From Idiomarina rhizosphaerae (lineage in GTDB: Bacteria; Pseudomonadota; Gammaproteobacteria; Enterobacterales; Alteromonadaceae): 64,000 bases of DNA. Made by a program: the position numbers and the translations under genes. The notes under the pieces were generated by a model. That model worked only from the letters and a program-made list of their open reading frames with translations. It was not told where the DNA came from and did not search any database. Of the stretch, positions 1 through 64,000 are shown in pieces; within the stretch, counting starts at the first letter, position 1, and every line of letters starts with the position of its first letter. The stretch is taken from positions 186,001-250,000 of the forward strand of contig NZ_JAMZDE010000001.1 of assembly GCF_024159085.1 (NCBI RefSeq). The letters run 5' to 3'.

Positions 1-118
1 GCCGAACCGAGAAAGTTCTTCACCGCAATAAACTGATGAATTAATCCGCACTTATTTGTTCCCTTCTTTCGAAATGCTATATCATGTACCGGAATTTTCA
101 CTCAGGACGTCGCCCGGA

Positions 119-1915
119 ATGATACGCAACGCTTCTATAATTAATGTCTTCAGAGTATCGCTCGCGCTTATCGTAATCGTTGCCAGCGCCTCTTCTCTAT
201 CTGCATTCTGGCTTTTGGAAAAATCAGAGCAGGACGCTGAGTTGATTAACGTTGCGGGCTCACACCGGATGAAAGCCTATAAGTTCGCGCTGCAGCTATC
301 GACAGGTAAGAATGTTCAGGCCCGCGAAACAGCGCAAGAAATAGAGACACTCTGGGAACAACCTTTGCTTCATCGCCACTTCGTCAAAGCTGGCGGCAGT
401 ATTCAACAGTTAGCCAAAGACGCCAAAGCCGAATGGCAACGGGTACACTCCGAGATAGCGGAGCAAGACTTTGTTCGCTTTTCCCAGCAGCAAAGTAACG
501 CCATAGACAACTATGTGAATCAACTGGACACTCTGGTCGGCCAGCTGCAAGAGCACTCAGAAAAACGGATGGAGACGGTTCGCAGCTCCCTGGCTCTAGC
601 CTCATTCTTTATCGTTGCCATATTTTTCTTTTTACTTACCGTGCTAAAACGAAAAATCAACCAACCGCTTCGGCACCTGCTGGCGGTTTCCAAACGTTTG
701 GGTCAGGGCGACTTCACCGCTAAGTCAAAAATCGATAACGAAGATGAAATAGGCCAGCTGTCCCGCACAATGAACAAGATGTCGGAAACCGTCAGCTACT
801 TTTACGGTGGTCTTGAACGCCGGGTAGAGCAGCAAACTCAGGAGCTGTCGCGCAAAAACAAGGTGTTGTCCTTTCTGTACGATACCGCCCGCTCCATTAT
901 CGTGCACAGTTATGACTACAATAATTACCAGCAAGTTATCGAAAAGCTGTACGAAATTGGCGAAGTGGATGACATTGAGTTATGTCTGTTAACGGAAGAA
1001 GGCAATCGCCCGTTTTTGCAACTGCAACCGCGTCCCAATTCACACGAACCCTGTGAGGCCGGTGACTGCGCTACCTGCCTTAAAGCAGGCCCTGGTGCTT
1101 CGGTAATAGAAGACAAACTGGTTTATCGCTTTGTGCTAAAACGGGAAGATCAAAACTACGGAGTATTAATTGTTCGCTGCGAGCAGGGACAGCCTCTGGC
1201 AACCTGGCAACAACAACTAATGAGTTCAACAGCGGACCAGCTGGCTCTATCACAAAGCCTGAAATCTGAGGAAGAGCAAGTACGCCGGCTGGCATTAATG
1301 CACGAGCGTACCGTTATAGCCCGCGAGCTTCACGACTCACTGGCACAGGCTTTGTCCTACTTAAAAATTCAGGTTACGAGACTACACAAAGGCATTGAGA
1401 AGAACGATCGCGCCACTATAGATGATGTCAGTAACGAGCTGAGAGAGGGCCTTAACTCAGCCTACCGGCAGTTGCGGGAATTGCTCACAACTTTCCGCTT
1501 AAAAGTAGATGGTTCAGGACTTTACAGCGCATTACAAACGACGGTTAAGCAGTTAACCGAACAAAGTAATATGGTTGTCCATCTGGACTATCGCCTTAAT
1601 AATATTCCGCTGGTGCCCCATGAAGAGATCCATTTACTGCAAATTATTCGTGAAGCCAGTCAAAACGCGGTAAACCATAGTCAGGGGAGTGAAGTACACA
1701 TTAGTCTGTCGCAGCCCAGTGGACAGGACGTGGAACTTAAAATTACGGATGATGGCATCGGTTTACCTGAAAATGCGGAGAAGGTTAACCATTACGGGTT
1801 AGCCATTATGCAGGAACGCAGTCGTAATCTTGGTGGTGAAATAAAAATCTCAAGACTGGAAAGCGGCGGAACCGAAGTTTGCTTCATCTTTACACCGGAC
1901 TACTTGTTGCAATAG
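119..1915 (+). CDS. narX: NarX/NarQ-type nitrate/nitrite sensor histidine kinase
   Basis: Inner-membrane kinase that senses periplasmic nitrate or nitrite and phosphorylates a NarL-type regulator. Seen: a membrane helix near residues 10-33, a P-box-like ligand segment (INVAGSHRMKAYKF) at about 43-56, a second helix near 155-175, then HAMP, a cysteine-bearing linker (CEAGDCATC), a HisKA_3 motif RELHDSLAQ with the likely phospho-His at 405, and a C-terminal ATPase with DDGIGLPE. The reading frame is open from 56, but I prefer the ATG at 119 because it starts just before the first helix. The NarL-type regulator at 3490 is the likely partner. The central cysteines lean towards NarX over NarQ, which is a weak argument. 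Confidence 0.85.
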   Translation: MIRNASIINVFRVSLALIVIVASASSLSAFWLLEKSEQDAELINVAGSHRMKAYKFALQLSTGKNVQARETAQEIETLWEQPLLHRHFVKAGGSIQQLAKDAKAEWQRVHSEIAEQDFVRFSQQQSNAIDNYVNQLDTLVGQLQEHSEKRMETVRSSLALASFFIVAIFFFLLTVLKRKINQPLRHLLAVSKRLGQGDFTAKSKIDNEDEIGQLSRTMNKMSETVSYFYGGLERRVEQQTQELSRKNKVLSFLYDTARSIIVHSYDYNNYQQVIEKLYEIGEVDDIELCLLTEEGNRPFLQLQPRPNSHEPCEAGDCATCLKAGPGASVIEDKLVYRFVLKREDQNYGVLIVRCEQGQPLATWQQQLMSSTADQLALSQSLKSEEEQVRRLALMHERTVIARELHDSLAQALSYLKIQVTRLHKGIEKNDRATIDDVSNELREGLNSAYRQLRELLTTFRLKVDGSGLYSALQTTVKQLTEQSNMVVHLDYRLNNIPLVPHEEIHLLQIIREASQNAVNHSQGSEVHISLSQPSGQDVELKITDDGIGLPENAEKVNHYGLAIMQERSRNLGGEIKISRLESGGTEVCFIFTPDYLLQ

Positions 1916-1936
1916 TAAAAGACACCGTCCGCGCTC

Positions 1937-3241
1937 TTAAGGGTTATAGAACTGACCATGCCGACGCAAATAGACAAAGCCATTTAACAAAAATCCGATA
2001 ACATAAAAAACAATGAAGTCGATATAAACGGTATCCATATTTTGTGACTGCAAAGCCCAGGCAAAACGCAAGGGCAAATAAACCGCGCCCAGCATGGCGA
2101 TAGTGCCCGCCCAAATTAAAACTCTGTGAGTATAAGTTCTGGGAAAAACTTTCGTCATGCTGACAACGACCGAGCCGTTTCCTAAAGCGCTGGTAAAAAT
2201 CAGCCCCAACATGCTGATGAAGAAAGGCTCAAAGTAGAGTTCAGTGGCACCATGTTGAGCAAAATACATGTAGCGACCAGCCAGAGCCCCAAATATCATC
2301 ATTAGTAACAGACTCACTTGCGTTATCAGGGCACCACCAAAAATAGTTGCCAGCCAACGCCCGAAAGGCCTGGCTAACAGAGCAATAAAAGGCCCCATCC
2401 ACACCAGAATTAAGGTGCTGTAACCAAACACAAATTCCAGCATCAAAGGCAACGCCATAGTAAAGCCGATAAAACTGCCAAACGTCATGTTGTACAAAAT
2501 ACTGCAATACCAGACGTGCCCATTGTGAGTCAGCAGCTTTCTTAAGGTAACTTTGGGTAATGACTGTTTGTGGTTTGACCATAACGCAGCCGCCGCGCTC
2601 AGAATAGCTGTCAGACCAAAAAGAATCGCCCAGACAAAACTGAAATTGTTTAGCAGAATAGCCTGGCCTGCCTCAATGCGAGAAAAAAAGTGACCACTAC
2701 TGCGTTCAAGTATAAGAGTGGAATCTACCGCAGCCAGCTGCCAGGTAGCCAGCAGAGGAACAACTAACTGAGCTAAAAACAGAGAGAATATCGTCATGCC
2801 AATAACCAGGCTCATGGACAACGGCAAGGGGGTCATGATTTTTGACTGACGAGTTAGGTCGAATGCGGACGCAAACATCATGCAGCCAATGCCTGACCCG
2901 GCGGCTAAAGCAACCAATATAGGATAGCTCAGCTGCACAGCTGAAAATTGCACAAAGCTGATAATACTAATTAGCAGCATAAGAGTGGCAATCACTGTAG
3001 GCATCCACCGTCCGAGGATGTTTGCCAGCAGAGTTCCTAACAGCTTGGACACTGCCCCGCTTGCACCAGCAATAGCAACTAATGACAACAACTGAACCGG
3101 GCTTAAGTGTAGGTTTGATTTTGCCAGCAATACAACGATAACGCTCCAGCTTGCCCAAAAGGTGACACCCAGTAATAACACACTCAGTGTTAACCCACGG
3201 GAAAGCGCGCGAGAACCGAGGTAATCACGAAAATCGCTCAT
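1937..3241 (-). CDS. narK: NarK-like MFS nitrate/nitrite transporter
   Basis: Probable inner-membrane major facilitator protein of the NarK group, moving nitrate in and/or nitrite out. About twelve hydrophobic segments are visible. The loop GSGIGCMMFASAFDLTRQ and the later GNGSVVVSMTKVFP resemble the two glycine-rich nitrate signatures of NarK but are degenerate, so substrate rests partly on context. It lies between a nitrate sensor kinase and a NarL-type regulator and is divergent from the latter. The frame is open from 3313. I chose the ATG at 3241 (MSDFRDYLGSR) because it precedes the first membrane segment by a normal distance; the ATG at 3268 is also possible. No nitrate reductase gene is in view. 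Confidence 0.7.
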   Translation of the reverse strand: MSDFRDYLGSRALSRGLTLSVLLLGVTFWASWSVIVVLLAKSNLHLSPVQLLSLVAIAGASGAVSKLLGTLLANILGRWMPTVIATLMLLISIISFVQFSAVQLSYPILVALAAGSGIGCMMFASAFDLTRQSKIMTPLPLSMSLVIGMTIFSLFLAQLVVPLLATWQLAAVDSTLILERSSGHFFSRIEAGQAILLNNFSFVWAILFGLTAILSAAAALWSNHKQSLPKVTLRKLLTHNGHVWYCSILYNMTFGSFIGFTMALPLMLEFVFGYSTLILVWMGPFIALLARPFGRWLATIFGGALITQVSLLLMMIFGALAGRYMYFAQHGATELYFEPFFISMLGLIFTSALGNGSVVVSMTKVFPRTYTHRVLIWAGTIAMLGAVYLPLRFAWALQSQNMDTVYIDFIVFYVIGFLLNGFVYLRRHGQFYNP

Positions 3242-3377
3242 TGTATTCGCTTGCGAAACTTTGCCCATAACATTGCAATTCGTTGTCATATTCACAGAGT
3301 AAGGACTGTGCAACTATGAGGGTTTGGATACAACTCACATCAAGAGTTAGTTTTGGGTTTATTATTGGGTAAACAGT

Positions 3378-3393
3378 TACCTCTTTCGGGGTA
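3378..3393. promoter_or_regulatory. NarL/NarP-type 7-2-7 heptamer palindrome
   Basis: TACCTCT-TT-CGGGGTA lies in the gap between the divergent narK-like and narL-like genes. Known NarL sites are heptamers TACYYMT, often as inverted pairs spaced by 2 bp. The left heptamer fits fully and the right one differs at one base. Regulation of one or both flanking genes by the adjacent NarX-NarL-type pair is inferred. Confidence 0.6.
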
Positions 3394-3489
3394 GAATTTT
3401 ATTCAGAAGTGTAAGTAATGCTTGTCTCCGGTGAATTTGTGCGCAAGCTATGTCAAACTAACCAGGTTAAATTTATAAGGGAGAACACT

Positions 3490-4149
3490 ATGACAACCGA
3501 AGCGGCCAGCATTATGCTAGTGGATGATCATCCGCTACTGCGCAAAGGATTAAAGCAGTTAATTGCGATGGAAGATGACATGACCGTTGTCGCAGAGGCC
3601 AGTAATGGCCCGGACGCCTTGCTGTTAGCAGCAGAGCATGACCCTGACTTAATCGTTCTGGATTTGAACATGCAGGGTATGGATGGCATAGAAACTCTGA
3701 AAAAACTCCGCGACTCAGGAGTCACCTCGCGGATTATCATGTTAACAGTGAGTGATGCTGATGATGACGTGGTTGCGGCAATTACCAATGGTGCAGACGG
3801 TTACCTGCTAAAAGACATGGAACCAGAACTGCTGCTGGAACAGATCCACCGCGCCGTTACCGGCAAAATGGTTTTAAGCGAAGCCATTACCGAAATACTG
3901 GCGACCGCACTGCGCCAACCAACGCAGTCAACCACTTCGCAATTGAGTAACTTAACCAATCGCGAGCACGAAATTTTAAGCTTAATTGCCAAAGGCATGA
4001 GTAATAAAGTCATTGCCCGCGAACTGGATATTTCAGATGGCACGGTGAAAGTGCACGTAAAACACTTACTGAAAAAACTGGGGCTACGCTCCCGGGTTGA
4101 GGCCGCCGTATGGATGGTCAACCTACAGGGTAATAAAGCGCCTCAATAA
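3490..4149 (+). CDS. narL: NarL/FixJ-family response regulator
   Basis: Two-domain regulator of 219 residues. The receiver begins MLVDDHPLLRKG, has the phospho-acceptor Asp in LIVLDLNM and a Lys in YLLKDMEPE. The C-terminal LuxR-type helix-turn-helix is LTNREHEILSLIAKGMSNKVIARELDIS-type, with HVKHLLKKLGLRSR recognition. The frame is open from 3418, but the ATG at 3490 has a clear AAGGGAG ribosome site and begins just before the receiver. It neighbours a NarX-type kinase and a NarK-type transporter, so a nitrate-responsive role is likely. A NarP-like role is equally possible. Confidence 0.8.
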   Translation: MTTEAASIMLVDDHPLLRKGLKQLIAMEDDMTVVAEASNGPDALLLAAEHDPDLIVLDLNMQGMDGIETLKKLRDSGVTSRIIMLTVSDADDDVVAAITNGADGYLLKDMEPELLLEQIHRAVTGKMVLSEAITEILATALRQPTQSTTSQLSNLTNREHEILSLIAKGMSNKVIARELDISDGTVKVHVKHLLKKLGLRSRVEAAVWMVNLQGNKAPQ

Positions 4150-4286
4150 GGACTGACAATAATCGCCCGTAATCGCGAGGGTAATCTGCCAACACCTACC
4201 CTCGCTACCTCTCCTTGATTTGCGTCAACCTGCCAATTCCCTGATTCTGCTATTCTTCACCGTTAATTTGGTTATACAGGTGTTTT

Positions 4287-5585
4287 ATGTCAGCCGCAGA
4301 TTTCCGTCCAGAGTTACTTTGTCCTGCCGGTAGCCCCGAAGCTATGCGTATGGCTTTTGCTTACGGTGCAGATGCCGTTTATGCTGGCGAACCTCGCTAT
4401 AGTCTTCGGGTACGCAATAACAGCTTTACCCTGGAAAACTTGGGCGAATGCATTAACGAAGCTCATCAGCAGGGAAAGCGTTTTTATGTTGTAGTCAATA
4501 TTGCGCCGCACAACGCCAAGCTGGCCCGTTTTGTTGAACACATTTGCACCATTGTCGAGATGAAGCCCGATGCCTTAATTGTGTCTGACCCCGGCGTGGT
4601 TATGTTGCTGCAACAGTACTTTCCCGAACAACCTCTGCACTTATCGGTACAGGCCAACACGGTCAACTGGGCTGCACTTCAATTCTGGCAACAACAAGGT
4701 ATTGAACGGGTAATTCTGTCTCGCGAGCTGGGCCTCAAAGAAATTGCTGAGATGCGCAAGCAAGTGCCTGACATGGAAGTTGAAGTATTCGTACACGGCG
4801 CGCTGTGCATGGCCTATTCCGGACGCTGCCTGCTGTCTGGCTATATGAACAAGCGCGACCCCAATCAGGGCGCCTGCACCAATGCCTGTCGCTGGGGGTA
4901 TGAGGTGCACGAAGCAAAGGAAAACGCTGTGGGTCAATATGAACCGGTACTTCTCGGCGACCCGAAGCGTCCGCAGGACTTAATGTTGCTGGATGAGGAC
5001 ATACACGGCTCCTACATCATGAACTCGAAGGATTTACGCGCGGTTGAATATGTAAAGGACTTAGTTGAGATGGGTGTTCATTCCTTAAAAATTGAAGGTC
5101 GCACTAAGTCAGACTATTACATTGCCAGAACAGCTCAGGTTTATCGGCGCGCAATTGACGACGCCGTGGCCGGTAAACCTTTTAATAGCGAACTGCTTAG
5201 CGAACTGGAAGGTATGGCAAACCGTGGGTTTACCGCAGGTTTCTTACAACGCCATACACCACAAGACTTGCAGAATTATGAACGCTCGCACAGTGAAGGC
5301 GAGCATATTCTGGTCGGGCAACTGGCAGCAGCAACCGCCGACAACAGCTTGTATGAGGTTGAGGTGAAAAATGGCTTTTCTATTGGTGATGAACTGCTGC
5401 TGATGACACCCAAAGGCAACTATCCGTTTCAATTGGCACGTATGGAATCTCTTAAAGACGAGGCCGTGATCCGCGCGCCCGGTTCCGGTTATCAAGTGAA
5501 ACTTCAGACACCGGTTAGCATAGAAAAAAACGATATTCCCTTTTGTTTTCTGATTAAAGAAGCAACCGTGAGGAAAGTAGCATGA
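4287..5585 (+). CDS. trhP: TrhP (YegQ) tRNA U34 hydroxylation protein, U32 family
   Basis: Member of the peptidase U32 family that, in E. coli, is needed for prephenate-dependent 5-hydroxylation of uridine 34 in tRNA. The N-terminus (ELLCPAGSPEAMRMAFAYG, then ADAVYAGEPRYSLRVRNN) matches YegQ closely. Cysteines cluster at LCMAYSGRCLLSGYMN and ACTNACRW, the family's likely Fe-S ligands. Length of 432 residues is close to the family's usual size. The stop overlaps the next start by ATGA, coupling it to a small ferredoxin. Assignment to the YegQ branch rather than the RlhA (YdcP) branch rests on sequence and length. Confidence 0.85.
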   Translation: MSAADFRPELLCPAGSPEAMRMAFAYGADAVYAGEPRYSLRVRNNSFTLENLGECINEAHQQGKRFYVVVNIAPHNAKLARFVEHICTIVEMKPDALIVSDPGVVMLLQQYFPEQPLHLSVQANTVNWAALQFWQQQGIERVILSRELGLKEIAEMRKQVPDMEVEVFVHGALCMAYSGRCLLSGYMNKRDPNQGACTNACRWGYEVHEAKENAVGQYEPVLLGDPKRPQDLMLLDEDIHGSYIMNSKDLRAVEYVKDLVEMGVHSLKIEGRTKSDYYIARTAQVYRRAIDDAVAGKPFNSELLSELEGMANRGFTAGFLQRHTPQDLQNYERSHSEGEHILVGQLAAATADNSLYEVEVKNGFSIGDELLLMTPKGNYPFQLARMESLKDEAVIRAPGSGYQVKLQTPVSIEKNDIPFCFLIKEATVRKVA

Positions 5586-5779
5586 TTGTCATTAACGATG
5601 GCTGTATTAACTGCGATGTTTGCGAACCCGAATGCCCAACCGAAGCTATTTCAATGGGCGACAGCATTTACGAGATAAATCAGGATAAGTGCGTAGAGTG
5701 TGAAGGTTATTACGATACACCGAACTGCTACGCGGTATGTCCGGTAGAGGCTGTCGATATTCTACAAGATAAGGGGTAA
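5582..5779 (+). CDS. yfhL: YfhL-type 2[4Fe-4S] ferredoxin
   Basis: Small electron carrier of 65 residues. The first cluster motif is CINCDVCEPECP and the second CVECEGYYDTPNCYAVCP, with the extended spacing typical of the YfhL group. It is about 20 residues shorter at the C-terminus than E. coli YfhL, but all eight cluster cysteines plus one extra are present. Its ATG overlaps the stop of trhP (ATGA), so the two are very probably translated together. That arrangement suggests it supplies electrons to, or maintains the cluster of, TrhP; this is inferred. Confidence 0.85.
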   Translation: MIVINDGCINCDVCEPECPTEAISMGDSIYEINQDKCVECEGYYDTPNCYAVCPVEAVDILQDKG

Positions 5780-5828
5780 CTCTCATCTCTCTTTAGAGGT
5801 AGATAAATTTGCTGGAGGGTTTTGTATA

Positions 5829-6554
5829 GTGAACCAGATCAATAATTCAGCAGATGAGATGACTATGCGTACCCCAATTCAATGTAGCCAATGCAGCATG
5901 CAATCAATTTGCGTACCCGCCGGTTTAGTGCCAACCGATGTCGAAATTCTGGATAAATGTAGCCGCGAACCGCATCTTTTTAACAAGCGTAATATTGTCT
6001 TTAGTGAAGGACAAAAACTCAATTCAGTTTTCGCAATAAAAAGCGGCTCGGTGAAATGCTACACCATTGACAGCAATGGTAAACAGCAAATTACCAGCTT
6101 CCATATGGTTGGCGACATTGTCGGCCTTGAGAGCTTGGCCAGCGGTTCAGCAGCCACATATTGCGAGACCATGGAAACCTCTATGCTGTGCGAACTAAAA
6201 CTGAGCAAACTTTTTGCACAGGAGCTTCCTAAGGTTGAGAGTAACCTTCTTCAGCTTATGAGCCGCCGTTTAGCAAATTGCAGCAAACATTACTTAAACA
6301 TTGTGAATACCAGTGCGGAACAGAAAGTTGTGGCCTTTTTACTTTCAATAAGCACGCACATGCATCAACATGGATTGTCCCGTAGTGAGTACCGACTGCC
6401 AATGACGCGCACGGATATTGCCAATTATCTGGGCCTGGCCGTTGAAACTGTCAGCCGTATTTTCACCGCACTGAAAGAGCAGCAGCTGATTAACACCGAG
6501 CAGTCCATTCTCACTATTAATGATTTTACGGCTCTGGAAAGCCGAGTCGCTTAG
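5829..6554 (+). CDS. fnr: FNR oxygen-sensing transcription regulator
   Basis: Crp/Fnr-family activator of anaerobic genes. Cysteines 19, 22 and 28 ([10 protein letters not shown]) and Cys121 (SMLCEL) match the four ligands of the oxygen-labile [4Fe-4S] cluster in E. coli FNR. The cyclic-nucleotide-like barrel is followed by a recognition helix with VETVSR, the E-SR signature for TTGAT half-sites. A GTG start is used, preceded by GGAGGG; the ATG 14 codons later would still keep the cysteines. It stands alone between the yfhL-type gene and an acyl-CoA dehydrogenase gene. Confidence 0.92.
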
Positions 6555-6574
6555 TACTTTTTTCAGGAGGTTAC

Positions 6575-7747
6575 ATGTCATCCGCTGGTTTTAATTGGTC
6601 CGATCCGCTCAACTGGCAAAATGCTTTGTCAGATGAAGAAAAAATGATTCAGGAAAGTGCCCATCAGTACGCACAAGAAAAGCTCATGCCGCGCGTGCTG
6701 GAGGCCAACCGCAACGAAAACTTTGATCGCCAAATTATGAACGAGCTGGGTGAGATGGGGCTACTAGGCGCTACATTACCGGAAGAATACGGCGGTAGCG
6801 GTGTTAACCACGTAAGCTATGGCCTTATTGCACGCGAAATTGAGCGTGTCGACAGCGGTTACCGAAGTGCCATGAGCGTGCAATCATCTTTAGTAATGCA
6901 CCCGATTTATACCTTTGGTACTGAAGCCCAGCGTAAAAAATACTTACCGAAGTTAGCCAGCGGCGAATGGGTTGGGTGTTTTGGTCTGACTGAACCCGAT
7001 TCCGGCTCCGATCCGGCCAGCATGCGTACCACAGCTAAACGCACTGACAACGGTTACGTGTTGTCCGGCTCTAAAATGTGGATCACAAACTCTCCGATTG
7101 CCGACATTTTTGTCGTTTGGGCCAAACTCGACGGCGAAATTCGCGGTTTTGTGCTGGAAAAAGGCATGAAAGGCCTGAGCGCGCCCAAAATTGACGGTAA
7201 ATTCTCGCTACGCGCCTCTATTACCGGCGAAATTGTGATGGATGGCGTTGAAGTGTCCGAAGACCACATTTTCCCGGAAGTTAAAGGTTTAAAAGGCCCA
7301 TTTAGTTGTTTGAATAAAGCACGCTACGGCATTGCCTGGGGCTCGCTCGGCGCGGCTGAATTCTGTTGGCACGCAGCACGACAGTATACGCTGGACCGCA
7401 GCCAGTTTGGTCGCCCGTTGGCGGCAAATCAGCTGATACAGAAAAAGCTGGCCGACATGCAGACCGAAATCAGCCTGGGCTTATTAGGCTGCCTGCAAGC
7501 CGGGCGTGAGCTCGATAACGGCACACTGAATCCAACCGCTATTTCACTCATTAAGCGTAACAGCTGTGGTAAAGCACTGGATATTGCCCGCCAGGCGCGG
7601 GACATGCACGGCGGTAACGGTATTGCCGATGAATATCATGTTATTCGCCACGTTATGAACCTGGAAGCGGTGAATACCTACGAGGGTACACACGATATTC
7701 ACGCGTTAATTTTAGGTCGTTCACAGACCGACATTCCTGCGTTTTAG
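6575..7747 (+). CDS. gcdH: Glutaryl-CoA dehydrogenase-type acyl-CoA dehydrogenase
   Basis: FAD enzyme likely to oxidise and decarboxylate glutaryl-CoA to crotonyl-CoA in lysine or tryptophan breakdown. Family motifs are [13 protein letters not shown] (flavin and substrate contact), [13 protein letters not shown], an [15 protein letters not shown] segment typical of GcdH, and the catalytic glutamate in [16 protein letters not shown]. Length 390 is normal. A strong ribosome site (AGGAGG) precedes the ATG. It is the first gene of an apparent operon with the fused E1 enzyme 14 bp downstream. Glutaryl-CoA specificity is inferred from the motif set. Confidence 0.85.
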
Positions 7748-7761
7748 TAGCGAGGCTTACC

Positions 7762-9948
7762 ATGCGTTGCGATATTGAGGGCTGGCAACAGGACTTTATT
7801 GAGCGACTGGCGCAGGCAGACTTACCTGCGCCTCAATCGCAGTACACCAGCTTAAGTGATGCTGACTTATTTGCTCTGTTTCACAGTCAGGTTCTGAGCC
7901 GTTTCATTGATATCGAGTCGCGTCGCCTGCAGCGTCAGGGCAAGAGTTTCTATACCATTGGTAGCGCTGGACACGAAGGCAACGCCGCAGTTGCAGCAGC
8001 CTTACGGGTAACCGACCCGGCTTTTCTGCATTATCGCAGCGGCGCTTTTTTCTTACAGCGCGCCAAGCAGCTTGAGGGTTCGCACTCGGTATATGACTTA
8101 ATGTTGTCGTTTTGTGCCTCCAGCGAAGACCCAATATCGGGGGGCCGTCACAAAGTGTTGGGCAGCCTCGCACTCAATATACCGCCGCAAACCTCGACCA
8201 TTGCTTCGCACTTACCCAAAGCCATGGGTACAGCCTACGCCATTGGACTCAGTAAGCGACTGAAGTACGAAGGCCAGTGGCCGGACGATGCCATTGTGCT
8301 GTGTAACTTCGGCGATGCCTCAGCAAACCATTCCACGGCTGTAGGGGCACTTAACGCTACCGGCTGGAGTGCTTATCAGGGCATGCCGATGCCCATTCTC
8401 TATGTGTGTGAAGACAACGGTATTGGTATTTCTACCTCAACGCCCCGAGGATGGACTGCCCAGCAGCTTAAAAACTACCCGGCAATACGTTATTACTATG
8501 CAGACGGCGCTAATGTCAGTGAGACCTACGCCGTAGCAAGCCAGGCTGCCGAGTATATAAGGCGCACGCGGAAACCCGCTATTTTGCATTTAAAGACTCA
8601 GCGCTTCTTTGGTCATGCTGGTGCCGATGCAGAAGTTGCCTATCGCAGCAATGAATCGATAGAACAAAGTTTTGAAACCGACGTGCTTTTACAAAGTGCA
8701 GCGCAAGTCATTGAGCGGGGCTCTTGCACCGGTATTCAACTCTCAGAGAAAGCACAATGCTGGTTACAGCGCATTCAGCGGGTGGGAGCTGAAGCTTCTG
8801 CGCGGCCCAGGCTTGAGTGCGCAGAGTCGGTCATGGCTTCTATTGTGCCAAAAACACTGGCCGACGATACTCAGCCACTAACCAGCACTCAGCAACAGGC
8901 GGTATTTGCGTTTGATAAGCGCAACTTTAAAAAGCCACAGCCGTTAGGCAAAATGATCAACTGGGCGCTGCATGAAATATTGGCGCGTTACCAGAACACC
9001 GTTGTTTTTGGAGAAGATGTTGGCAAAAAAGGTGGGGTGTACCACGTAACCCACCACCTTTTTGATCATTTTGGCGCCAACCGTGTCGTAAATACCCTGT
9101 TGGATGAGCAAAGTATTCTTGGCTTAGCCATGGGCATGGCGCAACAAGGCTTTCTTCCCATACCAGAAATACAGTTCCTGGCTTACGTGCATAATGCCGA
9201 AGACCAGATTCGGGGCGAAGCGGCAACCCTGCCCTTTTTCTCTAATGGCCAATACCACAACGGTATGGTTATTCGTATTGCAGGCCTCGCTTACCAGAAA
9301 GGCTTTGGCGGCCATTTTCATAATGACAATTCCTTCGCCGTATTTCGTGATATTCCGGGCGTTATTGTGATGTGCCCGTCGAATGGGCACGACGCTGTAT
9401 TAATGATGAGACAAGCGGTACAGCTTGCCCACTGCCAGAAACGCTTAGTTATTTTTCTGGAGCCTATTGCCCTTTATATGACCCGCGATTTGATGGAAGA
9501 AGGCGATCAAGGCTGGCTGCATGAATTTCCTTCAGCTACCGCGCCGCTACCTGCTCTCGGCGAACCCTCCAGTTATGGTGAAGGCAATGAGCTGGTTATC
9601 ATCACCTATGGCAACGGTTACTACTTAAGTCGGCAGGCGTGTAGCGAGCTCAAGCTTGAACGGCGCATCCGCATTCTCGATTTACGCTACTTAGTCCCTC
9701 TGGATATTGAAAAGATTTTAGCCGCCGTTGGATCTGCTAACCACATTCTGATTGTGGATGAATGCCGTAACCGAGGCTCGTTAAGTGAGGAGCTGGTGAC
9801 CGCTCTCTACGAACACCGCCGTGACTGGCAGTGTGTTGACCGTATTACCGCGAAAGACAGTTTTATTCCTCTGGGCTCTGCCGCTTATAAAGTTCTGCCT
9901 GGAAAAGAAGACATTATCCACTATTTACAGGAGCATTTAGGCCAATGA
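7762..9948 (+). CDS. Fused E1 alpha-beta 2-oxoacid dehydrogenase
   Basis: Thiamine diphosphate-dependent E1 component in which alpha and beta subunits are one 728-residue chain. The N-terminal half has the alpha-type cofactor motif (NFGDASANHS with EDNGIGIS downstream). The C-terminal half begins near residue 385 with the beta-type VVFGEDVGKKGGVYHVT and ends in a transketolase C domain (LRYLVPLDIEKI). Branched-chain 2-oxoacids are the likeliest substrates from family resemblance, but pyruvate-like acids cannot be excluded. No E2 or E3 gene is adjacent, so the partner subunits must come from elsewhere. Its stop overlaps the next start (ATGA). Confidence 0.8.
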   Translation: MRCDIEGWQQDFIERLAQADLPAPQSQYTSLSDADLFALFHSQVLSRFIDIESRRLQRQGKSFYTIGSAGHEGNAAVAAALRVTDPAFLHYRSGAFFLQRAKQLEGSHSVYDLMLSFCASSEDPISGGRHKVLGSLALNIPPQTSTIASHLPKAMGTAYAIGLSKRLKYEGQWPDDAIVLCNFGDASANHSTAVGALNATGWSAYQGMPMPILYVCEDNGIGISTSTPRGWTAQQLKNYPAIRYYYADGANVSETYAVASQAAEYIRRTRKPAILHLKTQRFFGHAGADAEVAYRSNESIEQSFETDVLLQSAAQVIERGSCTGIQLSEKAQCWLQRIQRVGAEASARPRLECAESVMASIVPKTLADDTQPLTSTQQQAVFAFDKRNFKKPQPLGKMINWALHEILARYQNTVVFGEDVGKKGGVYHVTHHLFDHFGANRVVNTLLDEQSILGLAMGMAQQGFLPIPEIQFLAYVHNAEDQIRGEAATLPFFSNGQYHNGMVIRIAGLAYQKGFGGHFHNDNSFAVFRDIPGVIVMCPSNGHDAVLMMRQAVQLAHCQKRLVIFLEPIALYMTRDLMEEGDQGWLHEFPSATAPLPALGEPSSYGEGNELVIITYGNGYYLSRQACSELKLERRIRILDLRYLVPLDIEKILAAVGSANHILIVDECRNRGSLSEELVTALYEHRRDWQCVDRITAKDSFIPLGSAAYKVLPGKEDIIHYLQEHLGQ

Positions 9949-10946
9949 AACAAACTGCCGTTATCGTCTGCCCCGGTCGTGGTGGTTACAACAAACCAGA
10001 ATTAGGCTCTATTACTGAACGCCATTTGCCAGAGCAAAGCGAGCTCATCAATCAATTAGATAAAACCCGCGAAAACGAAGGTTTCATCAGCGTTTCGGAA
10101 CTCGACCAGAAAAGTAAGTTCGATCACCGTTTGCATTTAAAGCCGGAGAACTCTGCAGCCTTAATTTTCGCGGCCGGTTACGCCGACTTTAAAGCCGTTG
10201 ACCCGGAGCAGTATGACATAGTGGCAGTGACCGGAAATTCTATGGGCTGGTATACTGCCCTCGCCTGTGCCGGTGTATGGAAGCCCGAGCAAGCAATGTC
10301 TATTGTCACCGATATGGCGAAGCGAACTGCCACGGCCGAAGGTGCACAACTTATTTACCCAGTTATGAACGAGCAATGGCAACCGGATAAAGCTCGTGAG
10401 CAGGCTGTTAGCCAGTTACTGGTTCAATACGCCGGTGAACTATTTTTGTCCATACGTTACGGCGGGTACGTTCTGCTGGCAGGAACTCAGAGTGCTGTTA
10501 CCGCTGCCAGTAAAGTCCTGGAGCCGGTTGATAATCGCTTTCCTATGATTTTACCCGGCCATGCGGCATTTCATTCGCCATTAATGAAAGAGGCGTCTGA
10601 TCAAGCTCTCGCTGTGTGGGACAGCAGCCATTTCAAACAACCCGAACTGCCACTCATAGACGGCCGTGGTGTTATTTGGGAGCCGCCCGGCTGCCATTTA
10701 GACGCTTTGCAACGTTACACCTTTGGGCATCAGGTAACCGAATATTACGACTACACTAAAGCCATTACCGTTGCCTTAAGGGAGTTTGCGCCGGATAAGC
10801 TATTGTTGCTGGGGCCGGGAAACAGCCTGGGGGGCGCCACCGGACAAAGCCTGGTGGCAACTAACTGGCGAAACCTTTCCAGTAAAGATGGCTTTACCCA
10901 ACGGCAGGAAAGCGAAGAAGCCCCGGTTATTAGCCTGGGGCTGTAA
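9945..10946 (+). CDS. FabD-like acyltransferase, divergent
   Basis: Resembles malonyl-CoA:ACP transacylase. A nucleophile elbow GNSMGW sits where FabD has GHSLG, and PGHAAFHSPLM carries the likely catalytic histidine. LLLGPGNSLGG lies near the end. The N-terminus (VIVCPGRGGYNKPE) replaces the usual FPGQGSQ, and the elbow lacks the histidine, so activity and substrate are uncertain. It overlaps the fused E1 gene by ATGA, implying a linked role in acyl-CoA metabolism rather than routine fatty acid synthesis; this is inferred. It ends 5 bp from a convergent chemoreceptor gene. Confidence 0.6.
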   Translation: MKQTAVIVCPGRGGYNKPELGSITERHLPEQSELINQLDKTRENEGFISVSELDQKSKFDHRLHLKPENSAALIFAAGYADFKAVDPEQYDIVAVTGNSMGWYTALACAGVWKPEQAMSIVTDMAKRTATAEGAQLIYPVMNEQWQPDKAREQAVSQLLVQYAGELFLSIRYGGYVLLAGTQSAVTAASKVLEPVDNRFPMILPGHAAFHSPLMKEASDQALAVWDSSHFKQPELPLIDGRGVIWEPPGCHLDALQRYTFGHQVTEYYDYTKAITVALREFAPDKLLLLGPGNSLGGATGQSLVATNWRNLSSKDGFTQRQESEEAPVISLGL

Positions 10947-10951
10947 ATGGA

Positions 10952-13387
10952 CTAGTGAATACCTTTGCTGTTCAGGTGTCCTTTGTACGCCATATCGCTC
11001 TTCATAATGTGATTCATTAGCCAGGCTTTAACAAAGTCCAGTAACTCATCAATCACATCTTCATGGTCATCAACCCGGTGCTTAAAGCGCATGACATCCT
11101 GCACTAAGTCGCGATGCTTAAGCTTGTGGTTTTCTAAGTCCGGATAGCCATTACGCTCCATTAACAATTCTTCGTAGTTAAAGTGCGTTGCCGTGTAGTT
11201 AATTAACGAGTCCACCAGGCGTTGCAGCGCATGCTGATCACCATCACGCAGCTTCAGTCGGTACAGCTCATTGGCAATGTAAATTAAGCGCTGGTGTTGA
11301 CGGTTAATTTCTTCAATGCCGACATCCAGTTTCGGCGACCATTCAATGAGTACGTCCTGCTCTGAAAGACGCCGCTCTATAACGTCTTTTTCAATGTAAT
11401 AGCGGTCACCCAGAGACTTAATCTCGCCGCCTAAAGTCGTTAGCTGGGCAGAGCTTTCTAAGGCTTCTTGCGAGCGTTCATCAACAATTCGTGCACTTTC
11501 AGAAAGTGAATTAATGTTTTCCTGAATATTTATGGTTACAGCAGACTGTTCTTCCGTTGCGGAGGCTATCTGAATATTTAAATCGTTAATGACACCAACA
11601 TTTTCGACAATGTCGGATAATGAACTTGCAGCCCGGTTCGCTTGCTCGACATTTTCGCCCGCCAGGGTTTTATTGCGCTCCATGGTTTGCACTGCATTGT
11701 TCGTGTTGGTCTCCAGCCGACCGATGACACCTTGTATTTCGCCAGTGGAAGCCTGTACTCGCTGTGCTAATTGTCTGACTTCGTCAGCAACAACTGCAAA
11801 GCCCCGACCCGACTCACCGGCTCTGGCGGCTTCAATAGCAGCATTCAGCGCCAGCAAATTGGTCTGATCGGCAATGTCATTAATGGTCAATAATATTTTC
11901 GAGATAGACTGACTATCTTCAGATAAAGTTTTTATAACACGCTGAGATTCCGACACTTCTTGCTCGAGTCTCTGGATGGCAGTCACCATGGTATGAACAA
12001 CCTGCTGCCCATTTTTGGCAGATATCAGGGTATTATCAGCTTCTGTTGCGGCCTTCTGAGTTGATTCTGACACTTCACTAATCGCTGACGTCATTTGCTC
12101 GACTGCCGCAGCCGCGCTTTGCATTTGCGAAGCCTGAGCTCTTGCCCGCTCGGCCAGCTCTTTAATTGCCTGATAATTCCCGTTACCCAGCCTGTCCATA
12201 CCGTCGCTCGACTTACGTATAGCATCCACTGAGTAACTGGTCTCGATAGCGACCGAGTTCAGATAATGAGTTATTCTCGACAGCTCATCATGACCCTCTG
12301 TCGAACTCAAACTATTTAGGTCGCCATTTGCCAACTGTTTAGCCATTTTGATATTGGCAGATACAGCCCTGTAAATTCCCAAATATAAGCTGGTAAATAA
12401 CAACAACTGCAATAACAACACACCGACAATCAAAGCCGCGTTGGTCCAAATCACCGTATCTAATTTTGTCAGGCGCTGTTCAAGTCTTGAGTGATAAGCC
12501 GGAATAACGCTGTCGTAAAAGGCAAATAACGCCCCTGTCGCGGCAGTTCCCTCACGAAAGAAATCACTGGCCGACATATTTCGTTCCATTAGCTTGTTCG
12601 AAGCGGTTTCGCTAAATAATCTTAACTGCTGTTCGGCTGCCTTAGCCTGCATTAACAAGCCCTGGTCGTTAACTTCTTCGGATAAACTCGCGACAACGTC
12701 CACAAAATCGGAAACCTGATTTTCCAGCACGTAGCTTAAAATGGTGACATCCTGTTGTAATTCGGGGCTTTCCTTTCCGCTTAACCACTGAGCTCCCAAC
12801 CCCCTCAAGCGACCTCCCTGCTCAACTAACTGCGGCAGTTCCTCAACGGAAAGACGCGCTAAAAACAGGCTTGGTAAATCATTTTCCAGCAGTTGTTGGG
12901 AATTTTTGCCAAGCAGCTTCAACGCATTTTGAACCTTTTCCAAAAGCTCAGTGTGCTGATGAAATGTGTCCGTTGAACCGCTTAAGCTCTGCCAGTTACG
13001 GCGCAGCTCCAGCAATAATGACTCGGGCAGCAAATAACTTTCGCCTAGTTTACTTTGAAGATCATCCAGAGCACTAAAATGGCGGTTAATGGCTTGCACT
13101 GAACGGTTTATTTCACTGGAAAACTCACGTTTTTGAGCCTCGCTCCCGGTCATCCCCCGGTGCATAGCGATATGCTCTAAAAGCCCTCTTAATTCAGGCC
13201 AGTATTGAGCGGCTTCATGCTTTTGTTCAACCTGATGGCTTTTTTCCAGTGAGTCATTAACCATCAACGAACTCAGTACAATAACCGGAATAAAGAGTAA
13301 AAAACCAATTAAGCTAAACTTTCGTCTAAAACTCAGTAAATTAAATAACTTCTGGACAGGGCGAGTTAACCAATCGAGCCACTTCAT
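10952..13387 (-). CDS. Methyl-accepting chemoreceptor with C-terminal bacteriohemerythrin domain
   Basis: Membrane chemoreceptor of 811 residues. A helix near 20-40, a long helical sensor region with [10 protein letters not shown] (somewhat like the NIT nitrate-sensing fold), a second helix near 335, HAMP, then the signalling hairpin with [15 protein letters not shown]. The last 125 or so residues form a hemerythrin domain with the di-iron ligand pattern: H in NRQH, HFNYEE, HKLKH and HIMKSD. It therefore probably senses oxygen or redox state inside the cell in addition to a periplasmic cue. The ATG at 13387 has GGAG upstream and precedes the first helix. The NIT resemblance is weak. Confidence 0.88.
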
Positions 13388-13504
13388 AACCACTCCACTA
13401 CAGGCAAAATCTACAACCACTAAAGGTCTGTTCTGCTATTCATCGGCATTAGTTGCACATAATACAGGGTTGTTGGTGGCCAAGTGGCTTTTGCTTGATC
13501 GTGA

Positions 13505-14215
13505 TCAATAAACTAGTAAACTTTCTAATGTCATCTCGGTCATTTCGTTAAAAGCGGTCTGTCTTTCATTAGCCGACAATCCATTGCCCGTTCTTATTTC
13601 ATCAGAAACCGTCATAACGGCTAAAGCCTGTTTCTTATGAATAGCCGCTACCGCATAAAGAGCAGCTGCTTCCATATCTAACGCCAGAACATTCATTGCC
13701 TCGAGCCGAGACTCCAGTTTTTTGTCTGGATGGTAGAAACTGTCAGTAGAAAATACATTGCCAACGGCTACACGCTGGTTCTTCTTCTGACAATAACCAA
13801 CGAACTCACTTAACAGTTTGTAATCTGCAATTGCTGCAAAGTCATAACCGCCAAACAACTTTTGGTTCATTGACGAGTCAGTACAGGCTCCCTGAGCAAC
13901 GACCAGATCACGCAAATTAAGGTTTGCTGATACGGCACCGCAACTGCCTACCCGCACTAAGCGCTCAACACCGAAATGCTGAAACAACTCTTGTGCGTAG
14001 AGTGCACAAGACGGCATCCCCATACCTGAACCCATCACCGACACGGGCGTACCGCGAAATTGCCCGGTAAATGCCAGCATATTTCGGGTATCGCTTATGA
14101 GTTCAGCACTGTCCAGGTGTGTTTCAGCAATATGTTTTGCCCTTAAAGGGTCGCCAGGAAACAAGCAAAGCTCGGCAAAATCACCGGCCTTAGCCGAAAT
14201 ATGAGGAGTGGTCAT
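13505..14215 (-). CDS. deoD: Purine nucleoside phosphorylase DeoD
   Basis: Hexameric-type phosphorylase that splits purine (deoxy)nucleosides with phosphate for salvage. Seen: FPGDPLRAKHIAE (phosphate loop), GSGMGMPSCALYAQEL, RVGSCGAV, the nucleoside-binding DMEAAALYAVA, and TVSDEIRTG containing the catalytic Asp. Length 236 is standard. It stands alone, divergent from the interrupted exporter gene at 14313. Confidence 0.95.
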   Translation of the reverse strand: MTTPHISAKAGDFAELCLFPGDPLRAKHIAETHLDSAELISDTRNMLAFTGQFRGTPVSVMGSGMGMPSCALYAQELFQHFGVERLVRVGSCGAVSANLNLRDLVVAQGACTDSSMNQKLFGGYDFAAIADYKLLSEFVGYCQKKNQRVAVGNVFSTDSFYHPDKKLESRLEAMNVLALDMEAAALYAVAAIHKKQALAVMTVSDEIRTGNGLSANERQTAFNEMTEMTLESLLVY

Positions 14216-14312
14216 AGGATTCGCCTTGTTATTTTTTCATCAAGATAGATGACAACTCAGAAATAATCGACTATATTTCGTTTTATTCTAAATTAGATTA
14301 TTATGAACAATC

Positions 14313-14501
14313 ATGATCAATATCATTATGAAATTGGCGACAGGGTACCGCAGAAGCGTCTTCTGGATGTTGACGCTGATCACTATTGCTGTTGCTGCCT
14401 TCATCCCCTCTATTACCATTGATACCGATCCGGAGAACATGCTGCCGGACGATAACCCGCAGCGTGTTTTCCACAATGAGGTCAAAGAAACTTTTGCTAT
14501 G
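14313..14501 (+). pseudogene. 5' fragment of RND/MMPL exporter, cut by transposon
   Basis: Codes for the first 63 residues of an RND-superfamily exporter: one membrane helix (about residues 13-33) and the start of the first periplasmic loop (ITIDTDPENMLPDDNPQRVFHNEVKETF, in pieces as written). The frame then runs 17 codons into the transposon and stops at 14552. The rest of the gene is at 23209-25542. Removing the insert and one copy of GCTATG rejoins both parts in frame (FAM-HDM), giving an 840-residue protein. Confidence 0.9.
14496..14501. repeat. Target site duplication, left copy (GCTATG)
   Basis: GCTATG lies at the left transposon junction and again at 23203-23208. One copy is needed to restore the reading frame of the exporter gene, which is what a 6-bp target duplication predicts. 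Confidence 0.88.
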
Positions 14502-14518
14502 TGGAAATTACCATCCAA

Positions 14519-14594
14519 ATGGCACACCTCGAACCCTGAAATGGCACAGTAAAGGATTTTAAGGTGGAACACGAAAACCGTGAACGTGGAACAA
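14519..14594 (+). repeat. Left-end array of four transposase-site motifs
   Basis: ATGGCACAC (14519), ATGGCACAG (14541), GTGGAACAC (14564) and GTGGAACAA (14586) recur at steps of 22, 23 and 22 bp, about two helical turns, so all would face the same side of the DNA. IS21 relatives are known to carry multiple repeated sequences in their ends. The inner pair with its spacer (14564-14594) matches the right end at 27 of 31 positions. Confidence 0.85.
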
Positions 14595-14678
14595 GCACCC
14601 TCTGACAGAAAAAGCGATCTTCAGACCCGGTTATTGTCTATAATCTCTAAACAGCAATAGCAACCAGAGCCGGTGTTT

Positions 14679-14978
14679 ATGCCTTACTGCCAAACTAACT
14701 TTCGAACTGTGCCGCTAGAGCGAGTTGAAGAGGTACTGTCTTCATTGACCAAAGAGAGCTTTGTTGGAGGACAATTCGCTTATCAGCTAGACGACGGCTC
14801 TTACTCCATTGATGCCGGGGAAAACGATATTCGGGCTATCTATGATGAAGAGAATGCAGCCATAAAATTCTTTTGTCGCTACCAACGGGATATGAACTTT
14901 TACGATAAGAAACTGATGGCTTTTGCCACCAAGCATGGTATTGACACGAAACCTTGCACCGTCTCATCTGAATATTGA
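14679..14978 (+). CDS. Hypothetical 99-aa protein in transposon
   Basis: Not recognised. Short soluble acidic protein with no signal peptide or membrane segment. It begins MPYCQTNFRTVPLERVEEVL and has a conserved-looking middle (GGQFAYQLDDGSYSIDAGEN). It is the first gene inside the left end and is read towards the interior, unlike the other cargo. A GTG 6 bp upstream is an alternative start. It could be a cargo gene or a decayed remnant. Confidence 0.5.
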   Translation: MPYCQTNFRTVPLERVEEVLSSLTKESFVGGQFAYQLDDGSYSIDAGENDIRAIYDEENAAIKFFCRYQRDMNFYDKKLMAFATKHGIDTKPCTVSSEY

Positions 14979-15122
14979 ACAGCTACGACTTGTCTTGATG
15001 TGGCCAAAAAAACAAAGCCCCGCGAAGATGGGGTCTTGGATTAAAATCAAAGCAATGTAGTGGCAAATAAAATGACTATGAATAAAGTCGAACTTTATTA
15101 TCCCCCCATTACCGAATCACGT

Positions 15123-15350
15123 TTATCCGTGACTCTTTCTATAATCAAAAATTCCAGAGACAGCTAAAAATAAAGTATATACCCCTCCTAAAAAACCAAG
15201 TGTAAGGGTAGACCAATATAAAGGCTCATTTTCGAAGATTCTAATACCTCTGTAAGAAATATGGCCTGTATCCCAACTATGATAAGTAAGGGCTAAGAGT
15301 ACAATGGCAACGATTAAATATAGCCAATTAAGTTTCTTAGATTTATTCAA
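15123..15350 (-). CDS. Small two-helix membrane protein, transposon cargo
   Basis: Seventy-five residues with two hydrophobic helices (LYLIVAIVLLALTY and LTLGFLGGVYTLFLAVSG) and a basic start. The start is TTG with GAGGAA seven bases upstream. It overlaps the end of an older reading frame at 15343-15459. Function is unknown. AT-rich, like the two other small membrane genes between it and the Rhs tip, which suggests a group of immunity-type genes. Confidence 0.55.
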   Translation of the reverse strand: MNKSKKLNWLYLIVAIVLLALTYHSWDTGHISYRGIRIFENEPLYWSTLTLGFLGGVYTLFLAVSGIFDYRKSHG

Positions 15351-15459
15351 GTCTATCTTCCTCTATTATTAATTTTACTGCATCTTCTGCCACACTAAAT
15401 ATTTTTTCTGCGCCTTTACTAAGTGCAGTCGCCGCTAAAATTTTTCCATTAAATAAATA
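15343..15459 (-). other. Coding remnant, about 38 codons without a start
   Basis: An open frame reads NGKILAATALSKGAEKIF and ends EEDRLE, overlapping the TTG start of the gene at 15350. There is no ATG, GTG or TTG in the frame, and a stop lies directly upstream. It sits one base out of frame with the end of the gene at 15449-15811, so it may be the frameshifted tail of that gene or the tail of a lost gene. Confidence 0.3.
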
Positions 15460-15811
15460 TTATATAGATACATACACATAGGCCAAAAAAGAATGAGAGG
15501 AACCTCACTTTATGATGCTTCCCTTCAGGATCATAACAAATCTTTCCGAGGTGATTATGCATATCTTTTTTCCAAATATAAGCGTATACCCAGTGTAATC
15601 CTATTAAATAAACTAGAGAACTAACCAGCCATTCGGACAGAGTATTTTTATTAGATAAATACCCACCGCACACAAAAAATGTAATGGCTAGGATAAAAAA
15701 TGATAGTTTTATCCAAGTGCTTGAGCGAAGCATGACGTCAACTCTTATCCTTAACATAATCCACATAGCGGCAGTTGAATCAACAATTACTCCTGCCTGA
15801 GCCTTACTCAT
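15449..15811 (-). CDS. Membrane protein of unknown function, transposon cargo
   Basis: Protein of 120 residues with three hydrophobic stretches (about 35-50, 62-80 and the last 15). AGGA lies nine bases before the ATG. The C-terminus ends in a hydrophobic run (CVCIYIIFI) and may be cut short by a one-base shift, because an adjoining frame continues for 38 codons (see 15343-15459). Position downstream of an Rhs tip suggests a possible immunity protein. No family recognised. Confidence 0.5.
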   Translation of the reverse strand: MSKAQAGVIVDSTAAMWIMLRIRVDVMLRSSTWIKLSFFILAITFFVCGGYLSNKNTLSEWLVSSLVYLIGLHWVYAYIWKKDMHNHLGKICYDPEGKHHKVRFLSFFFGLCVCIYIIFI

Positions 15812-15890
15812 TTGCTTAGTTCCTTTAAATACAACTGTTGTTTGGTGCCACTATAATATGGTTAGCCTATTTCCTTGGAATGGAAATAGA

Positions 15891-16232
15891 CTAGCTATAT
15901 TTCCCTATTACAATAGGTATAATAAAAGATATAGTGAATAGAAATAATCCTGAGATCAAAAGAAACCTACAAATACCTGCATATTTATACAATTCCAAAT
16001 CACTCGTTCTCTTATACTTGCCAAATATAATAAATTTCATAAATCTACTTGAACTAGAAATACTATTGTTTTTTACAAAGTTAATTTCCCCAAGACTTTT
16101 ATAAAGTTCAGGGTGCCTCAAAGCTAGAATACTTGTAACTTTCTTGAACAAAATAAAATAAGCTATCGTAATAGGGATTAGCCCTAAAGAAACTACCACC
16201 CAGATTGATTTTATATTTTCTATTGTAAACAT
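15891..16232 (-). CDS. Candidate immunity protein for Rhs tip, membrane
   Basis: Protein of 113 residues with two membrane helices, at about 10-30 (WVVVSLGLIPITIAYFILF) and 88-110 (FLLISGLFLFTISFIIPIV), and a basic middle. It starts six bases after the stop of the Rhs tip gene. In polymorphic toxin loci that position is normally taken by the cognate immunity gene, so the role is inferred from place only. AT-rich compared with the host genes. Confidence 0.5.
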   Translation of the reverse strand: MFTIENIKSIWVVVSLGLIPITIAYFILFKKVTSILALRHPELYKSLGEINFVKNNSISSSSRFMKFIIFGKYKRTSDLELYKYAGICRFLLISGLFLFTISFIIPIVIGKYS

Positions 16233-16238
16233 TACTTT

Positions 16239-16928
16239 TTACTCACTTTCAAAAACTCTCGTTTTGTCACCAGCAACTTTAGAGCTAACGCTCGCACCAG
16301 CAGCAATACCAGCGTGTACAGTTACTCCTATCGAAGGTGTCCATTGAATAGTAACACCTCCACCCAAACCAGCTCCGCCCATGACAGTAGTTGAACCTAT
16401 AGGCCCAGAAGCGCTGGCATCTGGCTTAACAAGTACAAAATTTACTGTACCGCTAGCTCTAGTACCATAAGCTGTACCTGTTAAGGCTCCTGAAAGTTCA
16501 ACACCTTCGCCATTAAATGTTCCTGAGTCTACGGTTACGCCTGCTTTTACACCTAAACCAACTCCCGCTGTTCCGTCTACTGAAACAGTCGTCCTACTCA
16601 CTAGTTCTCGTCCCGTGGTTTCAATTCCATCGTTAACAGAATCGATGCCGTTATTAACAACTCGATTTCCTTCATCAACCCCATCCAGACCAAGCATATT
16701 TGCCACAACTTCACCCACGTCAGGTATCTCAATATCTACTTCTGGACTCATACCTGTAGGATCAGTAAATCGAAATGGATTGTTATTCGCATAAGCATAC
16801 CGATTAAAGCTATGCACATCACGGAAACCAATTGGGTCGTTGCTGTAAAACCGCCCAATCACTGGATCGTAGTATCGTGCCTGCATATAAATTAGTACGA
16901 TGTAGGAACCAGAATTTATATAGGACAC
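16239..16928 (-). CDS. Orphan Rhs core end with C-terminal variable domain
   Basis: The first 50 or so residues hold the end of an Rhs repeat core: YMQARYYDPVIGRFYSNDP, then RYAYANNNPFRFTDPTG. The remaining residues are a glycine- and alanine-rich variable domain ending in KVAGDKTRVFESE. A full Rhs protein has well over a thousand residues before this point; here the frame opens only a few codons upstream with a GTG, so this is a displaced tip or truncated copy. The tip could be a toxin domain, but I recognise no catalytic motif. Without a secretion partner it may be a silent cassette. Confidence 0.65.
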   Translation of the reverse strand: MSYINSGSYIVLIYMQARYYDPVIGRFYSNDPIGFRDVHSFNRYAYANNNPFRFTDPTGMSPEVDIEIPDVGEVVANMLGLDGVDEGNRVVNNGIDSVNDGIETTGRELVSRTTVSVDGTAGVGLGVKAGVTVDSGTFNGEGVELSGALTGTAYGTRASGTVNFVLVKPDASASGPIGSTTVMGGAGLGGGVTIQWTPSIGVTVHAGIAAGASVSSKVAGDKTRVFESE

Positions 16929-16957
16929 CCCTCATAATCTGACCCGTCCTAAGGTAT

Positions 16958-17398
16958 CTAGGCGGCAACTTCCCAGTGATCTTCTATTTCCTCTAGGCGA
17001 ATTTCTTTTGCGGCTTCCTCTGCTTCTGTATCCGCCAATAGATCAAGAAAGTAGCTCACGGGATTATTTTTTTCTTGGCTTTCCATGTACAGTGTTCTTA
17101 AAGCCGCGTCTGTAGTTCGTGGAATTTTTGTCTTGCCTTTTTCATAACGGGCAATTGTCTGCTCATCCACACCAAAACGTGTGCCAAGCATTTTCTGAGA
17201 AATATTCATCTCAATACGCAAAAACTTAAATTCTTCATGCGTAAGTGGTTTTCTGCTGTCCACAACAGCCTGTCCTATCGCTCTATGCAGCCCATTCATA
17301 TCATCAATGCTTGTATATTCTTCACCATCGATGTGTTCAACGGTAAAACCATTTTTGAGATATATATTTGATAAACCGCTTTCAATGTAATGGTACAT
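16958..17398 (-). CDS. HTH antitoxin-like protein
   Basis: DNA-binding protein of 146 residues. The middle carries a helix-turn-helix of the Xre/MqsA type: EFKFLRIEMNISQKMLGTRF, then FGVDEQTIARYEKGKTKIP. The C-terminus is acidic. It follows the DUF4258 gene by nine bases in the same direction, the layout of a toxin-first type II pair. It probably represses its own operon through the palindromes at 17756-17787. Confidence 0.65.
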   Translation of the reverse strand: MYHYIESGLSNIYLKNGFTVEHIDGEEYTSIDDMNGLHRAIGQAVVDSRKPLTHEEFKFLRIEMNISQKMLGTRFGVDEQTIARYEKGKTKIPRTTDAALRTLYMESQEKNNPVSYFLDLLADTEAEEAAKEIRLEEIEDHWEVAA

Positions 17399-17407
17399 AC
17401 CAACCTC

Positions 17408-17749
17408 TTAATCGAGCCATACAGTTACCAGAACTGACATAGGACTGTCATGATGATTCTTAAGTGCAACAGTCAATTCAATAACCTTGCCTGCTGCTAA
17501 CCCTTTCAAGTTAAATTTCCAGTCTCCGTTCACTTCTGGATACGGGCCTTCTCTGAATACTGAATGCTTACTCTTAAGTAAGGTGATTATTTGTCCAGCA
17601 GTAACCCCTCGCTCCCTCATGCGTTCCTTGACGTGATTGCTCCATCGAATCCTGTGAGTATAGTTCGTTGCCAGATCATTCATTATCTTTCTGGCTGTTT
17701 CCTCCGACAGAGGAAATTCGTTTACGCCTTTAGGGTTGTTTTTATTCAT
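17408..17749 (-). CDS. DUF4258-type toxin candidate
   Basis: Basic protein of 113 residues with the DUF4258 pattern: a helix with WSNHVKERMRERGVTAGQI followed by a small beta sheet (GDWKFNLKGLAAGKVIELTVAL). This fold is related to RelE-like and HicA-like RNA-targeting toxins, but activity is unproven here. ATG at 17749 is preceded by AGG. It pairs with the HTH gene directly downstream. Confidence 0.6.
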   Translation of the reverse strand: MNKNNPKGVNEFPLSEETARKIMNDLATNYTHRIRWSNHVKERMRERGVTAGQIITLLKSKHSVFREGPYPEVNGDWKFNLKGLAAGKVIELTVALKNHHDSPMSVLVTVWLD

Positions 17750-17755
17750 CAAAAA

Positions 17756-17787
17756 CCTATCAACTTGATACCTATTATTTTGATAGG
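17756..17787. promoter_or_regulatory. Inverted-repeat operator of TA-like operon
   Basis: CCTATCAA (17756) and TTGATAGG (17780) form a perfect inverted pair spaced by 16 bp, and TATCAACTTGATA (17758-17770) is itself a palindrome. The cluster sits just upstream of the DUF4258 start, where autoregulatory antitoxins bind. Confidence 0.55.
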
Positions 17788-17821
17788 TAGAGTGCGCAAT
17801 GTCAACTATTGTTTTAAATCA

Positions 17822-18775
17822 TCAAAACAACCCGCTACCGCCTCGCGCTGAGGGATGAGTGTCCTGATAGATTTGTGAAAGTTTCTTACGGCTTACATGC
17901 GTGTACAATTGGGTTGTCAGAATACTTGCATGGCCAAGCATCTCTTGAATATGCCTTAAATCTGCACCATTATCCAGCATAGTTGTCGCTGTGTTATGGC
18001 GGTACAGGTGACAAGCTCCGGTGCGGTCAAACCCGGCAAGTTTCACATATTGAGAAGCCATGTCTGACAGCTTTCCCGGTATGTAGCGCTTCCCATTGTT
18101 CGCCAGAAATAACGCTTTCCCGGAGCCAATAAAAGCAAACATGGGGCGGATTTTTCCGATGTAGAACGCGACCCATTCACAGCCTCGCTGACTGATTGGC
18201 ACTAGGCGCTCTTTCTTTCCCTTCCCATTAACACGAACGAGCTTTGCTGAGAAATCAATATCGTCAACATTGAGCTTAACAAGCTCACCGCGCCGTATGC
18301 CTGTCGCAAAAAAGGTTTCGAGTATTGCCCTGTCGCGCAGTCCTTTAACGCCGAACAGCAGCGGTTGCTCAAGTATGACTTCGACTTCCTCCTCGGTGTA
18401 GAGTGCTTTGGGGATCTGCTCACCTTTTGATGGAAGCTCAATATTCTGAAGGGGATTAGCCGATAGTAACCCTTTAATGTACAGGTACTTCACAAAGGTT
18501 TTCACGAACGTCAGAAGATTACGCTTCTGTGCTGCGCACAGGGGTTTATTGTCCAATGGCTTTCGATAAGCATTCAGATACGCCGCATAGCCATCCATCA
18601 GATCTAAATTGATTTGGTCTATGCGAGTAACGTTACGCTCCAAGCACCAGAGAAAAAACTTTTTAAGCCCGCTGCGCTTGCCTCTGATGGTATCTGAACT
18701 TTGCCCCTTGGCGAGACAAAGCTCAAAATAGTACTTGGCACAACGCCAGATACGCTTAGTGGAAGGCTTGACCAT
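17822..18775 (-). CDS. Tyrosine recombinase of the transposon
   Basis: Site-specific recombinase of 317 residues. A SAM-like N-terminal DNA-binding domain is followed by the catalytic domain with Arg161 (ATGIRRGELV), a basic beta hairpin (VNGKGKKERLVPI), His256-x-x-Arg259 (CHLYRHNTATTML), His282 (MLGHASI) and nucleophile Tyr291 (LYTHV). All catalytic residues are present. The frame is open further upstream, but the ATG at 18775 gives the normal domain start. It overlaps the preceding gene by 20 bp. It most likely resolves cointegrates made by IstA/IstB, by analogy with resolvases of Tn3- and Tn5053-type elements; integration is the other option. Confidence 0.88.
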   Translation of the reverse strand: MVKPSTKRIWRCAKYYFELCLAKGQSSDTIRGKRSGLKKFFLWCLERNVTRIDQINLDLMDGYAAYLNAYRKPLDNKPLCAAQKRNLLTFVKTFVKYLYIKGLLSANPLQNIELPSKGEQIPKALYTEEEVEVILEQPLLFGVKGLRDRAILETFFATGIRRGELVKLNVDDIDFSAKLVRVNGKGKKERLVPISQRGCEWVAFYIGKIRPMFAFIGSGKALFLANNGKRYIPGKLSDMASQYVKLAGFDRTGACHLYRHNTATTMLDNGADLRHIQEMLGHASILTTQLYTHVSRKKLSQIYQDTHPSARGGSGLF

Positions 18776-19244
18776 GAATAAGCTCTTTGGCAAGTGATAG
18801 CCCGACGTCCACAAAAGCGTTCGGCTCAGGCTGTCGCCAATAGACAACCAGTTTATCAGAGGTACGAATCCTTCCGACACGGTAACCAACCGCAGAAATG
18901 ACACTTCCGTTTTCATGATACGTCGGAAACACAACACAGCCCCTGAACAGTTCGTGTCCCGTTGCGCGCACTAATCCAGCGCGTTGAAGGCTTCCTCTTA
19001 TCGCGGCTCCCTCATAGGTTCTTGCCTTCGGGATATGCTTGCCCATGGTACGATCACAATATCCAATCGATAAATTTTCCTTCACATCGTTGTCGATAGC
19101 GCAGCTTTTAGCGACGAATTGCTGTGCCAGCTCGCTTTGCTGATAACGTTGGCGGTAATAATCGAATGCTTGCTGAATATTCAACTCGTCAAGATTGAGT
19201 TGACCCAGTACGTTCAAGTACGGGTTGGTAGATGACATATTCAT
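18756..19244 (-). CDS. Primase-core-like protein lacking TOPRIM motifs
   Basis: Protein of 162 residues resembling the region of DnaG before the TOPRIM domain: a helical section (AFDYYRQRYQQSELAQQFV), SIGYCDRTMGKHIPK in place of the primase GYAP motif, and a GLVRATGHELFRGCVVFP stretch followed by NGSVISAVGYRVGRI. No TOPRIM metal-binding glutamate or DxD motif follows, and no CHC2 zinc motif precedes. Its ATG overlaps the istB stop (ATGA), and it overlaps the recombinase gene by 20 bp. A role in transposition or replication of the element is inferred; it could instead be a DNA-binding accessory. Confidence 0.6.
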   Translation of the reverse strand: MNMSSTNPYLNVLGQLNLDELNIQQAFDYYRQRYQQSELAQQFVAKSCAIDNDVKENLSIGYCDRTMGKHIPKARTYEGAAIRGSLQRAGLVRATGHELFRGCVVFPTYHENGSVISAVGYRVGRIRTSDKLVVYWRQPEPNAFVDVGLSLAKELIHGQAFH

Positions 19245-19993
19245 TTCGCGCTCCCCCGAAGTCCCAATAACTTCCTGATCGACTCTCCTTTTAGAACAAT
19301 CTTATGAGCACTATGGACAATCCGATCAAGCGTAGAATCTGCAACGGTTGCATCACCAAAGGCATCATGCCACTCAACAATTGCAAATTGCGATGTGATC
19401 AACAGGGACGAGTTTTGGTCACGCTTCTCAATCAACTCAAAAAGTGAATGGCGCTCGGTCACTGATAAAGGTGCGGTTCCCCAATCATCAATGATAAGAA
19501 GTGGTGCTTTCTCGACTTTCCTTCTGAACGTTGCGGCTCGCTTATCTGTGTCTGCGGCAGCAAGGTTAAGGATCAGCGTTTTAAAACGGCAGTGAATAGC
19601 AGCAATGCCACTTGATATAACAGCATTACCGAAAGCGCTTGCCAAGGACGTTTTACCTGTTCCTGTCGGCCCTGTGATAATGATATGACGGTGATTTTTC
19701 AGCCACTCAAGTTCAGCCAGCTCATTGACAACAGCAGGCTTTAGAGAAGGCATAAGGGAGTAGTCAATATCGCCGATGGAAGCAGCGGGAAAACGTATTG
19801 CGGCTTGCTTCATCATCCTTGCGGTACGCGCATTTGATGTGACATTAAGCTGCTCAACAACTAGCTCATCCAATCGCTGCAAAAAGCCTTTGTCCTCATA
19901 ATTGTCGTTGCTGAACTGCTGCTTAAGAGCGCTGACCATACCGTGGAGCTTTAACTCTGACAGATTAGACGTTATCTTATTTTTAAGCATCAT
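19241..19993 (-). CDS. istB: IstB-type AAA+ transposition ATPase
   Basis: Helper ATPase of IS21-type transposition that binds DNA and stimulates the transposase. N-terminal helical domain (ELKLHGMVSALKQQF), Walker A GPTGTGKT at about 108-115, Walker B LLIIDDWG at about 165-172, sensor segment LLITSQF and the family ending (LDRIVHSAHKIVLKGESIRK). The ATG doublet at 19990-19993 follows GGAGATAAC and overlaps the istA stop. Confidence 0.92.
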   Translation of the reverse strand: MMLKNKITSNLSELKLHGMVSALKQQFSNDNYEDKGFLQRLDELVVEQLNVTSNARTARMMKQAAIRFPAASIGDIDYSLMPSLKPAVVNELAELEWLKNHRHIIITGPTGTGKTSLASAFGNAVISSGIAAIHCRFKTLILNLAAADTDKRAATFRRKVEKAPLLIIDDWGTAPLSVTERHSLFELIEKRDQNSSLLITSQFAIVEWHDAFGDATVADSTLDRIVHSAHKIVLKGESIRKLLGLRGSAK

Positions 19994-21533
19994 AGTTATC
20001 TCCGTAGTAGTCTCTACCGCGAATGTTGCCGTGCAATTCAACACGAGACGGAAGATTTTCGAAGCCACCCTCGGCCTTTTGAGCGCTAATAATCAATTCG
20101 ATTTCACTGGGCTTATCCATGTCATGACGAAGCGCATATTTACACGCTTGGTTCACAAGGTTACTCCCTTGTTTTTGAACCAAATTCATTAATGCGCGAC
20201 AGCGTTTAGCGATGGGCCGGGACTGCGGGTTCTTTGTCTGCGAGTACCAGCTCTCAACAATTGCCTGAACTTGTTCACCAGTGTCCTCAGCCCACTTAAT
20301 ATTGGACTCTTTGTCACACATACTGAAATCGGCCAGATGCTCGGCTGACATGTGCTCAGGAATGGTCGTAGCCCTGCCTTTGTTATTGCTGAGTTGGTGC
20401 TTGTAAACAAAACGGTTTTGGTGATAGATGTCGATTTCATTTTGAGTCACGACGATATCAACGGACTCTCCAGCAAGCGTATATGGTACGGAGTAGTCAT
20501 GGTTCCGATATTCAAGATGGTAATCCGGTTTGACGCGTTTAACTTGGCGATCAGTTACCATACGGTAAGGGGTGGCTGGGCAAGGGCGCAACGCACCCCG
20601 CTCATTTTCCTCAAAGAGATCGTTGCGTGAAATATCAAACCCTTGGAAGCACTCATTATTGAGCTTCTCGACTTCTTTTAGAATGTACTGATTGATCTCA
20701 TTTATGTCGAAAAACGTCATGTTCAACATCGGCACTAAAACACGCTGTGTAATAAACTTGACGCCATTTTCTACCAAGGACTTATCTTGGGGATGACCGA
20801 CGCGACAGGTGTTGATCAAACAGCCGTAGTGCTCAGCCCAGAACATCACGTTATCAACGAGATTAGCTAAAAGACCCGGCTCGCTGACTAGGGCTTTTGC
20901 GTTATCCATTGTCACCGTCTCAGTACAACCGTCGAAGTAAGTGACGGCTTTTGTCATACCGTCAATCCAATGAACTGTCTTTTCTCCTTCTGTTGCGAAA
21001 GCAAATAATTTCTTTGACGCACCTAACGTGGCGACAAAGATTTTCACCCATACTTTCTCGCCACCGACCTTGTAAAATACCTTTGTGCCTGCATAGTCGA
21101 TATACATATGTTCACCAGCCACATGATGCTGCTTCATAACTATCTTGACGCGCTTCATGACTTTATTGAGCATCCGAAAGTAGTGGGTCTTGCTCATAGC
21201 CGTTGCCGGGTCGATAGCCCGGTATTCAAGGTAAAGAACAGTTCTGCTTTTACGTTTGCCTCGCGCTTTGCTTAACTCGCGTAGCGCTTCGTTGTAGTCT
21301 GGCTCACGTTTACAAGATGTCCGATGGTCGGAGTACAAAAGCACTTCGACAACCTCTTTATTGCTTAGCTGCTCAAGTAACAGATGATCGATCTTGAGTT
21401 TTTGACAACGCTTGTTAAGACGGTGCGTTGCTGAAGGCGATGCCCCAGCGATAGCCGCCTGCTCTCTGACAGTGATGTCGGGCTTCACGAACTTAGCCCT
21501 CACGACGGCTCGGATAGTGCTGACATTCATCAT
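19983..21533 (-). CDS. istA: IstA-type DDE transposase
   Basis: IS21-family transposase of 516 residues. N-terminal helix-turn-helix regions (DITVREQAAIAGASPSATHR), then an RNase H-like catalytic core with Asp146 (MYIDYAGTKVF), Asp210 (TVTMDNAKALV) and Glu255 (HPQDKSLVENGVKF). The C-terminal beta domain (YHLEYRNHDYSVPYTLAGE) is typical of the family. AGAGGA lies before the ATG pair at 21530-21533. First gene of the four-gene operon. Confidence 0.93.
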   Translation of the reverse strand: MMNVSTIRAVVRAKFVKPDITVREQAAIAGASPSATHRLNKRCQKLKIDHLLLEQLSNKEVVEVLLYSDHRTSCKREPDYNEALRELSKARGKRKSRTVLYLEYRAIDPATAMSKTHYFRMLNKVMKRVKIVMKQHHVAGEHMYIDYAGTKVFYKVGGEKVWVKIFVATLGASKKLFAFATEGEKTVHWIDGMTKAVTYFDGCTETVTMDNAKALVSEPGLLANLVDNVMFWAEHYGCLINTCRVGHPQDKSLVENGVKFITQRVLVPMLNMTFFDINEINQYILKEVEKLNNECFQGFDISRNDLFEENERGALRPCPATPYRMVTDRQVKRVKPDYHLEYRNHDYSVPYTLAGESVDIVVTQNEIDIYHQNRFVYKHQLSNNKGRATTIPEHMSAEHLADFSMCDKESNIKWAEDTGEQVQAIVESWYSQTKNPQSRPIAKRCRALMNLVQKQGSNLVNQACKYALRHDMDKPSEIELIISAQKAEGGFENLPSRVELHGNIRGRDYYGDNYDA

Positions 21534-21635
21534 TTTGATGTCCTCTAAATAGGTAAAAAGAGGCGCAGGCGACCAAAGCTTTCTTTTCAACAGCAGAAAA
21601 CTTGACAAATGTCACATCAAGAACAATGATTCAGT

Positions 21636-21653
21636 ATCGAGTTTCGATTCGAT
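21636..21653. repeat. Short inverted repeat upstream of istA
   Basis: ATCGA (21636) and TCGAT (21649) flank an eight-base centre in the istA leader. The size would suit either an operator or a recombinase crossover site, but nothing else supports a choice. Confidence 0.25.
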
Positions 21654-21662
21654 GCTCAACCA

Positions 21663-21697
21663 AAAAGCCCTTTAGAGTTGCCGCTCTGAGGGCTTTT
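21663..21697 (-). terminator. Terminator between the small regulator gene and istA
   Basis: AAAAGCCCT and AGGGCTTTT pair as stem ends, with AGAG and CTCT inside, and the minus-strand transcript continues in a run of T. It would stop leftward transcription from the gene at 21745-22002 before istA, so istA needs its own promoter in 21534-21660. Confidence 0.7.
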
Positions 21698-21744
21698 GTT
21701 CTATTTACGCCAATAAAATCTTTTTAGTTAGCGAATTACATTGC

Positions 21745-22002
21745 TCAGTCCTCTCTCGCGCAGGCTTGGCTAGCCAAAAATTTACAGACATCTCTCACCA
21801 GCGCAAATCGTCCTCTTCTGTTAGGAAGCTCAAAAATATGCACGGGCAACGTCTGTCTTTGAATGGCTTGTTTCACCGCAGCCACGCTTCGGTAGTTCAA
21901 AGCTCGTTGTAATTGCTCAATGGTGAGAATTGGTGAGCCGTATAACTTCAACAAATCTTGCTCAAGCTGCATGGCCAAAAATTCTCGTTCTTCGTCACTC
22001 AA
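21745..22002 (-). CDS. Small winged-helix-like regulator of transposon
   Basis: Protein of 85 residues with the look of an AlpA/excisionase-type DNA-binding protein: SPILTIEQLQRALNYRSVAA, then VKQAIQRQTLPVHIFELP and a closing helix VRDVCKFLASQA. The start is TTG, with GGAGGA nine bases upstream; the only ATG in the open frame is ten codons in. It is divergent from the 294-residue gene. It could direct recombination by the tyrosine recombinase or repress the shared promoter region; both are inferred. Confidence 0.55.
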   Translation of the reverse strand: MSDEEREFLAMQLEQDLLKLYGSPILTIEQLQRALNYRSVAAVKQAIQRQTLPVHIFELPNRRGRFALVRDVCKFLASQACARED

Positions 22003-22178
22003 TGTTTGTCATCCTCCATATCAAACTAACGGTGACAATTAGCCTATACTCAAAATTTGAAATAAACATTGTCGATTTATTAACCAGATTCGTCCTGATG
22101 ACTCAATGAGCGGAGGTACTTAATATGCTGTATTCATTGAAAATTCGTTTAAGATTCTTCAAATAGAAAGGTCAGTGA

Positions 22179-23063
22179 ATGAATAATACTTCATCTATTG
22201 AACTCAATAATTTCTGGAGTTGGGAGGCCTTTTACCCACTGACTGAGGACAGGCGCACGGAGATAAAAAGTCAATATTTAGCGTTGTCCCCAGTAATGCG
22301 ATCGGTTGCAGGACAGATTGCTGTTCAGAGGCACCTCGAAGAAAATAACCATCCTTCAATGGCGCGTTTCATCGAATCATTGGACTACGATTCAATGGAT
22401 ACTACCCAACTGAAATGTCCAAACTTTTGGTACAAGTTATTTGCTGGCAGAGCAATGACACAGTCGAATACCATCGACTTATTCTTTGATGGTGTGAATT
22501 ATCCAACCGCCAGTATCTTAATGCACCCCCTTTGGTCTTTGATCGACCATCGAGTTCCGATAGAGTCATCGCTGAAGCAGTTTGCAATTCAATTCGGGGG
22601 AAAATTATTTAGAAAGCTATGTAGCTGGCACTGCTTAGATGAAATACCGCTCAGCGCTTTAAAGCAATCGTACCCTAGTCAAAGGCAGAAACAGTTTGAG
22701 GCGAGATCATTCGACTCGCTCAACGCACTGATTTTTATCACTCTCAACCAAATCCGAGAGTGCAAACATTTAAGGCCAACGACAGCCGAGCGATACGCTT
22801 ATGCACTTTTTCTATTTTTGTTTGGCTATAAATACCGAACCCGGAAAAAGCTGGATATGGGAATAATGCTCAACGAACTGCTGACACCATCTTCTTCGTC
22901 GGGTGATAGAGACCGATTCGAGCAAAGATTATCCTCAGATCAAGGGAGAATTATAGAGATCGGGCTTAGTTTACCCCCTACAGTTAGCGACGAAGCAGAA
23001 AGTATTGTTTGTACCAAAACACTTCATTGGATTTTGGCTAGTAACCATCCTTGCTTCAAATAA
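22179..23063 (+). CDS. Unrecognised 294-aa transposon protein
   Basis: No family recognised. Soluble, with several aromatic and cysteine residues (KCPNFWYKLFAGRAM, KLCSWHCLDEIP) but no clear zinc motif or catalytic signature. A basic helical part near residue 205-225 (RYAYALFLFLFGYKYRTRKK) could bind DNA. It is the last gene before the right end and reads outward. Position near the end suggests an accessory transposition protein, such as a target selector, but cargo is equally possible. Confidence 0.6.
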   Translation: MNNTSSIELNNFWSWEAFYPLTEDRRTEIKSQYLALSPVMRSVAGQIAVQRHLEENNHPSMARFIESLDYDSMDTTQLKCPNFWYKLFAGRAMTQSNTIDLFFDGVNYPTASILMHPLWSLIDHRVPIESSLKQFAIQFGGKLFRKLCSWHCLDEIPLSALKQSYPSQRQKQFEARSFDSLNALIFITLNQIRECKHLRPTTAERYAYALFLFLFGYKYRTRKKLDMGIMLNELLTPSSSSGDRDRFEQRLSSDQGRIIEIGLSLPPTVSDEAESIVCTKTLHWILASNHPCFK

Positions 23064-23109
23064 AGTTGTAAATTTCGACTGACAAATATTTCACTCACCC
23101 AAATAGTTT

Positions 23110-23186
23110 TTGTTCCACTTTGATGGTTTTCGTGTTCCATCAAAATGTCACCAAGCGTTTCCCCTAAAGGTGCTAACGTGTTCCTT
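23110..23186 (-). repeat. Right-end array of four transposase-site motifs
   Basis: Read on the minus strand from the tip: AAGGAACAC (23186), GGGGAAACG (23164), ATGGAACAC (23140) and GTGGAACAA (23118), at steps of 22, 24 and 22 bp. Offsets from the tip equal those of the left end within one base. The outer two copies are weaker. Confidence 0.8.
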
Positions 23187-23202
23187 TCCGTGGGAATATC
23201 TA

Positions 23203-23208
23203 GCTATG
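23203..23208. repeat. Target site duplication, right copy (GCTATG)
   Basis: Second copy of the duplicated hexamer, in frame with the exporter codons Ala-Met that continue as His-Asp-Met. Confidence 0.88.
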
Positions 23209-25542
23209 CATGACATGATTGTCGTTGGCGTAGTCAATGAGAACACCGTCTACAACCAAAAGACATTAACCGACCTGCACACCATTTCGAATTACGCGGA
23301 GTCTCTCGAAGGCGTTATCAGTGACGACCTGATGTCACTGGCGAATGTCGATAATATTACTCAAAAACAACCCGGCACCATTCGCTTTGAATGGATGATG
23401 AAGCAACCACCGGAAAATGATGCTGAAGCCCGCTACATTCAGCAGCAAGTTGAAGACCTGCCGCTGCTTTATAACACCATTGTTTCTGGCGATGGGAAGG
23501 CTGCAGCTATTTATGTACCCATTGAAAGCAAAGACGAGAGCTACGCACTGGCGGAGCAGCTGCGTAGCAAAATAAGTACGCTGGACGGCAGCGATGAATG
23601 GCATATTACCGGTTTGCCAGTTGCTGAAGACCAGTTTGGGTATGAAATGTTTGTGCAAATGGGCATTTCGGCTCCATTAGCAGCCGCGGTTATTTTCGCT
23701 CTGCTTTGGTTCTTCTTCCGCAATGTACGCTTCATAAGTGCAGCAATGATAGCCGCGATGTCTACTGTGCTTATTACCATGGGTGCATTAATTGCCCTGG
23801 GTTTCACCGTACACATTATGTCGTCGATGATCGCTATTTTCCTAATGCCGATTGCGGTGGTCGACTCGGTACATATTATGTCGGAGTTCTCCGACCGATA
23901 CCGCGAAAAAGGCAATGCAAAGGACACGATAAAAGACGTGCTGGGGCACTTGTTTACGCCCATGCTATTTACCTCGGTTACATCGACCATTGGCTTTTAC
24001 TCATTAATGCTAACACCGATTCCGCCGGTGCAGGTGTTCGGTGCCTTCGTTGGTTCAGGTATTTTACTGGCGTTTTTAATTACTGTGATTTTCGTGCCGG
24101 CCTACCTATGCGCATTAAAACCATCGACTCTGGAAAGCTTTGTTCAAATGACTCATGAGGAGCACAAAGATAGCTGGTTACAGAAAATCGGCACTCTGGC
24201 GGCCCGCCACGCCAAACTTTGGATAGCTTTTTTCCTCGCCGTTTTGACTTTTGCCTGGTTTGGTATCCAGCAAATTAACATTAACGACAACCCAGTGCGT
24301 TGGTTTAAGCCTGATCACGAAGTCCGTATTGCTGACGAAGTACTGAATGACCACTTTGCCGGCACATACAACGCTTACCTTGTATTTGAAAGCACCTTAG
24401 ATGCCACTGAAAAAGCGCGCGCAGCGGTTCGTGACGCCCTGAATAACGACGCATTGTCAGCAGAATCGCGCGATGCTTTAAGCGCTCTACTTGAGCAAGA
24501 ACAAGAGCAAATGAACTTTAACCAGTGGATTATCGCTATTGACGATCTGCTCTTCAGCGTAGGTTCCGACCAATTAGAGCCTTTAAAAGGCTTAATGACA
24601 AAGTTGGAACAGCTGAATAGCGCCAGCAAAGCGTTCCAGAGTCCGGAATTACTGGCTTACATGAGCGAGATGCAAGCGTACTTGCAAACCACCGGTTTGG
24701 TGGGCAAGTCAAACAGCCTGTCCGACGTGGTTAAGACGGTTAACCGTGAACTACGCTCCGGTGAAAAGAAAGATTACAAGCTGCCGGACAATGCCAACGG
24801 CGTTGCACAAATCCTGCTGCAGTATCAGTCGTCGCACCGTCCGCAGGATCTCTGGCACTTTGTTACGCCGGACTACAAACGCAGCCTAATGTGGTTGCAA
24901 CTGACCAGCGGTGACAACCAGCACGTGACTAAGGTTGTGAACGCCGTTGATAGCTATATTCAGGATAACCCTCTGCCTGCAAACATTAAAATGGACTGGG
25001 CCGGCAAAGCTTACCTGAACGTCGTTTGGCAGGAAGCTATGGTCGAAGGCATGCTAGACAGCTTAATCAGCGCCTTTGTGGTGGTGTTTATTATGATGGT
25101 ATTGCTGTTCCGCTCGGTGGTCTTCGGGGTGCTGGCTATGCTACCGCTGAGTCTGACCATTGCCTTTATTTATGGTCTTATTGGCTGGGTCGGTAAAGAC
25201 TACGACATGCCTATTGCCGTGCTGTCATCGCTGACGCTTGGGCTATCGGTGGACTTTGCTATTCACTTCATTGAGCGCGCCCGCGCTACCTTCAAGCAAA
25301 CCGGTAACTGGAAAGACACTCTGGTGGTTATGTTTGATGAGCCCGCCCGGGCCATTTCCCGCAATGCCATTGTTATTGCTATTGGATTTACGCCACTGCT
25401 GCTCGCACCTCTGGTGCCCTACATTACGGTCGGCGTGTTCTTAGCCAGTATAATGGCGATATCCGCCATTGTGACACTTATTATGCTCCCGGCGGTGATG
25501 ACCCTATTTAGCCGTCTTATATTCCGTGGAGGTCAATCATGA
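23209..25542 (+). pseudogene. 3' fragment of RND/MMPL exporter, cut by transposon
   Basis: Codes for 777 residues of an RND-superfamily exporter: first periplasmic domain, two blocks of five to six membrane helices (about SAPLAAAVIFALLWFF onward and MLDSLISAFVVVFIMM onward) and a second periplasmic domain. It lacks the first helix, which is at 14313-14501. The frame opens 33 codons upstream inside the transposon, and an ATG at 23206 or 23218 could start a protein, but without the first helix topology would be wrong. The next gene, a LolA-like protein, overlaps its stop (ATGA). Confidence 0.88.
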
Positions 25543-26339
25543 AAACCTTATTGTTAACCACTTTATCCGCCGCAGTTTTATTCGTTAGCGGCCAGGCTAT
25601 TGGTGCTGAAAAAAGCGCTCGTGACATCGTCGAACAGGCTGAATTAAACGCCTATTACTCTGGCGATGACGGCCGCAGCGCCGCGCGGATGATCATCACC
25701 GATAATCAGGGTCGTGAACAGATACGCCAGTTCACCATTCTGCGTAAAGACCAGGAAGACGGCGGCGTACAAGACATGATGGTGTTCTTCTCTCGCCCTG
25801 CAGATGTGCGTGACACTGTGTTTCGCGTCGTAAAACGAATCAACGACGACGATGACCGCTGGCTTTATTTGCCCGACCTGGATTTGGTTAAACGCATATC
25901 GGCAGGTGACAAGCGTACCTCTTTTGTCGGCTCACACTTTTTCTATGAGGATGTTTCCGGTCGCAATACCGCTTTAGACAGCTATGAAATTCTGTCGGAG
26001 GACGATGAAAAATACGTGTTAAAAGGCACACCTAAAGACCCTGGCAACGTTGAGTTCAGCTACTACGAAGTGGTCATCGATAAAGAGCATATGCTACCGA
26101 TAGAAAGCACTTTCTATAACGACAGCGGCGAAGCCTATCGCAAAATGGAAGTACTGAAAATCGAAACGGTTCAAGGCTACCCAACAGTGACTCACTCGCG
26201 CATATCGGATCTGGAAAATGGCGGTAAAACCGAAATGCAGTTCCGCTTTATGAAATACAACCTTGGTTTGCCGGACAGCATTTTCAGCGAGCGCAGCTTA
26301 CGTAACCCACCCGCAGAATGGTTACAACTGAGAGACTAA
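25539..26339 (+). CDS. LolA-like periplasmic lipid-carrier protein
   Basis: Exported protein of 266 residues with a signal peptide ending SGQAIGA. The body is the LolA-like half barrel often seen beside MMPL exporters: ARMIITDNQGREQIRQFTIL, then RWLYLPDLDLVKRISAGDK and FVGSHFFYEDVSGR. It is coupled to the exporter gene by ATGA and followed by an outer-membrane barrel gene, so the three probably moved a lipid or similar molecule from inner to outer membrane. With the exporter broken, this gene may be poorly expressed or idle. Confidence 0.8.
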   Translation: MKTLLLTTLSAAVLFVSGQAIGAEKSARDIVEQAELNAYYSGDDGRSAARMIITDNQGREQIRQFTILRKDQEDGGVQDMMVFFSRPADVRDTVFRVVKRINDDDDRWLYLPDLDLVKRISAGDKRTSFVGSHFFYEDVSGRNTALDSYEILSEDDEKYVLKGTPKDPGNVEFSYYEVVIDKEHMLPIESTFYNDSGEAYRKMEVLKIETVQGYPTVTHSRISDLENGGKTEMQFRFMKYNLGLPDSIFSERSLRNPPAEWLQLRD

Positions 26340-26341
26340 CC

Positions 26342-27547
26342 ATGCAAAACATAAAGGTTTTCCTCTTTACCGTCCTTTGCATTATTGCGCAAAGCAGCAT
26401 TGCACAAGACTCCTGGAGCGACGAGCAATGGGATGATGGTTGGGGCGCGGAACAAAATCAGAGCGTCAATGTCTATGGTTATGTTGAGGCGGCAATAGGC
26501 GGACGATTTGAATCCTCCCCCTATCACAAGCGTCTGTCTATTGCTGAGCCTCGACTACAGCTGGGTTTTGACGAACGCTGGCAGAGCATTACCTGGACCG
26601 CAAAAGCCGACGGCTGGTACGACGGCTTTGATGAAACCTGGCACGGCCAAATTCGCGAGCTTAATGCCCAGTTCACGGTTTTCGGTAACACCGATATAAA
26701 AATTGGCCGTCAGATACTCACCTGGGGCACTGGCGACTACTTATTCCTCAACGATCTGTTCCCTAAAGACTGGCAGTCCTTCTTTGTCGGACGTGACCAG
26801 GAATACTTAAAAGCACCATCTGACGCACTGCGTGTAACCAGCTATTTCGACTGGTTCAATGTCGACTTTGTCTGGTCTCCTGAGTTTGACCACGATAATT
26901 ACATTCGCGGTGAACGCATTTCTTATTTTAATCCGTTAACCCAGCAGTTGACCGGCGACGATCCGTCCATTCAGTTTGTGGAGCCTAAGCGCGATGAATA
27001 CGCTTTACGTTTGTTCCGTAATTACAAAGGCGTGGAATACGCCGTCTATGGTTACGACGGTTTTACCAAAAGCCCGGAGGCAGTGACTGACAACTTCCAA
27101 CCCACCTTCGGCCGCTTAACCGTGGTTGGCGCCTCCGTTCGAATGCCTCTGGGACCAGGACTGGTGAATACCGAAGTCGCCAATTACAACCGTCATGATG
27201 CAGAAGATCATTGGCGCGCACTGGTTGGCTACGAGCAAGAATTATGGACGCGCTTTACCGGTGGTTTTCAGGCATACATAGAGAAAGGTGCCACACAAAC
27301 ACGCACCGTATTCACTACCCGTCTAACCTGGCGCGACGAGCGTGATGACCTGAATCTGTCGCTGTTTGCTTTTGTATCACCCAATCAAAGCGACGGCTAT
27401 TTACGGCCGACTTTTGACTACCGCATTGACGATAACTGGTCATTAAGCGGCGGCTTCAACCTATTTTTCCGCGAACGTCCAGAGACCTTTTTTGGCCAGT
27501 TCACCGAAAACAACAACGCGTATCTGCGTATGCGGTATGCGTTTTAA
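26342..27547 (+). CDS. Outer-membrane beta-barrel protein of exporter operon
   Basis: Protein of 401 residues with a signal peptide (CIIAQSSIAQ) and alternating amphipathic strands throughout, ending in aromatic LRMRYAF, as outer-membrane barrels do. A repeated feature is GRQILTWGTGDYLFLNDLFP. The ATG lies two bases after the upstream stop. It resembles porin-like barrels found next to RND/MMPL and LolA-like genes. Ligand unknown. Confidence 0.75.
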   Translation: MQNIKVFLFTVLCIIAQSSIAQDSWSDEQWDDGWGAEQNQSVNVYGYVEAAIGGRFESSPYHKRLSIAEPRLQLGFDERWQSITWTAKADGWYDGFDETWHGQIRELNAQFTVFGNTDIKIGRQILTWGTGDYLFLNDLFPKDWQSFFVGRDQEYLKAPSDALRVTSYFDWFNVDFVWSPEFDHDNYIRGERISYFNPLTQQLTGDDPSIQFVEPKRDEYALRLFRNYKGVEYAVYGYDGFTKSPEAVTDNFQPTFGRLTVVGASVRMPLGPGLVNTEVANYNRHDAEDHWRALVGYEQELWTRFTGGFQAYIEKGATQTRTVFTTRLTWRDERDDLNLSLFAFVSPNQSDGYLRPTFDYRIDDNWSLSGGFNLFFRERPETFFGQFTENNNAYLRMRYAF

Positions 27548-27570
27548 TAGAAAAACTAAGGAGTTCGACA

Positions 27571-27789
27571 ATGAGTGTAGAAAGAGCTATAACCGCATTT
27601 GCAGGCTTTATGGTATTGTTATCGGTAGCTTTGACTTATTGGGTGCACCCCAACTGGGTATGGCTGACCGTATTTATTGGCGCCAATCTATTTCAACAAT
27701 CTTTCACGGGTTTTTGTCCGGCAGGCATTTTTATGAAAAAAGCGTTAGGATTAAAAACAGAGCGTGAGTTAGAAAAATCAGGAAAATAA
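27571..27789 (+). CDS. DUF2892 (YgaP-like) inner-membrane protein
   Basis: Protein of 72 residues with two membrane helices (FMVLLSVALTYWVHP and VFIGANLFQQSFTGF) and the FCPAG motif of the DUF2892 family, the membrane part of E. coli YgaP. AAGGAG precedes the ATG. It is followed 7 bp later by an ArsR regulator, as in ygaVP. A role near sulfide or persulfide metabolism is inferred. Confidence 0.8.
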   Translation: MSVERAITAFAGFMVLLSVALTYWVHPNWVWLTVFIGANLFQQSFTGFCPAGIFMKKALGLKTERELEKSGK

Positions 27790-27796
27790 AGACACC

Positions 27797-28108
27797 ATGA
27801 GTGCAACTGAATCACAAGAGATGCTTCAGGAAGAGGCGCAGAATGCAGCAAGCTTTCTGCGCTCTTTAGGTAACCCCCACCGTTTACAAATTTTATGCCG
27901 ACTGGCTTTAGGTGAACAAAGTGTGGGTCAACTTCATCAGTTTTTTGACTTAAGCCCGTCAGCTTTTTCACAACATCTTGCGGTATTGCGTCAGCAGCAA
28001 TTGGTCAGCATTCGTAAAGAGTCGCAAACCGTGTACTACTCCATAAAAGACCCGGATACCGAAGCTTTTATGACGTTATTGAAAGATAAATTCTGCCCTT
28101 CGCTTTAA
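27797..28108 (+). CDS. ArsR-family regulator, BigR/YgaV-like
   Basis: Winged-helix repressor of 103 residues: LRSLGNPHRLQILCRLALGE, then a recognition helix LSPSAFSQHLAVLRQQQLV. One Cys lies in ILCRL and another near the end (KFCPSL), the same positions as the redox pair in BigR and SqrR that form a tetrasulfide or disulfide. It sits next to the DUF2892 gene, so it likely responds to sulfide or oxidants and controls this pair. Confidence 0.82.
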   Translation: MSATESQEMLQEEAQNAASFLRSLGNPHRLQILCRLALGEQSVGQLHQFFDLSPSAFSQHLAVLRQQQLVSIRKESQTVYYSIKDPDTEAFMTLLKDKFCPSL

Positions 28109-28123
28109 GTGGTACTACTAAAG

Positions 28124-28146
28124 GGATGCTACCTTTTGTCGCATCC
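28124..28146. terminator. Weak hairpin after ArsR gene
   Basis: GGATGC and GCATCC form a six-base stem with an eleven-base loop. No U-tract follows, so it may be a regulatory hairpin in the leader of the copper receptor gene rather than a terminator. Confidence 0.3.
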
Positions 28147-28204
28147 TAACCACCTAAAAAATAGAGAATAATAGCGACATTACCTTATTAAAGGACAATG
28201 TCGT

Positions 28205-30223
28205 ATGAAGTCTATTTATCCTCTGGCAACTTGCTTGCTCTTGCCAATTATCAGTTACGCTAACGAAACCACCGATATTCAGGAAAGAATTGTCATTATT
28301 GGCGAATCGATGCAGTCGCCCAGTGAATGGGTGGTCGATTCGAAACAACCTAGACAACCGCTGCCTGCTCACGATGCCGGTGATTTTTTAAAAAGCCTCG
28401 CAGGCTTTAGCGCAACCCGCAAAGGCGGCGCCTCTGCTGACCCATTATTCCGGGGCATGGGAGCTGGTAGACTGACCATAGTCAACGACGGACAAATGCT
28501 CCAGGGTGGTTGTAGTAGCCGCATGGACCCGCCAACGGCGTACATAACTCCACAGAGTTATGACAGCGTGACGATTGTTAAGGGCCCACAAACCGTATTA
28601 TTCGCCGGTTCAGCAGCGTCTATCCATTTTGAGCGCGAAGCAACGTTTTTCGAAATGCCGGAGTTTACCGGTTACTTAAATGCCACCACAGCGCAGTACG
28701 GCCGGCTAAATACCACTGCAGATTTAACCTGGGGAGCACAACCCGGCTACGTGCGGGTAAACGCATCTGCCGCAACCGCCGATGACTACGAAGATGGCTC
28801 AGGTAATAGTATTAACAGCCAGTATGAGCGCTGGAGTGGCGATGTTGACCTGGCCTGGACACCGTCAAGGCAGCATCGTCTGATACTCAAGCTTGGCGTC
28901 AGCGATGGCGAGGCAGCCTACGCCGATCGCAGTATGGATGGGGTGCTCTTTGACCGTGAAAGCGTCGCACTGAATTACCAATGGCAACCTGACAACCGTT
29001 CGCTCGAAGAACTTTCTGTTAATGCCTATTTCAATACCATTGACCACGTTATGGACAACTATTCGTTGCGCGAGTTTACCCCGTCCATGATGATGCCCAA
29101 CCCGACCGCCAGTAACCCGGATAGATATTCCCGTGGTTTTAAAATCGCTACCGAATGGCAGCTACTGACTTCCGGGCAACTCAAAACTGGGCTTGAGCAT
29201 AATGAGTCAGCTCACCGTAACCGTTCCAGCAAAGATCAGTTAAACCGACCATTTGAAAGCCTTAGCCGGGTTGATGACGCCTTTATTGAGCAAAATGGAA
29301 TTTATGCAGAATACCGCCACGCTATCGGCCAAAAATGGCAGTTGGTCAGCGGTTATCGGCTTGATCACTGGAAAATGACAGACAAGCGCACCACCATTCA
29401 GCCAATGTCAGTTCCGGCTCAACCCAACCCCACGGCCAACGAAACACGCAGTGAGAATCTTCATAGCGGATTTCTTCGAATAGAAAAACAGTTTAAGAAC
29501 GGTTACTGGTATGCGGGTTGGGGTCAGGCAGAGCGGTTTCCGGACTACTGGGAGGCCATTGGTAATAACCGCCAGTCACCAACGTCCGCATCGGCCTTTT
29601 ATACCGACGCGGAGACCAACCAGCAATGGGATATTGGTCTGGATATTAATGCCGACAAATGGCAACTGGATGCGTCAATTTTCTACAGTCAGGTCGATGA
29701 CTTTATTCTGTTGCAGAAAGGCATGATGATGCAACCGGATACCGTCCGTAATATTGACGCCCGAACCTGGGGCGGAGAAACAACCTTAAGTTACCAACTG
29801 ACCCAAGCCTGGTCTGTGTCATCAGCACTTGCCATAACCCGCGGAAGTAATAAAACCGATGATAACTATCTGCCGCAGCAACCCGCTGATGAACTGCGTA
29901 TTGCCACTGATTACCGCCACAACGCACTGACTTACTCTTTGCTCTGGCGCCTGGTGGATAAACAAGAACGCACAGCAGTGAATCAGGGCAATGTCATTGG
30001 CTACGACATAGGTAACAGCCCGGGTTATGGTGTTTTATCGGCAAATATCGACTGGAAAATTGATCCAAAGTGGCAGCTAAGTTTAGGCGTCGATAATATA
30101 CTGGATAAAACCTATGCAGAGCACTTGAGTCGCTCCGCCGCCAGCATTTCCGGATACCAGCAAATTGACAAAGTTAATGAGCCGGGTCGTACTGTCTGGC
30201 TGCAGACTAACTACCACTTTTAA
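28205..30223 (+). CDS. oprC: TonB-dependent copper receptor OprC type
   Basis: Outer-membrane receptor of 672 residues with a signal peptide (CLLLPIISYA), a plug domain (DAGDFLKSLAGFSATRKGG, RGMGAGRLTIVNDG) and a large barrel ending in TNYHF. The plug holds GGCSSRMDP, which matches the CxxxM copper-binding site known in OprC. The following kinase gene begins six bases after the stop. Copper uptake is likely from family and motif. Confidence 0.87.
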   Translation: MKSIYPLATCLLLPIISYANETTDIQERIVIIGESMQSPSEWVVDSKQPRQPLPAHDAGDFLKSLAGFSATRKGGASADPLFRGMGAGRLTIVNDGQMLQGGCSSRMDPPTAYITPQSYDSVTIVKGPQTVLFAGSAASIHFEREATFFEMPEFTGYLNATTAQYGRLNTTADLTWGAQPGYVRVNASAATADDYEDGSGNSINSQYERWSGDVDLAWTPSRQHRLILKLGVSDGEAAYADRSMDGVLFDRESVALNYQWQPDNRSLEELSVNAYFNTIDHVMDNYSLREFTPSMMMPNPTASNPDRYSRGFKIATEWQLLTSGQLKTGLEHNESAHRNRSSKDQLNRPFESLSRVDDAFIEQNGIYAEYRHAIGQKWQLVSGYRLDHWKMTDKRTTIQPMSVPAQPNPTANETRSENLHSGFLRIEKQFKNGYWYAGWGQAERFPDYWEAIGNNRQSPTSASAFYTDAETNQQWDIGLDINADKWQLDASIFYSQVDDFILLQKGMMMQPDTVRNIDARTWGGETTLSYQLTQAWSVSSALAITRGSNKTDDNYLPQQPADELRIATDYRHNALTYSLLWRLVDKQERTAVNQGNVIGYDIGNSPGYGVLSANIDWKIDPKWQLSLGVDNILDKTYAEHLSRSAASISGYQQIDKVNEPGRTVWLQTNYHF

Positions 30224-30228
30224 GCCTG

Positions 30229-31326
30229 ATGCTGACATTACTGACCTATAAATTCATTACTCATAAAGCCTGGCCATTGTGCTTAGCTTTATGTCTGGAC
30301 ATAGTACTGGGCAACCTCTGGGTTGCCTTTAATGGTGGTATCAGTAATCCGTTCACCTCGTTATTACTGATTTTTATTGTCGTAGCGTTTTTATTGTTAC
30401 CGCCGACTTTTGCTTTGATTGTTGTGCTGACAAGCATTCTGGGGCAAGTTGCACAAATAGGTTTACCTTCCGTTTTGCCCGGACAACAAAGTCACACCGC
30501 CCATGCCTTAAGCGACGAGATGTTGAAACACGCCATGGGTATGGTCAGTGGTTTTGTGATTGCAGCGGCCATTATTTCTTTATCAATGTACTACCTAAAA
30601 CGCCAGTGGTTTCAGTCAGAAAAAGCACTACAAAATGCACGTGAGCGCCAGCTGCGCGACGAACAGCTGCTGACCATAGGTGCAGCCGCAGCTCAGTTAA
30701 CTCATGACGTTGCCACTCCGGTGCAGTCGTTACGATTACTCAACGAAGAGCTTCAGGAATGCGATATTGAGCTGTCACTAAAACGAGAATTCAGTGAACA
30801 CCTGGGCAAAGTTGAAGCCAGCCTTGAACAATGGCGGGACGCTGCTGAAGACGTGCGTACCAGGCGCCAGCATAATTACACTGTCGGCGAAATCATTACT
30901 CAGTTACGCCAGCTTCTGCGAATAGCCCGCCCTGATGCTCAGGTCAACTGGCAATGCCCCGAACGCTTTAAAACCGTCATTATCAGCGCTGATCGCACCC
31001 TGTTCCCGGCTATCGCCAACCTGGTTATTAATGCTATTAGCGCCGGCGAGCGCAGTCACCAGTTGGCCGTGTCTGTGCAACTCAACCTGACGTTAGTTAA
31101 TGCAGACCCTAAGCTCACCATCCACATCCTCGATAATGGTGATGGGTTAAGCCAGGCGCAACAACGCAAAATAGGCAAATCAATGACCTTAAGTGAAAAT
31201 GGTATGGGTATTGGCGCGGTTATCAGCCATGCCACACTTGAACGGCTTGGTGGTCAGGTCAGCTGGCAATCCACTCCCGAGGGCACGCTCACGTTGCTTC
31301 TTTTACCGGTAACAGCCTATGAATAA
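30229..31326 (+). CDS. RegB/PrrB-like redox sensor kinase
   Basis: Membrane kinase of 365 residues. About four to six hydrophobic helices fill the first 125 residues and contain NGGISNPFTSLL, the GGxxNPF quinone-site motif of RegB. The phospho-acceptor is in AQLTHDVATPVQSLRLL, and the ATPase has ILDNGDGLS and GMGIGAVIS. The redox-active Cys next to the RegB H-box region is not obvious here. It overlaps the next regulator gene by eight bases, forming a two-component pair. Confidence 0.82.
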   Translation: MLTLLTYKFITHKAWPLCLALCLDIVLGNLWVAFNGGISNPFTSLLLIFIVVAFLLLPPTFALIVVLTSILGQVAQIGLPSVLPGQQSHTAHALSDEMLKHAMGMVSGFVIAAAIISLSMYYLKRQWFQSEKALQNARERQLRDEQLLTIGAAAAQLTHDVATPVQSLRLLNEELQECDIELSLKREFSEHLGKVEASLEQWRDAAEDVRTRRQHNYTVGEIITQLRQLLRIARPDAQVNWQCPERFKTVIISADRTLFPAIANLVINAISAGERSHQLAVSVQLNLTLVNADPKLTIHILDNGDGLSQAQQRKIGKSMTLSENGMGIGAVISHATLERLGGQVSWQSTPEGTLTLLLLPVTAYE

Positions 31327-31840
31327 ATTCCGGCTGCTTATTATTGATGACGATGAGGGTTTCTGCGGCATTCTGCAGCGGCGTCTCGAACATCATGGTG
31401 TTTTGGTGCAAATGGCACACTCGGGTGATCAGGCACTAGCGCTAGAAGGTCATTTTGACGGTATTCTGCTGGATATGATGCTGGGCGACGACAATGGATT
31501 GGCACTTATTCAACCACTCAAAGAACGCTACTCTCCCTGTCACTTAGTGGTACTAACCGGCTACGCCAGTATTGCAACAACCGTAGAAGCAATGAAGCGC
31601 GGCGCAACGGACTACCTAACGAAACCCGTGGGTACCAATGAATTACTACGTCGCTTTACTAATGAGAAACTGGAGTTAGAAGACGCTTCGGTAAACCGTT
31701 TAACGCCAACTCAAATTGAGTGGGAGCATATTCAAAGAGTGCTTTCGGATAATCAGGGAAATGTTTCTAAGACAGCAAGAGAGCTGGGGATGCATCGGCG
31801 TACGTTACAGCGCAAATTGTCGAAACGCTCGCCACATTAA
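31319..31840 (+). CDS. RegA/PrrA-like response regulator
   Basis: Protein of 173 residues with a receiver (LLIIDDDEGFCG, phospho-Asp in ILLDMMLGDDNG, Lys in YLTKPVG) and a Fis-type helix-turn-helix (NVSKTARELGMHRRTLQRKL) as in RegA. It overlaps the RegB-like gene and so is its partner. Targets are unknown; respiratory or redox genes are typical for the family. Confidence 0.85.
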   Translation: MNKFRLLIIDDDEGFCGILQRRLEHHGVLVQMAHSGDQALALEGHFDGILLDMMLGDDNGLALIQPLKERYSPCHLVVLTGYASIATTVEAMKRGATDYLTKPVGTNELLRRFTNEKLELEDASVNRLTPTQIEWEHIQRVLSDNQGNVSKTARELGMHRRTLQRKLSKRSPH

Positions 31841-31843
31841 AAA

Positions 31844-31869
31844 TGCGCCGCCCGGGGGCGAGCGGCGCA
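31844..31869. terminator. Bidirectional terminator between regA-like and ompW
   Basis: TGCGCCGC and GCGGCGCA pair around a ten-base loop in the short gap between convergent genes; the minus strand continues as ATTTTT, so it serves ompW best. Confidence 0.75.
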
Positions 31870-31875
31870 AAGGCT

Positions 31876-32574
31876 TTAGAAGTTATAGCGAACACCGGCC
31901 ATAGCAACGTAAGGGTCGATATCAACATCAACACTTTCAATGGTATTACCGTTTACGCGAACATCACCTGTGGTATCGATATCCATGCGGCTGACCATGA
32001 AATGAAGACCCCAGTTTTCACTCAGATCGACATTTACACCCGCTTGCAGAGCATAGCCCCAGCTGTTTTTCAGCGCTAAAGAGACATCGTCACTGTCAGT
32101 AACAACACCCAAAGCTCCTAAAGTTGAGCGCAACTGTGGATCGACTTGCTCATCAAAGAAAGTCGTGTAGTTCACACCAACACCAACGAAAGGTTTAAAC
32201 ATCTCACTGTTAATATCGAAATGATACTGTGCCAGCAAGGTTGGTGGTAAATGCTTAGTTTTACCAATTTTCAGTCCCGCCAGCGAACCTGTTGCGGTAA
32301 TATCATGACTGAATGGTGTTGCTGCAACCAGCTCAAGCGTCCAGTTTTCAGTTAGCTTATAATCAAAGGTTAAACCTAACTGGGTATTGGTATTAACACC
32401 AGCACCAGTACTGTTCTCTGGTAAACCAGCTACAGTTTCAACAACGTTCAAGTGACTACTGCTGTCATCAGGCATGACAGAGATGGCACCAACATTGATG
32501 GAAAAATCATTTGCTAATGCAGAAGTGCTTAGCAAGCCTAACAATACACCGCACGATAATGCTTTAAGCTTCAT
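31876..32574 (-). CDS. ompW: OmpW-family outer-membrane protein
   Basis: Eight-strand barrel protein of 232 residues. The signal peptide ends STSALA; the mature start is NDFSINVGAISVMPDDSS. LPPTLLAQYHFD and the closing AMAGVRYNF are OmpW signatures. It is convergent with the RegBA-like operon. Confidence 0.92.
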   Translation of the reverse strand: MKLKALSCGVLLGLLSTSALANDFSINVGAISVMPDDSSSHLNVVETVAGLPENSTGAGVNTNTQLGLTFDYKLTENWTLELVAATPFSHDITATGSLAGLKIGKTKHLPPTLLAQYHFDINSEMFKPFVGVGVNYTTFFDEQVDPQLRSTLGALGVVTDSDDVSLALKNSWGYALQAGVNVDLSENWGLHFMVSRMDIDTTGDVRVNGNTIESVDVDIDPYVAMAGVRYNF

Positions 32575-32647
32575 GGGGAACTCCTTGTTAATGAAGACCC
32601 CTGAAGTTTATAAGGTTTACTGAATAACCGAGTTGATCTGCATCAAC

Positions 32648-33364
32648 CTAGTGTTCGGCATTATGGTAAATGTTTTGAACGTCATCCAAATCGTTCAGCA
32701 TATCCATCAAACGTTCAAACATTGGTAAATCATCCTCAGCTATGCTGGTCGTTACCTGAGGTAAAAACTGAATTTCGTCAGCTTCAAAATCAATATCCGG
32801 GAACGCATTGGTCAGTGCCTGACGGGCTGCCGCGTACTCGGTATTTGGCGCAAAAACGGTAACCAGACCATCCTCGAATTCGACGTCGGTAACGTCAACA
32901 TCAGCTTCCATCATGGCTTCCAGCACTTCGTCCTCATTGTCATGCTTGAAGGCGAAAATCGCACAGTGGTCAAATGAATGCGCAACGCTGCCCTGAGCGC
33001 CAATTTTTGATTTACTTTTGGTAAAGCAGTTACGGACATCGCCGAAGGTGCGGTTAGGGTTATCAGTTAGGCATTCGACAATAACCATACAGTTGCTGGG
33101 CCCATAGCCTTCGTAACGCGCTGGAGAAAAATCTTCTCCTGCTCCGCCCTGTGCCTTGTCTATTGCTTTTTCAATAACGTGAGCAGGAACCTGATCTTTT
33201 TTCGCCCGTTCTATTAAGCCTCGAAGCGCGAGATTGCCATCAGGATCTCCACCGCCTTGCTTGGCGCAAACGTAAATTTCACGGCCATAACGACTATAAA
33301 CTTTGCTCTTTGCATTCGCCGTTTTAGCAATTGAATCTTTTCGGTTTTGATAGGCGCGACCCAT
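32648..33364 (-). CDS. yeeN: YebC/PmpR family protein, YeeN type
   Basis: Member of the YebC/TACO1 group of 238 residues. The start [19 protein letters not shown] is characteristic of the YeeN paralogue rather than YebC proper. Core segments [18 protein letters not shown] and [21 protein letters not shown] are present. YebC relatives act as translation factors at proline stretches or as transcription regulators; which applies to YeeN is not known. Confidence 0.88.
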
Positions 33365-33566
33365 TCTGAATTTCTCACTGTTTAATTAAAGACCCAAAGA
33401 TTTTACACAGGCAGCTGTTACTGGTCGAGTACTAGCAGAAATAAGTACCGCCTTAATTGCAGATTATTGATATAGCCAAGCTATCTACCATAGAAGATTT
33501 TGATTCTTCAGTTAGTGCTACATGGCAACGTAAACTCAGCACCAGAAACAACCTGTTGAGTCAATT

Positions 33567-34577
33567 ATGCAAAGCCCGATACCTGTATTATCCATGCGAA
33601 AACTTTATCTCAGTGCCTCTGACCGCCAGCAATTCATTGCTGACCTTGGTAAAGCTGCGCGCGATGTTGGCTTCTTCTACCTGGAAGACCACGGTATTTC
33701 ACTGGCAGAACAAGTTAAGGTACTGGACACCGCTAAAACCTTTTTTGCACTCAGTGATGCAGAAAAGAAACAGGTGCAGATGATTCATTCACCGCATTTT
33801 CGTGGCTACTCAGCAAACTATTCAGAGTTAACAGCAGGCCGGCCGGACCGTCGTGAACAATTTGATATCATGGACGAACTGCCGGCTCAGGCTGCGTCCG
33901 CTATACGCCATGAGTGGCAAAAACTCATAGGACCCAACCAGTGGCCACGGCAATTGCCTGCCATGAAAACCCAGTTGTTGTCCTGGCAGGACAAGCTAAC
34001 CGAAGTGTCTCTGCAGCTTTTAGAGGCGTTATGCGAAAGTCTCGAGCAACCGGCTAACACATTGGCTGAAACCATCAGCAACGGTCCTTACCGTCATACC
34101 AAGCTTATTAAATACCCCGGTAGCCCAGAAGCCTCTGGTCAGGGTGTTGGGGCCCATAAGGACCCGGGCTACCTCACCTTAGTTCTGCAGGACGAAAACA
34201 GCGGACTAGAAGTGGAGTACGAGCAACAGTGGTACAAAGTGGCTCCGCGCCCCGGCGCCTTTGTAGTAAATATTGGCGAATTACTGGAGCTGGCTTCTAA
34301 TGGTTATTTAAAAGCGACTAACCATCGTGTTACCAGCCCTAAAACTGGGGTTACCCGTTATTCGTCGGCATTTTTCATGGCCGCTCAGCTGAATGCCTCA
34401 GTTCCCGTGTTAAAACTCCCTTCCCATTTAGCAAAACATGCTAAGGGGCCAAGCAGTGATCCGGGCAACCCTTTGCTGCATAACGTAGGCGAAAATGTGA
34501 TGAAGGGCAGAAAGCGCTCCCACCCGGACGTATCAGCCCGTTTTTACGCGCCAGAAGAAAAATGCAGCTCCTGTTAA
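33567..34577 (+). CDS. Isopenicillin-N-synthase-like 2-oxoglutarate/Fe(II) oxygenase
   Basis: Soluble non-heme iron oxygenase of 336 residues. The N-terminal DIOX_N region (AARDVGFFYLEDHGI) is followed by the iron ligands His-x-Asp in AHKDPGYLTLVLQD, a second His in ATNHRVTSP, and the 2-oxoglutarate-binding Arg in TRYSSAFF. Substrate unknown. It stands alone with a long AT-rich gap before the next gene. Confidence 0.85.
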   Translation: MQSPIPVLSMRKLYLSASDRQQFIADLGKAARDVGFFYLEDHGISLAEQVKVLDTAKTFFALSDAEKKQVQMIHSPHFRGYSANYSELTAGRPDRREQFDIMDELPAQAASAIRHEWQKLIGPNQWPRQLPAMKTQLLSWQDKLTEVSLQLLEALCESLEQPANTLAETISNGPYRHTKLIKYPGSPEASGQGVGAHKDPGYLTLVLQDENSGLEVEYEQQWYKVAPRPGAFVVNIGELLELASNGYLKATNHRVTSPKTGVTRYSSAFFMAAQLNASVPVLKLPSHLAKHAKGPSSDPGNPLLHNVGENVMKGRKRSHPDVSARFYAPEEKCSSC

Positions 34578-34863
34578 TCATTTTTTACTATAAAAATATA
34601 ACAAAACGATATAAGTAAAGTTGTGTAAATCACTCGTCATTTTTAAAAATGACGTCAACTTGCGTGAGCGCTGACTCTCAAGACGTTAACATGGGGTAAC
34701 AAAAACCCGAGAAACATAATATTAGTTATATTTCCACACTGGTAGCAAGGTTTACTTTTCCGTCATCCTCTACAGAATCTACTTACGTAACATAACGTTA
34801 CATATCTAGTGACGCTGTTTATCACTAAATTTAAACTCACAAAAAAACAACAAAGAGAATCTT

Positions 34864-36702
34864 ATGATGACAAAAAATAAACAGCATAAGACGTTAATTG
34901 CTATCGCATTATCTGGCTTATTAGCCAGCACCGGCGTAGCAGCTGATACCTTATCGCAGAACGGAGCTGATAACGGCAATAATGGCGCAAAGCCATCTTT
35001 GAAAAACCCGGCAGCCGGGCCATCAACCAGCTTTATCGTTAAACTTAAAGATGGCTCTCAAGTTGTGCAGCAAATGCAACAACAATCAGCTCAGCATCCC
35101 TCCGCAAATGCTGCAGCCGTTGCCCAGCAGATGCGTGGATTTGCATCGGTACTTTCTAAACGCACCGGTAAAAGTGTCGCCTTTGAGCGTTCAATGGCTT
35201 TACAGCACCATTTCGTTGTAAAAGCTAATGGCAAACTGAGTCCGGAAGAAACCAAAGAATACCTTCAGTCATTAAAATCAGACAGCAGCGTTGAGTTTGT
35301 TGAAGAAAACAAAATGCTTCAACACTTTGCCACACCAAACGACCCTAACTATGACGACCAGTGGCATTATTACGAAAGCGTTGGTGGACTTAATGTCCCA
35401 ACAGCGTGGGACTCAGTCGACGGCAGCGGCGTCGTTGTTGCTGTGCTCGATACCGGCTACCGCCCCCATTCGGACTTGGCAGGTAATATTCTTCCGGGCT
35501 ACGACATGATTTCAGATAGCTTTATCGGCAACGACGGTGACGGCCGTGACAGCGACGCTCGTGACCCAGGCGATTGGGTAAGTGCTGGTGCCTGTGGTAA
35601 CGGTCGCCCAGCTCAGGATCAAAACTCCAGTTGGCACGGCACTCACGTTGCCGGAACCATCGCAGCTGAAACCAACAACTCCAGTGGTGTAGCCGGTGTT
35701 GCGTACGGCGCGAAAATTGTTCCTGTCCGTGTTCTTGGCCGTTGCGGCGGAACATTGGCCGACATTGCAGATGGTATTGTCTGGGCGTCAGGCGGTTCAG
35801 TTCCGGGCACCAGCCCGAACGCTAACCCCGCAGATGTCTTGAACATGAGCCTGGGCGGCAGCGGTACTTGCTCAACTACAACGCAGAACGCGATCAACAC
35901 CGCTCGCAACAACGGCGCGACAGTAGTCGTGGCTTCCGGTAACAGCAATGATAACTCAACCAACTACAACCCGGGCAACTGTAGCGGTGTTGTTAACGTA
36001 GCCTCTACTGATCGTAACGGCGATCGCGCTTACTACTCAAACTACGGTTCGAATGTAGATGTTGCGGCGCCAGGTGGTGCAATGCAAAGCGCTAACGACC
36101 CTAACGGTGTGCTATCTACTTACAACACAGGCACTTCAACACCAGGCTCTGATAGCTACGGCTACAGCCAGGGTACGTCAATGGCAGCCCCTCACGTAGC
36201 AGGCGCGGCCGCTTTAATTAAAGCAGCTGATCCTGCAGCGACACCAGATGATATTGAGCAGATTCTGCGTGATTCAGCCCGCTCGTTCCCAGGTAATTGC
36301 AGCGGCTGTGGTACTGGTATCGTCGATGCCGCTGCTGCTGTAGCACTGGCGTCCGGTGGCGGAAACGGCGGTGACAATGGTGGCGACGACGGCTCATCTG
36401 GCGGCGGTGGCACTGTTGATAACTTATCAGCATCAACTAATGAGTGGAATCGCTTCTATCTGGATGTTCCTGCTGGCATGTCAACATTAACAGTCACTAT
36501 TACTGGTGGCAGCGGCGACGCGGATCTTTACCTGCGTCAAGGCAGTGAACCGACTCAGTCAAACTGGGACTGTCGTCCATATAATGCCGGGAATGAAGAA
36601 GTCTGCACTATCGACAACCCTCAGGAAGGCCGCTGGCACATTGGTGTCTTTGCCTACAGCGCATATTCAGGCGTCGATCTTGAAGCACGCTATGAACCTT
36701 AA
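34864..36702 (+). CDS. Secreted subtilisin-like protease with PPC domain
   Basis: Exported S8 peptidase of 612 residues. Signal peptide (LLASTGVAA), an I9 propeptide at about 50-155, then the catalytic Asp (VVAVLDTGYRPHSDL), His (SSWHGTHVAGTI) and Ser (SQGTSMAAPHVAGAAAL). A Gly/Asp-rich linker at about 500-515 leads to a C-terminal pre-peptidase domain (GGSGDADLYLRQGSEP) normally removed after secretion. The 286-bp gap upstream is AT-rich and holds no gene. It shares a terminator with the convergent protease at 36784. Confidence 0.92.
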   Translation: MMTKNKQHKTLIAIALSGLLASTGVAADTLSQNGADNGNNGAKPSLKNPAAGPSTSFIVKLKDGSQVVQQMQQQSAQHPSANAAAVAQQMRGFASVLSKRTGKSVAFERSMALQHHFVVKANGKLSPEETKEYLQSLKSDSSVEFVEENKMLQHFATPNDPNYDDQWHYYESVGGLNVPTAWDSVDGSGVVVAVLDTGYRPHSDLAGNILPGYDMISDSFIGNDGDGRDSDARDPGDWVSAGACGNGRPAQDQNSSWHGTHVAGTIAAETNNSSGVAGVAYGAKIVPVRVLGRCGGTLADIADGIVWASGGSVPGTSPNANPADVLNMSLGGSGTCSTTTQNAINTARNNGATVVVASGNSNDNSTNYNPGNCSGVVNVASTDRNGDRAYYSNYGSNVDVAAPGGAMQSANDPNGVLSTYNTGTSTPGSDSYGYSQGTSMAAPHVAGAAALIKAADPAATPDDIEQILRDSARSFPGNCSGCGTGIVDAAAAVALASGGGNGGDNGGDDGSSGGGGTVDNLSASTNEWNRFYLDVPAGMSTLTVTITGGSGDADLYLRQGSEPTQSNWDCRPYNAGNEEVCTIDNPQEGRWHIGVFAYSAYSGVDLEARYEP

Positions 36703-36730
36703 TTAACCGCTAGGTATAATTGAGCATAGA

Positions 36731-36754
36731 AAAGGGCACCAATTGGTGCCCTTT
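36731..36754. terminator. Bidirectional terminator between two proteases
   Basis: A perfect 24-bp palindrome, with arms AAAGGGCACCAA and TTGGTGCCCTTT, lies between two convergent protease genes and is A-rich on one side and T-rich on the other. Confidence 0.85.
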
Positions 36755-36783
36755 ATACGTTAAAACGTCGGCTTAACTCAGCA

Positions 36784-39318
36784 TTAGAAACTCGCTGTAG
36801 CTGATTGACATGCCTCAGTTCCGGTTTCACACAGCTCGTATACTACATCGCTTCCGTCAGACTCAAAGCGATCACGGTATCGACCTGAATTATCCAGGGT
36901 TTCGATAAACTCCCCATCACGATAAAGATCGACATCTCCAGAAGCTCCGCTCCAACGCAGGTCGACCAGCGTCGTACCATTACGCAAGTGAGTCGCACGA
37001 TAAATACTCAGTTCAATATCGGTAATACTGACATTAACTGACCGGGTGACACTATCAGAAAGCTCAGTTTCATCCGTAACCGTTAGTGTTACATCATAAA
37101 CGCCCGCTTCAGAGTAAGCATAGATCGGGCTAGCTTCTGTTGAAGTGTTACCGTCACCGAATTCCCAGAAGTAACTGGCAATGTCGCCATCGCTGTCTGA
37201 CGAAGTATTCGTAAAGGTCACAGTTAAGTCATCAACACTGGTTTCAAATCCGGCAACCGGAGCATCCGGCAAACCATCATCCTCTTCCACGGCTGATAAA
37301 GTTAATGACCAGTGATTTAGTGTGCCTGTATCAGCACCTGCATTATCTGAAACGGTCAACGTCCAGTCACCAGTCATATCTTCACCATTAAAGGTATCAA
37401 CAGACCAACTACGCACTAAATCTTCAGCGCTACCACCGGAACGGTCATGCAATACATGCTCAGTACCAGCGGGCGAGGTTAAGCTGACAATCAAGTCGCC
37501 CTGCCAGGTATGGGTAATATCCACACTCACGTCCGCACCGAAGACAACACCGGTTTCGGGTACATTAATGACTCGCGAAATACCCTCACTGTCATCATCA
37601 GGAATATCGGTATTTGCTGCGTCTTCGTAATAGAAGTCTGACAGACCTTGTGGCAGAACATACACAGCCGAACTTACTTCACGGGTAATTTCACCAGTTT
37701 CAGCATCGGAGCCACTGACGGTAATGCTGTACTCACCCCATTGTGTTTCATCGGTTGTATTCACCAGTACATCAACACTGTCACCTTCATTGGCTTGGCT
37801 TACAGATAAAGAAACATCCAGTTCAGGCTCAGCCGCAACACTTAAATCAACGGTGCCTGACCAATCTGCAATACTGTCAACATCAAGAGTAAAGGCAGCG
37901 TTCTCACCCGCTACAATTTCCTGTCTACCCGGAGATAAAGTTAACAGGTAAGTCGGCTCGGGATCGGCAGCTTCTAAAGCATTTAATGCGTTCAGACGCT
38001 TTCCTGAAGCCGTTTTACCCGATAATGCCGGAATACTCTCGCCTGAATCCATAAGAATTTGCTTTACTTCAGCAATGCTAAGACTCGGGTCAATGGACCA
38101 GACTAATGCGGCAACACCTGCAACATGTGGACTGGACATCGAGGTTCCGGTTGCAGTCGCGTAACCGCCATCTAAGTAGGTTGAAAGAATTTCCGTACCC
38201 GGAGCCCCTAAATCAACAGATTCCAGACCATAGGTTGAGTCCTCTTCCATATCATCAGTGCGCGTTGTATTGGCAACATTCACAATACCGTCGAGATCGT
38301 AACCACCAGGATAGCTTGCAGTGACGTCTGCATCGACCCCTGCGTTTCCGGCAGCCGAGACAAACATAATGCCCTGATCAATACTGTCGCTAATGGCTGT
38401 TTTTAAAGACTCTGAATAAGAACCACCACCCCAGGAGTTATTAGTCGCAACCAAATTAACACCATGGTTAACTTTTAAATTGGTCATGTAGTTAATACAT
38501 TCAATAGCGCCATCGGTATAACCGTCACCAAACTCGTCGAGAAATTGACAGCCGATTATTTGCACGTCCCAGTTAATTCCGGTAACCCCCGCGCCATTAT
38601 TTGATGTTGCACCAATGGTGCCTGCAACGTGTGTACCATGACCATTCTCATCCATAGGATCACCGGTGGACGTTATAGCCGAGTAACCATAGCAATCATC
38701 GACAACACCGTTGCCATCGTCATCTTCCCCGTTATCACAGACTTCACCCGGGTTGACCCACATGTTTCCAGCTAAATCAGGATGGGTGTAGTCAACACCA
38801 CTGTCGATTACGCCAATAACAATATTACTGTCGCCGGTCGTAATATCCCAGGCTGGCCGGGCATCAATATCCGCACCCGGCGTACCGCCGCTCTGCCCGG
38901 TATTTTCCAGCGCCCACATATCGCCGAAGCCAGGATCATCCGGAGTAGCAAGAATATTGAACTTGGGATCTTTTGAATCGTTAATACTAATAACGTAATT
39001 AGGCTCAGCAACCTCAACCAGCGGATGCTGAGACAGACGCTTGATTAACGCATCACGCTGTTTTGCATTGCGTACGTTAACTTTAGCAATTCGGCCATCA
39101 GCAATATGACGCATTGCGATATCACGACCACTGTCATCGAGTGCGCGTAAACTGCCGCCCGCATTTTTGATTAAGTCTTGCCGTTGTTCTTTCGTCACTG
39201 ACTGCTTAAACATCACCAGCAATGAATCATCATCAGCTTTCTTATCGGTTGCCGCTACAGCTGAACCTGCGGCCAACGCTATAGAAATACCAACGACTAA
39301 CTTTTTAATATTAGCCAT
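36784..39318 (-). CDS. Large secreted subtilase with P-domain and PKD domain
   Basis: Exported S8 peptidase of 844 residues. Signal peptide (IALAAGSAVA), propeptide, catalytic Asp (IGVIDSGVDYTHPDL), His (ENGHGTHVAGTIGA) and Ser (TGTSMSSPHVAGVAAL). Downstream are a beta-rich spacer, a proprotein-convertase P-domain (HTWQGDLIVSLTSPAGTEH), a PKD domain (SYFWEFGDGNTSTEASPIY) and a final Fn3-like segment with two Cys (CETGTEACQ). It is likely exported to degrade protein in the medium. Start ATG lies after a standard purine-rich site. Confidence 0.9.
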   Translation of the reverse strand: MANIKKLVVGISIALAAGSAVAATDKKADDDSLLVMFKQSVTKEQRQDLIKNAGGSLRALDDSGRDIAMRHIADGRIAKVNVRNAKQRDALIKRLSQHPLVEVAEPNYVISINDSKDPKFNILATPDDPGFGDMWALENTGQSGGTPGADIDARPAWDITTGDSNIVIGVIDSGVDYTHPDLAGNMWVNPGEVCDNGEDDDGNGVVDDCYGYSAITSTGDPMDENGHGTHVAGTIGATSNNGAGVTGINWDVQIIGCQFLDEFGDGYTDGAIECINYMTNLKVNHGVNLVATNNSWGGGSYSESLKTAISDSIDQGIMFVSAAGNAGVDADVTASYPGGYDLDGIVNVANTTRTDDMEEDSTYGLESVDLGAPGTEILSTYLDGGYATATGTSMSSPHVAGVAALVWSIDPSLSIAEVKQILMDSGESIPALSGKTASGKRLNALNALEAADPEPTYLLTLSPGRQEIVAGENAAFTLDVDSIADWSGTVDLSVAAEPELDVSLSVSQANEGDSVDVLVNTTDETQWGEYSITVSGSDAETGEITREVSSAVYVLPQGLSDFYYEDAANTDIPDDDSEGISRVINVPETGVVFGADVSVDITHTWQGDLIVSLTSPAGTEHVLHDRSGGSAEDLVRSWSVDTFNGEDMTGDWTLTVSDNAGADTGTLNHWSLTLSAVEEDDGLPDAPVAGFETSVDDLTVTFTNTSSDSDGDIASYFWEFGDGNTSTEASPIYAYSEAGVYDVTLTVTDETELSDSVTRSVNVSITDIELSIYRATHLRNGTTLVDLRWSGASGDVDLYRDGEFIETLDNSGRYRDRFESDGSDVVYELCETGTEACQSATASF

Positions 39319-39635
39319 TTTGCTTCCTCTGTCTTGTTGTTTTATGAGTTATCGTCGTGCCTAAAACTTAAGCACTAGAAAATAACTAGCATATTTTTGA
39401 CGTAAAGATATCTCGAAAGATATAGCTTTACAAAATCTGATCACAAATAGGAAAAAAGGGCTAGCCCGTTTGGGGCAGAGAGGTACAGATAAATCTTCAA
39501 GAGCATGAAAAATAATGATATTTCAATTCAAAAACATCATGAACGCGTCACATAAAATACCCCTTTCATACGATTGTTCAGCTCTCTGAACCACCTATTC
39601 TTGTTAACGGAATTATTAACAAGAGGTGTTCCGCT
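39319..39635. promoter_or_regulatory. Divergent promoter region, protease and curli operon
   Basis: An AT-rich 317-bp gap with no gene. It must hold the promoters of the protease (leftward) and of csgB (rightward). A perfect inverted repeat, CTTGTTAA-N8-TTAACAAG at 39600-39623, ends against the csgB ribosome site (AAGAGG). I found no convincing CsgD box. Confidence 0.5.
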
Positions 39636-40043
39636 TTGACTTACAAAAAACAACTTTTAGCAGCATTGGTTTTGCTTTTTGTCTCACTCCCCGGAGTGGC
39701 AAAAGACATTCCTGTTGCGCTAGCAGGGTTACTGGAGCGGCAGGCCCTTGCAAACCATGCAGAAATTGCTCAACTCGGATCTTATAACCTCACTTCTGTT
39801 ATTCAGTCGGGCGAGCAAAATTATGCGTATTTGGTTCAGTCGGGCTTTGAGAACACTCTGAGTCTGGAACAGCAAGGGTTCAATAATTCTGTCACTGCAG
39901 AACAATCAGGACGCGGTAATTCAGCGACCATCCTGCAATTGGGGAATAGCAATCTTATTCAGCTACAACAGCTGGGTAATGACAATGCTATCACTATCCA
40001 ACAATCAGGCTCTGCCGCTGAAATGTCCATCACGCAGTTTTGA
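39636..40043 (+). CDS. csgB: CsgB-like curli nucleator
   Basis: Exported protein of 135 residues: signal peptide (LLFVSLPGVA) and about four curlin repeats with the pattern Q-x-G-x-x-N (SVIQSGEQNYAYLVQSG, AEQSGRGNSATILQLG). The start is TTG, with AGAGG nine bases upstream; no ATG fits. First gene of the curli operon, 24 bp before csgA. Small size and short repeat number fit the minor nucleator CsgB. Confidence 0.8.
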   Translation: MTYKKQLLAALVLLFVSLPGVAKDIPVALAGLLERQALANHAEIAQLGSYNLTSVIQSGEQNYAYLVQSGFENTLSLEQQGFNNSVTAEQSGRGNSATILQLGNSNLIQLQQLGNDNAITIQQSGSAAEMSITQF

Positions 40044-40067
40044 TTACAACAATTACGGAGAACAATC

Positions 40068-41555
40068 ATGTCGAAAATACTCATAAAGAAAAGTGCCATC
40101 GCTCTTGCTTTAGGCATTGCCTTTGCAGGTAGCGCTGTTGCCGAAAACCATGTTGCCGTCGTCAATCAGGAGTCGGCTGGCGCCGTTGAAATTGGCAACG
40201 AAGTCTATGTCGAACAAGCAGGTCTTGTACACTGGGCGTATGCCGACCAATACGGTGACGATAACGTTACATCGCTGCTTCAGTTTGACGAGTGGCAGGA
40301 AGCTTATGCCTACGTAACCGGTGACTTCAACTTAGCCGAAGGCGAGCAGTCTGGATTTTGGAACGTTTTTAATGCTGATGTCGTTGGTGATGACAACTGG
40401 TTATCTGCTTATCAGGAAGGTAGTTTGAACTCTGCCAGCATTTTCCTACAAGGTGACGGTAACACAGCAATTGCTGACCAGTCTGGTATTGCAAACGAGG
40501 CAACCATCGATCTAAGCGGTGACTATAACGCAGCAGAAATTTATCAGTCAGGCGATTCCAACTGGAGCAACTTCCAGATTTCAGGCAGTGATAACCTGTT
40601 CTTAAGTGAACAGTCTGGCTCACTGAATGAATCAGGCTATTTCAATGCTTCAGGCGACCGCAATACTTTTGAAGCATCACAAGAAGGTGACGGTAACGTT
40701 GCAGGTGTTGTTGGTGCAAATGGCGATGACAACGAAGTTTATGCTCAGCAATATGGTTCATCAAACGTTTTTATAGCCCGAGACTTAGAGGGTAACGAAA
40801 ACTTTGTCGATGTGTTTCAGGACGGTTCAGCAAACGAATTCCTGATTCAGCCTATTCAGGGCGAAGCCAACTTTATTGTCGTTCAGCAGCAAGGTAGCTC
40901 AAACGTTGTTGAAGCCGCGAATGGCATGATTGGTAACGACAACTTAATTGATGCATACCAACGCGGAGACAATAACTACGCAGTATTTGCGACCGAAGGC
41001 GACATGCATAATGTTGAGCTTGAGCAGGTAGGCGATAACAACACTGCCGTCGGTGAATCTTACGGTGAGCAAAATGACATCATGGTCAGCAGCCGTGGTG
41101 ATGACAACTTTAACGGAGTGGCTGTACAGGGCGTATCTAACGACATTCAGAGCCGTCAGCGCGGTGATACAAACACAGCCGAAGTTGTGTTTGTTGGTGA
41201 CGATAACGATGTCATGTCTAACCAGGTTGGTAACGGTAACGTAACTCTTGCTTACTCTTACGACGCAGGCACAACGTCAGGCAACACGTTAGATTCCGAA
41301 CAGCAAGGTGATATTAACTTAATCGATACCATTATTGGTGGCGATGAAAACCTAATCAGCTTCTATCAGGAAGGTAATAGCAACGTTATCGCCGGAGATG
41401 GCGGTTCGTTCATTGTTGGCGGTAGCCAAGGCAGTGTTGATATTCAGCAAGTAGGTGACTACAACGTTGTTACCGGCGGTCAGGCCAGTGACGGCAACAC
41501 TATGAGCGTATATCAGCAAGGCGACTACAACGTCGCTACTGTTATTCAATACTAA
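40068..41555 (+). CDS. csgA: CsgA-like major curlin, unusually long
   Basis: Secreted amyloid subunit of 495 residues. Signal peptide (ALGIAFAGSAVA) then about twenty imperfect 20- to 22-residue repeats built on Q-x-G-D-x-N (DGNTAIADQSGIANEA, GDNNTAVGESYGEQN). E. coli CsgA has 151 residues and five repeats. Many repeats carry Asp and Glu, so the protein is acidic. GGAG precedes the ATG. Secretion would use the CsgG pore encoded downstream. Confidence 0.85.
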   Translation: MSKILIKKSAIALALGIAFAGSAVAENHVAVVNQESAGAVEIGNEVYVEQAGLVHWAYADQYGDDNVTSLLQFDEWQEAYAYVTGDFNLAEGEQSGFWNVFNADVVGDDNWLSAYQEGSLNSASIFLQGDGNTAIADQSGIANEATIDLSGDYNAAEIYQSGDSNWSNFQISGSDNLFLSEQSGSLNESGYFNASGDRNTFEASQEGDGNVAGVVGANGDDNEVYAQQYGSSNVFIARDLEGNENFVDVFQDGSANEFLIQPIQGEANFIVVQQQGSSNVVEAANGMIGNDNLIDAYQRGDNNYAVFATEGDMHNVELEQVGDNNTAVGESYGEQNDIMVSSRGDDNFNGVAVQGVSNDIQSRQRGDTNTAEVVFVGDDNDVMSNQVGNGNVTLAYSYDAGTTSGNTLDSEQQGDINLIDTIIGGDENLISFYQEGNSNVIAGDGGSFIVGGSQGSVDIQQVGDYNVVTGGQASDGNTMSVYQQGDYNVATVIQY

Positions 41556-41566
41556 AAAGTAAGGTT

Positions 41567-41595
41567 AGCGGCTGCCTCATTTTGACGCAGCCGCT
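41567..41595 (+). terminator. Attenuator between csgA and csgE
   Basis: AGCGGCTGC and GCAGCCGCT form a perfect nine-base stem with an eleven-base loop, followed by TTCTTAATCTTT. It would lower transcription of the csgEFG secretion genes relative to the structural genes. Confidence 0.7.
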
Positions 41596-41607
41596 TTCTT
41601 AATCTTT

Positions 41608-41985
41608 ATGCTAAAGAAACTCATTCTACTCGTTCTGTTGTTTACTCCGGTTAGTCAGGCTGACGAAATAGAGCTTGGCGGCATGGTGCTGGATCGAACC
41701 ATTTCACGTTTCGGTAAAGACTTCTTCTTTTACTACACCAGCTATTGGCGTGACATTCCCTCAACCAATGGTATTACCGTAGTTATTCACGAGCAGGTCT
41801 ATCCTCAGGCTGGCACCTATTTGTGGGTGGAGATGGAGCAAACCAAGATATTCCAGACCTACTTCGGAAGACGGCAAAACGATGTCAAGAAAATGGCCGA
41901 ACAAGCCATTTTGATCAGTATTAACGAAGTCGCGCGAGTGAAAGCGGACTCTGTATTTGATACGCCACAAGATAATAATTTTTAA
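41608..41985 (+). CDS. csgE: CsgE-like curli secretion chaperone
   Basis: Periplasmic protein of 125 residues with a signal peptide (LLFTPVSQA) and the CsgE pattern: DRTISRFGKDFFFYYTSYWR, a VIHEQVYPQAGTYLWVE strand pair and QTYFGRRQNDVKK. CsgE delivers CsgA to the CsgG pore. It lies between csgA and csgF. Confidence 0.88.
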   Translation: MLKKLILLVLLFTPVSQADEIELGGMVLDRTISRFGKDFFFYYTSYWRDIPSTNGITVVIHEQVYPQAGTYLWVEMEQTKIFQTYFGRRQNDVKKMAEQAILISINEVARVKADSVFDTPQDNNF

Positions 41986-41996
41986 AGGCGCAGATT

Positions 41997-42380
41997 ATGA
42001 AATCACGTTGGCTCTTCATTGGTTTTTTGTTTACGGCAGTGAATGCCGCAGCAACTGAAATTGTCTATCAACCTATCAACCCGAGCTTTGGCGGAAACCC
42101 AATGAACGGGAGTTTTTTATTACAAAAAGCACAAAGTCAGAATGCTCATTCGGCTCCTGACACCGACCGCTCTTTTGTTGATCGTTTCCGTGAAGCGTTA
42201 GAGCGTAATATCATCAATTCACTTACCCGTCGTATTGCGGATGGCGAAATTGTTGAAGGCCTGTATGACACAGGTGAGTACACGGTTGAAGTTGTTGGTC
42301 AGCCAGACGGTAGCGTTATTGTCTACATCACTCATAACGGCAGTGGTGAACAGACTGTTATCACCATGCCTTCAATATAA
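41997..42380 (+). CDS. csgF: CsgF-like curli assembly factor
   Basis: Exported protein of 127 residues. After the signal peptide (TAVNAAA) comes the conserved N-terminus YQPINPSFGGNPMNGSFLL, which in CsgF inserts into the CsgG pore. Eleven bases separate it from csgE. Confidence 0.92.
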   Translation: MKSRWLFIGFLFTAVNAAATEIVYQPINPSFGGNPMNGSFLLQKAQSQNAHSAPDTDRSFVDRFREALERNIINSLTRRIADGEIVEGLYDTGEYTVEVVGQPDGSVIVYITHNGSGEQTVITMPSI

Positions 42381-42395
42381 GTGAGGATAATGATC

Positions 42396-43151
42396 ATGCG
42401 TAAAGTTCTCCTCATTTTAGCTTCGCTTGTTATGAGCGGCTGCGCGTTAATGCCCAAGCCGACGGACATCAATATACAGCCCGCTGAAATTGACGCGCCC
42501 AGCTCAACAATGACAACTTTGAAACAAAGCCCATTACCCCAGACCCGTATTCCGGTATCGGTTTATGCCTTTAGGGATCAAACCGGGCAGTATAAACCAC
42601 AAGCTAACGTTTCCAGCTTTTCTACCGCAGTGACTCAAGGTGCAACCTCTATGCTCACTCAAATGTTACTGGAATCAGGTTGGTTCTTACCTATGGAGCG
42701 AGAAAACCTGCAAAATTTGTTAACTGAGCGAAAAATTCATAACTCAGGCAAAAATAAAGAGCTCCCTCCGCTAAGTGAGGCCAGATTGTTGCTAGAGGGC
42801 GGAATTATAAGCTACGACACCAATGTCAGTACCGGAGGTATCGGCGCAGAGTATTTTGGTATTGGTGCATCGGAACTCTACCGGGAAGATCAGGTATCCG
42901 TCTATCTACGAGCGGTAGACGTTTATAGTGGGCAGGTACTGGTGTCGGTATCAGCTAATAAAAAAGTGTTCTCACAAGAGCTACGGGCGGGTCTGTTTCG
43001 CTACGTGTCTCTCAACCGGCTGGCCGAATTCGAGGGCGGCTATTCAACCAACGAACCGGTTCAATTGTCGGTAAAACAAGCCATGGAGAGAGCGCTGGTG
43101 GAATTAATAGAAAAAGGCCTGGAAATGGGTTATTGGCGTGCAGAAAGTTAA
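42396..43151 (+). CDS. csgG: CsgG-like curli secretion pore lipoprotein
   Basis: Outer-membrane lipoprotein of 251 residues forming the curli export pore. Lipobox LVMSGC; then VSVYAFRDQTGQYKPQ, WFLPMERENLQNLLTERKI and GGIGAEYFGIGASELYREDQ, all CsgG signatures. The ATG at 42396 has AGGA eight bases upstream; a GTG directly after the csgF stop is also in frame. It ends six bases from the convergent csgD-like gene. Confidence 0.95.
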   Translation: MRKVLLILASLVMSGCALMPKPTDINIQPAEIDAPSSTMTTLKQSPLPQTRIPVSVYAFRDQTGQYKPQANVSSFSTAVTQGATSMLTQMLLESGWFLPMERENLQNLLTERKIHNSGKNKELPPLSEARLLLEGGIISYDTNVSTGGIGAEYFGIGASELYREDQVSVYLRAVDVYSGQVLVSVSANKKVFSQELRAGLFRYVSLNRLAEFEGGYSTNEPVQLSVKQAMERALVELIEKGLEMGYWRAES

Positions 43152-43157
43152 CCAGCG

Positions 43158-43802
43158 TTAAACGGATGTCGCGTAACTGGACCACTTTAGTAATTCGACC
43201 CGGTTACGCGCGCCGGTCTTTCGAAAAATAGAAGATAAGTGTGTTTTCACAGTATGAGCACTAATATTTAAGTGCTCAGCAATTTCCTTATTGCGAGCAC
43301 CAGTAGCAACCAGCTCTATAACTTTTAACTCTTGTGGTGTAAGAGAGTTAATTTGAGACACGGTAGTAAAAGAGTCATCCGCTTGCCGCCGCAGCATCAT
43401 TTCTTCAATCTTATTTGAAAGCAATGAGCGCGGATAATAGAGTTCCCCCTGACTAATAACTTTTATCGCGGTCAGTACCCGGTCTAAATGGTCGTTTTCA
43501 TAAATAATACCGCGGGCACCAAGGTTCAGGGCTTGAATAGGCCGAACATCGTCTTTTCTCGCATTAACCAGAAATAAAGGATAGGTTTTGGTTAACGCAG
43601 CAATTTCACTGGTGATGTGGGAACGGGATAACTGCTCCGTTCCCAGAGAATAGGCCACCATGGTTTCGGACTCTGGCGAATGACCAACCAGTTCAGAAAA
43701 TGCACGATGGACGACTGATATCTCTAAGGATTCTGCGAGCAACCCTAAGTTCTGCGTACGTTTTTGGTGTTCGATTAAAGCTAACCGAGTGTAACGCCCC
43801 AT
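43158..43802 (-). CDS. csgD: CsgD-like LuxR-family regulator
   Basis: Regulator of 214 residues. The N-terminal part resembles the non-phosphorylated receiver of CsgD and lacks the usual acidic pocket; the C-terminal LuxR helix-turn-helix is SLTPQELKVIELVATGARNK, NISAHTVKTHLSSIFRKTGARNR. It is convergent with csgG, so it is placed at the opposite end of the operon from E. coli. Control of the curli operon is inferred. Confidence 0.78.
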   Translation of the reverse strand: MGRYTRLALIEHQKRTQNLGLLAESLEISVVHRAFSELVGHSPESETMVAYSLGTEQLSRSHITSEIAALTKTYPLFLVNARKDDVRPIQALNLGARGIIYENDHLDRVLTAIKVISQGELYYPRSLLSNKIEEMMLRRQADDSFTTVSQINSLTPQELKVIELVATGARNKEIAEHLNISAHTVKTHLSSIFRKTGARNRVELLKWSSYATSV

Positions 43803-44162
43803 AACAGCCCCCCTAAACCTAAAGACCTACTTTTTATCACTGTACTTCTCTTCTTATATTCCTCTTATATTACATTTTTCCAACGACTCATGTAGCTCTT
43901 TACAATATATGATTAAAATTTGTGCTGAAAGACATAGCACCTTAGAACATGTAACAAAATGTAACAAGCATTCTAATTTATCTCATGCCATTTAAAATAA
44001 AGAGCGACAGGCTTACCTTCCCCGGCGAAATAAGCGACAAAAAGGCTGTGATCCCGTATAATGTTGGTCAGCAGATAAAGTTGAGTGTTTTAGTCAGGTA
44101 TTTTATACTGTCGGCCAGTAACGGGCGAAACTCCCATCCGCAGCTTTTAGAGTGGGTAAATC
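43803..44162. promoter_or_regulatory. Leader region of csgD-like gene and suf operon
   Basis: A 360-bp gap. The left part is AT-rich and must hold the csgD-like promoter (leftward). The right part holds the IscR-type suf promoter at 44077-44109. An open frame of 61 codons at 43985-44170 overlaps the promoter and sufB and is judged not to be a gene. Confidence 0.6.
44077..44109 (+). promoter_or_regulatory. suf promoter with IscR type 1-like site
   Basis: TTGAGT (44081) and TATACT (44104) are spaced by exactly 17 bp. Overlapping them, 44077-44101 reads AAAGTTGAGTG and TTTTAGTCAGGTAT in succession, agreeing with the published IscR type 1 consensus at 23 of 25 positions (mismatches in the first triplet and in GACT, here GAGT). 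Binding there would cover the -35 element and repress. Confidence 0.75.
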
Positions 44163-45599
44163 ATGAGTGAACAGATTGATCAGGCGCTTGCGCGTAAATA
44201 CGACGCAGGCTTCGTTTCAGAAATAGAGTCAGAAACTTTCCCAATTGGTTTGGACGAAGACGTCATTGCCCGTCTGTCCGCCATTAAGGGTGAACCTGAA
44301 TGGATGCTGGAATGGCGTCTGAAGGCTTATCGCACCTGGTTAAAAATGGAAGAGCCTGACTGGGCACACGTCGATTATCCCAAAGTAGATTACCAGTCAA
44401 TTTCATATTACTCCGCACCTAAGAGTATGAAAGACAAGCCTAAGTCTTTAGACGAGGTTGATCCGGAACTGCTACGCACATACGAAAAGCTGGGTATTCC
44501 TCTGCATGAGCAGGAAATGCTCGCAGGCGTAGCTGTTGATGCAGTCTTCGACTCAGTATCCGTGGTCACAACATTCCGCGAGAAGCTGGAAGAAGCAGGA
44601 GTTATCTTCTGCCCTATCTCCGAAGCCCTTCATAAGTACCCTGACTTAGTTAAAAAGTACTTAGGTACTGTAGTTCCTCGTGGCGATAACTTCTTTGCTG
44701 CGCTGAACAGTGCCGTATTCACCGATGGTTCATTTGTTTATATTCCAAAAGGCGTTCGCTGCCCTATGGAACTATCAACTTACTTCCGCATAAACGAACA
44801 GAACACCGGTCAGTTTGAACGTACGTTAATCGTTGCCGAAGAAGGCAGCCATGTCAGTTACCTCGAAGGTTGTACTGCACCCCAGCGCGACGAAAACCAA
44901 TTACACGCAGCCGTAGTTGAGCTTGTTGCACTAGATGATGCCGAGATCAAATACTCGACGGTGCAAAACTGGTACCCGGGCGACGAAAACGGCAAAGGTG
45001 GTATCTACAACTTTGTCACTAAACGCGGCCTGTGTGAGAAAAACGCTAAAATCTCCTGGACTCAGGTAGAAACAGGCTCAGCCGTCACCTGGAAGTACCC
45101 AAGCTGTATTCTTAAAGGTGACAACAGCGTTGGTGAATTCTACTCGGTCGCATTAACTCGCGGAAAACAACAAGCCGATACCGGCACCAAAATGATTCAC
45201 TTAGGTAAAAACACTAAGTCCACCATCATTTCCAAGGGTATTTCCGCTGGTCGCAGTAATAACGCTTACCGTGGTCTGGTGCGTATGGGCCCTGGTGCTG
45301 AAGGCGCGCGTAACTTTACCGAATGTGATTCGCTGCTTATTGGCGACCAGTGCGGCGCACACACATTCCCGTATATTGAAAGCAGCAATCCAACCGCGAT
45401 TGTTGAGCACGAAGCCACCACCTCTAAGGTGAGTGACGATCAATTATTCTTATGTCGGCAACGAGGCCTGGACCCTGAAAAAGCAGTCTCAATGATTGTA
45501 AATGGCTTCTGTAAAGAGGTATTCCGCGAACTGCCAATGGAGTTTGCGGTGGAAGCCGGTAAGTTGCTTGAAATCAGTCTTGAAGGTTCAGTGGGGTAA
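44163..45599 (+). CDS. sufB: SufB Fe-S cluster scaffold subunit
   Basis: Scaffold protein of 478 residues of the SufBCD complex, which builds Fe-S clusters under stress or iron shortage. Family segments: [54 protein letters not shown] and [21 protein letters not shown] with the conserved Cys and Glu near the cluster-building site. First gene of the operon, 54 bp after the -10 element. Confidence 0.97.
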
Positions 45600-45602
45600 A
45601 AC

Positions 45603-46361
45603 ATGCTATCGATTAAAGACCTGCACGCACGTGTGGAAGAAACAACAATTTTGAAAGGCCTGAATCTGGAAATAAAACCCGGCGAAGTACATGCCATTAT
45701 GGGTCCTAACGGTGCCGGTAAAAGTACTTTAGGCTACGTTTTATCCGGCCGCGACGGCTACGAGGTAGAAAGCGGCAGCGTGGAAATGGACGGTAAAGAT
45801 TTACTGGACATGGAAGTGGAAGAACGCGCTCAGGCCGGATTATTCCTGGCATTCCAATATCCGGTTGAAATTCCCGGCGTAAGCAACATGGAATTCATGA
45901 AGGAATCCGTGAATGCACTACGTGAAGCGCGTGGCGAAAAATCTTTAAGCTCTGCAGAGTTTTTGAAAAAAGCAAAAGAAGCCTGTAAGCAAGTTGAATT
46001 ACCGCTGGATTTCTTAAAGCGTGGTGTCAATGAAGGCTTTTCCGGTGGTGAGAAAAAGCGTAACGAAATTATGCAGCTGATCATGCTGGAGCCTAAACTG
46101 GCCATTCTTGATGAGTCCGACTCAGGTCTGGACGTTGACGCATTGCAGGTTGTCGCCAATGGCGTTAACAGCCAGCGCGACGGCAAGCGCAGCTTTATCG
46201 TGGTTACCCACTATCAACGCCTTCTGGATTACATCCAGCCTGACTACGTTCACATTCTGTCAAAAGGCAAAATTGTGAAAAGTGGCGGCCCTGAGCTAGC
46301 TAAAGAAGTTGAAGCTTCAGGCTACGCCTGGTTAGCGGAAGCAGAAGGAGCAGATGCATGA
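45603..46361 (+). CDS. sufC: SufC ABC-type ATPase
   Basis: ATPase subunit of 252 residues that drives the SufB-SufD scaffold. Walker A GPNGAGKSTLGY, signature FSGGEKKRNEI, Walker B LAILDESDSGLDVDAL, and a switch His in VVTHYQRLLDY. ATGA overlap with sufD. Confidence 0.97.
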   Translation: MLSIKDLHARVEETTILKGLNLEIKPGEVHAIMGPNGAGKSTLGYVLSGRDGYEVESGSVEMDGKDLLDMEVEERAQAGLFLAFQYPVEIPGVSNMEFMKESVNALREARGEKSLSSAEFLKKAKEACKQVELPLDFLKRGVNEGFSGGEKKRNEIMQLIMLEPKLAILDESDSGLDVDALQVVANGVNSQRDGKRSFIVVTHYQRLLDYIQPDYVHILSKGKIVKSGGPELAKEVEASGYAWLAEAEGADA

Positions 46362-47608
46362 GTCAATGGTTAAACCACGTTTTAGAGCGTGCCTCGACCG
46401 TTGACGATTGGCTATCTCCGGTCCGGGCACAAGCCTTGGACACTTTAAAGCAGCAGCAATGGCCGACACGCCGCACCGAAGCCTGGCGTTATACGTCGTT
46501 GCATCCGGTTGCTGACTTAGAGCTGAAATCCGGCACCGGTAATGTGACCGCCGAAGCACCAATCATTGAAGGCTTAAACAGTCTGGATTTGGTGTTTGTG
46601 GACGGTCAGCTTAGTACCGACATCAGCAAGCTTAAGTTACCTGAAGGCATCACTATTAGTGAGCTTTCAGCGCCCAGCGAACCCGCTGAAGCTATTTTTG
46701 CGCAAGTAAAACCCAGCCGCCATTTGTTTGGTCTGGTGAACGACGTATTGGCGCAGCAAGGCGTTGTTATCGACATTGCAGCTAACGCTAAAGTTGAACA
46801 GCCCATTCGCATTGTTAACTTTGCGTCTGCCGGTATTGAATCTCATCAGCGTACGCTGGTGCGTGTTGGTGAAAATGCGCAGGCAACCATTATTGAGCAC
46901 GGCAGCGGCTCAGGTAATAGCCTGAATACCGTCTTTGCTGAGTATGATATTGCCGAGAAAGCGCGTTTAGAGCATTACCGCTTTGCACTGCATGAAGGCG
47001 AAGCGATTCATATTGGCGGCAGTCACTTTAAACTGCACGATCACGCCAGACTGAACAGCACCTTAATTGGCTACGGCAGTCAATTAACCCGTCTGGACGT
47101 TGATATTGAACACGCGGGCGAGCACGCCTTTGCTAAGTTTAATAACGTGTATTTACTGGCTCCACGCCAGCACTTCGATCTGCACAGCACCATTGAACAT
47201 GCCTCACCCAACGGTACCACGGAAGAGAACGCCCGGGGCATTATCGGTGACCGGGCAAAAGCGGTCTTTAACGGTCGTATTCATATTCACCGGCATGCGC
47301 AAAAAACCCTGGCCGAACTGAATAATCGTAACCTGCTGCTGACTCGTGGTGCGCAAATTAATACTAAGCCCGAGCTGGAAATTTACGCAGACGATGTACA
47401 GTGTGCGCACGGTGCAACGGTTGCTGAAATTGACGAAGAGGCGTTGTATTACATGCTGACGCGTGGCATCGACAAACAACAGGCTTTGGTTATGCTCAAC
47501 TTTGGCTTCGTACAGGAAATGGTGTTCCAAATGCCAAATAAAGCCCTGGCCGACTGGTTGCAGCCTATTTTGAAAACCCGCTTTGAAAGTATGATGGAGA
47601 AGCAATGA
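46358..47608 (+). CDS. sufD: SufD scaffold subunit
   Basis: Paralogue of SufB, 416 residues, pairs with SufB and SufC. Segments: WRYTSLHPVADL near the start, EHASPNGTTEENARGIIGD, and the late AHGATVAEIDEEALYYMLTRG containing the conserved His. ATGA overlaps on both sides show translational coupling with sufC and sufS. Confidence 0.95.
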   Translation: MSQWLNHVLERASTVDDWLSPVRAQALDTLKQQQWPTRRTEAWRYTSLHPVADLELKSGTGNVTAEAPIIEGLNSLDLVFVDGQLSTDISKLKLPEGITISELSAPSEPAEAIFAQVKPSRHLFGLVNDVLAQQGVVIDIAANAKVEQPIRIVNFASAGIESHQRTLVRVGENAQATIIEHGSGSGNSLNTVFAEYDIAEKARLEHYRFALHEGEAIHIGGSHFKLHDHARLNSTLIGYGSQLTRLDVDIEHAGEHAFAKFNNVYLLAPRQHFDLHSTIEHASPNGTTEENARGIIGDRAKAVFNGRIHIHRHAQKTLAELNNRNLLLTRGAQINTKPELEIYADDVQCAHGATVAEIDEEALYYMLTRGIDKQQALVMLNFGFVQEMVFQMPNKALADWLQPILKTRFESMMEKQ

Positions 47609-48822
47609 GCCTGAACGTTGCACAAATTCGTGAGCAGTTTCCGATACTGCAACGGCAGGTAAACGGTAAACCACTGGTTTATCTGGATAACGCTGCCACC
47701 ACGCAAAAGCCACAAGCGGTCATCGATGCGCTGACGGATTACTATACTCAGTGCAACGCCAATGTTCATCGCGGGGCTCATTATCTTTCTGATGAAGCCA
47801 CCCGTCGCTACGAAGCGGCACGTAAAACCGTCGCTGATTACATACATGCTAATCGTCAGGAAGAGGTTATCTGGACCAGCGGCACAACCGAGGGTATTAA
47901 CCTGGTCGCTAATGGTGTCGCTCAGCGCTTAAAAGCCGGTGAAGAAGTGCTGGTGACCGAAATGGAACACCATGCGAACCTGGTCACCTGGCAACAGGCG
48001 TGTAAGCGTTCTGGCGCCACGTTAAAAGTCGTACCCATTAACGAAGACGGTTCCCTGAATACCGAGCAGTTTCACGCTCTATTGAGTGAGAACACGGCTT
48101 TCGTTTCAATGCCGCACATTTCAAATGCGCTGGGCACCATCAACCCAATTAAAGAACTCACCGCTGCCGCTAAAGCCAAAGACGCACTGGTCATGATAGA
48201 CGGTGCTCAGGGTGTTGCACATGGCGCTATTGACGTGCAGGACATTGGTTGTGACTTTTACGCGTTTTCCGGTCATAAGCTGTTCGGTCCAACCGGCATT
48301 GGCGTACTCTGGGGTTGTTATGAGGTTTTAAAAGACTGGCCTATATGGTTAGTCGGCGGCGAAATGATAGCTACAGTCAGTTACCAGGACGCCACCTGGG
48401 GGGAATTACCCAACCGACTGGAAGCCGGTACGCCAAATATCGCTGGTGCCATTGGTCTGGCGGCAGCTATAAACTGGTTACAGCAATTTAATAAAGTCGA
48501 CATTTTAGCTCACGAAACTGCCTTACTGGCACGCGCAACCGAGCTGGCCGAGCAAACCGATGGCTTAACCATTGTTGGTCACGCCGACAACAAAATTGGT
48601 GTGCTAAGCTTTATTTTAGAAGGCGCACACCCGGCTGATATTGGCTTTTTGCTGGACAAACAAGGCATTGCCATTCGTACTGGTGATCACTGCGCTCAAC
48701 CGCTTATGAAACGCCTGAATGTACCGGGTACTGCGCGAGCGTCATTTACCATTTATAATACGTTAGACGAGGTTGATAAGCTTTTTGAAGGCATCAACAA
48801 AGCTCGTTTAATGCTAGCCTAA
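47605..48822 (+). CDS. sufS: SufS cysteine desulfurase
   Basis: PLP enzyme of 405 residues that takes sulfur from cysteine. Pyridoxal-binding Lys in YAFSGHKLFGPTG, YLDNAATTQKP near the start, and the active-site Cys in RTGDHCAQPLM. It hands persulfide to SufE, encoded at the operon's end. Overlaps sufD by ATGA. Confidence 0.96.
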   Translation: MSLNVAQIREQFPILQRQVNGKPLVYLDNAATTQKPQAVIDALTDYYTQCNANVHRGAHYLSDEATRRYEAARKTVADYIHANRQEEVIWTSGTTEGINLVANGVAQRLKAGEEVLVTEMEHHANLVTWQQACKRSGATLKVVPINEDGSLNTEQFHALLSENTAFVSMPHISNALGTINPIKELTAAAKAKDALVMIDGAQGVAHGAIDVQDIGCDFYAFSGHKLFGPTGIGVLWGCYEVLKDWPIWLVGGEMIATVSYQDATWGELPNRLEAGTPNIAGAIGLAAAINWLQQFNKVDILAHETALLARATELAEQTDGLTIVGHADNKIGVLSFILEGAHPADIGFLLDKQGIAIRTGDHCAQPLMKRLNVPGTARASFTIYNTLDEVDKLFEGINKARLMLA

Positions 48823-48838
48823 TGGCAGGAGGAGACTC

Positions 48839-49195
48839 ATGTCTGTAGAAACATTTGTACCATCGTCTTCGTTAATTTCGATGACAGAAAACGCTGTACG
48901 TTACTTTGAGTCACGCTTAAAAGATGAACCGGGCAAACTGATTCGCCTGTCGACTAAGCAAAGTGGCTGCACGGGCTATGCCTATGTACTTGATTCCGTC
49001 GAGGCGATGGAAGACGGCGATGAAGTGGTCGATATTAACGACAACATCAAAGTCGCTATTGCCTCTAATGCGCTGGAACTGGTGCGTAACACGGAAATTG
49101 ATTACGTAAAAGAAGGCATTAACGGCGTGGTTAAATTCAACAACCCGAATGTTGTTAATGAGTGTGGTTGCGGCGAAAGCTTCAACGTGCAGTAA
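48839..49195 (+). CDS. sufA: SufA A-type Fe-S carrier
   Basis: Carrier of 118 residues with the three conserved Cys: SGCTGYAYVLD and ECGCGESFNV. It moves clusters from the scaffold to target proteins. In E. coli sufA is the first gene; here it follows sufS. AGGAGG precedes the ATG. Confidence 0.93.
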   Translation: MSVETFVPSSSLISMTENAVRYFESRLKDEPGKLIRLSTKQSGCTGYAYVLDSVEAMEDGDEVVDINDNIKVAIASNALELVRNTEIDYVKEGINGVVKFNNPNVVNECGCGESFNVQ

Positions 49196-49209
49196 CGGAA
49201 GTTTAAATT

Positions 49210-49743
49210 ATGCAGCAAAAAATGGTGTCCACCACCCGTGAAGTAAAAGCGCGTCGCGTACCAACGGGTGAGCCTAAAGTTATTCCTAAAGGTGAGTTTG
49301 TTACTATTACTCAGGATTTAGGCGGTAACTATACGGTTACCTTTCAGGGTAACATGCTGCGTATAGACGGCACTGATGCGGATGCTATTGGGCGTAAGCC
49401 AGAAAAGCTCGACTTTGAACCGCCAGCAAACGGAGAAGTTTCGGAAGATCAGGTCTGGGAAGCGTTAGAAACCATTTATGACCCGGAAATTCCGATTAAC
49501 TTAGTGTCGCTGGGGCTTATCTACAAAGTCGCTGTTGATAAAGACTCCGGCACCGTTACTATTGATATGACCTTAACCGCACCAGGCTGCGGTATGGGTC
49601 CGGTATTAGTTGGTGATGTTGAATATCGGGTTTCTCTGGTGCCACACGTTAAAAATGTGAAGGTTGAGCTGGTTTTTGACCCACCCTGGTCACGTGACAT
49701 GATGAGCGAAGAAGCTCAGCTTGAAGCCGGTGTTTTCTTTTAA
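49210..49743 (+). CDS. sufT: SufT, DUF59 Fe-S assembly factor
   Basis: Protein of 177 residues with an N-terminal extension and a C-terminal MIP18/DUF59 domain: EALETIYDPEIPINLVSLGLIY, TLTAPGCGMGPVLVGDVEYR, ending VELVFDPPWSRDMMSEEA. SufT proteins aid cluster maturation in several bacteria; E. coli suf lacks it. Placed between sufA and sufE. Confidence 0.9.
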   Translation: MQQKMVSTTREVKARRVPTGEPKVIPKGEFVTITQDLGGNYTVTFQGNMLRIDGTDADAIGRKPEKLDFEPPANGEVSEDQVWEALETIYDPEIPINLVSLGLIYKVAVDKDSGTVTIDMTLTAPGCGMGPVLVGDVEYRVSLVPHVKNVKVELVFDPPWSRDMMSEEAQLEAGVFF

Positions 49744-49787
49744 CATGAGTCGTTCTTTTAACTTATAAGCGAAGGTTATTGGTCAGC

Positions 49788-50201
49788 ATGAATTTACCCA
49801 GCACAGATGAAATCATTGATGACTTAGAGTTTTTAGATGACTGGGAGCAACGTTACCAGTACATCATTGATTTAGGTAAAGCTTTGCCCGGCCTACCGGA
49901 AAGCCAGCATAAAGACGAGTATCTGGTGCGCGGCTGTCAAAGTAACGTCTGGCTTATCAGTGAAGAAAAAGACGGCAAACTGTTGCTGCACGTTGATAGC
50001 GACGCAGTCATTGTTCAGGGGCTACTGACCTTAGTTATGGCCGCATATCACGACAAAACGCCGGAGCAAATTCTTGCCTTTGATATCGACAGCTACTTTG
50101 CTCAGCTGGACTTAGAAAACCACATTACACCAACTCGTGGAAATGGCTTACGTGCTATTGTTGGAAGAATTCAGCAGCTGGCGAAACGCAGCCAAACTTA
50201 A
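49788..50201 (+). CDS. sufE: SufE sulfur-acceptor protein
   Basis: Partner of SufS, 137 residues, with the acceptor Cys in VRGCQSNVWL. I chose the ATG at 49788 (MNLPSTDEI) over an in-frame TTG at 49779, since this gives the usual length. Its stop overlaps the stop of the convergent EAL-HDOD gene, leaving no room for a terminator. Confidence 0.94.
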   Translation: MNLPSTDEIIDDLEFLDDWEQRYQYIIDLGKALPGLPESQHKDEYLVRGCQSNVWLISEEKDGKLLLHVDSDAVIVQGLLTLVMAAYHDKTPEQILAFDIDSYFAQLDLENHITPTRGNGLRAIVGRIQQLAKRSQT

Positions 50202-51400
50202 ATGGTATTAAACAGTTCCTGCACTTTAGTCGACACGCTTTGATAGGTAGTTAACAGACGCGAGTCGACTTTATCCAGCCGCTCTTTCATTCGAACTACA
50301 CGCTCCAGCTTAAGTGCAATACGTAAACATTGGCCCATAGGCCCGGCGCAGTCTTCAACCGCCTTTTTCGTTTGCTCAGATAGCGGCAGTTTTTCAAAGA
50401 AGCTGGCTTTATCCACGCCAAGCATAATATCAACACCCGAGAGTAAACCCACGAAATAGCACTGATCAGCATCTAAATCCGGAGAGTTTTTCCACTTAGC
50501 CAACTCATAGCACATTTGCGCTCTCACTAAGACCATTCGGGACGCTTCGGGGCTACTTGCGGTTACTGCGCCAATTAAGGCTATCCAGCGCCGAAGCTTT
50601 TCAATACCCAGACGCATAATGACGTCTTTCACGCGGGTTATCGGACTGGCTGTCGGGTATAGGGGGCTATTTACAATTTTAAGTAAACATACCGACAACT
50701 GAGGATCTTCAGAAATAACCCGGGAAAGTTCGGTCAAATCAGGTTCTTCCTCGAAACAAAGTGATAATACTTTTGCCAGTTGTAAGGATGATGGTTCGAG
50801 CCTTGTTCCGTACACAACCGCCGGTTTGGCAAAGTAGTATCCCTGAAACAACTCAAAACCTAACTCTTCATAAGCCTGCTTAGTCGCTTCGTCTTCGACT
50901 CGCTCAGCCAGCCATTTCCCTTTGAAGCCACTCAGTTTCTGCTTAAAAGCCCGCGCTTGAGCCAAGGTTAAAGTCGATACGTCCACTTTAATGTAAGACG
51001 CATACTGTAGCAGCGGCTCCCACGCCGGGTCGAACTCAAAGTCATCCAGCGCAAAGCGGAAGCCTTTCTCATACCAACGCGCAACCGCATTGACTACTGC
51101 CCTGCTCGGCTTAATACGCTCCACCAATTCAATAACTACTTTGTTTGGTTCAAGAGGTAAAAAGCTTTGTGACACTAAAAATTCGCTGGAAACATTGATA
51201 AAAGCGGTTGCGTCATAGTGCTCGGTTTGACTAGTGATTCCGGCGCAAAGGTTAAACACAACCTCGCTGGTTGCTGCCGTGTCTCCAACCGTTTCTGCTG
51301 TTAAATTCAAAGCACTACGATACAGCAGCTCAACCGCATAAAACCGATTTTTATTATCGTAAATTGGTTGAGCTGCCAACAGCGGAAAGGTTTCAGGCAT
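50198..51400 (-). CDS. EAL-HDOD signalling protein with degenerate EAL motif
   Basis: Protein of 400 residues in the YuxH/CdgJ style: an EAL-like barrel (residues 1-200) and an HDOD domain (residues 200-400, LSRVISEDPQLSVCLLKIVNS). The signature EALLR is VELLYR and the metal loop is LDDFEFD, so the catalytic set for c-di-GMP hydrolysis appears incomplete. It may bind rather than degrade c-di-GMP. Overlaps the SPFH gene by eight bases. Confidence 0.82.
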   Translation of the reverse strand: MPETFPLLAAQPIYDNKNRFYAVELLYRSALNLTAETVGDTAATSEVVFNLCAGITSQTEHYDATAFINVSSEFLVSQSFLPLEPNKVVIELVERIKPSRAVVNAVARWYEKGFRFALDDFEFDPAWEPLLQYASYIKVDVSTLTLAQARAFKQKLSGFKGKWLAERVEDEATKQAYEELGFELFQGYYFAKPAVVYGTRLEPSSLQLAKVLSLCFEEEPDLTELSRVISEDPQLSVCLLKIVNSPLYPTASPITRVKDVIMRLGIEKLRRWIALIGAVTASSPEASRMVLVRAQMCYELAKWKNSPDLDADQCYFVGLLSGVDIMLGVDKASFFEKLPLSEQTKKAVEDCAGPMGQCLRIALKLERVVRMKERLDKVDSRLLTTYQSVSTKVQELFNTI

Positions 51401-52307
51401 CTTTTTTAGTGTCTTTGGCCGCTTCCATTGCGCTTAATATATCCGAGGATAAAGAATCCAGCTGACCTGTTGGTTGCGGCAACATAATCACTTTACTGGC
51501 AGCGGTATCGAAAGAACCCAATACATCGACATAGTTAGTGAATTTCAGCAAATCGATGACATCTTTAGAAGATATATCGTTTGCCTGATCGGTAACCATG
51601 GCAATAGAATCCCGCAAACCTTCAGCTATCGCTAAACGCTGACCGGCAATACCCTGACCCTGCAAAATTTTCGATTCTTTGTCGGCTTCAGCCTGCTTCA
51701 CCAGCATAATTTTTTCAGCTTCCGCCTTATGTTCTGCTGCACGACGCTCTCTTTCTGCGGCGTTAATTTGGTTCATTGAATCTTTAACGGACTGATCCGG
51801 GTCAATATCTGTCACCAGCGACGCAATAATCTCAAAACCATATTCTTCCATGGTATCGCGCAACTGCTCTTTTACATCTTTAGAAATAGAGTCTTTATTG
51901 TCGAATACTGCGTCCAGATTCTGCTTAGGAATTTGTGCGCGCACCGTATCAAACACATAGGACTGCATTTGCCACTCGGGGTTTTCCAGCTGATAAAACG
52001 CATTATAAACTGAGGTTTCATTGCTCACGCGATACTGCACTGACACCCGGACAATAACAAACACGTTGTCGTTTGTTTTGGTCTCAACATCGACATCCAG
52101 CTGTCGCGTTCTCATTGACTGTTTATGAGCAACCTGCTCAATAAGCGGGATAATAAAGTTAAGCCCCGGCGTCAGCATGCGCCGATAACGCCCGAACAAC
52201 TCAACCAAATACACGCTTTGCTGCGGCACAATGCGCACCGACGCTATCAGTAAAAGTAAAAAAACTACAGCGGCAACTACCCACATAATATTAAAATCAT
52301 TGTTCAT
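51393..52307 (-). CDS. SPFH/band 7 (stomatin-like) membrane protein
   Basis: Protein of 304 residues with one N-terminal helix (MWVVAAVVFLLLLIASV), a band 7 domain (VYLVELFGRYRRMLTPGLNFI, then RTRQLDVDVETKTNDN) and an Ala/Glu-rich coiled coil (AAERERRAAEHKAEAEK). It probably forms oligomers in the inner membrane that organise lipids or proteases; no NfeD partner is adjacent. Confidence 0.88.
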   Translation of the reverse strand: MNNDFNIMWVVAAVVFLLLLIASVRIVPQQSVYLVELFGRYRRMLTPGLNFIIPLIEQVAHKQSMRTRQLDVDVETKTNDNVFVIVRVSVQYRVSNETSVYNAFYQLENPEWQMQSYVFDTVRAQIPKQNLDAVFDNKDSISKDVKEQLRDTMEEYGFEIIASLVTDIDPDQSVKDSMNQINAAERERRAAEHKAEAEKIMLVKQAEADKESKILQGQGIAGQRLAIAEGLRDSIAMVTDQANDISSKDVIDLLKFTNYVDVLGSFDTAASKVIMLPQPTGQLDSLSSDILSAMEAAKDTKKDA

Positions 52308-52382
52308 TGTTGAATCCTCATAGTACGAGAATGGGAGGGAAAAGAGATTAACGGGAAATGAGAAAAATATCGAAAGAATGAT

Positions 52383-52416
52383 GCAAAGGCATCGCCGTCT
52401 ATAGCGAAGCCTTTGC
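52383..52416 (-). terminator. Terminator-like hairpin after prolyl oligopeptidase
   Basis: GCAAAGGC and GCCTTTGC pair, extended inside by ATCGC and GCGA-type bases, just past the stop of the peptidase gene. The T-run is weak. Confidence 0.5.
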
Positions 52417-52426
52417 TGAACAGTAG

Positions 52427-54565
52427 TTACTCAGGAAGCTCTTCAAACCCCATGTGATACAAAGTAAAACCGAAGATATCGGAATACTGCTCAATGGTTT
52501 TTGAAACCGGTGTGCCAGCGCCGTGCCCAGCGTTGGTTTCAATACGAATAAGCTGAGGATTCTCACCGCCCGCTTTATCTTGCAGCTCCGCCGCAAACTT
52601 AAATGAGTGCGCAGGAACCACGCGATCATCATGGTCACCCGTAGTGATCAGCGTTGCCGGATAAGCCACGCCTTCTTCCACGTTGTGAACAGGCGAATAG
52701 CCTAACAAGTACTCGAACATTTCTTTACTGTCATTGGCTGTACCATAATCGTATGCCCAACCTGCGCCAGCGGTGAAGGTGTGATAACGAAGCATATCCA
52801 GAACACCGACAGCTGGTAATGCGACTGCAAATAACTCAGGGCGCTGGGTCATTACCGCGCCGACTAGCAAGCCACCATTAGAACCACCACGAATGGCTAA
52901 ACGCTCCGGTGAAGTATAGTCTTTCTCAATTAAATACTCGGCCGCAGCGATAAAATCGTCAAACACATTCTGCTTCTGCATTTTGGTACCAGCTTTATGC
53001 CAGTCTTTACCGTATTCGCCGCCACCACGTAAGTTAGCAACAGCGTAAACGCCGCCCATTTCTAACCAGGCTGCATTAGCAATGCTGAACGAAGGGGTCA
53101 GACTGATATTGAAGCCGCCATAACCATACAAAATTGTCGGGTTTGAGCCATCCAGCTTGGTGCCCTTTTTGTAGGTAATGATCATAGGCACTTCAGTACC
53201 GTCTTTAGAGGTATAAAACACCTGCTTTGATTCATAGTTTGCAGAATCAAAATCAGCACCGGATTCGGCATAGACTTCTGAGCCACCCTGGTCTGGGTCA
53301 AACTTATAAATTGTTGACGGTGTGCTGTAGTTGGTAAAGGTGTAGTACAACTCGTCCGCTTCTTTCTTACCTGAGAAGCCACCTATACTGCCCACGCCCG
53401 GCAACTGCACTTCACGAACCATATCGCCGTTATAAGCGTATTGTTTCACCTTAGCTACGGCATCGACCATGTACTCGGCAAAGATATAACCCGCACCAGT
53501 TGATACGCTCAACACGTTTTCTGTTTCTGGAATAAAGTCTTCCCAGTTTTCAGGCGTTGGATTACTGGCATCAACGGTCACAACACGCTGGTTTGGCGCG
53601 TCTAAGTTCGTCACTAGATAGAGCTTTGAGCCGTCGTTATCTAATACACGAGTATCCGAATCGGTATGATCCAGAACGGTGACCAGCTCACTGTCTTCTT
53701 TTGTAAGATCTTTAATAAAGAGCTTATTGCCAGAGGTGGAGTTTGCCGCTGAAATCATCAGGTAACGGTCGTCATCGGTAACGTAACCGCCAACGTAACG
53801 GTGCTTCTCAGCATCCGTTCCACCAAACACCAGTTTGTCGTCAGACTGGTCTGTACCCAGCTCGTGGTAATACAGCTTGTGCTGGTCGGTTTTTGCAGAA
53901 AGCTCACTACCTTCTGGCTTATCATAACTGGAGTAGTAGAAACCTTCATTGCCTACCCAGGAAATACCGCTGAACTTCACATCCACTAACGGCTCTTCCA
54001 GCTGTTCTTTGGTTTCAGCGTCAATAACCCGAATTTTACGCCAGTCACTGCCGCCCTCAGAAATTGAATATGCCGCTAACGAACCGTCGTCAGAAAAGGT
54101 TAGCTGCGCCAGCGAGGTTGTTCCGTCTTCACTAAAGGTGTTCGGATCCAGGAATACTTCTGGTTCTTCGTCACCTTTCTGGCGGTACACCACGTACTGA
54201 TTCTGCAAACCGTCGTTTTTGTAGAAATAGGTGTAATCGCCCTCTTTAAACGGCGCGCTGATTTTCTCGTAATTCCACAACTCGGTCAGACGCTTTTCTA
54301 TCTTCTCGCGATATGGAATAGACTCTAAGTGTGCGAAAGTCACTTCATTCTGAGCTTTAACCCAGTTTTCGGTTTCTTCGCTACGGTCATCTTCTAACCA
54401 GCGATATGGGTCCGCCACTTCTGTACCAAAGTAGGTATCAACCACATCGCCTTTACGCGTTTCCGGATACGACATAGATTGCGTATTCGCCTCTTGTTCT
54501 GTTTCAGCATTTTGTGAACAGGCTGTCAGCAAACCGACTGCAACTGCTCCCAGTAGATATTTCAT
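52427..54565 (-). CDS. Prolyl oligopeptidase, S9A family, lipoprotein
   Basis: Peptidase of 712 residues that cuts after proline in short peptides. An N-terminal lipobox (GLLTAC) suggests membrane anchoring in the periplasm or outer membrane. A seven-bladed propeller region (about 80-430) precedes the hydrolase domain with Ser ([13 protein letters not shown]), Asp ([11 protein letters not shown]) and His (NAGHGAG). Next gene upstream is a small secreted protein 11 bp away. Confidence 0.93.
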
Positions 54566-54576
54566 TGTTATTATCC

Positions 54577-55014
54577 TTATTTGAATTTAACCACTTCACC
54601 CTTCAAGGCAACGCCTGCCATTAAAAAGCCAGCACCACACTGAAACTCCTCGGCACTGCTGAACTCATTATGCTCATAATTCGATTTAATATTGATTACT
54701 GCATCGTAACCGTTATCACGCGCGTTGTCTTGCAGCACTTTAAGTGCCGAAAGCAGTACCCATTCACAAGCTTCACGGTCGGACTTATTCACCGCATTGG
54801 TTTTACGGCTGGTGGTAATAACCCCCATTGACTGCGCAACTTCAGGGTGCGATTGACCAGCAAAATAAACTGGGACATCAAGCAACGCCTCTTTCGCCTT
54901 ACTACTTTCCATAACAGGCTTAAGCTCCAGAGTTACCAGGTCATTACGCGCTTCGGCCTGCAGCGACAACAACGAACTCAATAAAACCACAGTAGCAACA
55001 AACAGTTTTTTCAT
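54577..55014 (-). CDS. Small secreted protein, YbjQ-like fold candidate
   Basis: Exported protein of 145 residues with a signal peptide (LLSLQAEA). It contains [20 protein letters not shown] and two Cys (EACEW, EFQCGAG). Similar proteins are often annotated wrongly as excinuclease subunits; nothing here supports that. The GYDAVINI-type ending recalls YbjQ-like folds. Function unknown. Confidence 0.6.
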
Positions 55015-55030
55015 TTTCTATTTCCTTATA

Positions 55031-56269
55031 TTAATTAGAGTTATTCCAGCGTTTAAAAATCAATGAAGTATTAATGCCGCCAAAGGCAAAATTATTTGTC
55101 ATGACATAGTCTGTATCAAGTTCACGTGCCTGTTCAGTTATATAATCTAAGTCACCGCACTCCGGGTCAATATCAGTCAGGTTAAGCGTGGGCGCAAACC
55201 AATTCTCCTGCATCATATTGATACTGGCCCAGGCTTCAATTGTACCGCAGCCGCCCAGCGTATGGCCCAAGTAGCTTTTTAACGAACTGATGGGTACCGA
55301 TCGTTTAAACACGCTGGCGGTGGCATTAGATTCAGCAACATCGCCCCTGTCAGTGGCTGTGCCATGCGCGTTCACATAGCCTACTTGCTCCGGTTCAAGT
55401 TGTGCCTGCTGTAACGCCAGCTTCATAGCAATGGCCATGGTATCGGCCGTAGGTTGAGTCACATGGGCGCCATCAGAATTCGTGCCAAAGCCTACCAGTT
55501 CGGCATAAATGTGTGCGCCACGTTCCAGAGCATGATCCAGCTCTTCCAGAATAAAGGTACCGGCACCTTCACCAATAACCAGCCCGTCACGGTTTTTATC
55601 AAAGGGTCTTGGCGTCAACTGCGGCGCGTCATTACGGGTGCTGGTTGCGAATAAAGTATCAAATACGACCGCTTCGGACGGACACAACGCCTCTGCACCA
55701 CCAGCAATCATCACTTTCTGATGACCGTAACGAATGGCTTCATAGGCATAGCCCAGCCCCTGAGAAGCAGAGGTACAGGCAGAGCTCGTGGTATGAACCC
55801 GTCCTTTCACATTGTAAAAGACGCCCAGATTTACAGCGGTTGTATGACCCATGCTCTTTATATAAGTGGTGGCGTTCAGGCCGGTCATATCACCGCTTTC
55901 CAGCATGTTGCCGAATATTTTCATTTGCTCGGTATCGCCAGTTGAAGAGCCGTAAGCAACACCACAACTTCCATCGCTGATGCAAGGATGTTCCAACAAC
56001 CCGGCATCGATTAGTGCCAGTTCCGTTGCCCGTGTTGCCATTAAGCTTACCGTGCTCATTGAACGGACCGCTTTGCGGGAGTAGTGCGAAGGTTTTTTAA
56101 ACGCAGGTTGAATAGGCGCCGCCAGGCGTGTGTTCAGACCGTCAAAACGCTCCCACTCTGGCATACTAACCACGGCATTCTTGCCACTTTCCAGCTGACT
56201 ACGAAAGCTCTGCCAGTTGTCACCGAAGGCCGTCAGGCACCCCATGCCGGTTACTACCACACGTTTCAT
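55031..56269 (-). CDS. apeR: Beta-ketoacyl-ACP synthase of aryl polyene cluster (ApeR-like)
   Basis: FabF-like condensing enzyme of 412 residues with a full Cys-His-His triad: TTSSACTSASQG, NAHGTATDRGD and SYLGHTLGGCG. It is the last gene of the minus-strand cluster and its ATG overlaps the stop of the ketoreductase gene (TAATG). Gene order matches apeO-P-Q-R of known aryl polyene clusters, so this is the ApeR position. Confidence 0.8.
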   Translation of the reverse strand: MKRVVVTGMGCLTAFGDNWQSFRSQLESGKNAVVSMPEWERFDGLNTRLAAPIQPAFKKPSHYSRKAVRSMSTVSLMATRATELALIDAGLLEHPCISDGSCGVAYGSSTGDTEQMKIFGNMLESGDMTGLNATTYIKSMGHTTAVNLGVFYNVKGRVHTTSSACTSASQGLGYAYEAIRYGHQKVMIAGGAEALCPSEAVVFDTLFATSTRNDAPQLTPRPFDKNRDGLVIGEGAGTFILEELDHALERGAHIYAELVGFGTNSDGAHVTQPTADTMAIAMKLALQQAQLEPEQVGYVNAHGTATDRGDVAESNATASVFKRSVPISSLKSYLGHTLGGCGTIEAWASINMMQENWFAPTLNLTDIDPECGDLDYITEQARELDTDYVMTNNFAFGGINTSLIFKRWNNSN

Positions 56270-57009
56270 TAAACTAACCCACCATTTACCGAAAAAACTT
56301 GTCGCGTAATGTATGCTGCTGACGGCTGAAATAAGTAACCAACCAAACCAGCAACTTCTTCCGGCTTACCGGCACGGCGCATCGGTATCATCGACAAAAT
56401 TTCTTTCTCATGCTCTAGTTCGCCGGTCATGTCCGTTTCAATGAGTCCCGGCGCCACACAGTTGACAGTTATTTTGCGTTTGGCTAATTCCAGCGATAAA
56501 GCTTTAGTGGCCGCAATAACGCCACCTTTAGACGCACTGTAATTGACCTGCCCGCGATTACCGGCGATACCGGAAACTGAAGCAATAGTCACCACTCGGC
56601 CACCCCGGCGTTGCTGGATCATCGGCATAATTAACGGGTGCAGCACATTGTAAAAGCCACCCAGATTCGTCTGCAAAACGCTGTCCCAGTCATCTTCGGT
56701 TAACGATGGAAAGGCACCGTCCCGGGTAATTCCTGCGTTACAAACCGCACCGTAATAAGCGCCATTATCGGCAATATCTTGCTCAATTGCGTTGCGTGCA
56801 GCCTCCCGGTCACTGACATCAAACACCAGTAAAGACGCCTGTTGACCCAGTGACTTAACTTCATCCACAACTTGCTCTGCTGAGGCTTTGTCTGAGCGAC
56901 AATGAATCGCCAGATCAAAACCATCTTTTGCCAGTTGCAGGGCTATTGCCCGACCAATTCCTTTGCCGGAACCGGTAACAAGAACACGTTCAGCCATACC
57001 TTCAACCAT
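56269..57009 (-). CDS. apeQ: 3-ketoacyl-ACP reductase of aryl polyene cluster (ApeQ-like)
   Basis: Short-chain dehydrogenase of 246 residues, FabG type. Cofactor motif VTGSGKGIGRAIA, NAGITRDG, catalytic Ser and YSASKGG (Tyr-x-x-x-Lys). It reduces the keto group in each polyene extension round. GAGGA precedes the ATG at 57009; an ATG at 56997 is also possible. Confidence 0.88.
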   Translation of the reverse strand: MVEGMAERVLVTGSGKGIGRAIALQLAKDGFDLAIHCRSDKASAEQVVDEVKSLGQQASLLVFDVSDREAARNAIEQDIADNGAYYGAVCNAGITRDGAFPSLTEDDWDSVLQTNLGGFYNVLHPLIMPMIQQRRGGRVVTIASVSGIAGNRGQVNYSASKGGVIAATKALSLELAKRKITVNCVAPGLIETDMTGELEHEKEILSMIPMRRAGKPEEVAGLVGYLFQPSAAYITRQVFSVNGGLV

Positions 57010-57457
57010 AGTTTTCCTCTATAAATGCTGTTTCGTCGGGCGGTTGATAAACATTTAGCCGAGCCTGCGCAACGATCTTGCCGTTGTGGCGAATATCGCA
57101 TTCAAAAACACTCAGGCCAGAAGACTCAACATGCAGTTCTTCAACAAAAATATCGTATCTTTCTCCCAGCTTAAAACTGTCAATATCACATTGATATTTT
57201 CGACTTCCCAGCAAGAACCCCAGTTTTATTTCTCCACCAGCGGCTTTGCTTTGATAACCAGCTACAGCCGCTATCGTTTGGGCCATCAGTTCAATTCCAA
57301 CATGCGCCGGCAGCCCCTGATGCTGCTCACTATAAAAAAGGTTGTCGCTATTCACGACGAGGCAACACTGCCCTTTCCCCTCTTCAGCCGAACACAGCTC
57401 ATCAATCAACCGCATCGGCGGTTCGTGCTTGATAAGCTCAGCCAAATCGTGCCCCAT
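57002..57457 (-). CDS. apeP: 3-hydroxyacyl-ACP dehydratase (ApeP-like)
   Basis: Hotdog dehydratase of 151 residues: HEPPMRLIDEL near the start, GLPAHVGIELMAQTIAAVAG with catalytic-type residues. It lets the double bonds of the polyene form and is known to act with ApeI. I chose the ATG at 57457 because GAGGAAAATAAC lies right before it and gives the family start. Overlaps apeQ by eight bases. Confidence 0.85.
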   Translation of the reverse strand: MGHDLAELIKHEPPMRLIDELCSAEEGKGQCCLVVNSDNLFYSEQHQGLPAHVGIELMAQTIAAVAGYQSKAAGGEIKLGFLLGSRKYQCDIDSFKLGERYDIFVEELHVESSGLSVFECDIRHNGKIVAQARLNVYQPPDETAFIEENYG

Positions 57458-57458
57458 G

Positions 57459-58652
57459 TTATTTTCCTCTACTAAAAACGAGAGAGACATTGTTGCCGCC
57501 AAACGCGAAAGAATTACTCAAACAATGCTCTATTGGATATTGCAGTGACCCACCTTGATACAAATGGATATCTGCCAAATCAGAATCTTTAACGCCATCC
57601 CATACGTGCTTTGGTAAGCCGTTCTGTTTCGCCAACGCCAGCCAGCAGAACACCGCTTCAATTGCTCCTGCCGCTCCCAGGGTATGGCCGGTCAGCGCTT
57701 TTGTTGAACTCGCTGGCACCGTTCCAGCGCCCAATGCATTGACCGCATAAGCTTCCATCAAATCGTTTAACGGCGTAGCAGTACCATGCAAGTTAATATA
57801 GCCGAGTTGCTGTGCAGTAATACCAGCATCGGTCAGTGCCCCCTGCATTGCCGCCAAAGCCCCTCGTCCCTGTGGGTGAGGAGCCGACATATGATGAGCG
57901 TCTGAAGTTGCACAGGCACCGGTTAAAGTCACCTGCGATGACTGTAGGTTGTCCTCTTCGCGAGTAGCAATAAAAAGCCCTGCGGCTTCTCCAATGGTAA
58001 TGCCGTCGCGATTCGCACTAAACGGATTGCAGCGCCCTTCCGAGGTCGATTCCAGCGCTTTAAAGCCGTTTAAGGTAAGTTGACAAAGAGAATCAACACC
58101 GCCGACAACCACCGCGTCCACGACGCCTAAACGCAATAAAGAGCGAGCACTCATAAAAACTCGGGCACTGGACGAACAAGCCGTTGAAATACTGTAAACC
58201 GGTCCGGTAATGCCGGCTAACGCAGCGACGCACTCTGCCGGTGCCAGCATTTCCTGCATGGCATAATAGAAGGTATCGGGTAAACCACCTTCGAATTCGT
58301 CATGCGCTAACGCCGATTCACCAGAGGCAATACCGGACGTGCTAGTCCCCAGCACGACCGCAACCCGGTCAGAGCCCAATTTATCTATAAGCGCCAACAA
58401 GGGTTCTTCAATTTGTTTTAAGGCAGCCGCAACCAGTTGGTTATTACGGGTACGCATGGTTGCTGGCAGACTACCAATGTCGGGCAACTTATTGTCTGCA
58501 ACTGAGCCGGCAAACAAAGAAGTACCGTCGTTGGTATTGAATGCTGCGGACTTCAGCCCGGTTTGATCGCCTGCCAGTGCAGCCTGCCATAGGCTTTCGC
58601 AATTATGGCCCAGCGCACAAATTGCGCCCGGTTCACTTAAGGTGATTTTCAT
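57459..58652 (-). CDS. apeO: Beta-ketoacyl-ACP synthase (ApeO-like)
   Basis: FabF-like condensing enzyme of 397 residues with Cys in SISTACSSSARVF, His in INLHGTATPLND and His in LTGHTLGAAG, so it is catalytically complete. By order it matches ApeO, the chain-extending synthase that pairs with a chain-length factor; no such factor is in view. It overlaps the upstream lipoprotein gene by 20 bp. Confidence 0.8.
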   Translation of the reverse strand: MKITLSEPGAICALGHNCESLWQAALAGDQTGLKSAAFNTNDGTSLFAGSVADNKLPDIGSLPATMRTRNNQLVAAALKQIEEPLLALIDKLGSDRVAVVLGTSTSGIASGESALAHDEFEGGLPDTFYYAMQEMLAPAECVAALAGITGPVYSISTACSSSARVFMSARSLLRLGVVDAVVVGGVDSLCQLTLNGFKALESTSEGRCNPFSANRDGITIGEAAGLFIATREEDNLQSSQVTLTGACATSDAHHMSAPHPQGRGALAAMQGALTDAGITAQQLGYINLHGTATPLNDLMEAYAVNALGAGTVPASSTKALTGHTLGAAGAIEAVFCWLALAKQNGLPKHVWDGVKDSDLADIHLYQGGSLQYPIEHCLSNSFAFGGNNVSLVFSRGK

Positions 58653-59226
58653 TGGTTTCTAATAGCTCGTACTCGAGAGTGGTTATCGTCAATTGATAAC
58701 CTAAAAATTTATTCTGAATCGTTCTCTGCAAATTTTCATTTTCATTCACTGATGACCATTGCAGCTGCTTGTTATGCCACAACTCGCGTCCGGTTTGGGT
58801 GGCCTGCAAACTCATACTGGTCAAATTGGCATTAATACTGTCAAGTGGCCACAACGCCATTTGTAAATCTGACCAGACCTGCATAGCCAGCCGCGAGTCG
58901 TCAAAAGCTTCGCTGCCTTTAAAGGTTACTCCGTTTGCACGACTGATTTCGCTCCGGAACAGTTCATTGCCAAAGGGAGATAATGCAACCAGCAGTAATC
59001 GTTCACTATCAAAAACCGCCGACACCATGAAAATGCGCTGCTGCTCGCCCTTCTTCCACTCCACTTTCTGCCATAACTGCACCGGCTCGCGCGGCCAGCT
59101 ATGCTGCAACTGGTAACTGCCATCAGCAATAGCAACCTGAGCGGGCTGACCGCCTAATGACTGGCAACCGGCAACCATTAACACCAGCATTAAGCCACTC
59201 ATTACTCTTAACGACTTTATCCACAT
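58633..59226 (-). CDS. DUF3261 lipoprotein of aryl polyene cluster
   Basis: Lipoprotein of 197 residues with a lipobox VAGCQSLGG after a short helix; the rest is beta-rich (VFDSERLLLVALSPFGNELF). DUF3261 proteins occur in aryl polyene clusters and probably help place the product in the outer membrane. I chose the ATG at 59226, 10 bases inside the previous gene, because it gives a proper lipoprotein signal. Confidence 0.78.
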   Translation of the reverse strand: MWIKSLRVMSGLMLVLMVAGCQSLGGQPAQVAIADGSYQLQHSWPREPVQLWQKVEWKKGEQQRIFMVSAVFDSERLLLVALSPFGNELFRSEISRANGVTFKGSEAFDDSRLAMQVWSDLQMALWPLDSINANLTSMSLQATQTGRELWHNKQLQWSSVNENENLQRTIQNKFLGYQLTITTLEYELLETNENHLK

Positions 59227-60452
59227 AATTCCGCCAATACGTTCAAGCGGCGTTCGCTTTCGCGAACATAAGGGTTGTCTGTATCCCACGCATAACCTGC
59301 CAAAATAGAACAAATCATTTCTTTAACCTGTTGCTGCTGGTGTGGATAAAAAATCACATCCTGAAAGCGCGTATCATACCAACCCTTAACAAAAGTGCGA
59401 AAAGTGGTAATGCCCACACGTAGTGGGTCACTGTAAAGCTTCTGCCAGTTCTGAGGCTCATCATTCAGCTCTTTCAATACCAAAGGCACCGCCAGCGATG
59501 AAGACTGCATTGCAATGGTTACACCTGATGAGAAAACCGGATCTAAGAATTCACCGGCATTCCCTAATAAAGCAAAGCGGTCACCAAACAAGCCATTCAC
59601 ATTAGCTGAGTAGCCGGTAATACGTTGCTCAGCACGACTTACCTGGTATTCACCTAACACTTCAAGCAGGTAAGGCTCATCTGCCACCAGTTTCCACAAC
59701 GCTTCTTTTTCACTGTCGCTTTCTGCAAAATACTCACTCGCACCAACGACACCAATACTGGCAGTACCATCCGCAAAAGGAATTAACCAGTACCAAATTT
59801 CAGGGTTCTGTGGATGCACGGTGATAAGAATTTTGCTGCGGTCAAAGTTACCGCCCGCCAGCTCAGACTTTACATGGCAAAAAACGGCCTGACGCACGGG
59901 AAAGTCAGACGGCGATTCCAACGACAGTAAGCGAGGCAGCACTCGACCGAAACCGCTGGCGTCGAGCACAAAACGTGCCTTTGCTTCACTTGTTCCGGCG
60001 GCGCTGGTTAAACTCAATTTAACCGCATCCGGGTCACTAAAATCTATAGCTTCTAACGCAACACCATGTCTGACTTCAGCGCCTTTCTCTGCCGCGCCCT
60101 GCGCCAATAGCTGATCAAAATGTTCGCGTTTAACCTGATAAGTCGTGCCCGGACCTTCGCTCGATTTTTTACGAAAATCAAAGTCCACTTTATTACCATT
60201 ATGATAAAAAGCAGCGCCTTCTTTGTACTGAAACCCAAGGCGCTCTGCATTATCCAGTACCGCCTCTAATAACCCGGCTTCTTCAATAAAGGTCATACAT
60301 TGAGGCAGTAAGCTTTCGCCAATAGAAAACCTTGGAAACTCTTGTTTCTCAACTACCAACACGCTTTTCCCGGCATTCGCCAACATCGCTGCTGCTGTCG
60401 AACCTGCCGGTCCAGCACCAATAATCACCACATCATAAATTGACTCTTCCAT
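59217..60452 (-). CDS. FAD-dependent halogenase-like oxidoreductase
   Basis: Flavoprotein of 411 residues. FAD motif VIIGAGPAGSTAAAMLANAG, GESLLPQ, and a WYWLIPF motif like the WxWxIP of flavin halogenases. Other members occur in aryl polyene and xanthomonadin clusters. Whether it halogenates or only oxidises the ring is unclear; the halogenase lysine is not obvious to me. Confidence 0.78.
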   Translation of the reverse strand: MEESIYDVVIIGAGPAGSTAAAMLANAGKSVLVVEKQEFPRFSIGESLLPQCMTFIEEAGLLEAVLDNAERLGFQYKEGAAFYHNGNKVDFDFRKKSSEGPGTTYQVKREHFDQLLAQGAAEKGAEVRHGVALEAIDFSDPDAVKLSLTSAAGTSEAKARFVLDASGFGRVLPRLLSLESPSDFPVRQAVFCHVKSELAGGNFDRSKILITVHPQNPEIWYWLIPFADGTASIGVVGASEYFAESDSEKEALWKLVADEPYLLEVLGEYQVSRAEQRITGYSANVNGLFGDRFALLGNAGEFLDPVFSSGVTIAMQSSSLAVPLVLKELNDEPQNWQKLYSDPLRVGITTFRTFVKGWYDTRFQDVIFYPHQQQQVKEMICSILAGYAWDTDNPYVRESERRLNVLAELCG

Positions 60453-60463
60453 GACTCTTTTCC

Positions 60464-62686
60464 TTAGTTATCAGGTGACTCTATTATCAACGGACTGAAC
60501 AGGGCACTCATAAAAACCCCAATCAAAACAATAATTCCAAAAGCCGCAATGGCTGGTGTCGAGCTGAAGCTTAAGGCACCAAAAGCCACCATTGTTGTAA
60601 AGGCTGACAGATAAATGGCTTGCAGCGCATGTTCACGCTTCAACCGCCCGACGCAAAAAACGCCGTAATCAATACTGAGCACCAGTACGAACATCGCGCC
60701 AATACAATGAAACAAGTTAAGTGGTTGTATTAACTGTGCCAACAGCAACGCTGTCGACACAGACAACGTCATCACACAGGTAACTTGCCATGCGGCTTGA
60801 ATCCGCAGTTTATTGGTTTGCTGATTGCGCAAAAACATCGCCAGTATAGGCAACGACACAAGCAACAAGGCGATAAGCCACAACTGCATGGAGTGCCGGT
60901 ACTCGGCTAGCGCGTCCGATGCATGCTCAATAGGGTTAAAATGTTCCAGTTTTCCGGGGCTTTCGTTGATATCACCCGGGTTAAAGGGCTGCTTTAGCCG
61001 AACAACACTCATCCAGCCGTCTTCCATTGGATATAAAAATTGATTCTGTAATGGGTGCTCTTGCGGCTCACTGGCGAATTCAGGCTGTCCAATGCCTAGC
61101 CATTGCAGATAATTCTTCCCTTCCGGGCTTTGGAACAACTTTTCCTGCTGTTGCAGCAGTTGCTGCTGTTCCGACACCGGCAGCAGATAGTCGTACAAGC
61201 TAACACTGCCATCAACGTCGCCAAGGTTACCTGTCCGTTCCAATGCTTGCTGCTGAGTTTCTCCCGACACTAACAGTACATCTGGCTGAAAATAAAAGTC
61301 CGTGGTCTTTCTCAGGTGGTTTTCCTGTTGCAGTAACGACTCGGGCGAACTAGCCAGCAAACGAACGTTATCATTGGCCGTAAAAGACCAAAGCAACAGA
61401 CCCAGTGTTGCTAACGCCATAACACTCAACCATGCAGTAGTGCCTGGCTGGCGCATCTGTCGGTAAAGCTGCGCCATGCTATGGCAAAATCTCTGCCAGC
61501 CGGGGCGCGACGCCTCTGGCTGCGGTAACCAGGGTAAAGTAACAACCACCAGAACGATGGCAGTGAATAAAGCCACCGCCATAAAAATACCTAATTGCTG
61601 TAATAGCGGCAGCGGTAGCAACAGAAGCAAAATATAACCAAAAATGGTGGTTAACCCGCTCAGCCACAAAGCCGGCTTCAGTGCCGACCAGGCCTTAACG
61701 CCATGGCTTCGGGCGATAAAACCATGAATAACATAGTCAATGCACAGCCCAATAAAGCTGGTGGCAAACACCAACATCAGCACATGCGGCCGGGAGCTTA
61801 ACAACAAAGTGACCAATAGCCCTGTCGCTGCCGACACACCCAGCAGTAGCAGCGTGTAAAGCAATTGCTGACCAGAGCGGAACACCCAGACTAATAAAGC
61901 TAACACCAGCAGAAGAGACAATCCGCCAAACCAGGTCATTTCCAGCTTCGCCTGCTTTGCCGCCGCATCGGAATGAAACAACAAGCCGCTTCGATAAACA
62001 TTAATACCGGGTAGTTGCTCAGTTACTTTGGCAATAAAGTCATTTATAACCAGAACTGACTGTCCTGACTGAGTCACGCTTAACGCATCACCCGCAATAC
62101 GCAGCGGCACTAAAACCTGATGAATGGAGTTCGAAGTGCGGGTATACAGTCCATTATGGCTCTTATATCCTGGCATTAAGTCCGGCAATTGCTGCACAAA
62201 ACGCTGTGTCAGTAATAGTGGGTCCTGCTCTAAAGGCATTAATACCGGCGCAGGGCTTTGTAAGGTTTTTTGAGCATTGCCTATTATCGTTGCGTAGTCG
62301 CCGTTCCCGAGCGCTTGCATGTCGTTCTGTGTTGCTAAACGACCGGCCTGATTCTGGTAAAATGACAACACCGCTTTCGGGTTGGTCATTTCCGCCAGTT
62401 TAATGGTCGGCTCAGCTTCAGTCAGTAAGTTCAATTGTTCTTGCACAATAGGCAGTATTTCAGTGTCGGAATACTGCTGTGACTCAAAGCCCAGCAGCAG
62501 TTGTTGCGCATTAGGTTGCTGACTTTTTAAGTAACTGCGCTGTAACTCAGAGACTTCATTTGGCAGAGCATCGGCCAGACTGCTGCTCCACTGAGTATTC
62601 GACAGCTGAATCAAAAGCCCGGCTATCACCACAGCAATAAAAGCAAATAGCAGTACTAAACGGTTGGCGCCACCTCCCCTTCTCAT
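60464..62686 (-). CDS. MMPL-family exporter of aryl polyene cluster
   Basis: RND-type membrane protein of 740 residues with two blocks of helices (LLLVLALLVWVFRSGQQ onward, and ALLLVSLPILAMFLRN onward) and two periplasmic regions. It probably carries the polyene lipid out of the inner membrane. Followed closely by the LolA-like carrier gene in the same strand, a recurring exporter-carrier pair. Confidence 0.88.
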   Translation of the reverse strand: MRRGGGANRLVLLFAFIAVVIAGLLIQLSNTQWSSSLADALPNEVSELQRSYLKSQQPNAQQLLLGFESQQYSDTEILPIVQEQLNLLTEAEPTIKLAEMTNPKAVLSFYQNQAGRLATQNDMQALGNGDYATIIGNAQKTLQSPAPVLMPLEQDPLLLTQRFVQQLPDLMPGYKSHNGLYTRTSNSIHQVLVPLRIAGDALSVTQSGQSVLVINDFIAKVTEQLPGINVYRSGLLFHSDAAAKQAKLEMTWFGGLSLLLVLALLVWVFRSGQQLLYTLLLLGVSAATGLLVTLLLSSRPHVLMLVFATSFIGLCIDYVIHGFIARSHGVKAWSALKPALWLSGLTTIFGYILLLLLPLPLLQQLGIFMAVALFTAIVLVVVTLPWLPQPEASRPGWQRFCHSMAQLYRQMRQPGTTAWLSVMALATLGLLLWSFTANDNVRLLASSPESLLQQENHLRKTTDFYFQPDVLLVSGETQQQALERTGNLGDVDGSVSLYDYLLPVSEQQQLLQQQEKLFQSPEGKNYLQWLGIGQPEFASEPQEHPLQNQFLYPMEDGWMSVVRLKQPFNPGDINESPGKLEHFNPIEHASDALAEYRHSMQLWLIALLLVSLPILAMFLRNQQTNKLRIQAAWQVTCVMTLSVSTALLLAQLIQPLNLFHCIGAMFVLVLSIDYGVFCVGRLKREHALQAIYLSAFTTMVAFGALSFSSTPAIAAFGIIVLIGVFMSALFSPLIIESPDN

Positions 62687-62692
62687 CCGCAG

Positions 62693-63223
62693 TTACCTTT
62701 TGCTCAGCTCTATACGGGTGGTGTTACCGTTTTGCTCAAACAGCTCTACAAGCTCAACGCTATTAGTACCGCAACTGTGTATTTTTTCAATCACACTGGC
62801 TAAAGCTTCAGCTTCCGGAACCATCACTACGCAATTCTGCGCAAGTGAAAGCCTGAACTGCTGCTTCAATACGGCTTCATCCTGCTGCAGAATCGCCAAT
62901 AACAACTGCGCAATGGTGTCACTGCCACTTACCGAGTCTTCACTACCTTGTTCAAAAATACCCTGACGGTTAATGGTCAATTGTTGCTGCTGTGGCCGCT
63001 CGGTTGTCCAGACTATTTCGTCTTTTCTAATATCCAACTGGCCTGTACTCACCAAAGGTCTCGGCAGCCCCGACAACTGTTTTTTCTGACTAAACTCCAG
63101 CGACAACGGCAAAGGCTCTGATTGCTTTTCAAGTGCCGACAGCGCCTTCAACGTCATATCGTCCCCGGCTAATACCATTGCTGAGGTAATCAATAAAGTC
63201 GTCGCTAAAAGTAAGCGGATCAT
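62693..63223 (-). CDS. LolA-like carrier of aryl polyene cluster
   Basis: Periplasmic protein of 176 residues with a signal peptide (ITSAMVLA) and the LolA-like pattern SLEFSQKKQLSGLPRPLVS, then GQLDIRKDEIVWTTERP. It probably receives the lipid from the MMPL exporter. Its start overlaps the thioesterase stop (ATGA). Confidence 0.85.
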   Translation of the reverse strand: MIRLLLATTLLITSAMVLAGDDMTLKALSALEKQSEPLPLSLEFSQKKQLSGLPRPLVSTGQLDIRKDEIVWTTERPQQQQLTINRQGIFEQGSEDSVSGSDTIAQLLLAILQQDEAVLKQQFRLSLAQNCVVMVPEAEALASVIEKIHSCGTNSVELVELFEQNGNTTRIELSKR

Positions 63224-63630
63224 GAGTGCTCAACTCCCAGCTTTTCAAACACAATACCAGGAGATTCAAACAGCATTTCCCGCGTCTCTTTGCACACGGC
63301 TACCTGCACACTGGTGGCTTTGGTCAGCAGTTCATTACTTTCAACACAGCGAATTTCATAATTCATTTTCAGTCGATGCTCCCACTCCACCAAAGTGGCA
63401 GTCACCCGAATGTGCTGTCCGTATGTAGCCGACGCAACGTACTTTAAGCGTAAATCGACAATAGGCCATATATGGCCGTTAGCTTCCATATCGGGGTAGT
63501 CATAATTGAAGGTACGCAATAACTCACTACGCGCCATTTCAATGTACTTTATGTAATGCCCGTGCCAGACAACGTGCATTGCGTCGACGTCAAAAAAAGG
63601 AACATCAATAATTAAACTGGCTTGTTTCAT
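63220..63630 (-). CDS. 4HBT-type thioesterase of aryl polyene cluster
   Basis: Hotdog thioesterase of 136 residues: FFDVDAMHVVWHGHYIKYIE with the catalytic Asp. The ATG at 63630 overlaps the ammonia-lyase stop (ATGA), giving the usual family length. It likely trims or releases aryl acyl intermediates. Confidence 0.87.
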   Translation of the reverse strand: MKQASLIIDVPFFDVDAMHVVWHGHYIKYIEMARSELLRTFNYDYPDMEANGHIWPIVDLRLKYVASATYGQHIRVTATLVEWEHRLKMNYEIRCVESNELLTKATSVQVAVCKETREMLFESPGIVFEKLGVEHS

Positions 63631-64000
63631 GCTGGCTCCTGATACAAATTCCATGCTTTTAACCGCAATTGGGTAAGCCAATAACGTAATTCAGGCTCTA
63701 ACTGACGGTCCTCCGTCAGCAGTTCAAATTGCTCAGCCAGGCTTTCAGTCATTTTTAAGACACCGATCGAAGGGTTCACCGGTTTGTCTGTAATACGCTT
63801 ACGCAGTTCAACACCTTGATAAGCTGCCAGCAAAGTTGCAACAACCACCTGTTCAGTCAGCTCCAGAATACGAATACAGTCACGGGCTGCAATAGTACCC
63901 ATACTCACTTTGTCCTGGTTATGGCACTCGGTTGAGCGCGAAAAGACACTGGCTGGCATAGTCAGTTTTAATGCTTCCGCAGTCCAGGCTGAGCAACCAA
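63627..64000 (-). CDS. Aromatic amino-acid ammonia-lyase, C-terminal part
   Basis: The last 124 residues of a HAL/PAL/TAL family enzyme: SRSTECHNQDKVSMGTIAAR is the conserved late segment. The frame stays open to the window edge and must continue beyond 64000. In aryl polyene clusters this enzyme makes the cinnamate-type starter from tyrosine or phenylalanine. The MIO-forming residues are outside the window. Confidence 0.85.
   Translation of the reverse strand, partial: GCSAWTAEALKLTMPASVFSRSTECHNQDKVSMGTIAARDCIRILELTEQVVVATLLAAYQGVELRKRITDKPVNPSIGVLKMTESLAEQFELLTEDRQLEPELRYWLTQLRLKAWNLYQEPA

What the first reader, a model, noticed from the sequence alone, without database searches (positions are those of the whole stretch)
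14502..23202. 8.7-kb IS21-related transposon with unusual composition
The boundaries rest on a 6-bp duplication, an exact gene interruption and phased end motifs. The core is istA, istB, a primase-core-like gene and a tyrosine recombinase, which is much more than the two-gene IS21 plan. I cannot say whether this family has been catalogued, but it is not a standard IS21.
Basis: partly seen in the sequence, partly recalled or inferred. Interest (0 to 1): 0.9.

Follow-up and report, generated by a model that had tools for sequence, protein, structure and literature searches.

The report
Transposon that re-tips Rhs toxin genes
A bacterial jumping element carries two unrelated recombination enzymes, and DNA comparisons suggest that its circular form can land either outside Rhs genes like an ordinary transposon or at one exact spot inside Rhs toxin genes, where it gives the toxin a new business end and pushes the old one aside.

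Summary
An 8,701-bp element (14502-23202) interrupts an RND/MMPL gene with a 6-bp duplication; nine same-genus genomes have the uninterrupted site. It carries istA, istB, a fragmentary primase-domain gene (DnaGN), a XerC-like tyrosine recombinase (TR), a toxin-antitoxin pair and an orphan Rhs tip.

It is more than an odd IS21. The same four genes occur in dozens of loci, mostly with an Rhs core in the fetched neighbourhood (16/18; held-out 15/18; ordinary IS21 0/25). The orphan tip behind TR starts at one fixed codon. Of 12 loci with both an rhs gene and an orphan, 10 match at 19 or 20 of the first 20 bp with near-chance similarity before that point; L305 (16/20) and L287 (10/20) fit less well or not.

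In 15 of 35 loci the IS21-type ends abut, 2 bp apart, inside the copy, as in a transposition circle. A same-genus genome holds the window element (97% over 6.2 kb) permuted in this way in an rhs locus.

Best model: one circle with two exits. IstAB inserts it with a duplication; TR integrates it into the rhs core and swaps the tip. The catalytic steps are inferred. Eight literature searches found no description.

The parts
14313..14501 (+). 5' part of interrupted RND/MMPL-type gene (host)
14496..14501 (+). left target-site duplication GCTATG
14502..14601 (+). left transposon end (TGGAAATTACC...), inner repeats 63 and 85 bp inside
14673..14978 (+). p101, 101-aa ORF at the left end; homologues lie beside both LE|RE junctions of L279 and at the end of the host's own rhs array (L281)
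15891..16232 (-). small membrane-protein-like ORF directly after the Rhs tip; candidate immunity gene (inferred)
16239..16928 (-). orphan Rhs core plus C-terminal tip carried as cargo
   Evidence: (TIGR03696)
16864..16915 (-). putative attP: element-side arm (CGTACTAATT) then Rhs core (TATATGCAGGCACGATAC); boundary between 16890 and 16889
16958..17398 (-). MqsA-family-like antitoxin ORF (below curated cut-off)
17408..17752 (-). DUF4258 protein, putative toxin partner (cargo slot between TR and att)
17822..18937 (-). XerC-like tyrosine recombinase TR (likely start near 18775)
18756..19244 (-). DnaGN: stand-alone N-terminal part of the DnaG RNA-polymerase domain
19241..20068 (-). istB (AAA+ helper)
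19983..21608 (-). istA (DDE transposase; likely start near 21533)
21745..22002 (-). p85, small putative DNA-binding protein; 4 of 13 family members match PrtN weakly, the window copy itself does not
22179..23063 (+). p294, divergent ORF next to the right end, no family, poorly conserved
23103..23202 (+). right transposon end (...GGGAATATCTA)
23203..23208 (+). right target-site duplication GCTATG
23203..25542 (+). 3' part of interrupted RND/MMPL-type gene (host)

Best explanation
The element is a circle-forming mobile element with two recombination machines acting at two different places of the same circle. IstA/IstB recognise the IS21-type ends, make a circle in which the ends abut with a 2-bp spacer, and insert that circle outside rhs with a short duplication (the window copy). 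TR, probably helped by DnaGN, recombines the circle's att site with the matching core sequence of a chromosomal rhs gene. That opens the circle at att: the rhs gene keeps its body but receives the element's tip and the gene behind it, the module and cargo follow, and the old tip becomes an orphan behind the new attR. Shown by sequence: the TSD insertion with empty sites, the permutation, the abutted ends, the fixed att boundary, the rhs linkage. Inferred: which enzyme performs each step, reversibility, how unspecific the IstAB targets are (one insertion seen), that the re-tipped Rhs proteins work, and the immunity role of the ORF after the tip.
For: Empty site 9/9 with a 6-bp overlap. Same four genes elsewhere (held-out 18 of 25). 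RHS core in the locus: 16/18 first set, 15/18 held-out, 0/25 ordinary IS21, 1/80 viral TR loci (Fisher 6e-10 and 5e-9). Orphan tip behind TR starting at the same codon in 15/18 held-out loci. Pairs of rhs gene and orphan in 12 of 39 loci examined: right of the boundary 20/20 bp in 9 and 19/20 in 1; left of it 11-26 of 60 in all 12. Abutted ends CA-NN-TG score >=46 in 9/17 + 6/18 loci, all 623-2003 bp upstream of istA; controls 4/177. Whole predicted order rhs - junction - module - orphan in L028, L030, L032, L286, L305 and L279. L279 and L278 (same genus) have homologues of the window's own ends abutting with 2-bp spacers. TRs of the IstAB type form one clade; catalytic R, K, R, H, Y invariant in 13/13 (roles recalled). 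Boundary position differs between TR lineages of primase-type elements (by eye).
Against: Only the window copy is seen linear with a duplication; scans of 8 other loci for linear ends plus TSD found no convincing one, and the held-out loci were not scanned for it. In 20 of 35 IstAB-type loci no junction reached the threshold. 27 of 39 loci lack a clear rhs/orphan pair in the fetched stretch. L287 has different core types on its two sides (10/20) and L305 only 16/20 (first 11 identical), so identity at the boundary is not universal. Because attR inherits the element's own boundary, a Campbell-type homologous crossover inside the shared core would give the same product. L285 and L306, with ample flanking DNA, show no RHS core. 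No biochemical test.
Confidence: 0.78

Rival explanations
1. Circles made by IstAB enter rhs by ordinary homologous recombination between the carried Rhs core and the chromosomal one; TR only resolves cointegrates or dimers, as in Tn3-family elements with a tyrosine resolvase.
For: Shared core lies on both sides of the insertion; orphan tips are proposed to recombine with rhs through homology, in Salmonella over 522 bp (PMC3967940, passages). In L032 and L040 the shared core is about 150 bp or more.
Against: In L028, L030 and L042 the shared core is only about 60 bp. The element-side sequence at the boundary is conserved (A-Y-T-A-R-T-T in 30 attR sites) with unrelated tips and several core types. 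Elements without IstAB use the same codon (L060) or another fixed point that seems to follow TR lineage.
Confidence: 0.15
2. TR and DnaGN are target selectors that steer IstAB transposition to rhs genes, as TnsF does for Tn6022 at comM.
For: TnsF is a TR-derived target selector (PMC10293859, passages); TR lies beside IstAB in these loci.
Against: In rhs copies with a detectable junction the transposon ends lie together inside the element and not at the rhs boundaries; TR keeps its catalytic residues; primase-TR elements without IstAB sit beside rhs too.
Confidence: 0.04
3. An ordinary IS21 transposon that happened to pick up neighbouring genes, including a recombinase and an rhs fragment.
For: IstA and IstB pass the IS21 family cut-offs.
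Against: Same gene order and rhs linkage in dozens of loci, 0/25 in ordinary IS21.
Confidence: 0.02

Closest known systems
IS21 family insertion sequences (IstA/IstB)
   Same: IstA and IstB pass NCBIfam IS21 cut-offs; repeated terminal motifs; ends mostly TG...CA; abutted-end junction as in circle-forming IS families; short duplication
   Different: Two more conserved genes (DnaGN, TR), cargo, an att-like site in an Rhs core, and a second integrated form opened at that site
Tsy and Tn6022 / TnsF (PMC10293859, passages read)
   Same: Tyrosine-recombinase-type protein linked to DNA insertion inside a conserved protein gene (comM); module shared between element types
   Different: Those use comM; Tn6022 is Tn7-like with an inactive TR as selector, Tsy has no apparent Tn7 components. 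Here an apparently active TR and an IS21 transposase would act at different sites of one circle, and the target gene is restored with a new 3' part
Tn3-family transposons with a tyrosine resolvase (TnpI type; recalled)
   Same: DDE transposase plus tyrosine recombinase in one element
   Different: There the recombinase resolves cointegrates at an internal site; here its apparent site is also a chromosomal target gene
Orphan Rhs-CT modules / polymorphic toxin cassettes (PMC3482391, PMC3967940, passages read)
   Same: Displaced Rhs tips with short core homology behind a full rhs gene; PMC3482391 noted XerC/D recombinases beside some polyimmunity loci and guessed a role
   Different: Exchange was attributed to recombination in general or homologous recombination; here a self-mobile vector with an att-like site at a fixed codon is indicated
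GInts (PMC5385486, abstract and outline read)
   Same: Four-gene recombination module with tyrosine recombinases, cargo, circle
   Different: Three integrases plus a small protein; no DDE transposase or rhs target is mentioned in the abstract

Membership tests
IS21 family | IstA-type DDE transposase and IstB AAA+ helper over curated cut-offs | tested here: met
   NF033546 161.2 bits (cut-off 160), NF038214 208.7 (200)
IS21 family | terminal repeats in two or more copies per end, ends CA-3' | tested here: met
   the window's right end is TA, as in L278 and L279; of the ten loci printed, nine show the motif (L041 does not) and 17 of their 18 ends start TG
IS21 family | short target duplication | tested here: met
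   6 bp, (one insertion)
IS21 family | two-gene plan | tested here: not met
   DnaGN, TR, p85 and cargo between the ends; a derivative of IS21, not a standard member
Tyrosine-recombinase integrative element | intact catalytic residues | tested here: met
   R164, K188, R262, H285, Y294 invariant in 13/13 (which residues are catalytic is recalled); the H of HxxR is N in some members
Tyrosine-recombinase integrative element | site-specific junctions attL/attR with shared core | tested here: met
   10 of 12 pairs with 19-20 of 20 bp; L305 16/20 and L287 10/20 do not reach that
Tyrosine-recombinase integrative element | TR-dependent integration or excision | not testable with these tools
   needs an assay
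Tn7-like / TnsF or Tsy elements | TnsA/TnsB/TnsC/TniQ or TnsF genes, comM target | tested here: not met
   no such names among the Pfam and NCBIfam rows shown for 10 window proteins; targets are an RND gene and rhs
Primase (DnaG) | complete RNA-polymerase domain with Toprim | tested here: not met
   162 aa, matches only the N-terminal part

The most novel reading that the evidence does not exclude
These elements are dedicated vectors for exchanging toxin tips. A circle alternates between DDE transposition and tyrosine-recombinase integration into rhs cores, delivering a new tip plus the gene behind it (probably immunity) and phage-defence cargo. Together with the primase-TR relatives seen beside Rhs genes in several phyla, such recombinases are a main source of orphan Rhs tips and of polymorphism in Rhs toxins, the integration codon being set by the TR lineage.
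Probability: 0.5. Interest if true: 0.95.

Novelty: categorically new. Interest (0 to 1): 0.9.

Why it matters
How Rhs and other polymorphic toxins acquire new C-terminal tips is an open question, usually answered with unspecified or homologous recombination. Here is a concrete agent with predicted attP, attB, circle junction and enzymes, so the question can be tested directly. It would also be an element that uses two unrelated recombination chemistries on one circle, joins weapons (Rhs tips) with phage-defence cargo, and restores its target gene with a new 3' end, as tRNA-targeting elements do for tRNAs (recalled). A recombinase that inserts at a fixed codon of a conserved coding sequence and keeps the frame may be useful as a tool.

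Tried and rejected
Palindrome score alone as a test for abutted ends: controls reach it too (IS21 1/25, viral 9/80, primase/TR set 8/72 at >=52). It was replaced by the CA-NN-TG test at the centre.

Idea that the window's right end was inactivated by a CA to TA change: dropped, because L278 and both L279 junctions have the same TA.

Search for other linear copies with TSD in L022, L023, L029, L038-L042: none convincing; the top scores in L039 come from a large inverted duplication, and one weak L042 pair shows a chance-level 5-bp match. Held-out loci were not scanned this way.

p294 as a conserved module protein: not supported (11-21% identity; no hit in L037).

Hand-picked boundary pairs were replaced by a systematic count over 39 loci, which added L305 (16/20) and L287 (10/20); L286 was re-paired with its nearest rhs (20/20). 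I lowered the main confidence from 0.80 to 0.78 and raised the homologous-recombination rival from 0.13 to 0.15 for this.

Papers (searches; open-licence PMC library only): nothing found on an IS21-TR-Rhs element. Passages read: PMC10293859, PMC3414803 (its 'rhs' hits were residue strings), PMC10122671, PMC3482391, PMC3967940; abstract and outline: PMC5385486; start of the abstract in a listing only: PMC3299598.

Rows dropped: the 29 held-out places are those with an open frame under 340 aa among the rows not fetched before; 4 were duplicates of or overlapped earlier loci (L283, L290, L294, L303; L303 was used again). 7 of the remaining 25 lacked IstA+IstB+TR and are outside the 18. L039 has istA 7 kb away with a truncated istB; it is kept in the first set of 18.
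Full report
OBSERVATION. The element runs from 14502 to 23202 and splits an RND/MMPL-type gene. GCTATG stands on both sides (14496-14501, 23203-23208). Of 18 other same-genus genomes among the 40 searched, nine hold the gene in one open frame of 842-845 aa. In 9 of 9 of these loci (L198-L206) the two flanks of the window align side by side with exactly 6 bp of overlap, so this is a clean insertion with a 6-bp duplication. The first 100 bp of the ends match at 59 of 100 positions, with the strongest block 63 bp inside both ends.

GENES. From the right end: p294 (divergent ORF, no family), p85 (4 of 13 family members match PrtN weakly), istA and istB (both just over the NCBIfam IS21 cut-offs), DnaGN, TR, a DUF4258 protein with an MqsA-like partner, then an orphan Rhs core with a C-terminal tip, small membrane-protein-like ORFs and p101. 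DnaGN is a stand-alone N-terminal part of the DnaG RNA-polymerase domain: Pfam DNAG_N E=1e-3, below cut-off; AlphaFold model with mean pLDDT 78; best solved match the DnaG catalytic core, E=2e-6. It lacks the Toprim part, so it should not prime by itself; a DNA-binding helper role for TR is my inference. TR is XerC-like, with R, K, R, H and Y invariant in 13 of 13 aligned members.

A FAMILY. Searches with DnaGN and TR gave 18 loci (window included) with IstA/IstB, DnaGN and TR; in 17 the genes are contiguous (L039 is scrambled). I then fixed predictions in the notebook and fetched 29 new places found by DnaGN alone, with short open frames, in 395 family and 369 class genomes. Four were duplicates or overlaps; of the other 25, 18 have IstA+IstB+TR.

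RHS LINKAGE. An Rhs core (profile >=22 bits) lies in the fetched DNA of 16 of 18 first-set loci and 15 of 18 held-out loci, against 0 of 25 ordinary IS21 loci of the same order and 1 of 80 viral TR loci (Fisher 6e-10 and 5e-9). Misses: L037 (contig ends behind TR), L041, L284 (short contig), L285, L306. In many of these loci only the orphan tip is seen; a longer rhs frame upstream together with an orphan downstream lies in 12 of 39 loci. Relatives in which a primase of mostly about 1000 aa sits before TR without IstAB (44 loci, several phyla) have an Rhs core in 23 of 44, several of the misses on short contigs. TR loci without a DnaGN hit show it in 9 of 33.

THE att SITE. In 15 of 18 held-out loci an orphan lies behind TR, and in all 15 it begins at the same profile position, just before the codons of [YH]xxxRxYDP, with at most 24 upstream residues in frame. 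For every locus with an upstream rhs core (frame of 60 aa or more before the core) and a downstream orphan I compared the nearest two: L028, L030, L032, L040, L042, L286, L298, L279 and L303 are identical over the first 20 bp right of the boundary, L301 has 19/20, L305 16/20 (the first 11 identical), and L287 only 10/20, its two cores being of different types. Left of the boundary 11 to 26 of 60 positions match in all 12, near chance. A third rhs fragment in L030, not beside the module, is identical on both sides, a useful contrast. The element side shows A-Y-T-A-R-T-T directly before the boundary and weaker conservation out to about -21 in 30 attR sites, one per locus. In L279 and in the host's own rhs array (L281) further orphan tips without a module beside them carry a similar element-side scar, as if earlier elements had come and gone.

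ABUTTED ENDS. If a transposition circle enters rhs through att, the IS21-type ends must meet inside the integrated copy. A palindrome scan found such places, with both arms starting xTG in 8 of 10 type A palindromes against 0/5, 0/75 and 2/60 in controls. Scoring every CA-NN-TG by the match of its 100-bp arms gave >=46 in 9 of 17 first-set and 6 of 18 held-out loci, all 623-2003 bp upstream of istA, against 0/25, 3/80 and 1/72 controls (pooled 15/35 against 4/177, Fisher 2e-10). The stricter test that I had fixed beforehand (centred palindrome, both xTG) was met in only 3 of 18 held-out loci, at a threshold of 47; the CA-NN-TG scoring was made afterwards. The 2-bp spacer differs between copies, as expected if it comes from earlier flanks. 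20 of 35 loci do not reach the threshold; some of them (L033, L301, L287) show TA at one end, as does the window lineage. The whole predicted order, rhs - junction - module - orphan, is present in L028, L030, L032, L286 and L305, and in L279.

THE CLOSEST CASE. 3 of 19 genomes of the window's genus hold DnaGN, the window's own included. In G250 (L279) the window element, 97% identical over 6.2 kb and 80-93% at the ends and p101, sits in an rhs locus: a long rhs ORF (1520 aa in the fetched stretch) with its tip, a neighbouring small gene, p101, then the left and right ends abutting with a 2-bp spacer, another IS21 inserted nearby, p294, p85, istA, istB, DnaGN, TR, the same DUF4258/MqsA pair, the att boundary and an older orphan tip; further tips and a second abutted junction follow. 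G256 (L278, a 7.6-kb contig) also has the abutted junction. The window copy has the same circular gene order but is opened at the transposon ends and lies in the RND gene. That permutation is the strongest single piece of evidence.

MODULARITY. TR and DnaGN travel together (Spearman 0.63 over 153 pairs), IstA with IstB (0.66 over 136), but TR with IstA hardly (0.25). Window, L028, L029 and L037 share 81-93% TR identity with only 24-50% IstA identity. TRs of the IstAB type form one clade of 18 plus one shorter row, L063 (support 100/98; the tool calls its bootstrap rough), inside a group of 71 rows that also holds 39 primase-type rows. Where primase-type elements have another boundary, it appears to follow TR lineage: L078/L079/L082 and L055/L064 start further into the core, while L060 uses the same codon as the window (read by eye).

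CARGO. Of 10 proteins encoded behind TR in 6 loci, 9 match PADLOC models: a CBASS set with cyclase, TRIP13 and NucC (L028), AbiEi/AbiEii (L031), IetS (L022, where no orphan tip was found behind it), PDC-S24 (L023), and weaker hits in L030 and L029. L037 has a SIR2-like start by eye. The window and L074 share the DUF4258/MqsA pair. The other loci were not scanned for defence genes.

MECHANISM. Shown: insertion with TSD, permutation, abutted ends, fixed boundary, rhs linkage. Inferred: IstAB makes and inserts the circle (IS21 is named among two-step circle formers in the abstract of PMC3299598, seen in the listing); TR recombines attP with the rhs core; DnaGN or p85 help or set direction. The main rival is homologous recombination through the shared core, which would leave the same junctions. 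I rate it lower because the shared tract is about 60 bp in several pairs, the element-side motif is conserved, and the boundary seems to follow TR lineage.

KNOWN OR NEW. PMC10293859 states that IS21 had not been reported with a target selector (passages). PMC3482391 noted XerC/D recombinases beside some polyimmunity loci and guessed a role (passages). No paper found in eight searches of the open library describes this element or TR integration into the Rhs core; most subscription journals, bioRxiv and ISfinder were not searched. The parts are known; an element with these two ways of moving on one circle, and with toxin re-tipping as the outcome, fits no known kind that I could name.

Noticed in passing
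L029 (G006:C12:29000-48900), about 2800-19600: Some 14 copies of ~100-bp repeats between small unknown genes on both sides of the module: looks like an integron-type cassette array with the element inside.
   Followed up: no
L036 (G014:C1), L060, L054, L070, L077, L085: Tandem units [primase-TR, often with an Rhs tip] of 6-9 kb, often near identical, as expected from repeated integration at one att site.
   Followed up: partly
L052, L078/L079, L082, L055, L064: Primase-TR elements without IstAB whose orphan Rhs starts about 33 bp further into the core: a second att position, apparently by TR lineage.
   Followed up: partly
L281 (G000:C3:222000-241900): The window genome's own rhs locus holds a long rhs gene and orphan tips, one with an att-like scar, and a p101 homologue but no module: possible remnants of departed elements.
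   Followed up: partly
L279, 5809-8052: A second, different IS21-type element lies between the right end and p294 of the G250 copy (named by eye).
   Followed up: no
L028 5077-5198 and 18423-18543; L030 1684-1720, 3603-3631, 14964-14998: Repeats directly after the genes that follow the tips (123 bp in L028; a shared terminator-like hairpin in L030), perhaps the far boundary of tip cassettes.
   Followed up: no
window 36731-36754: Perfect 24-bp palindrome outside the element.
   Followed up: no
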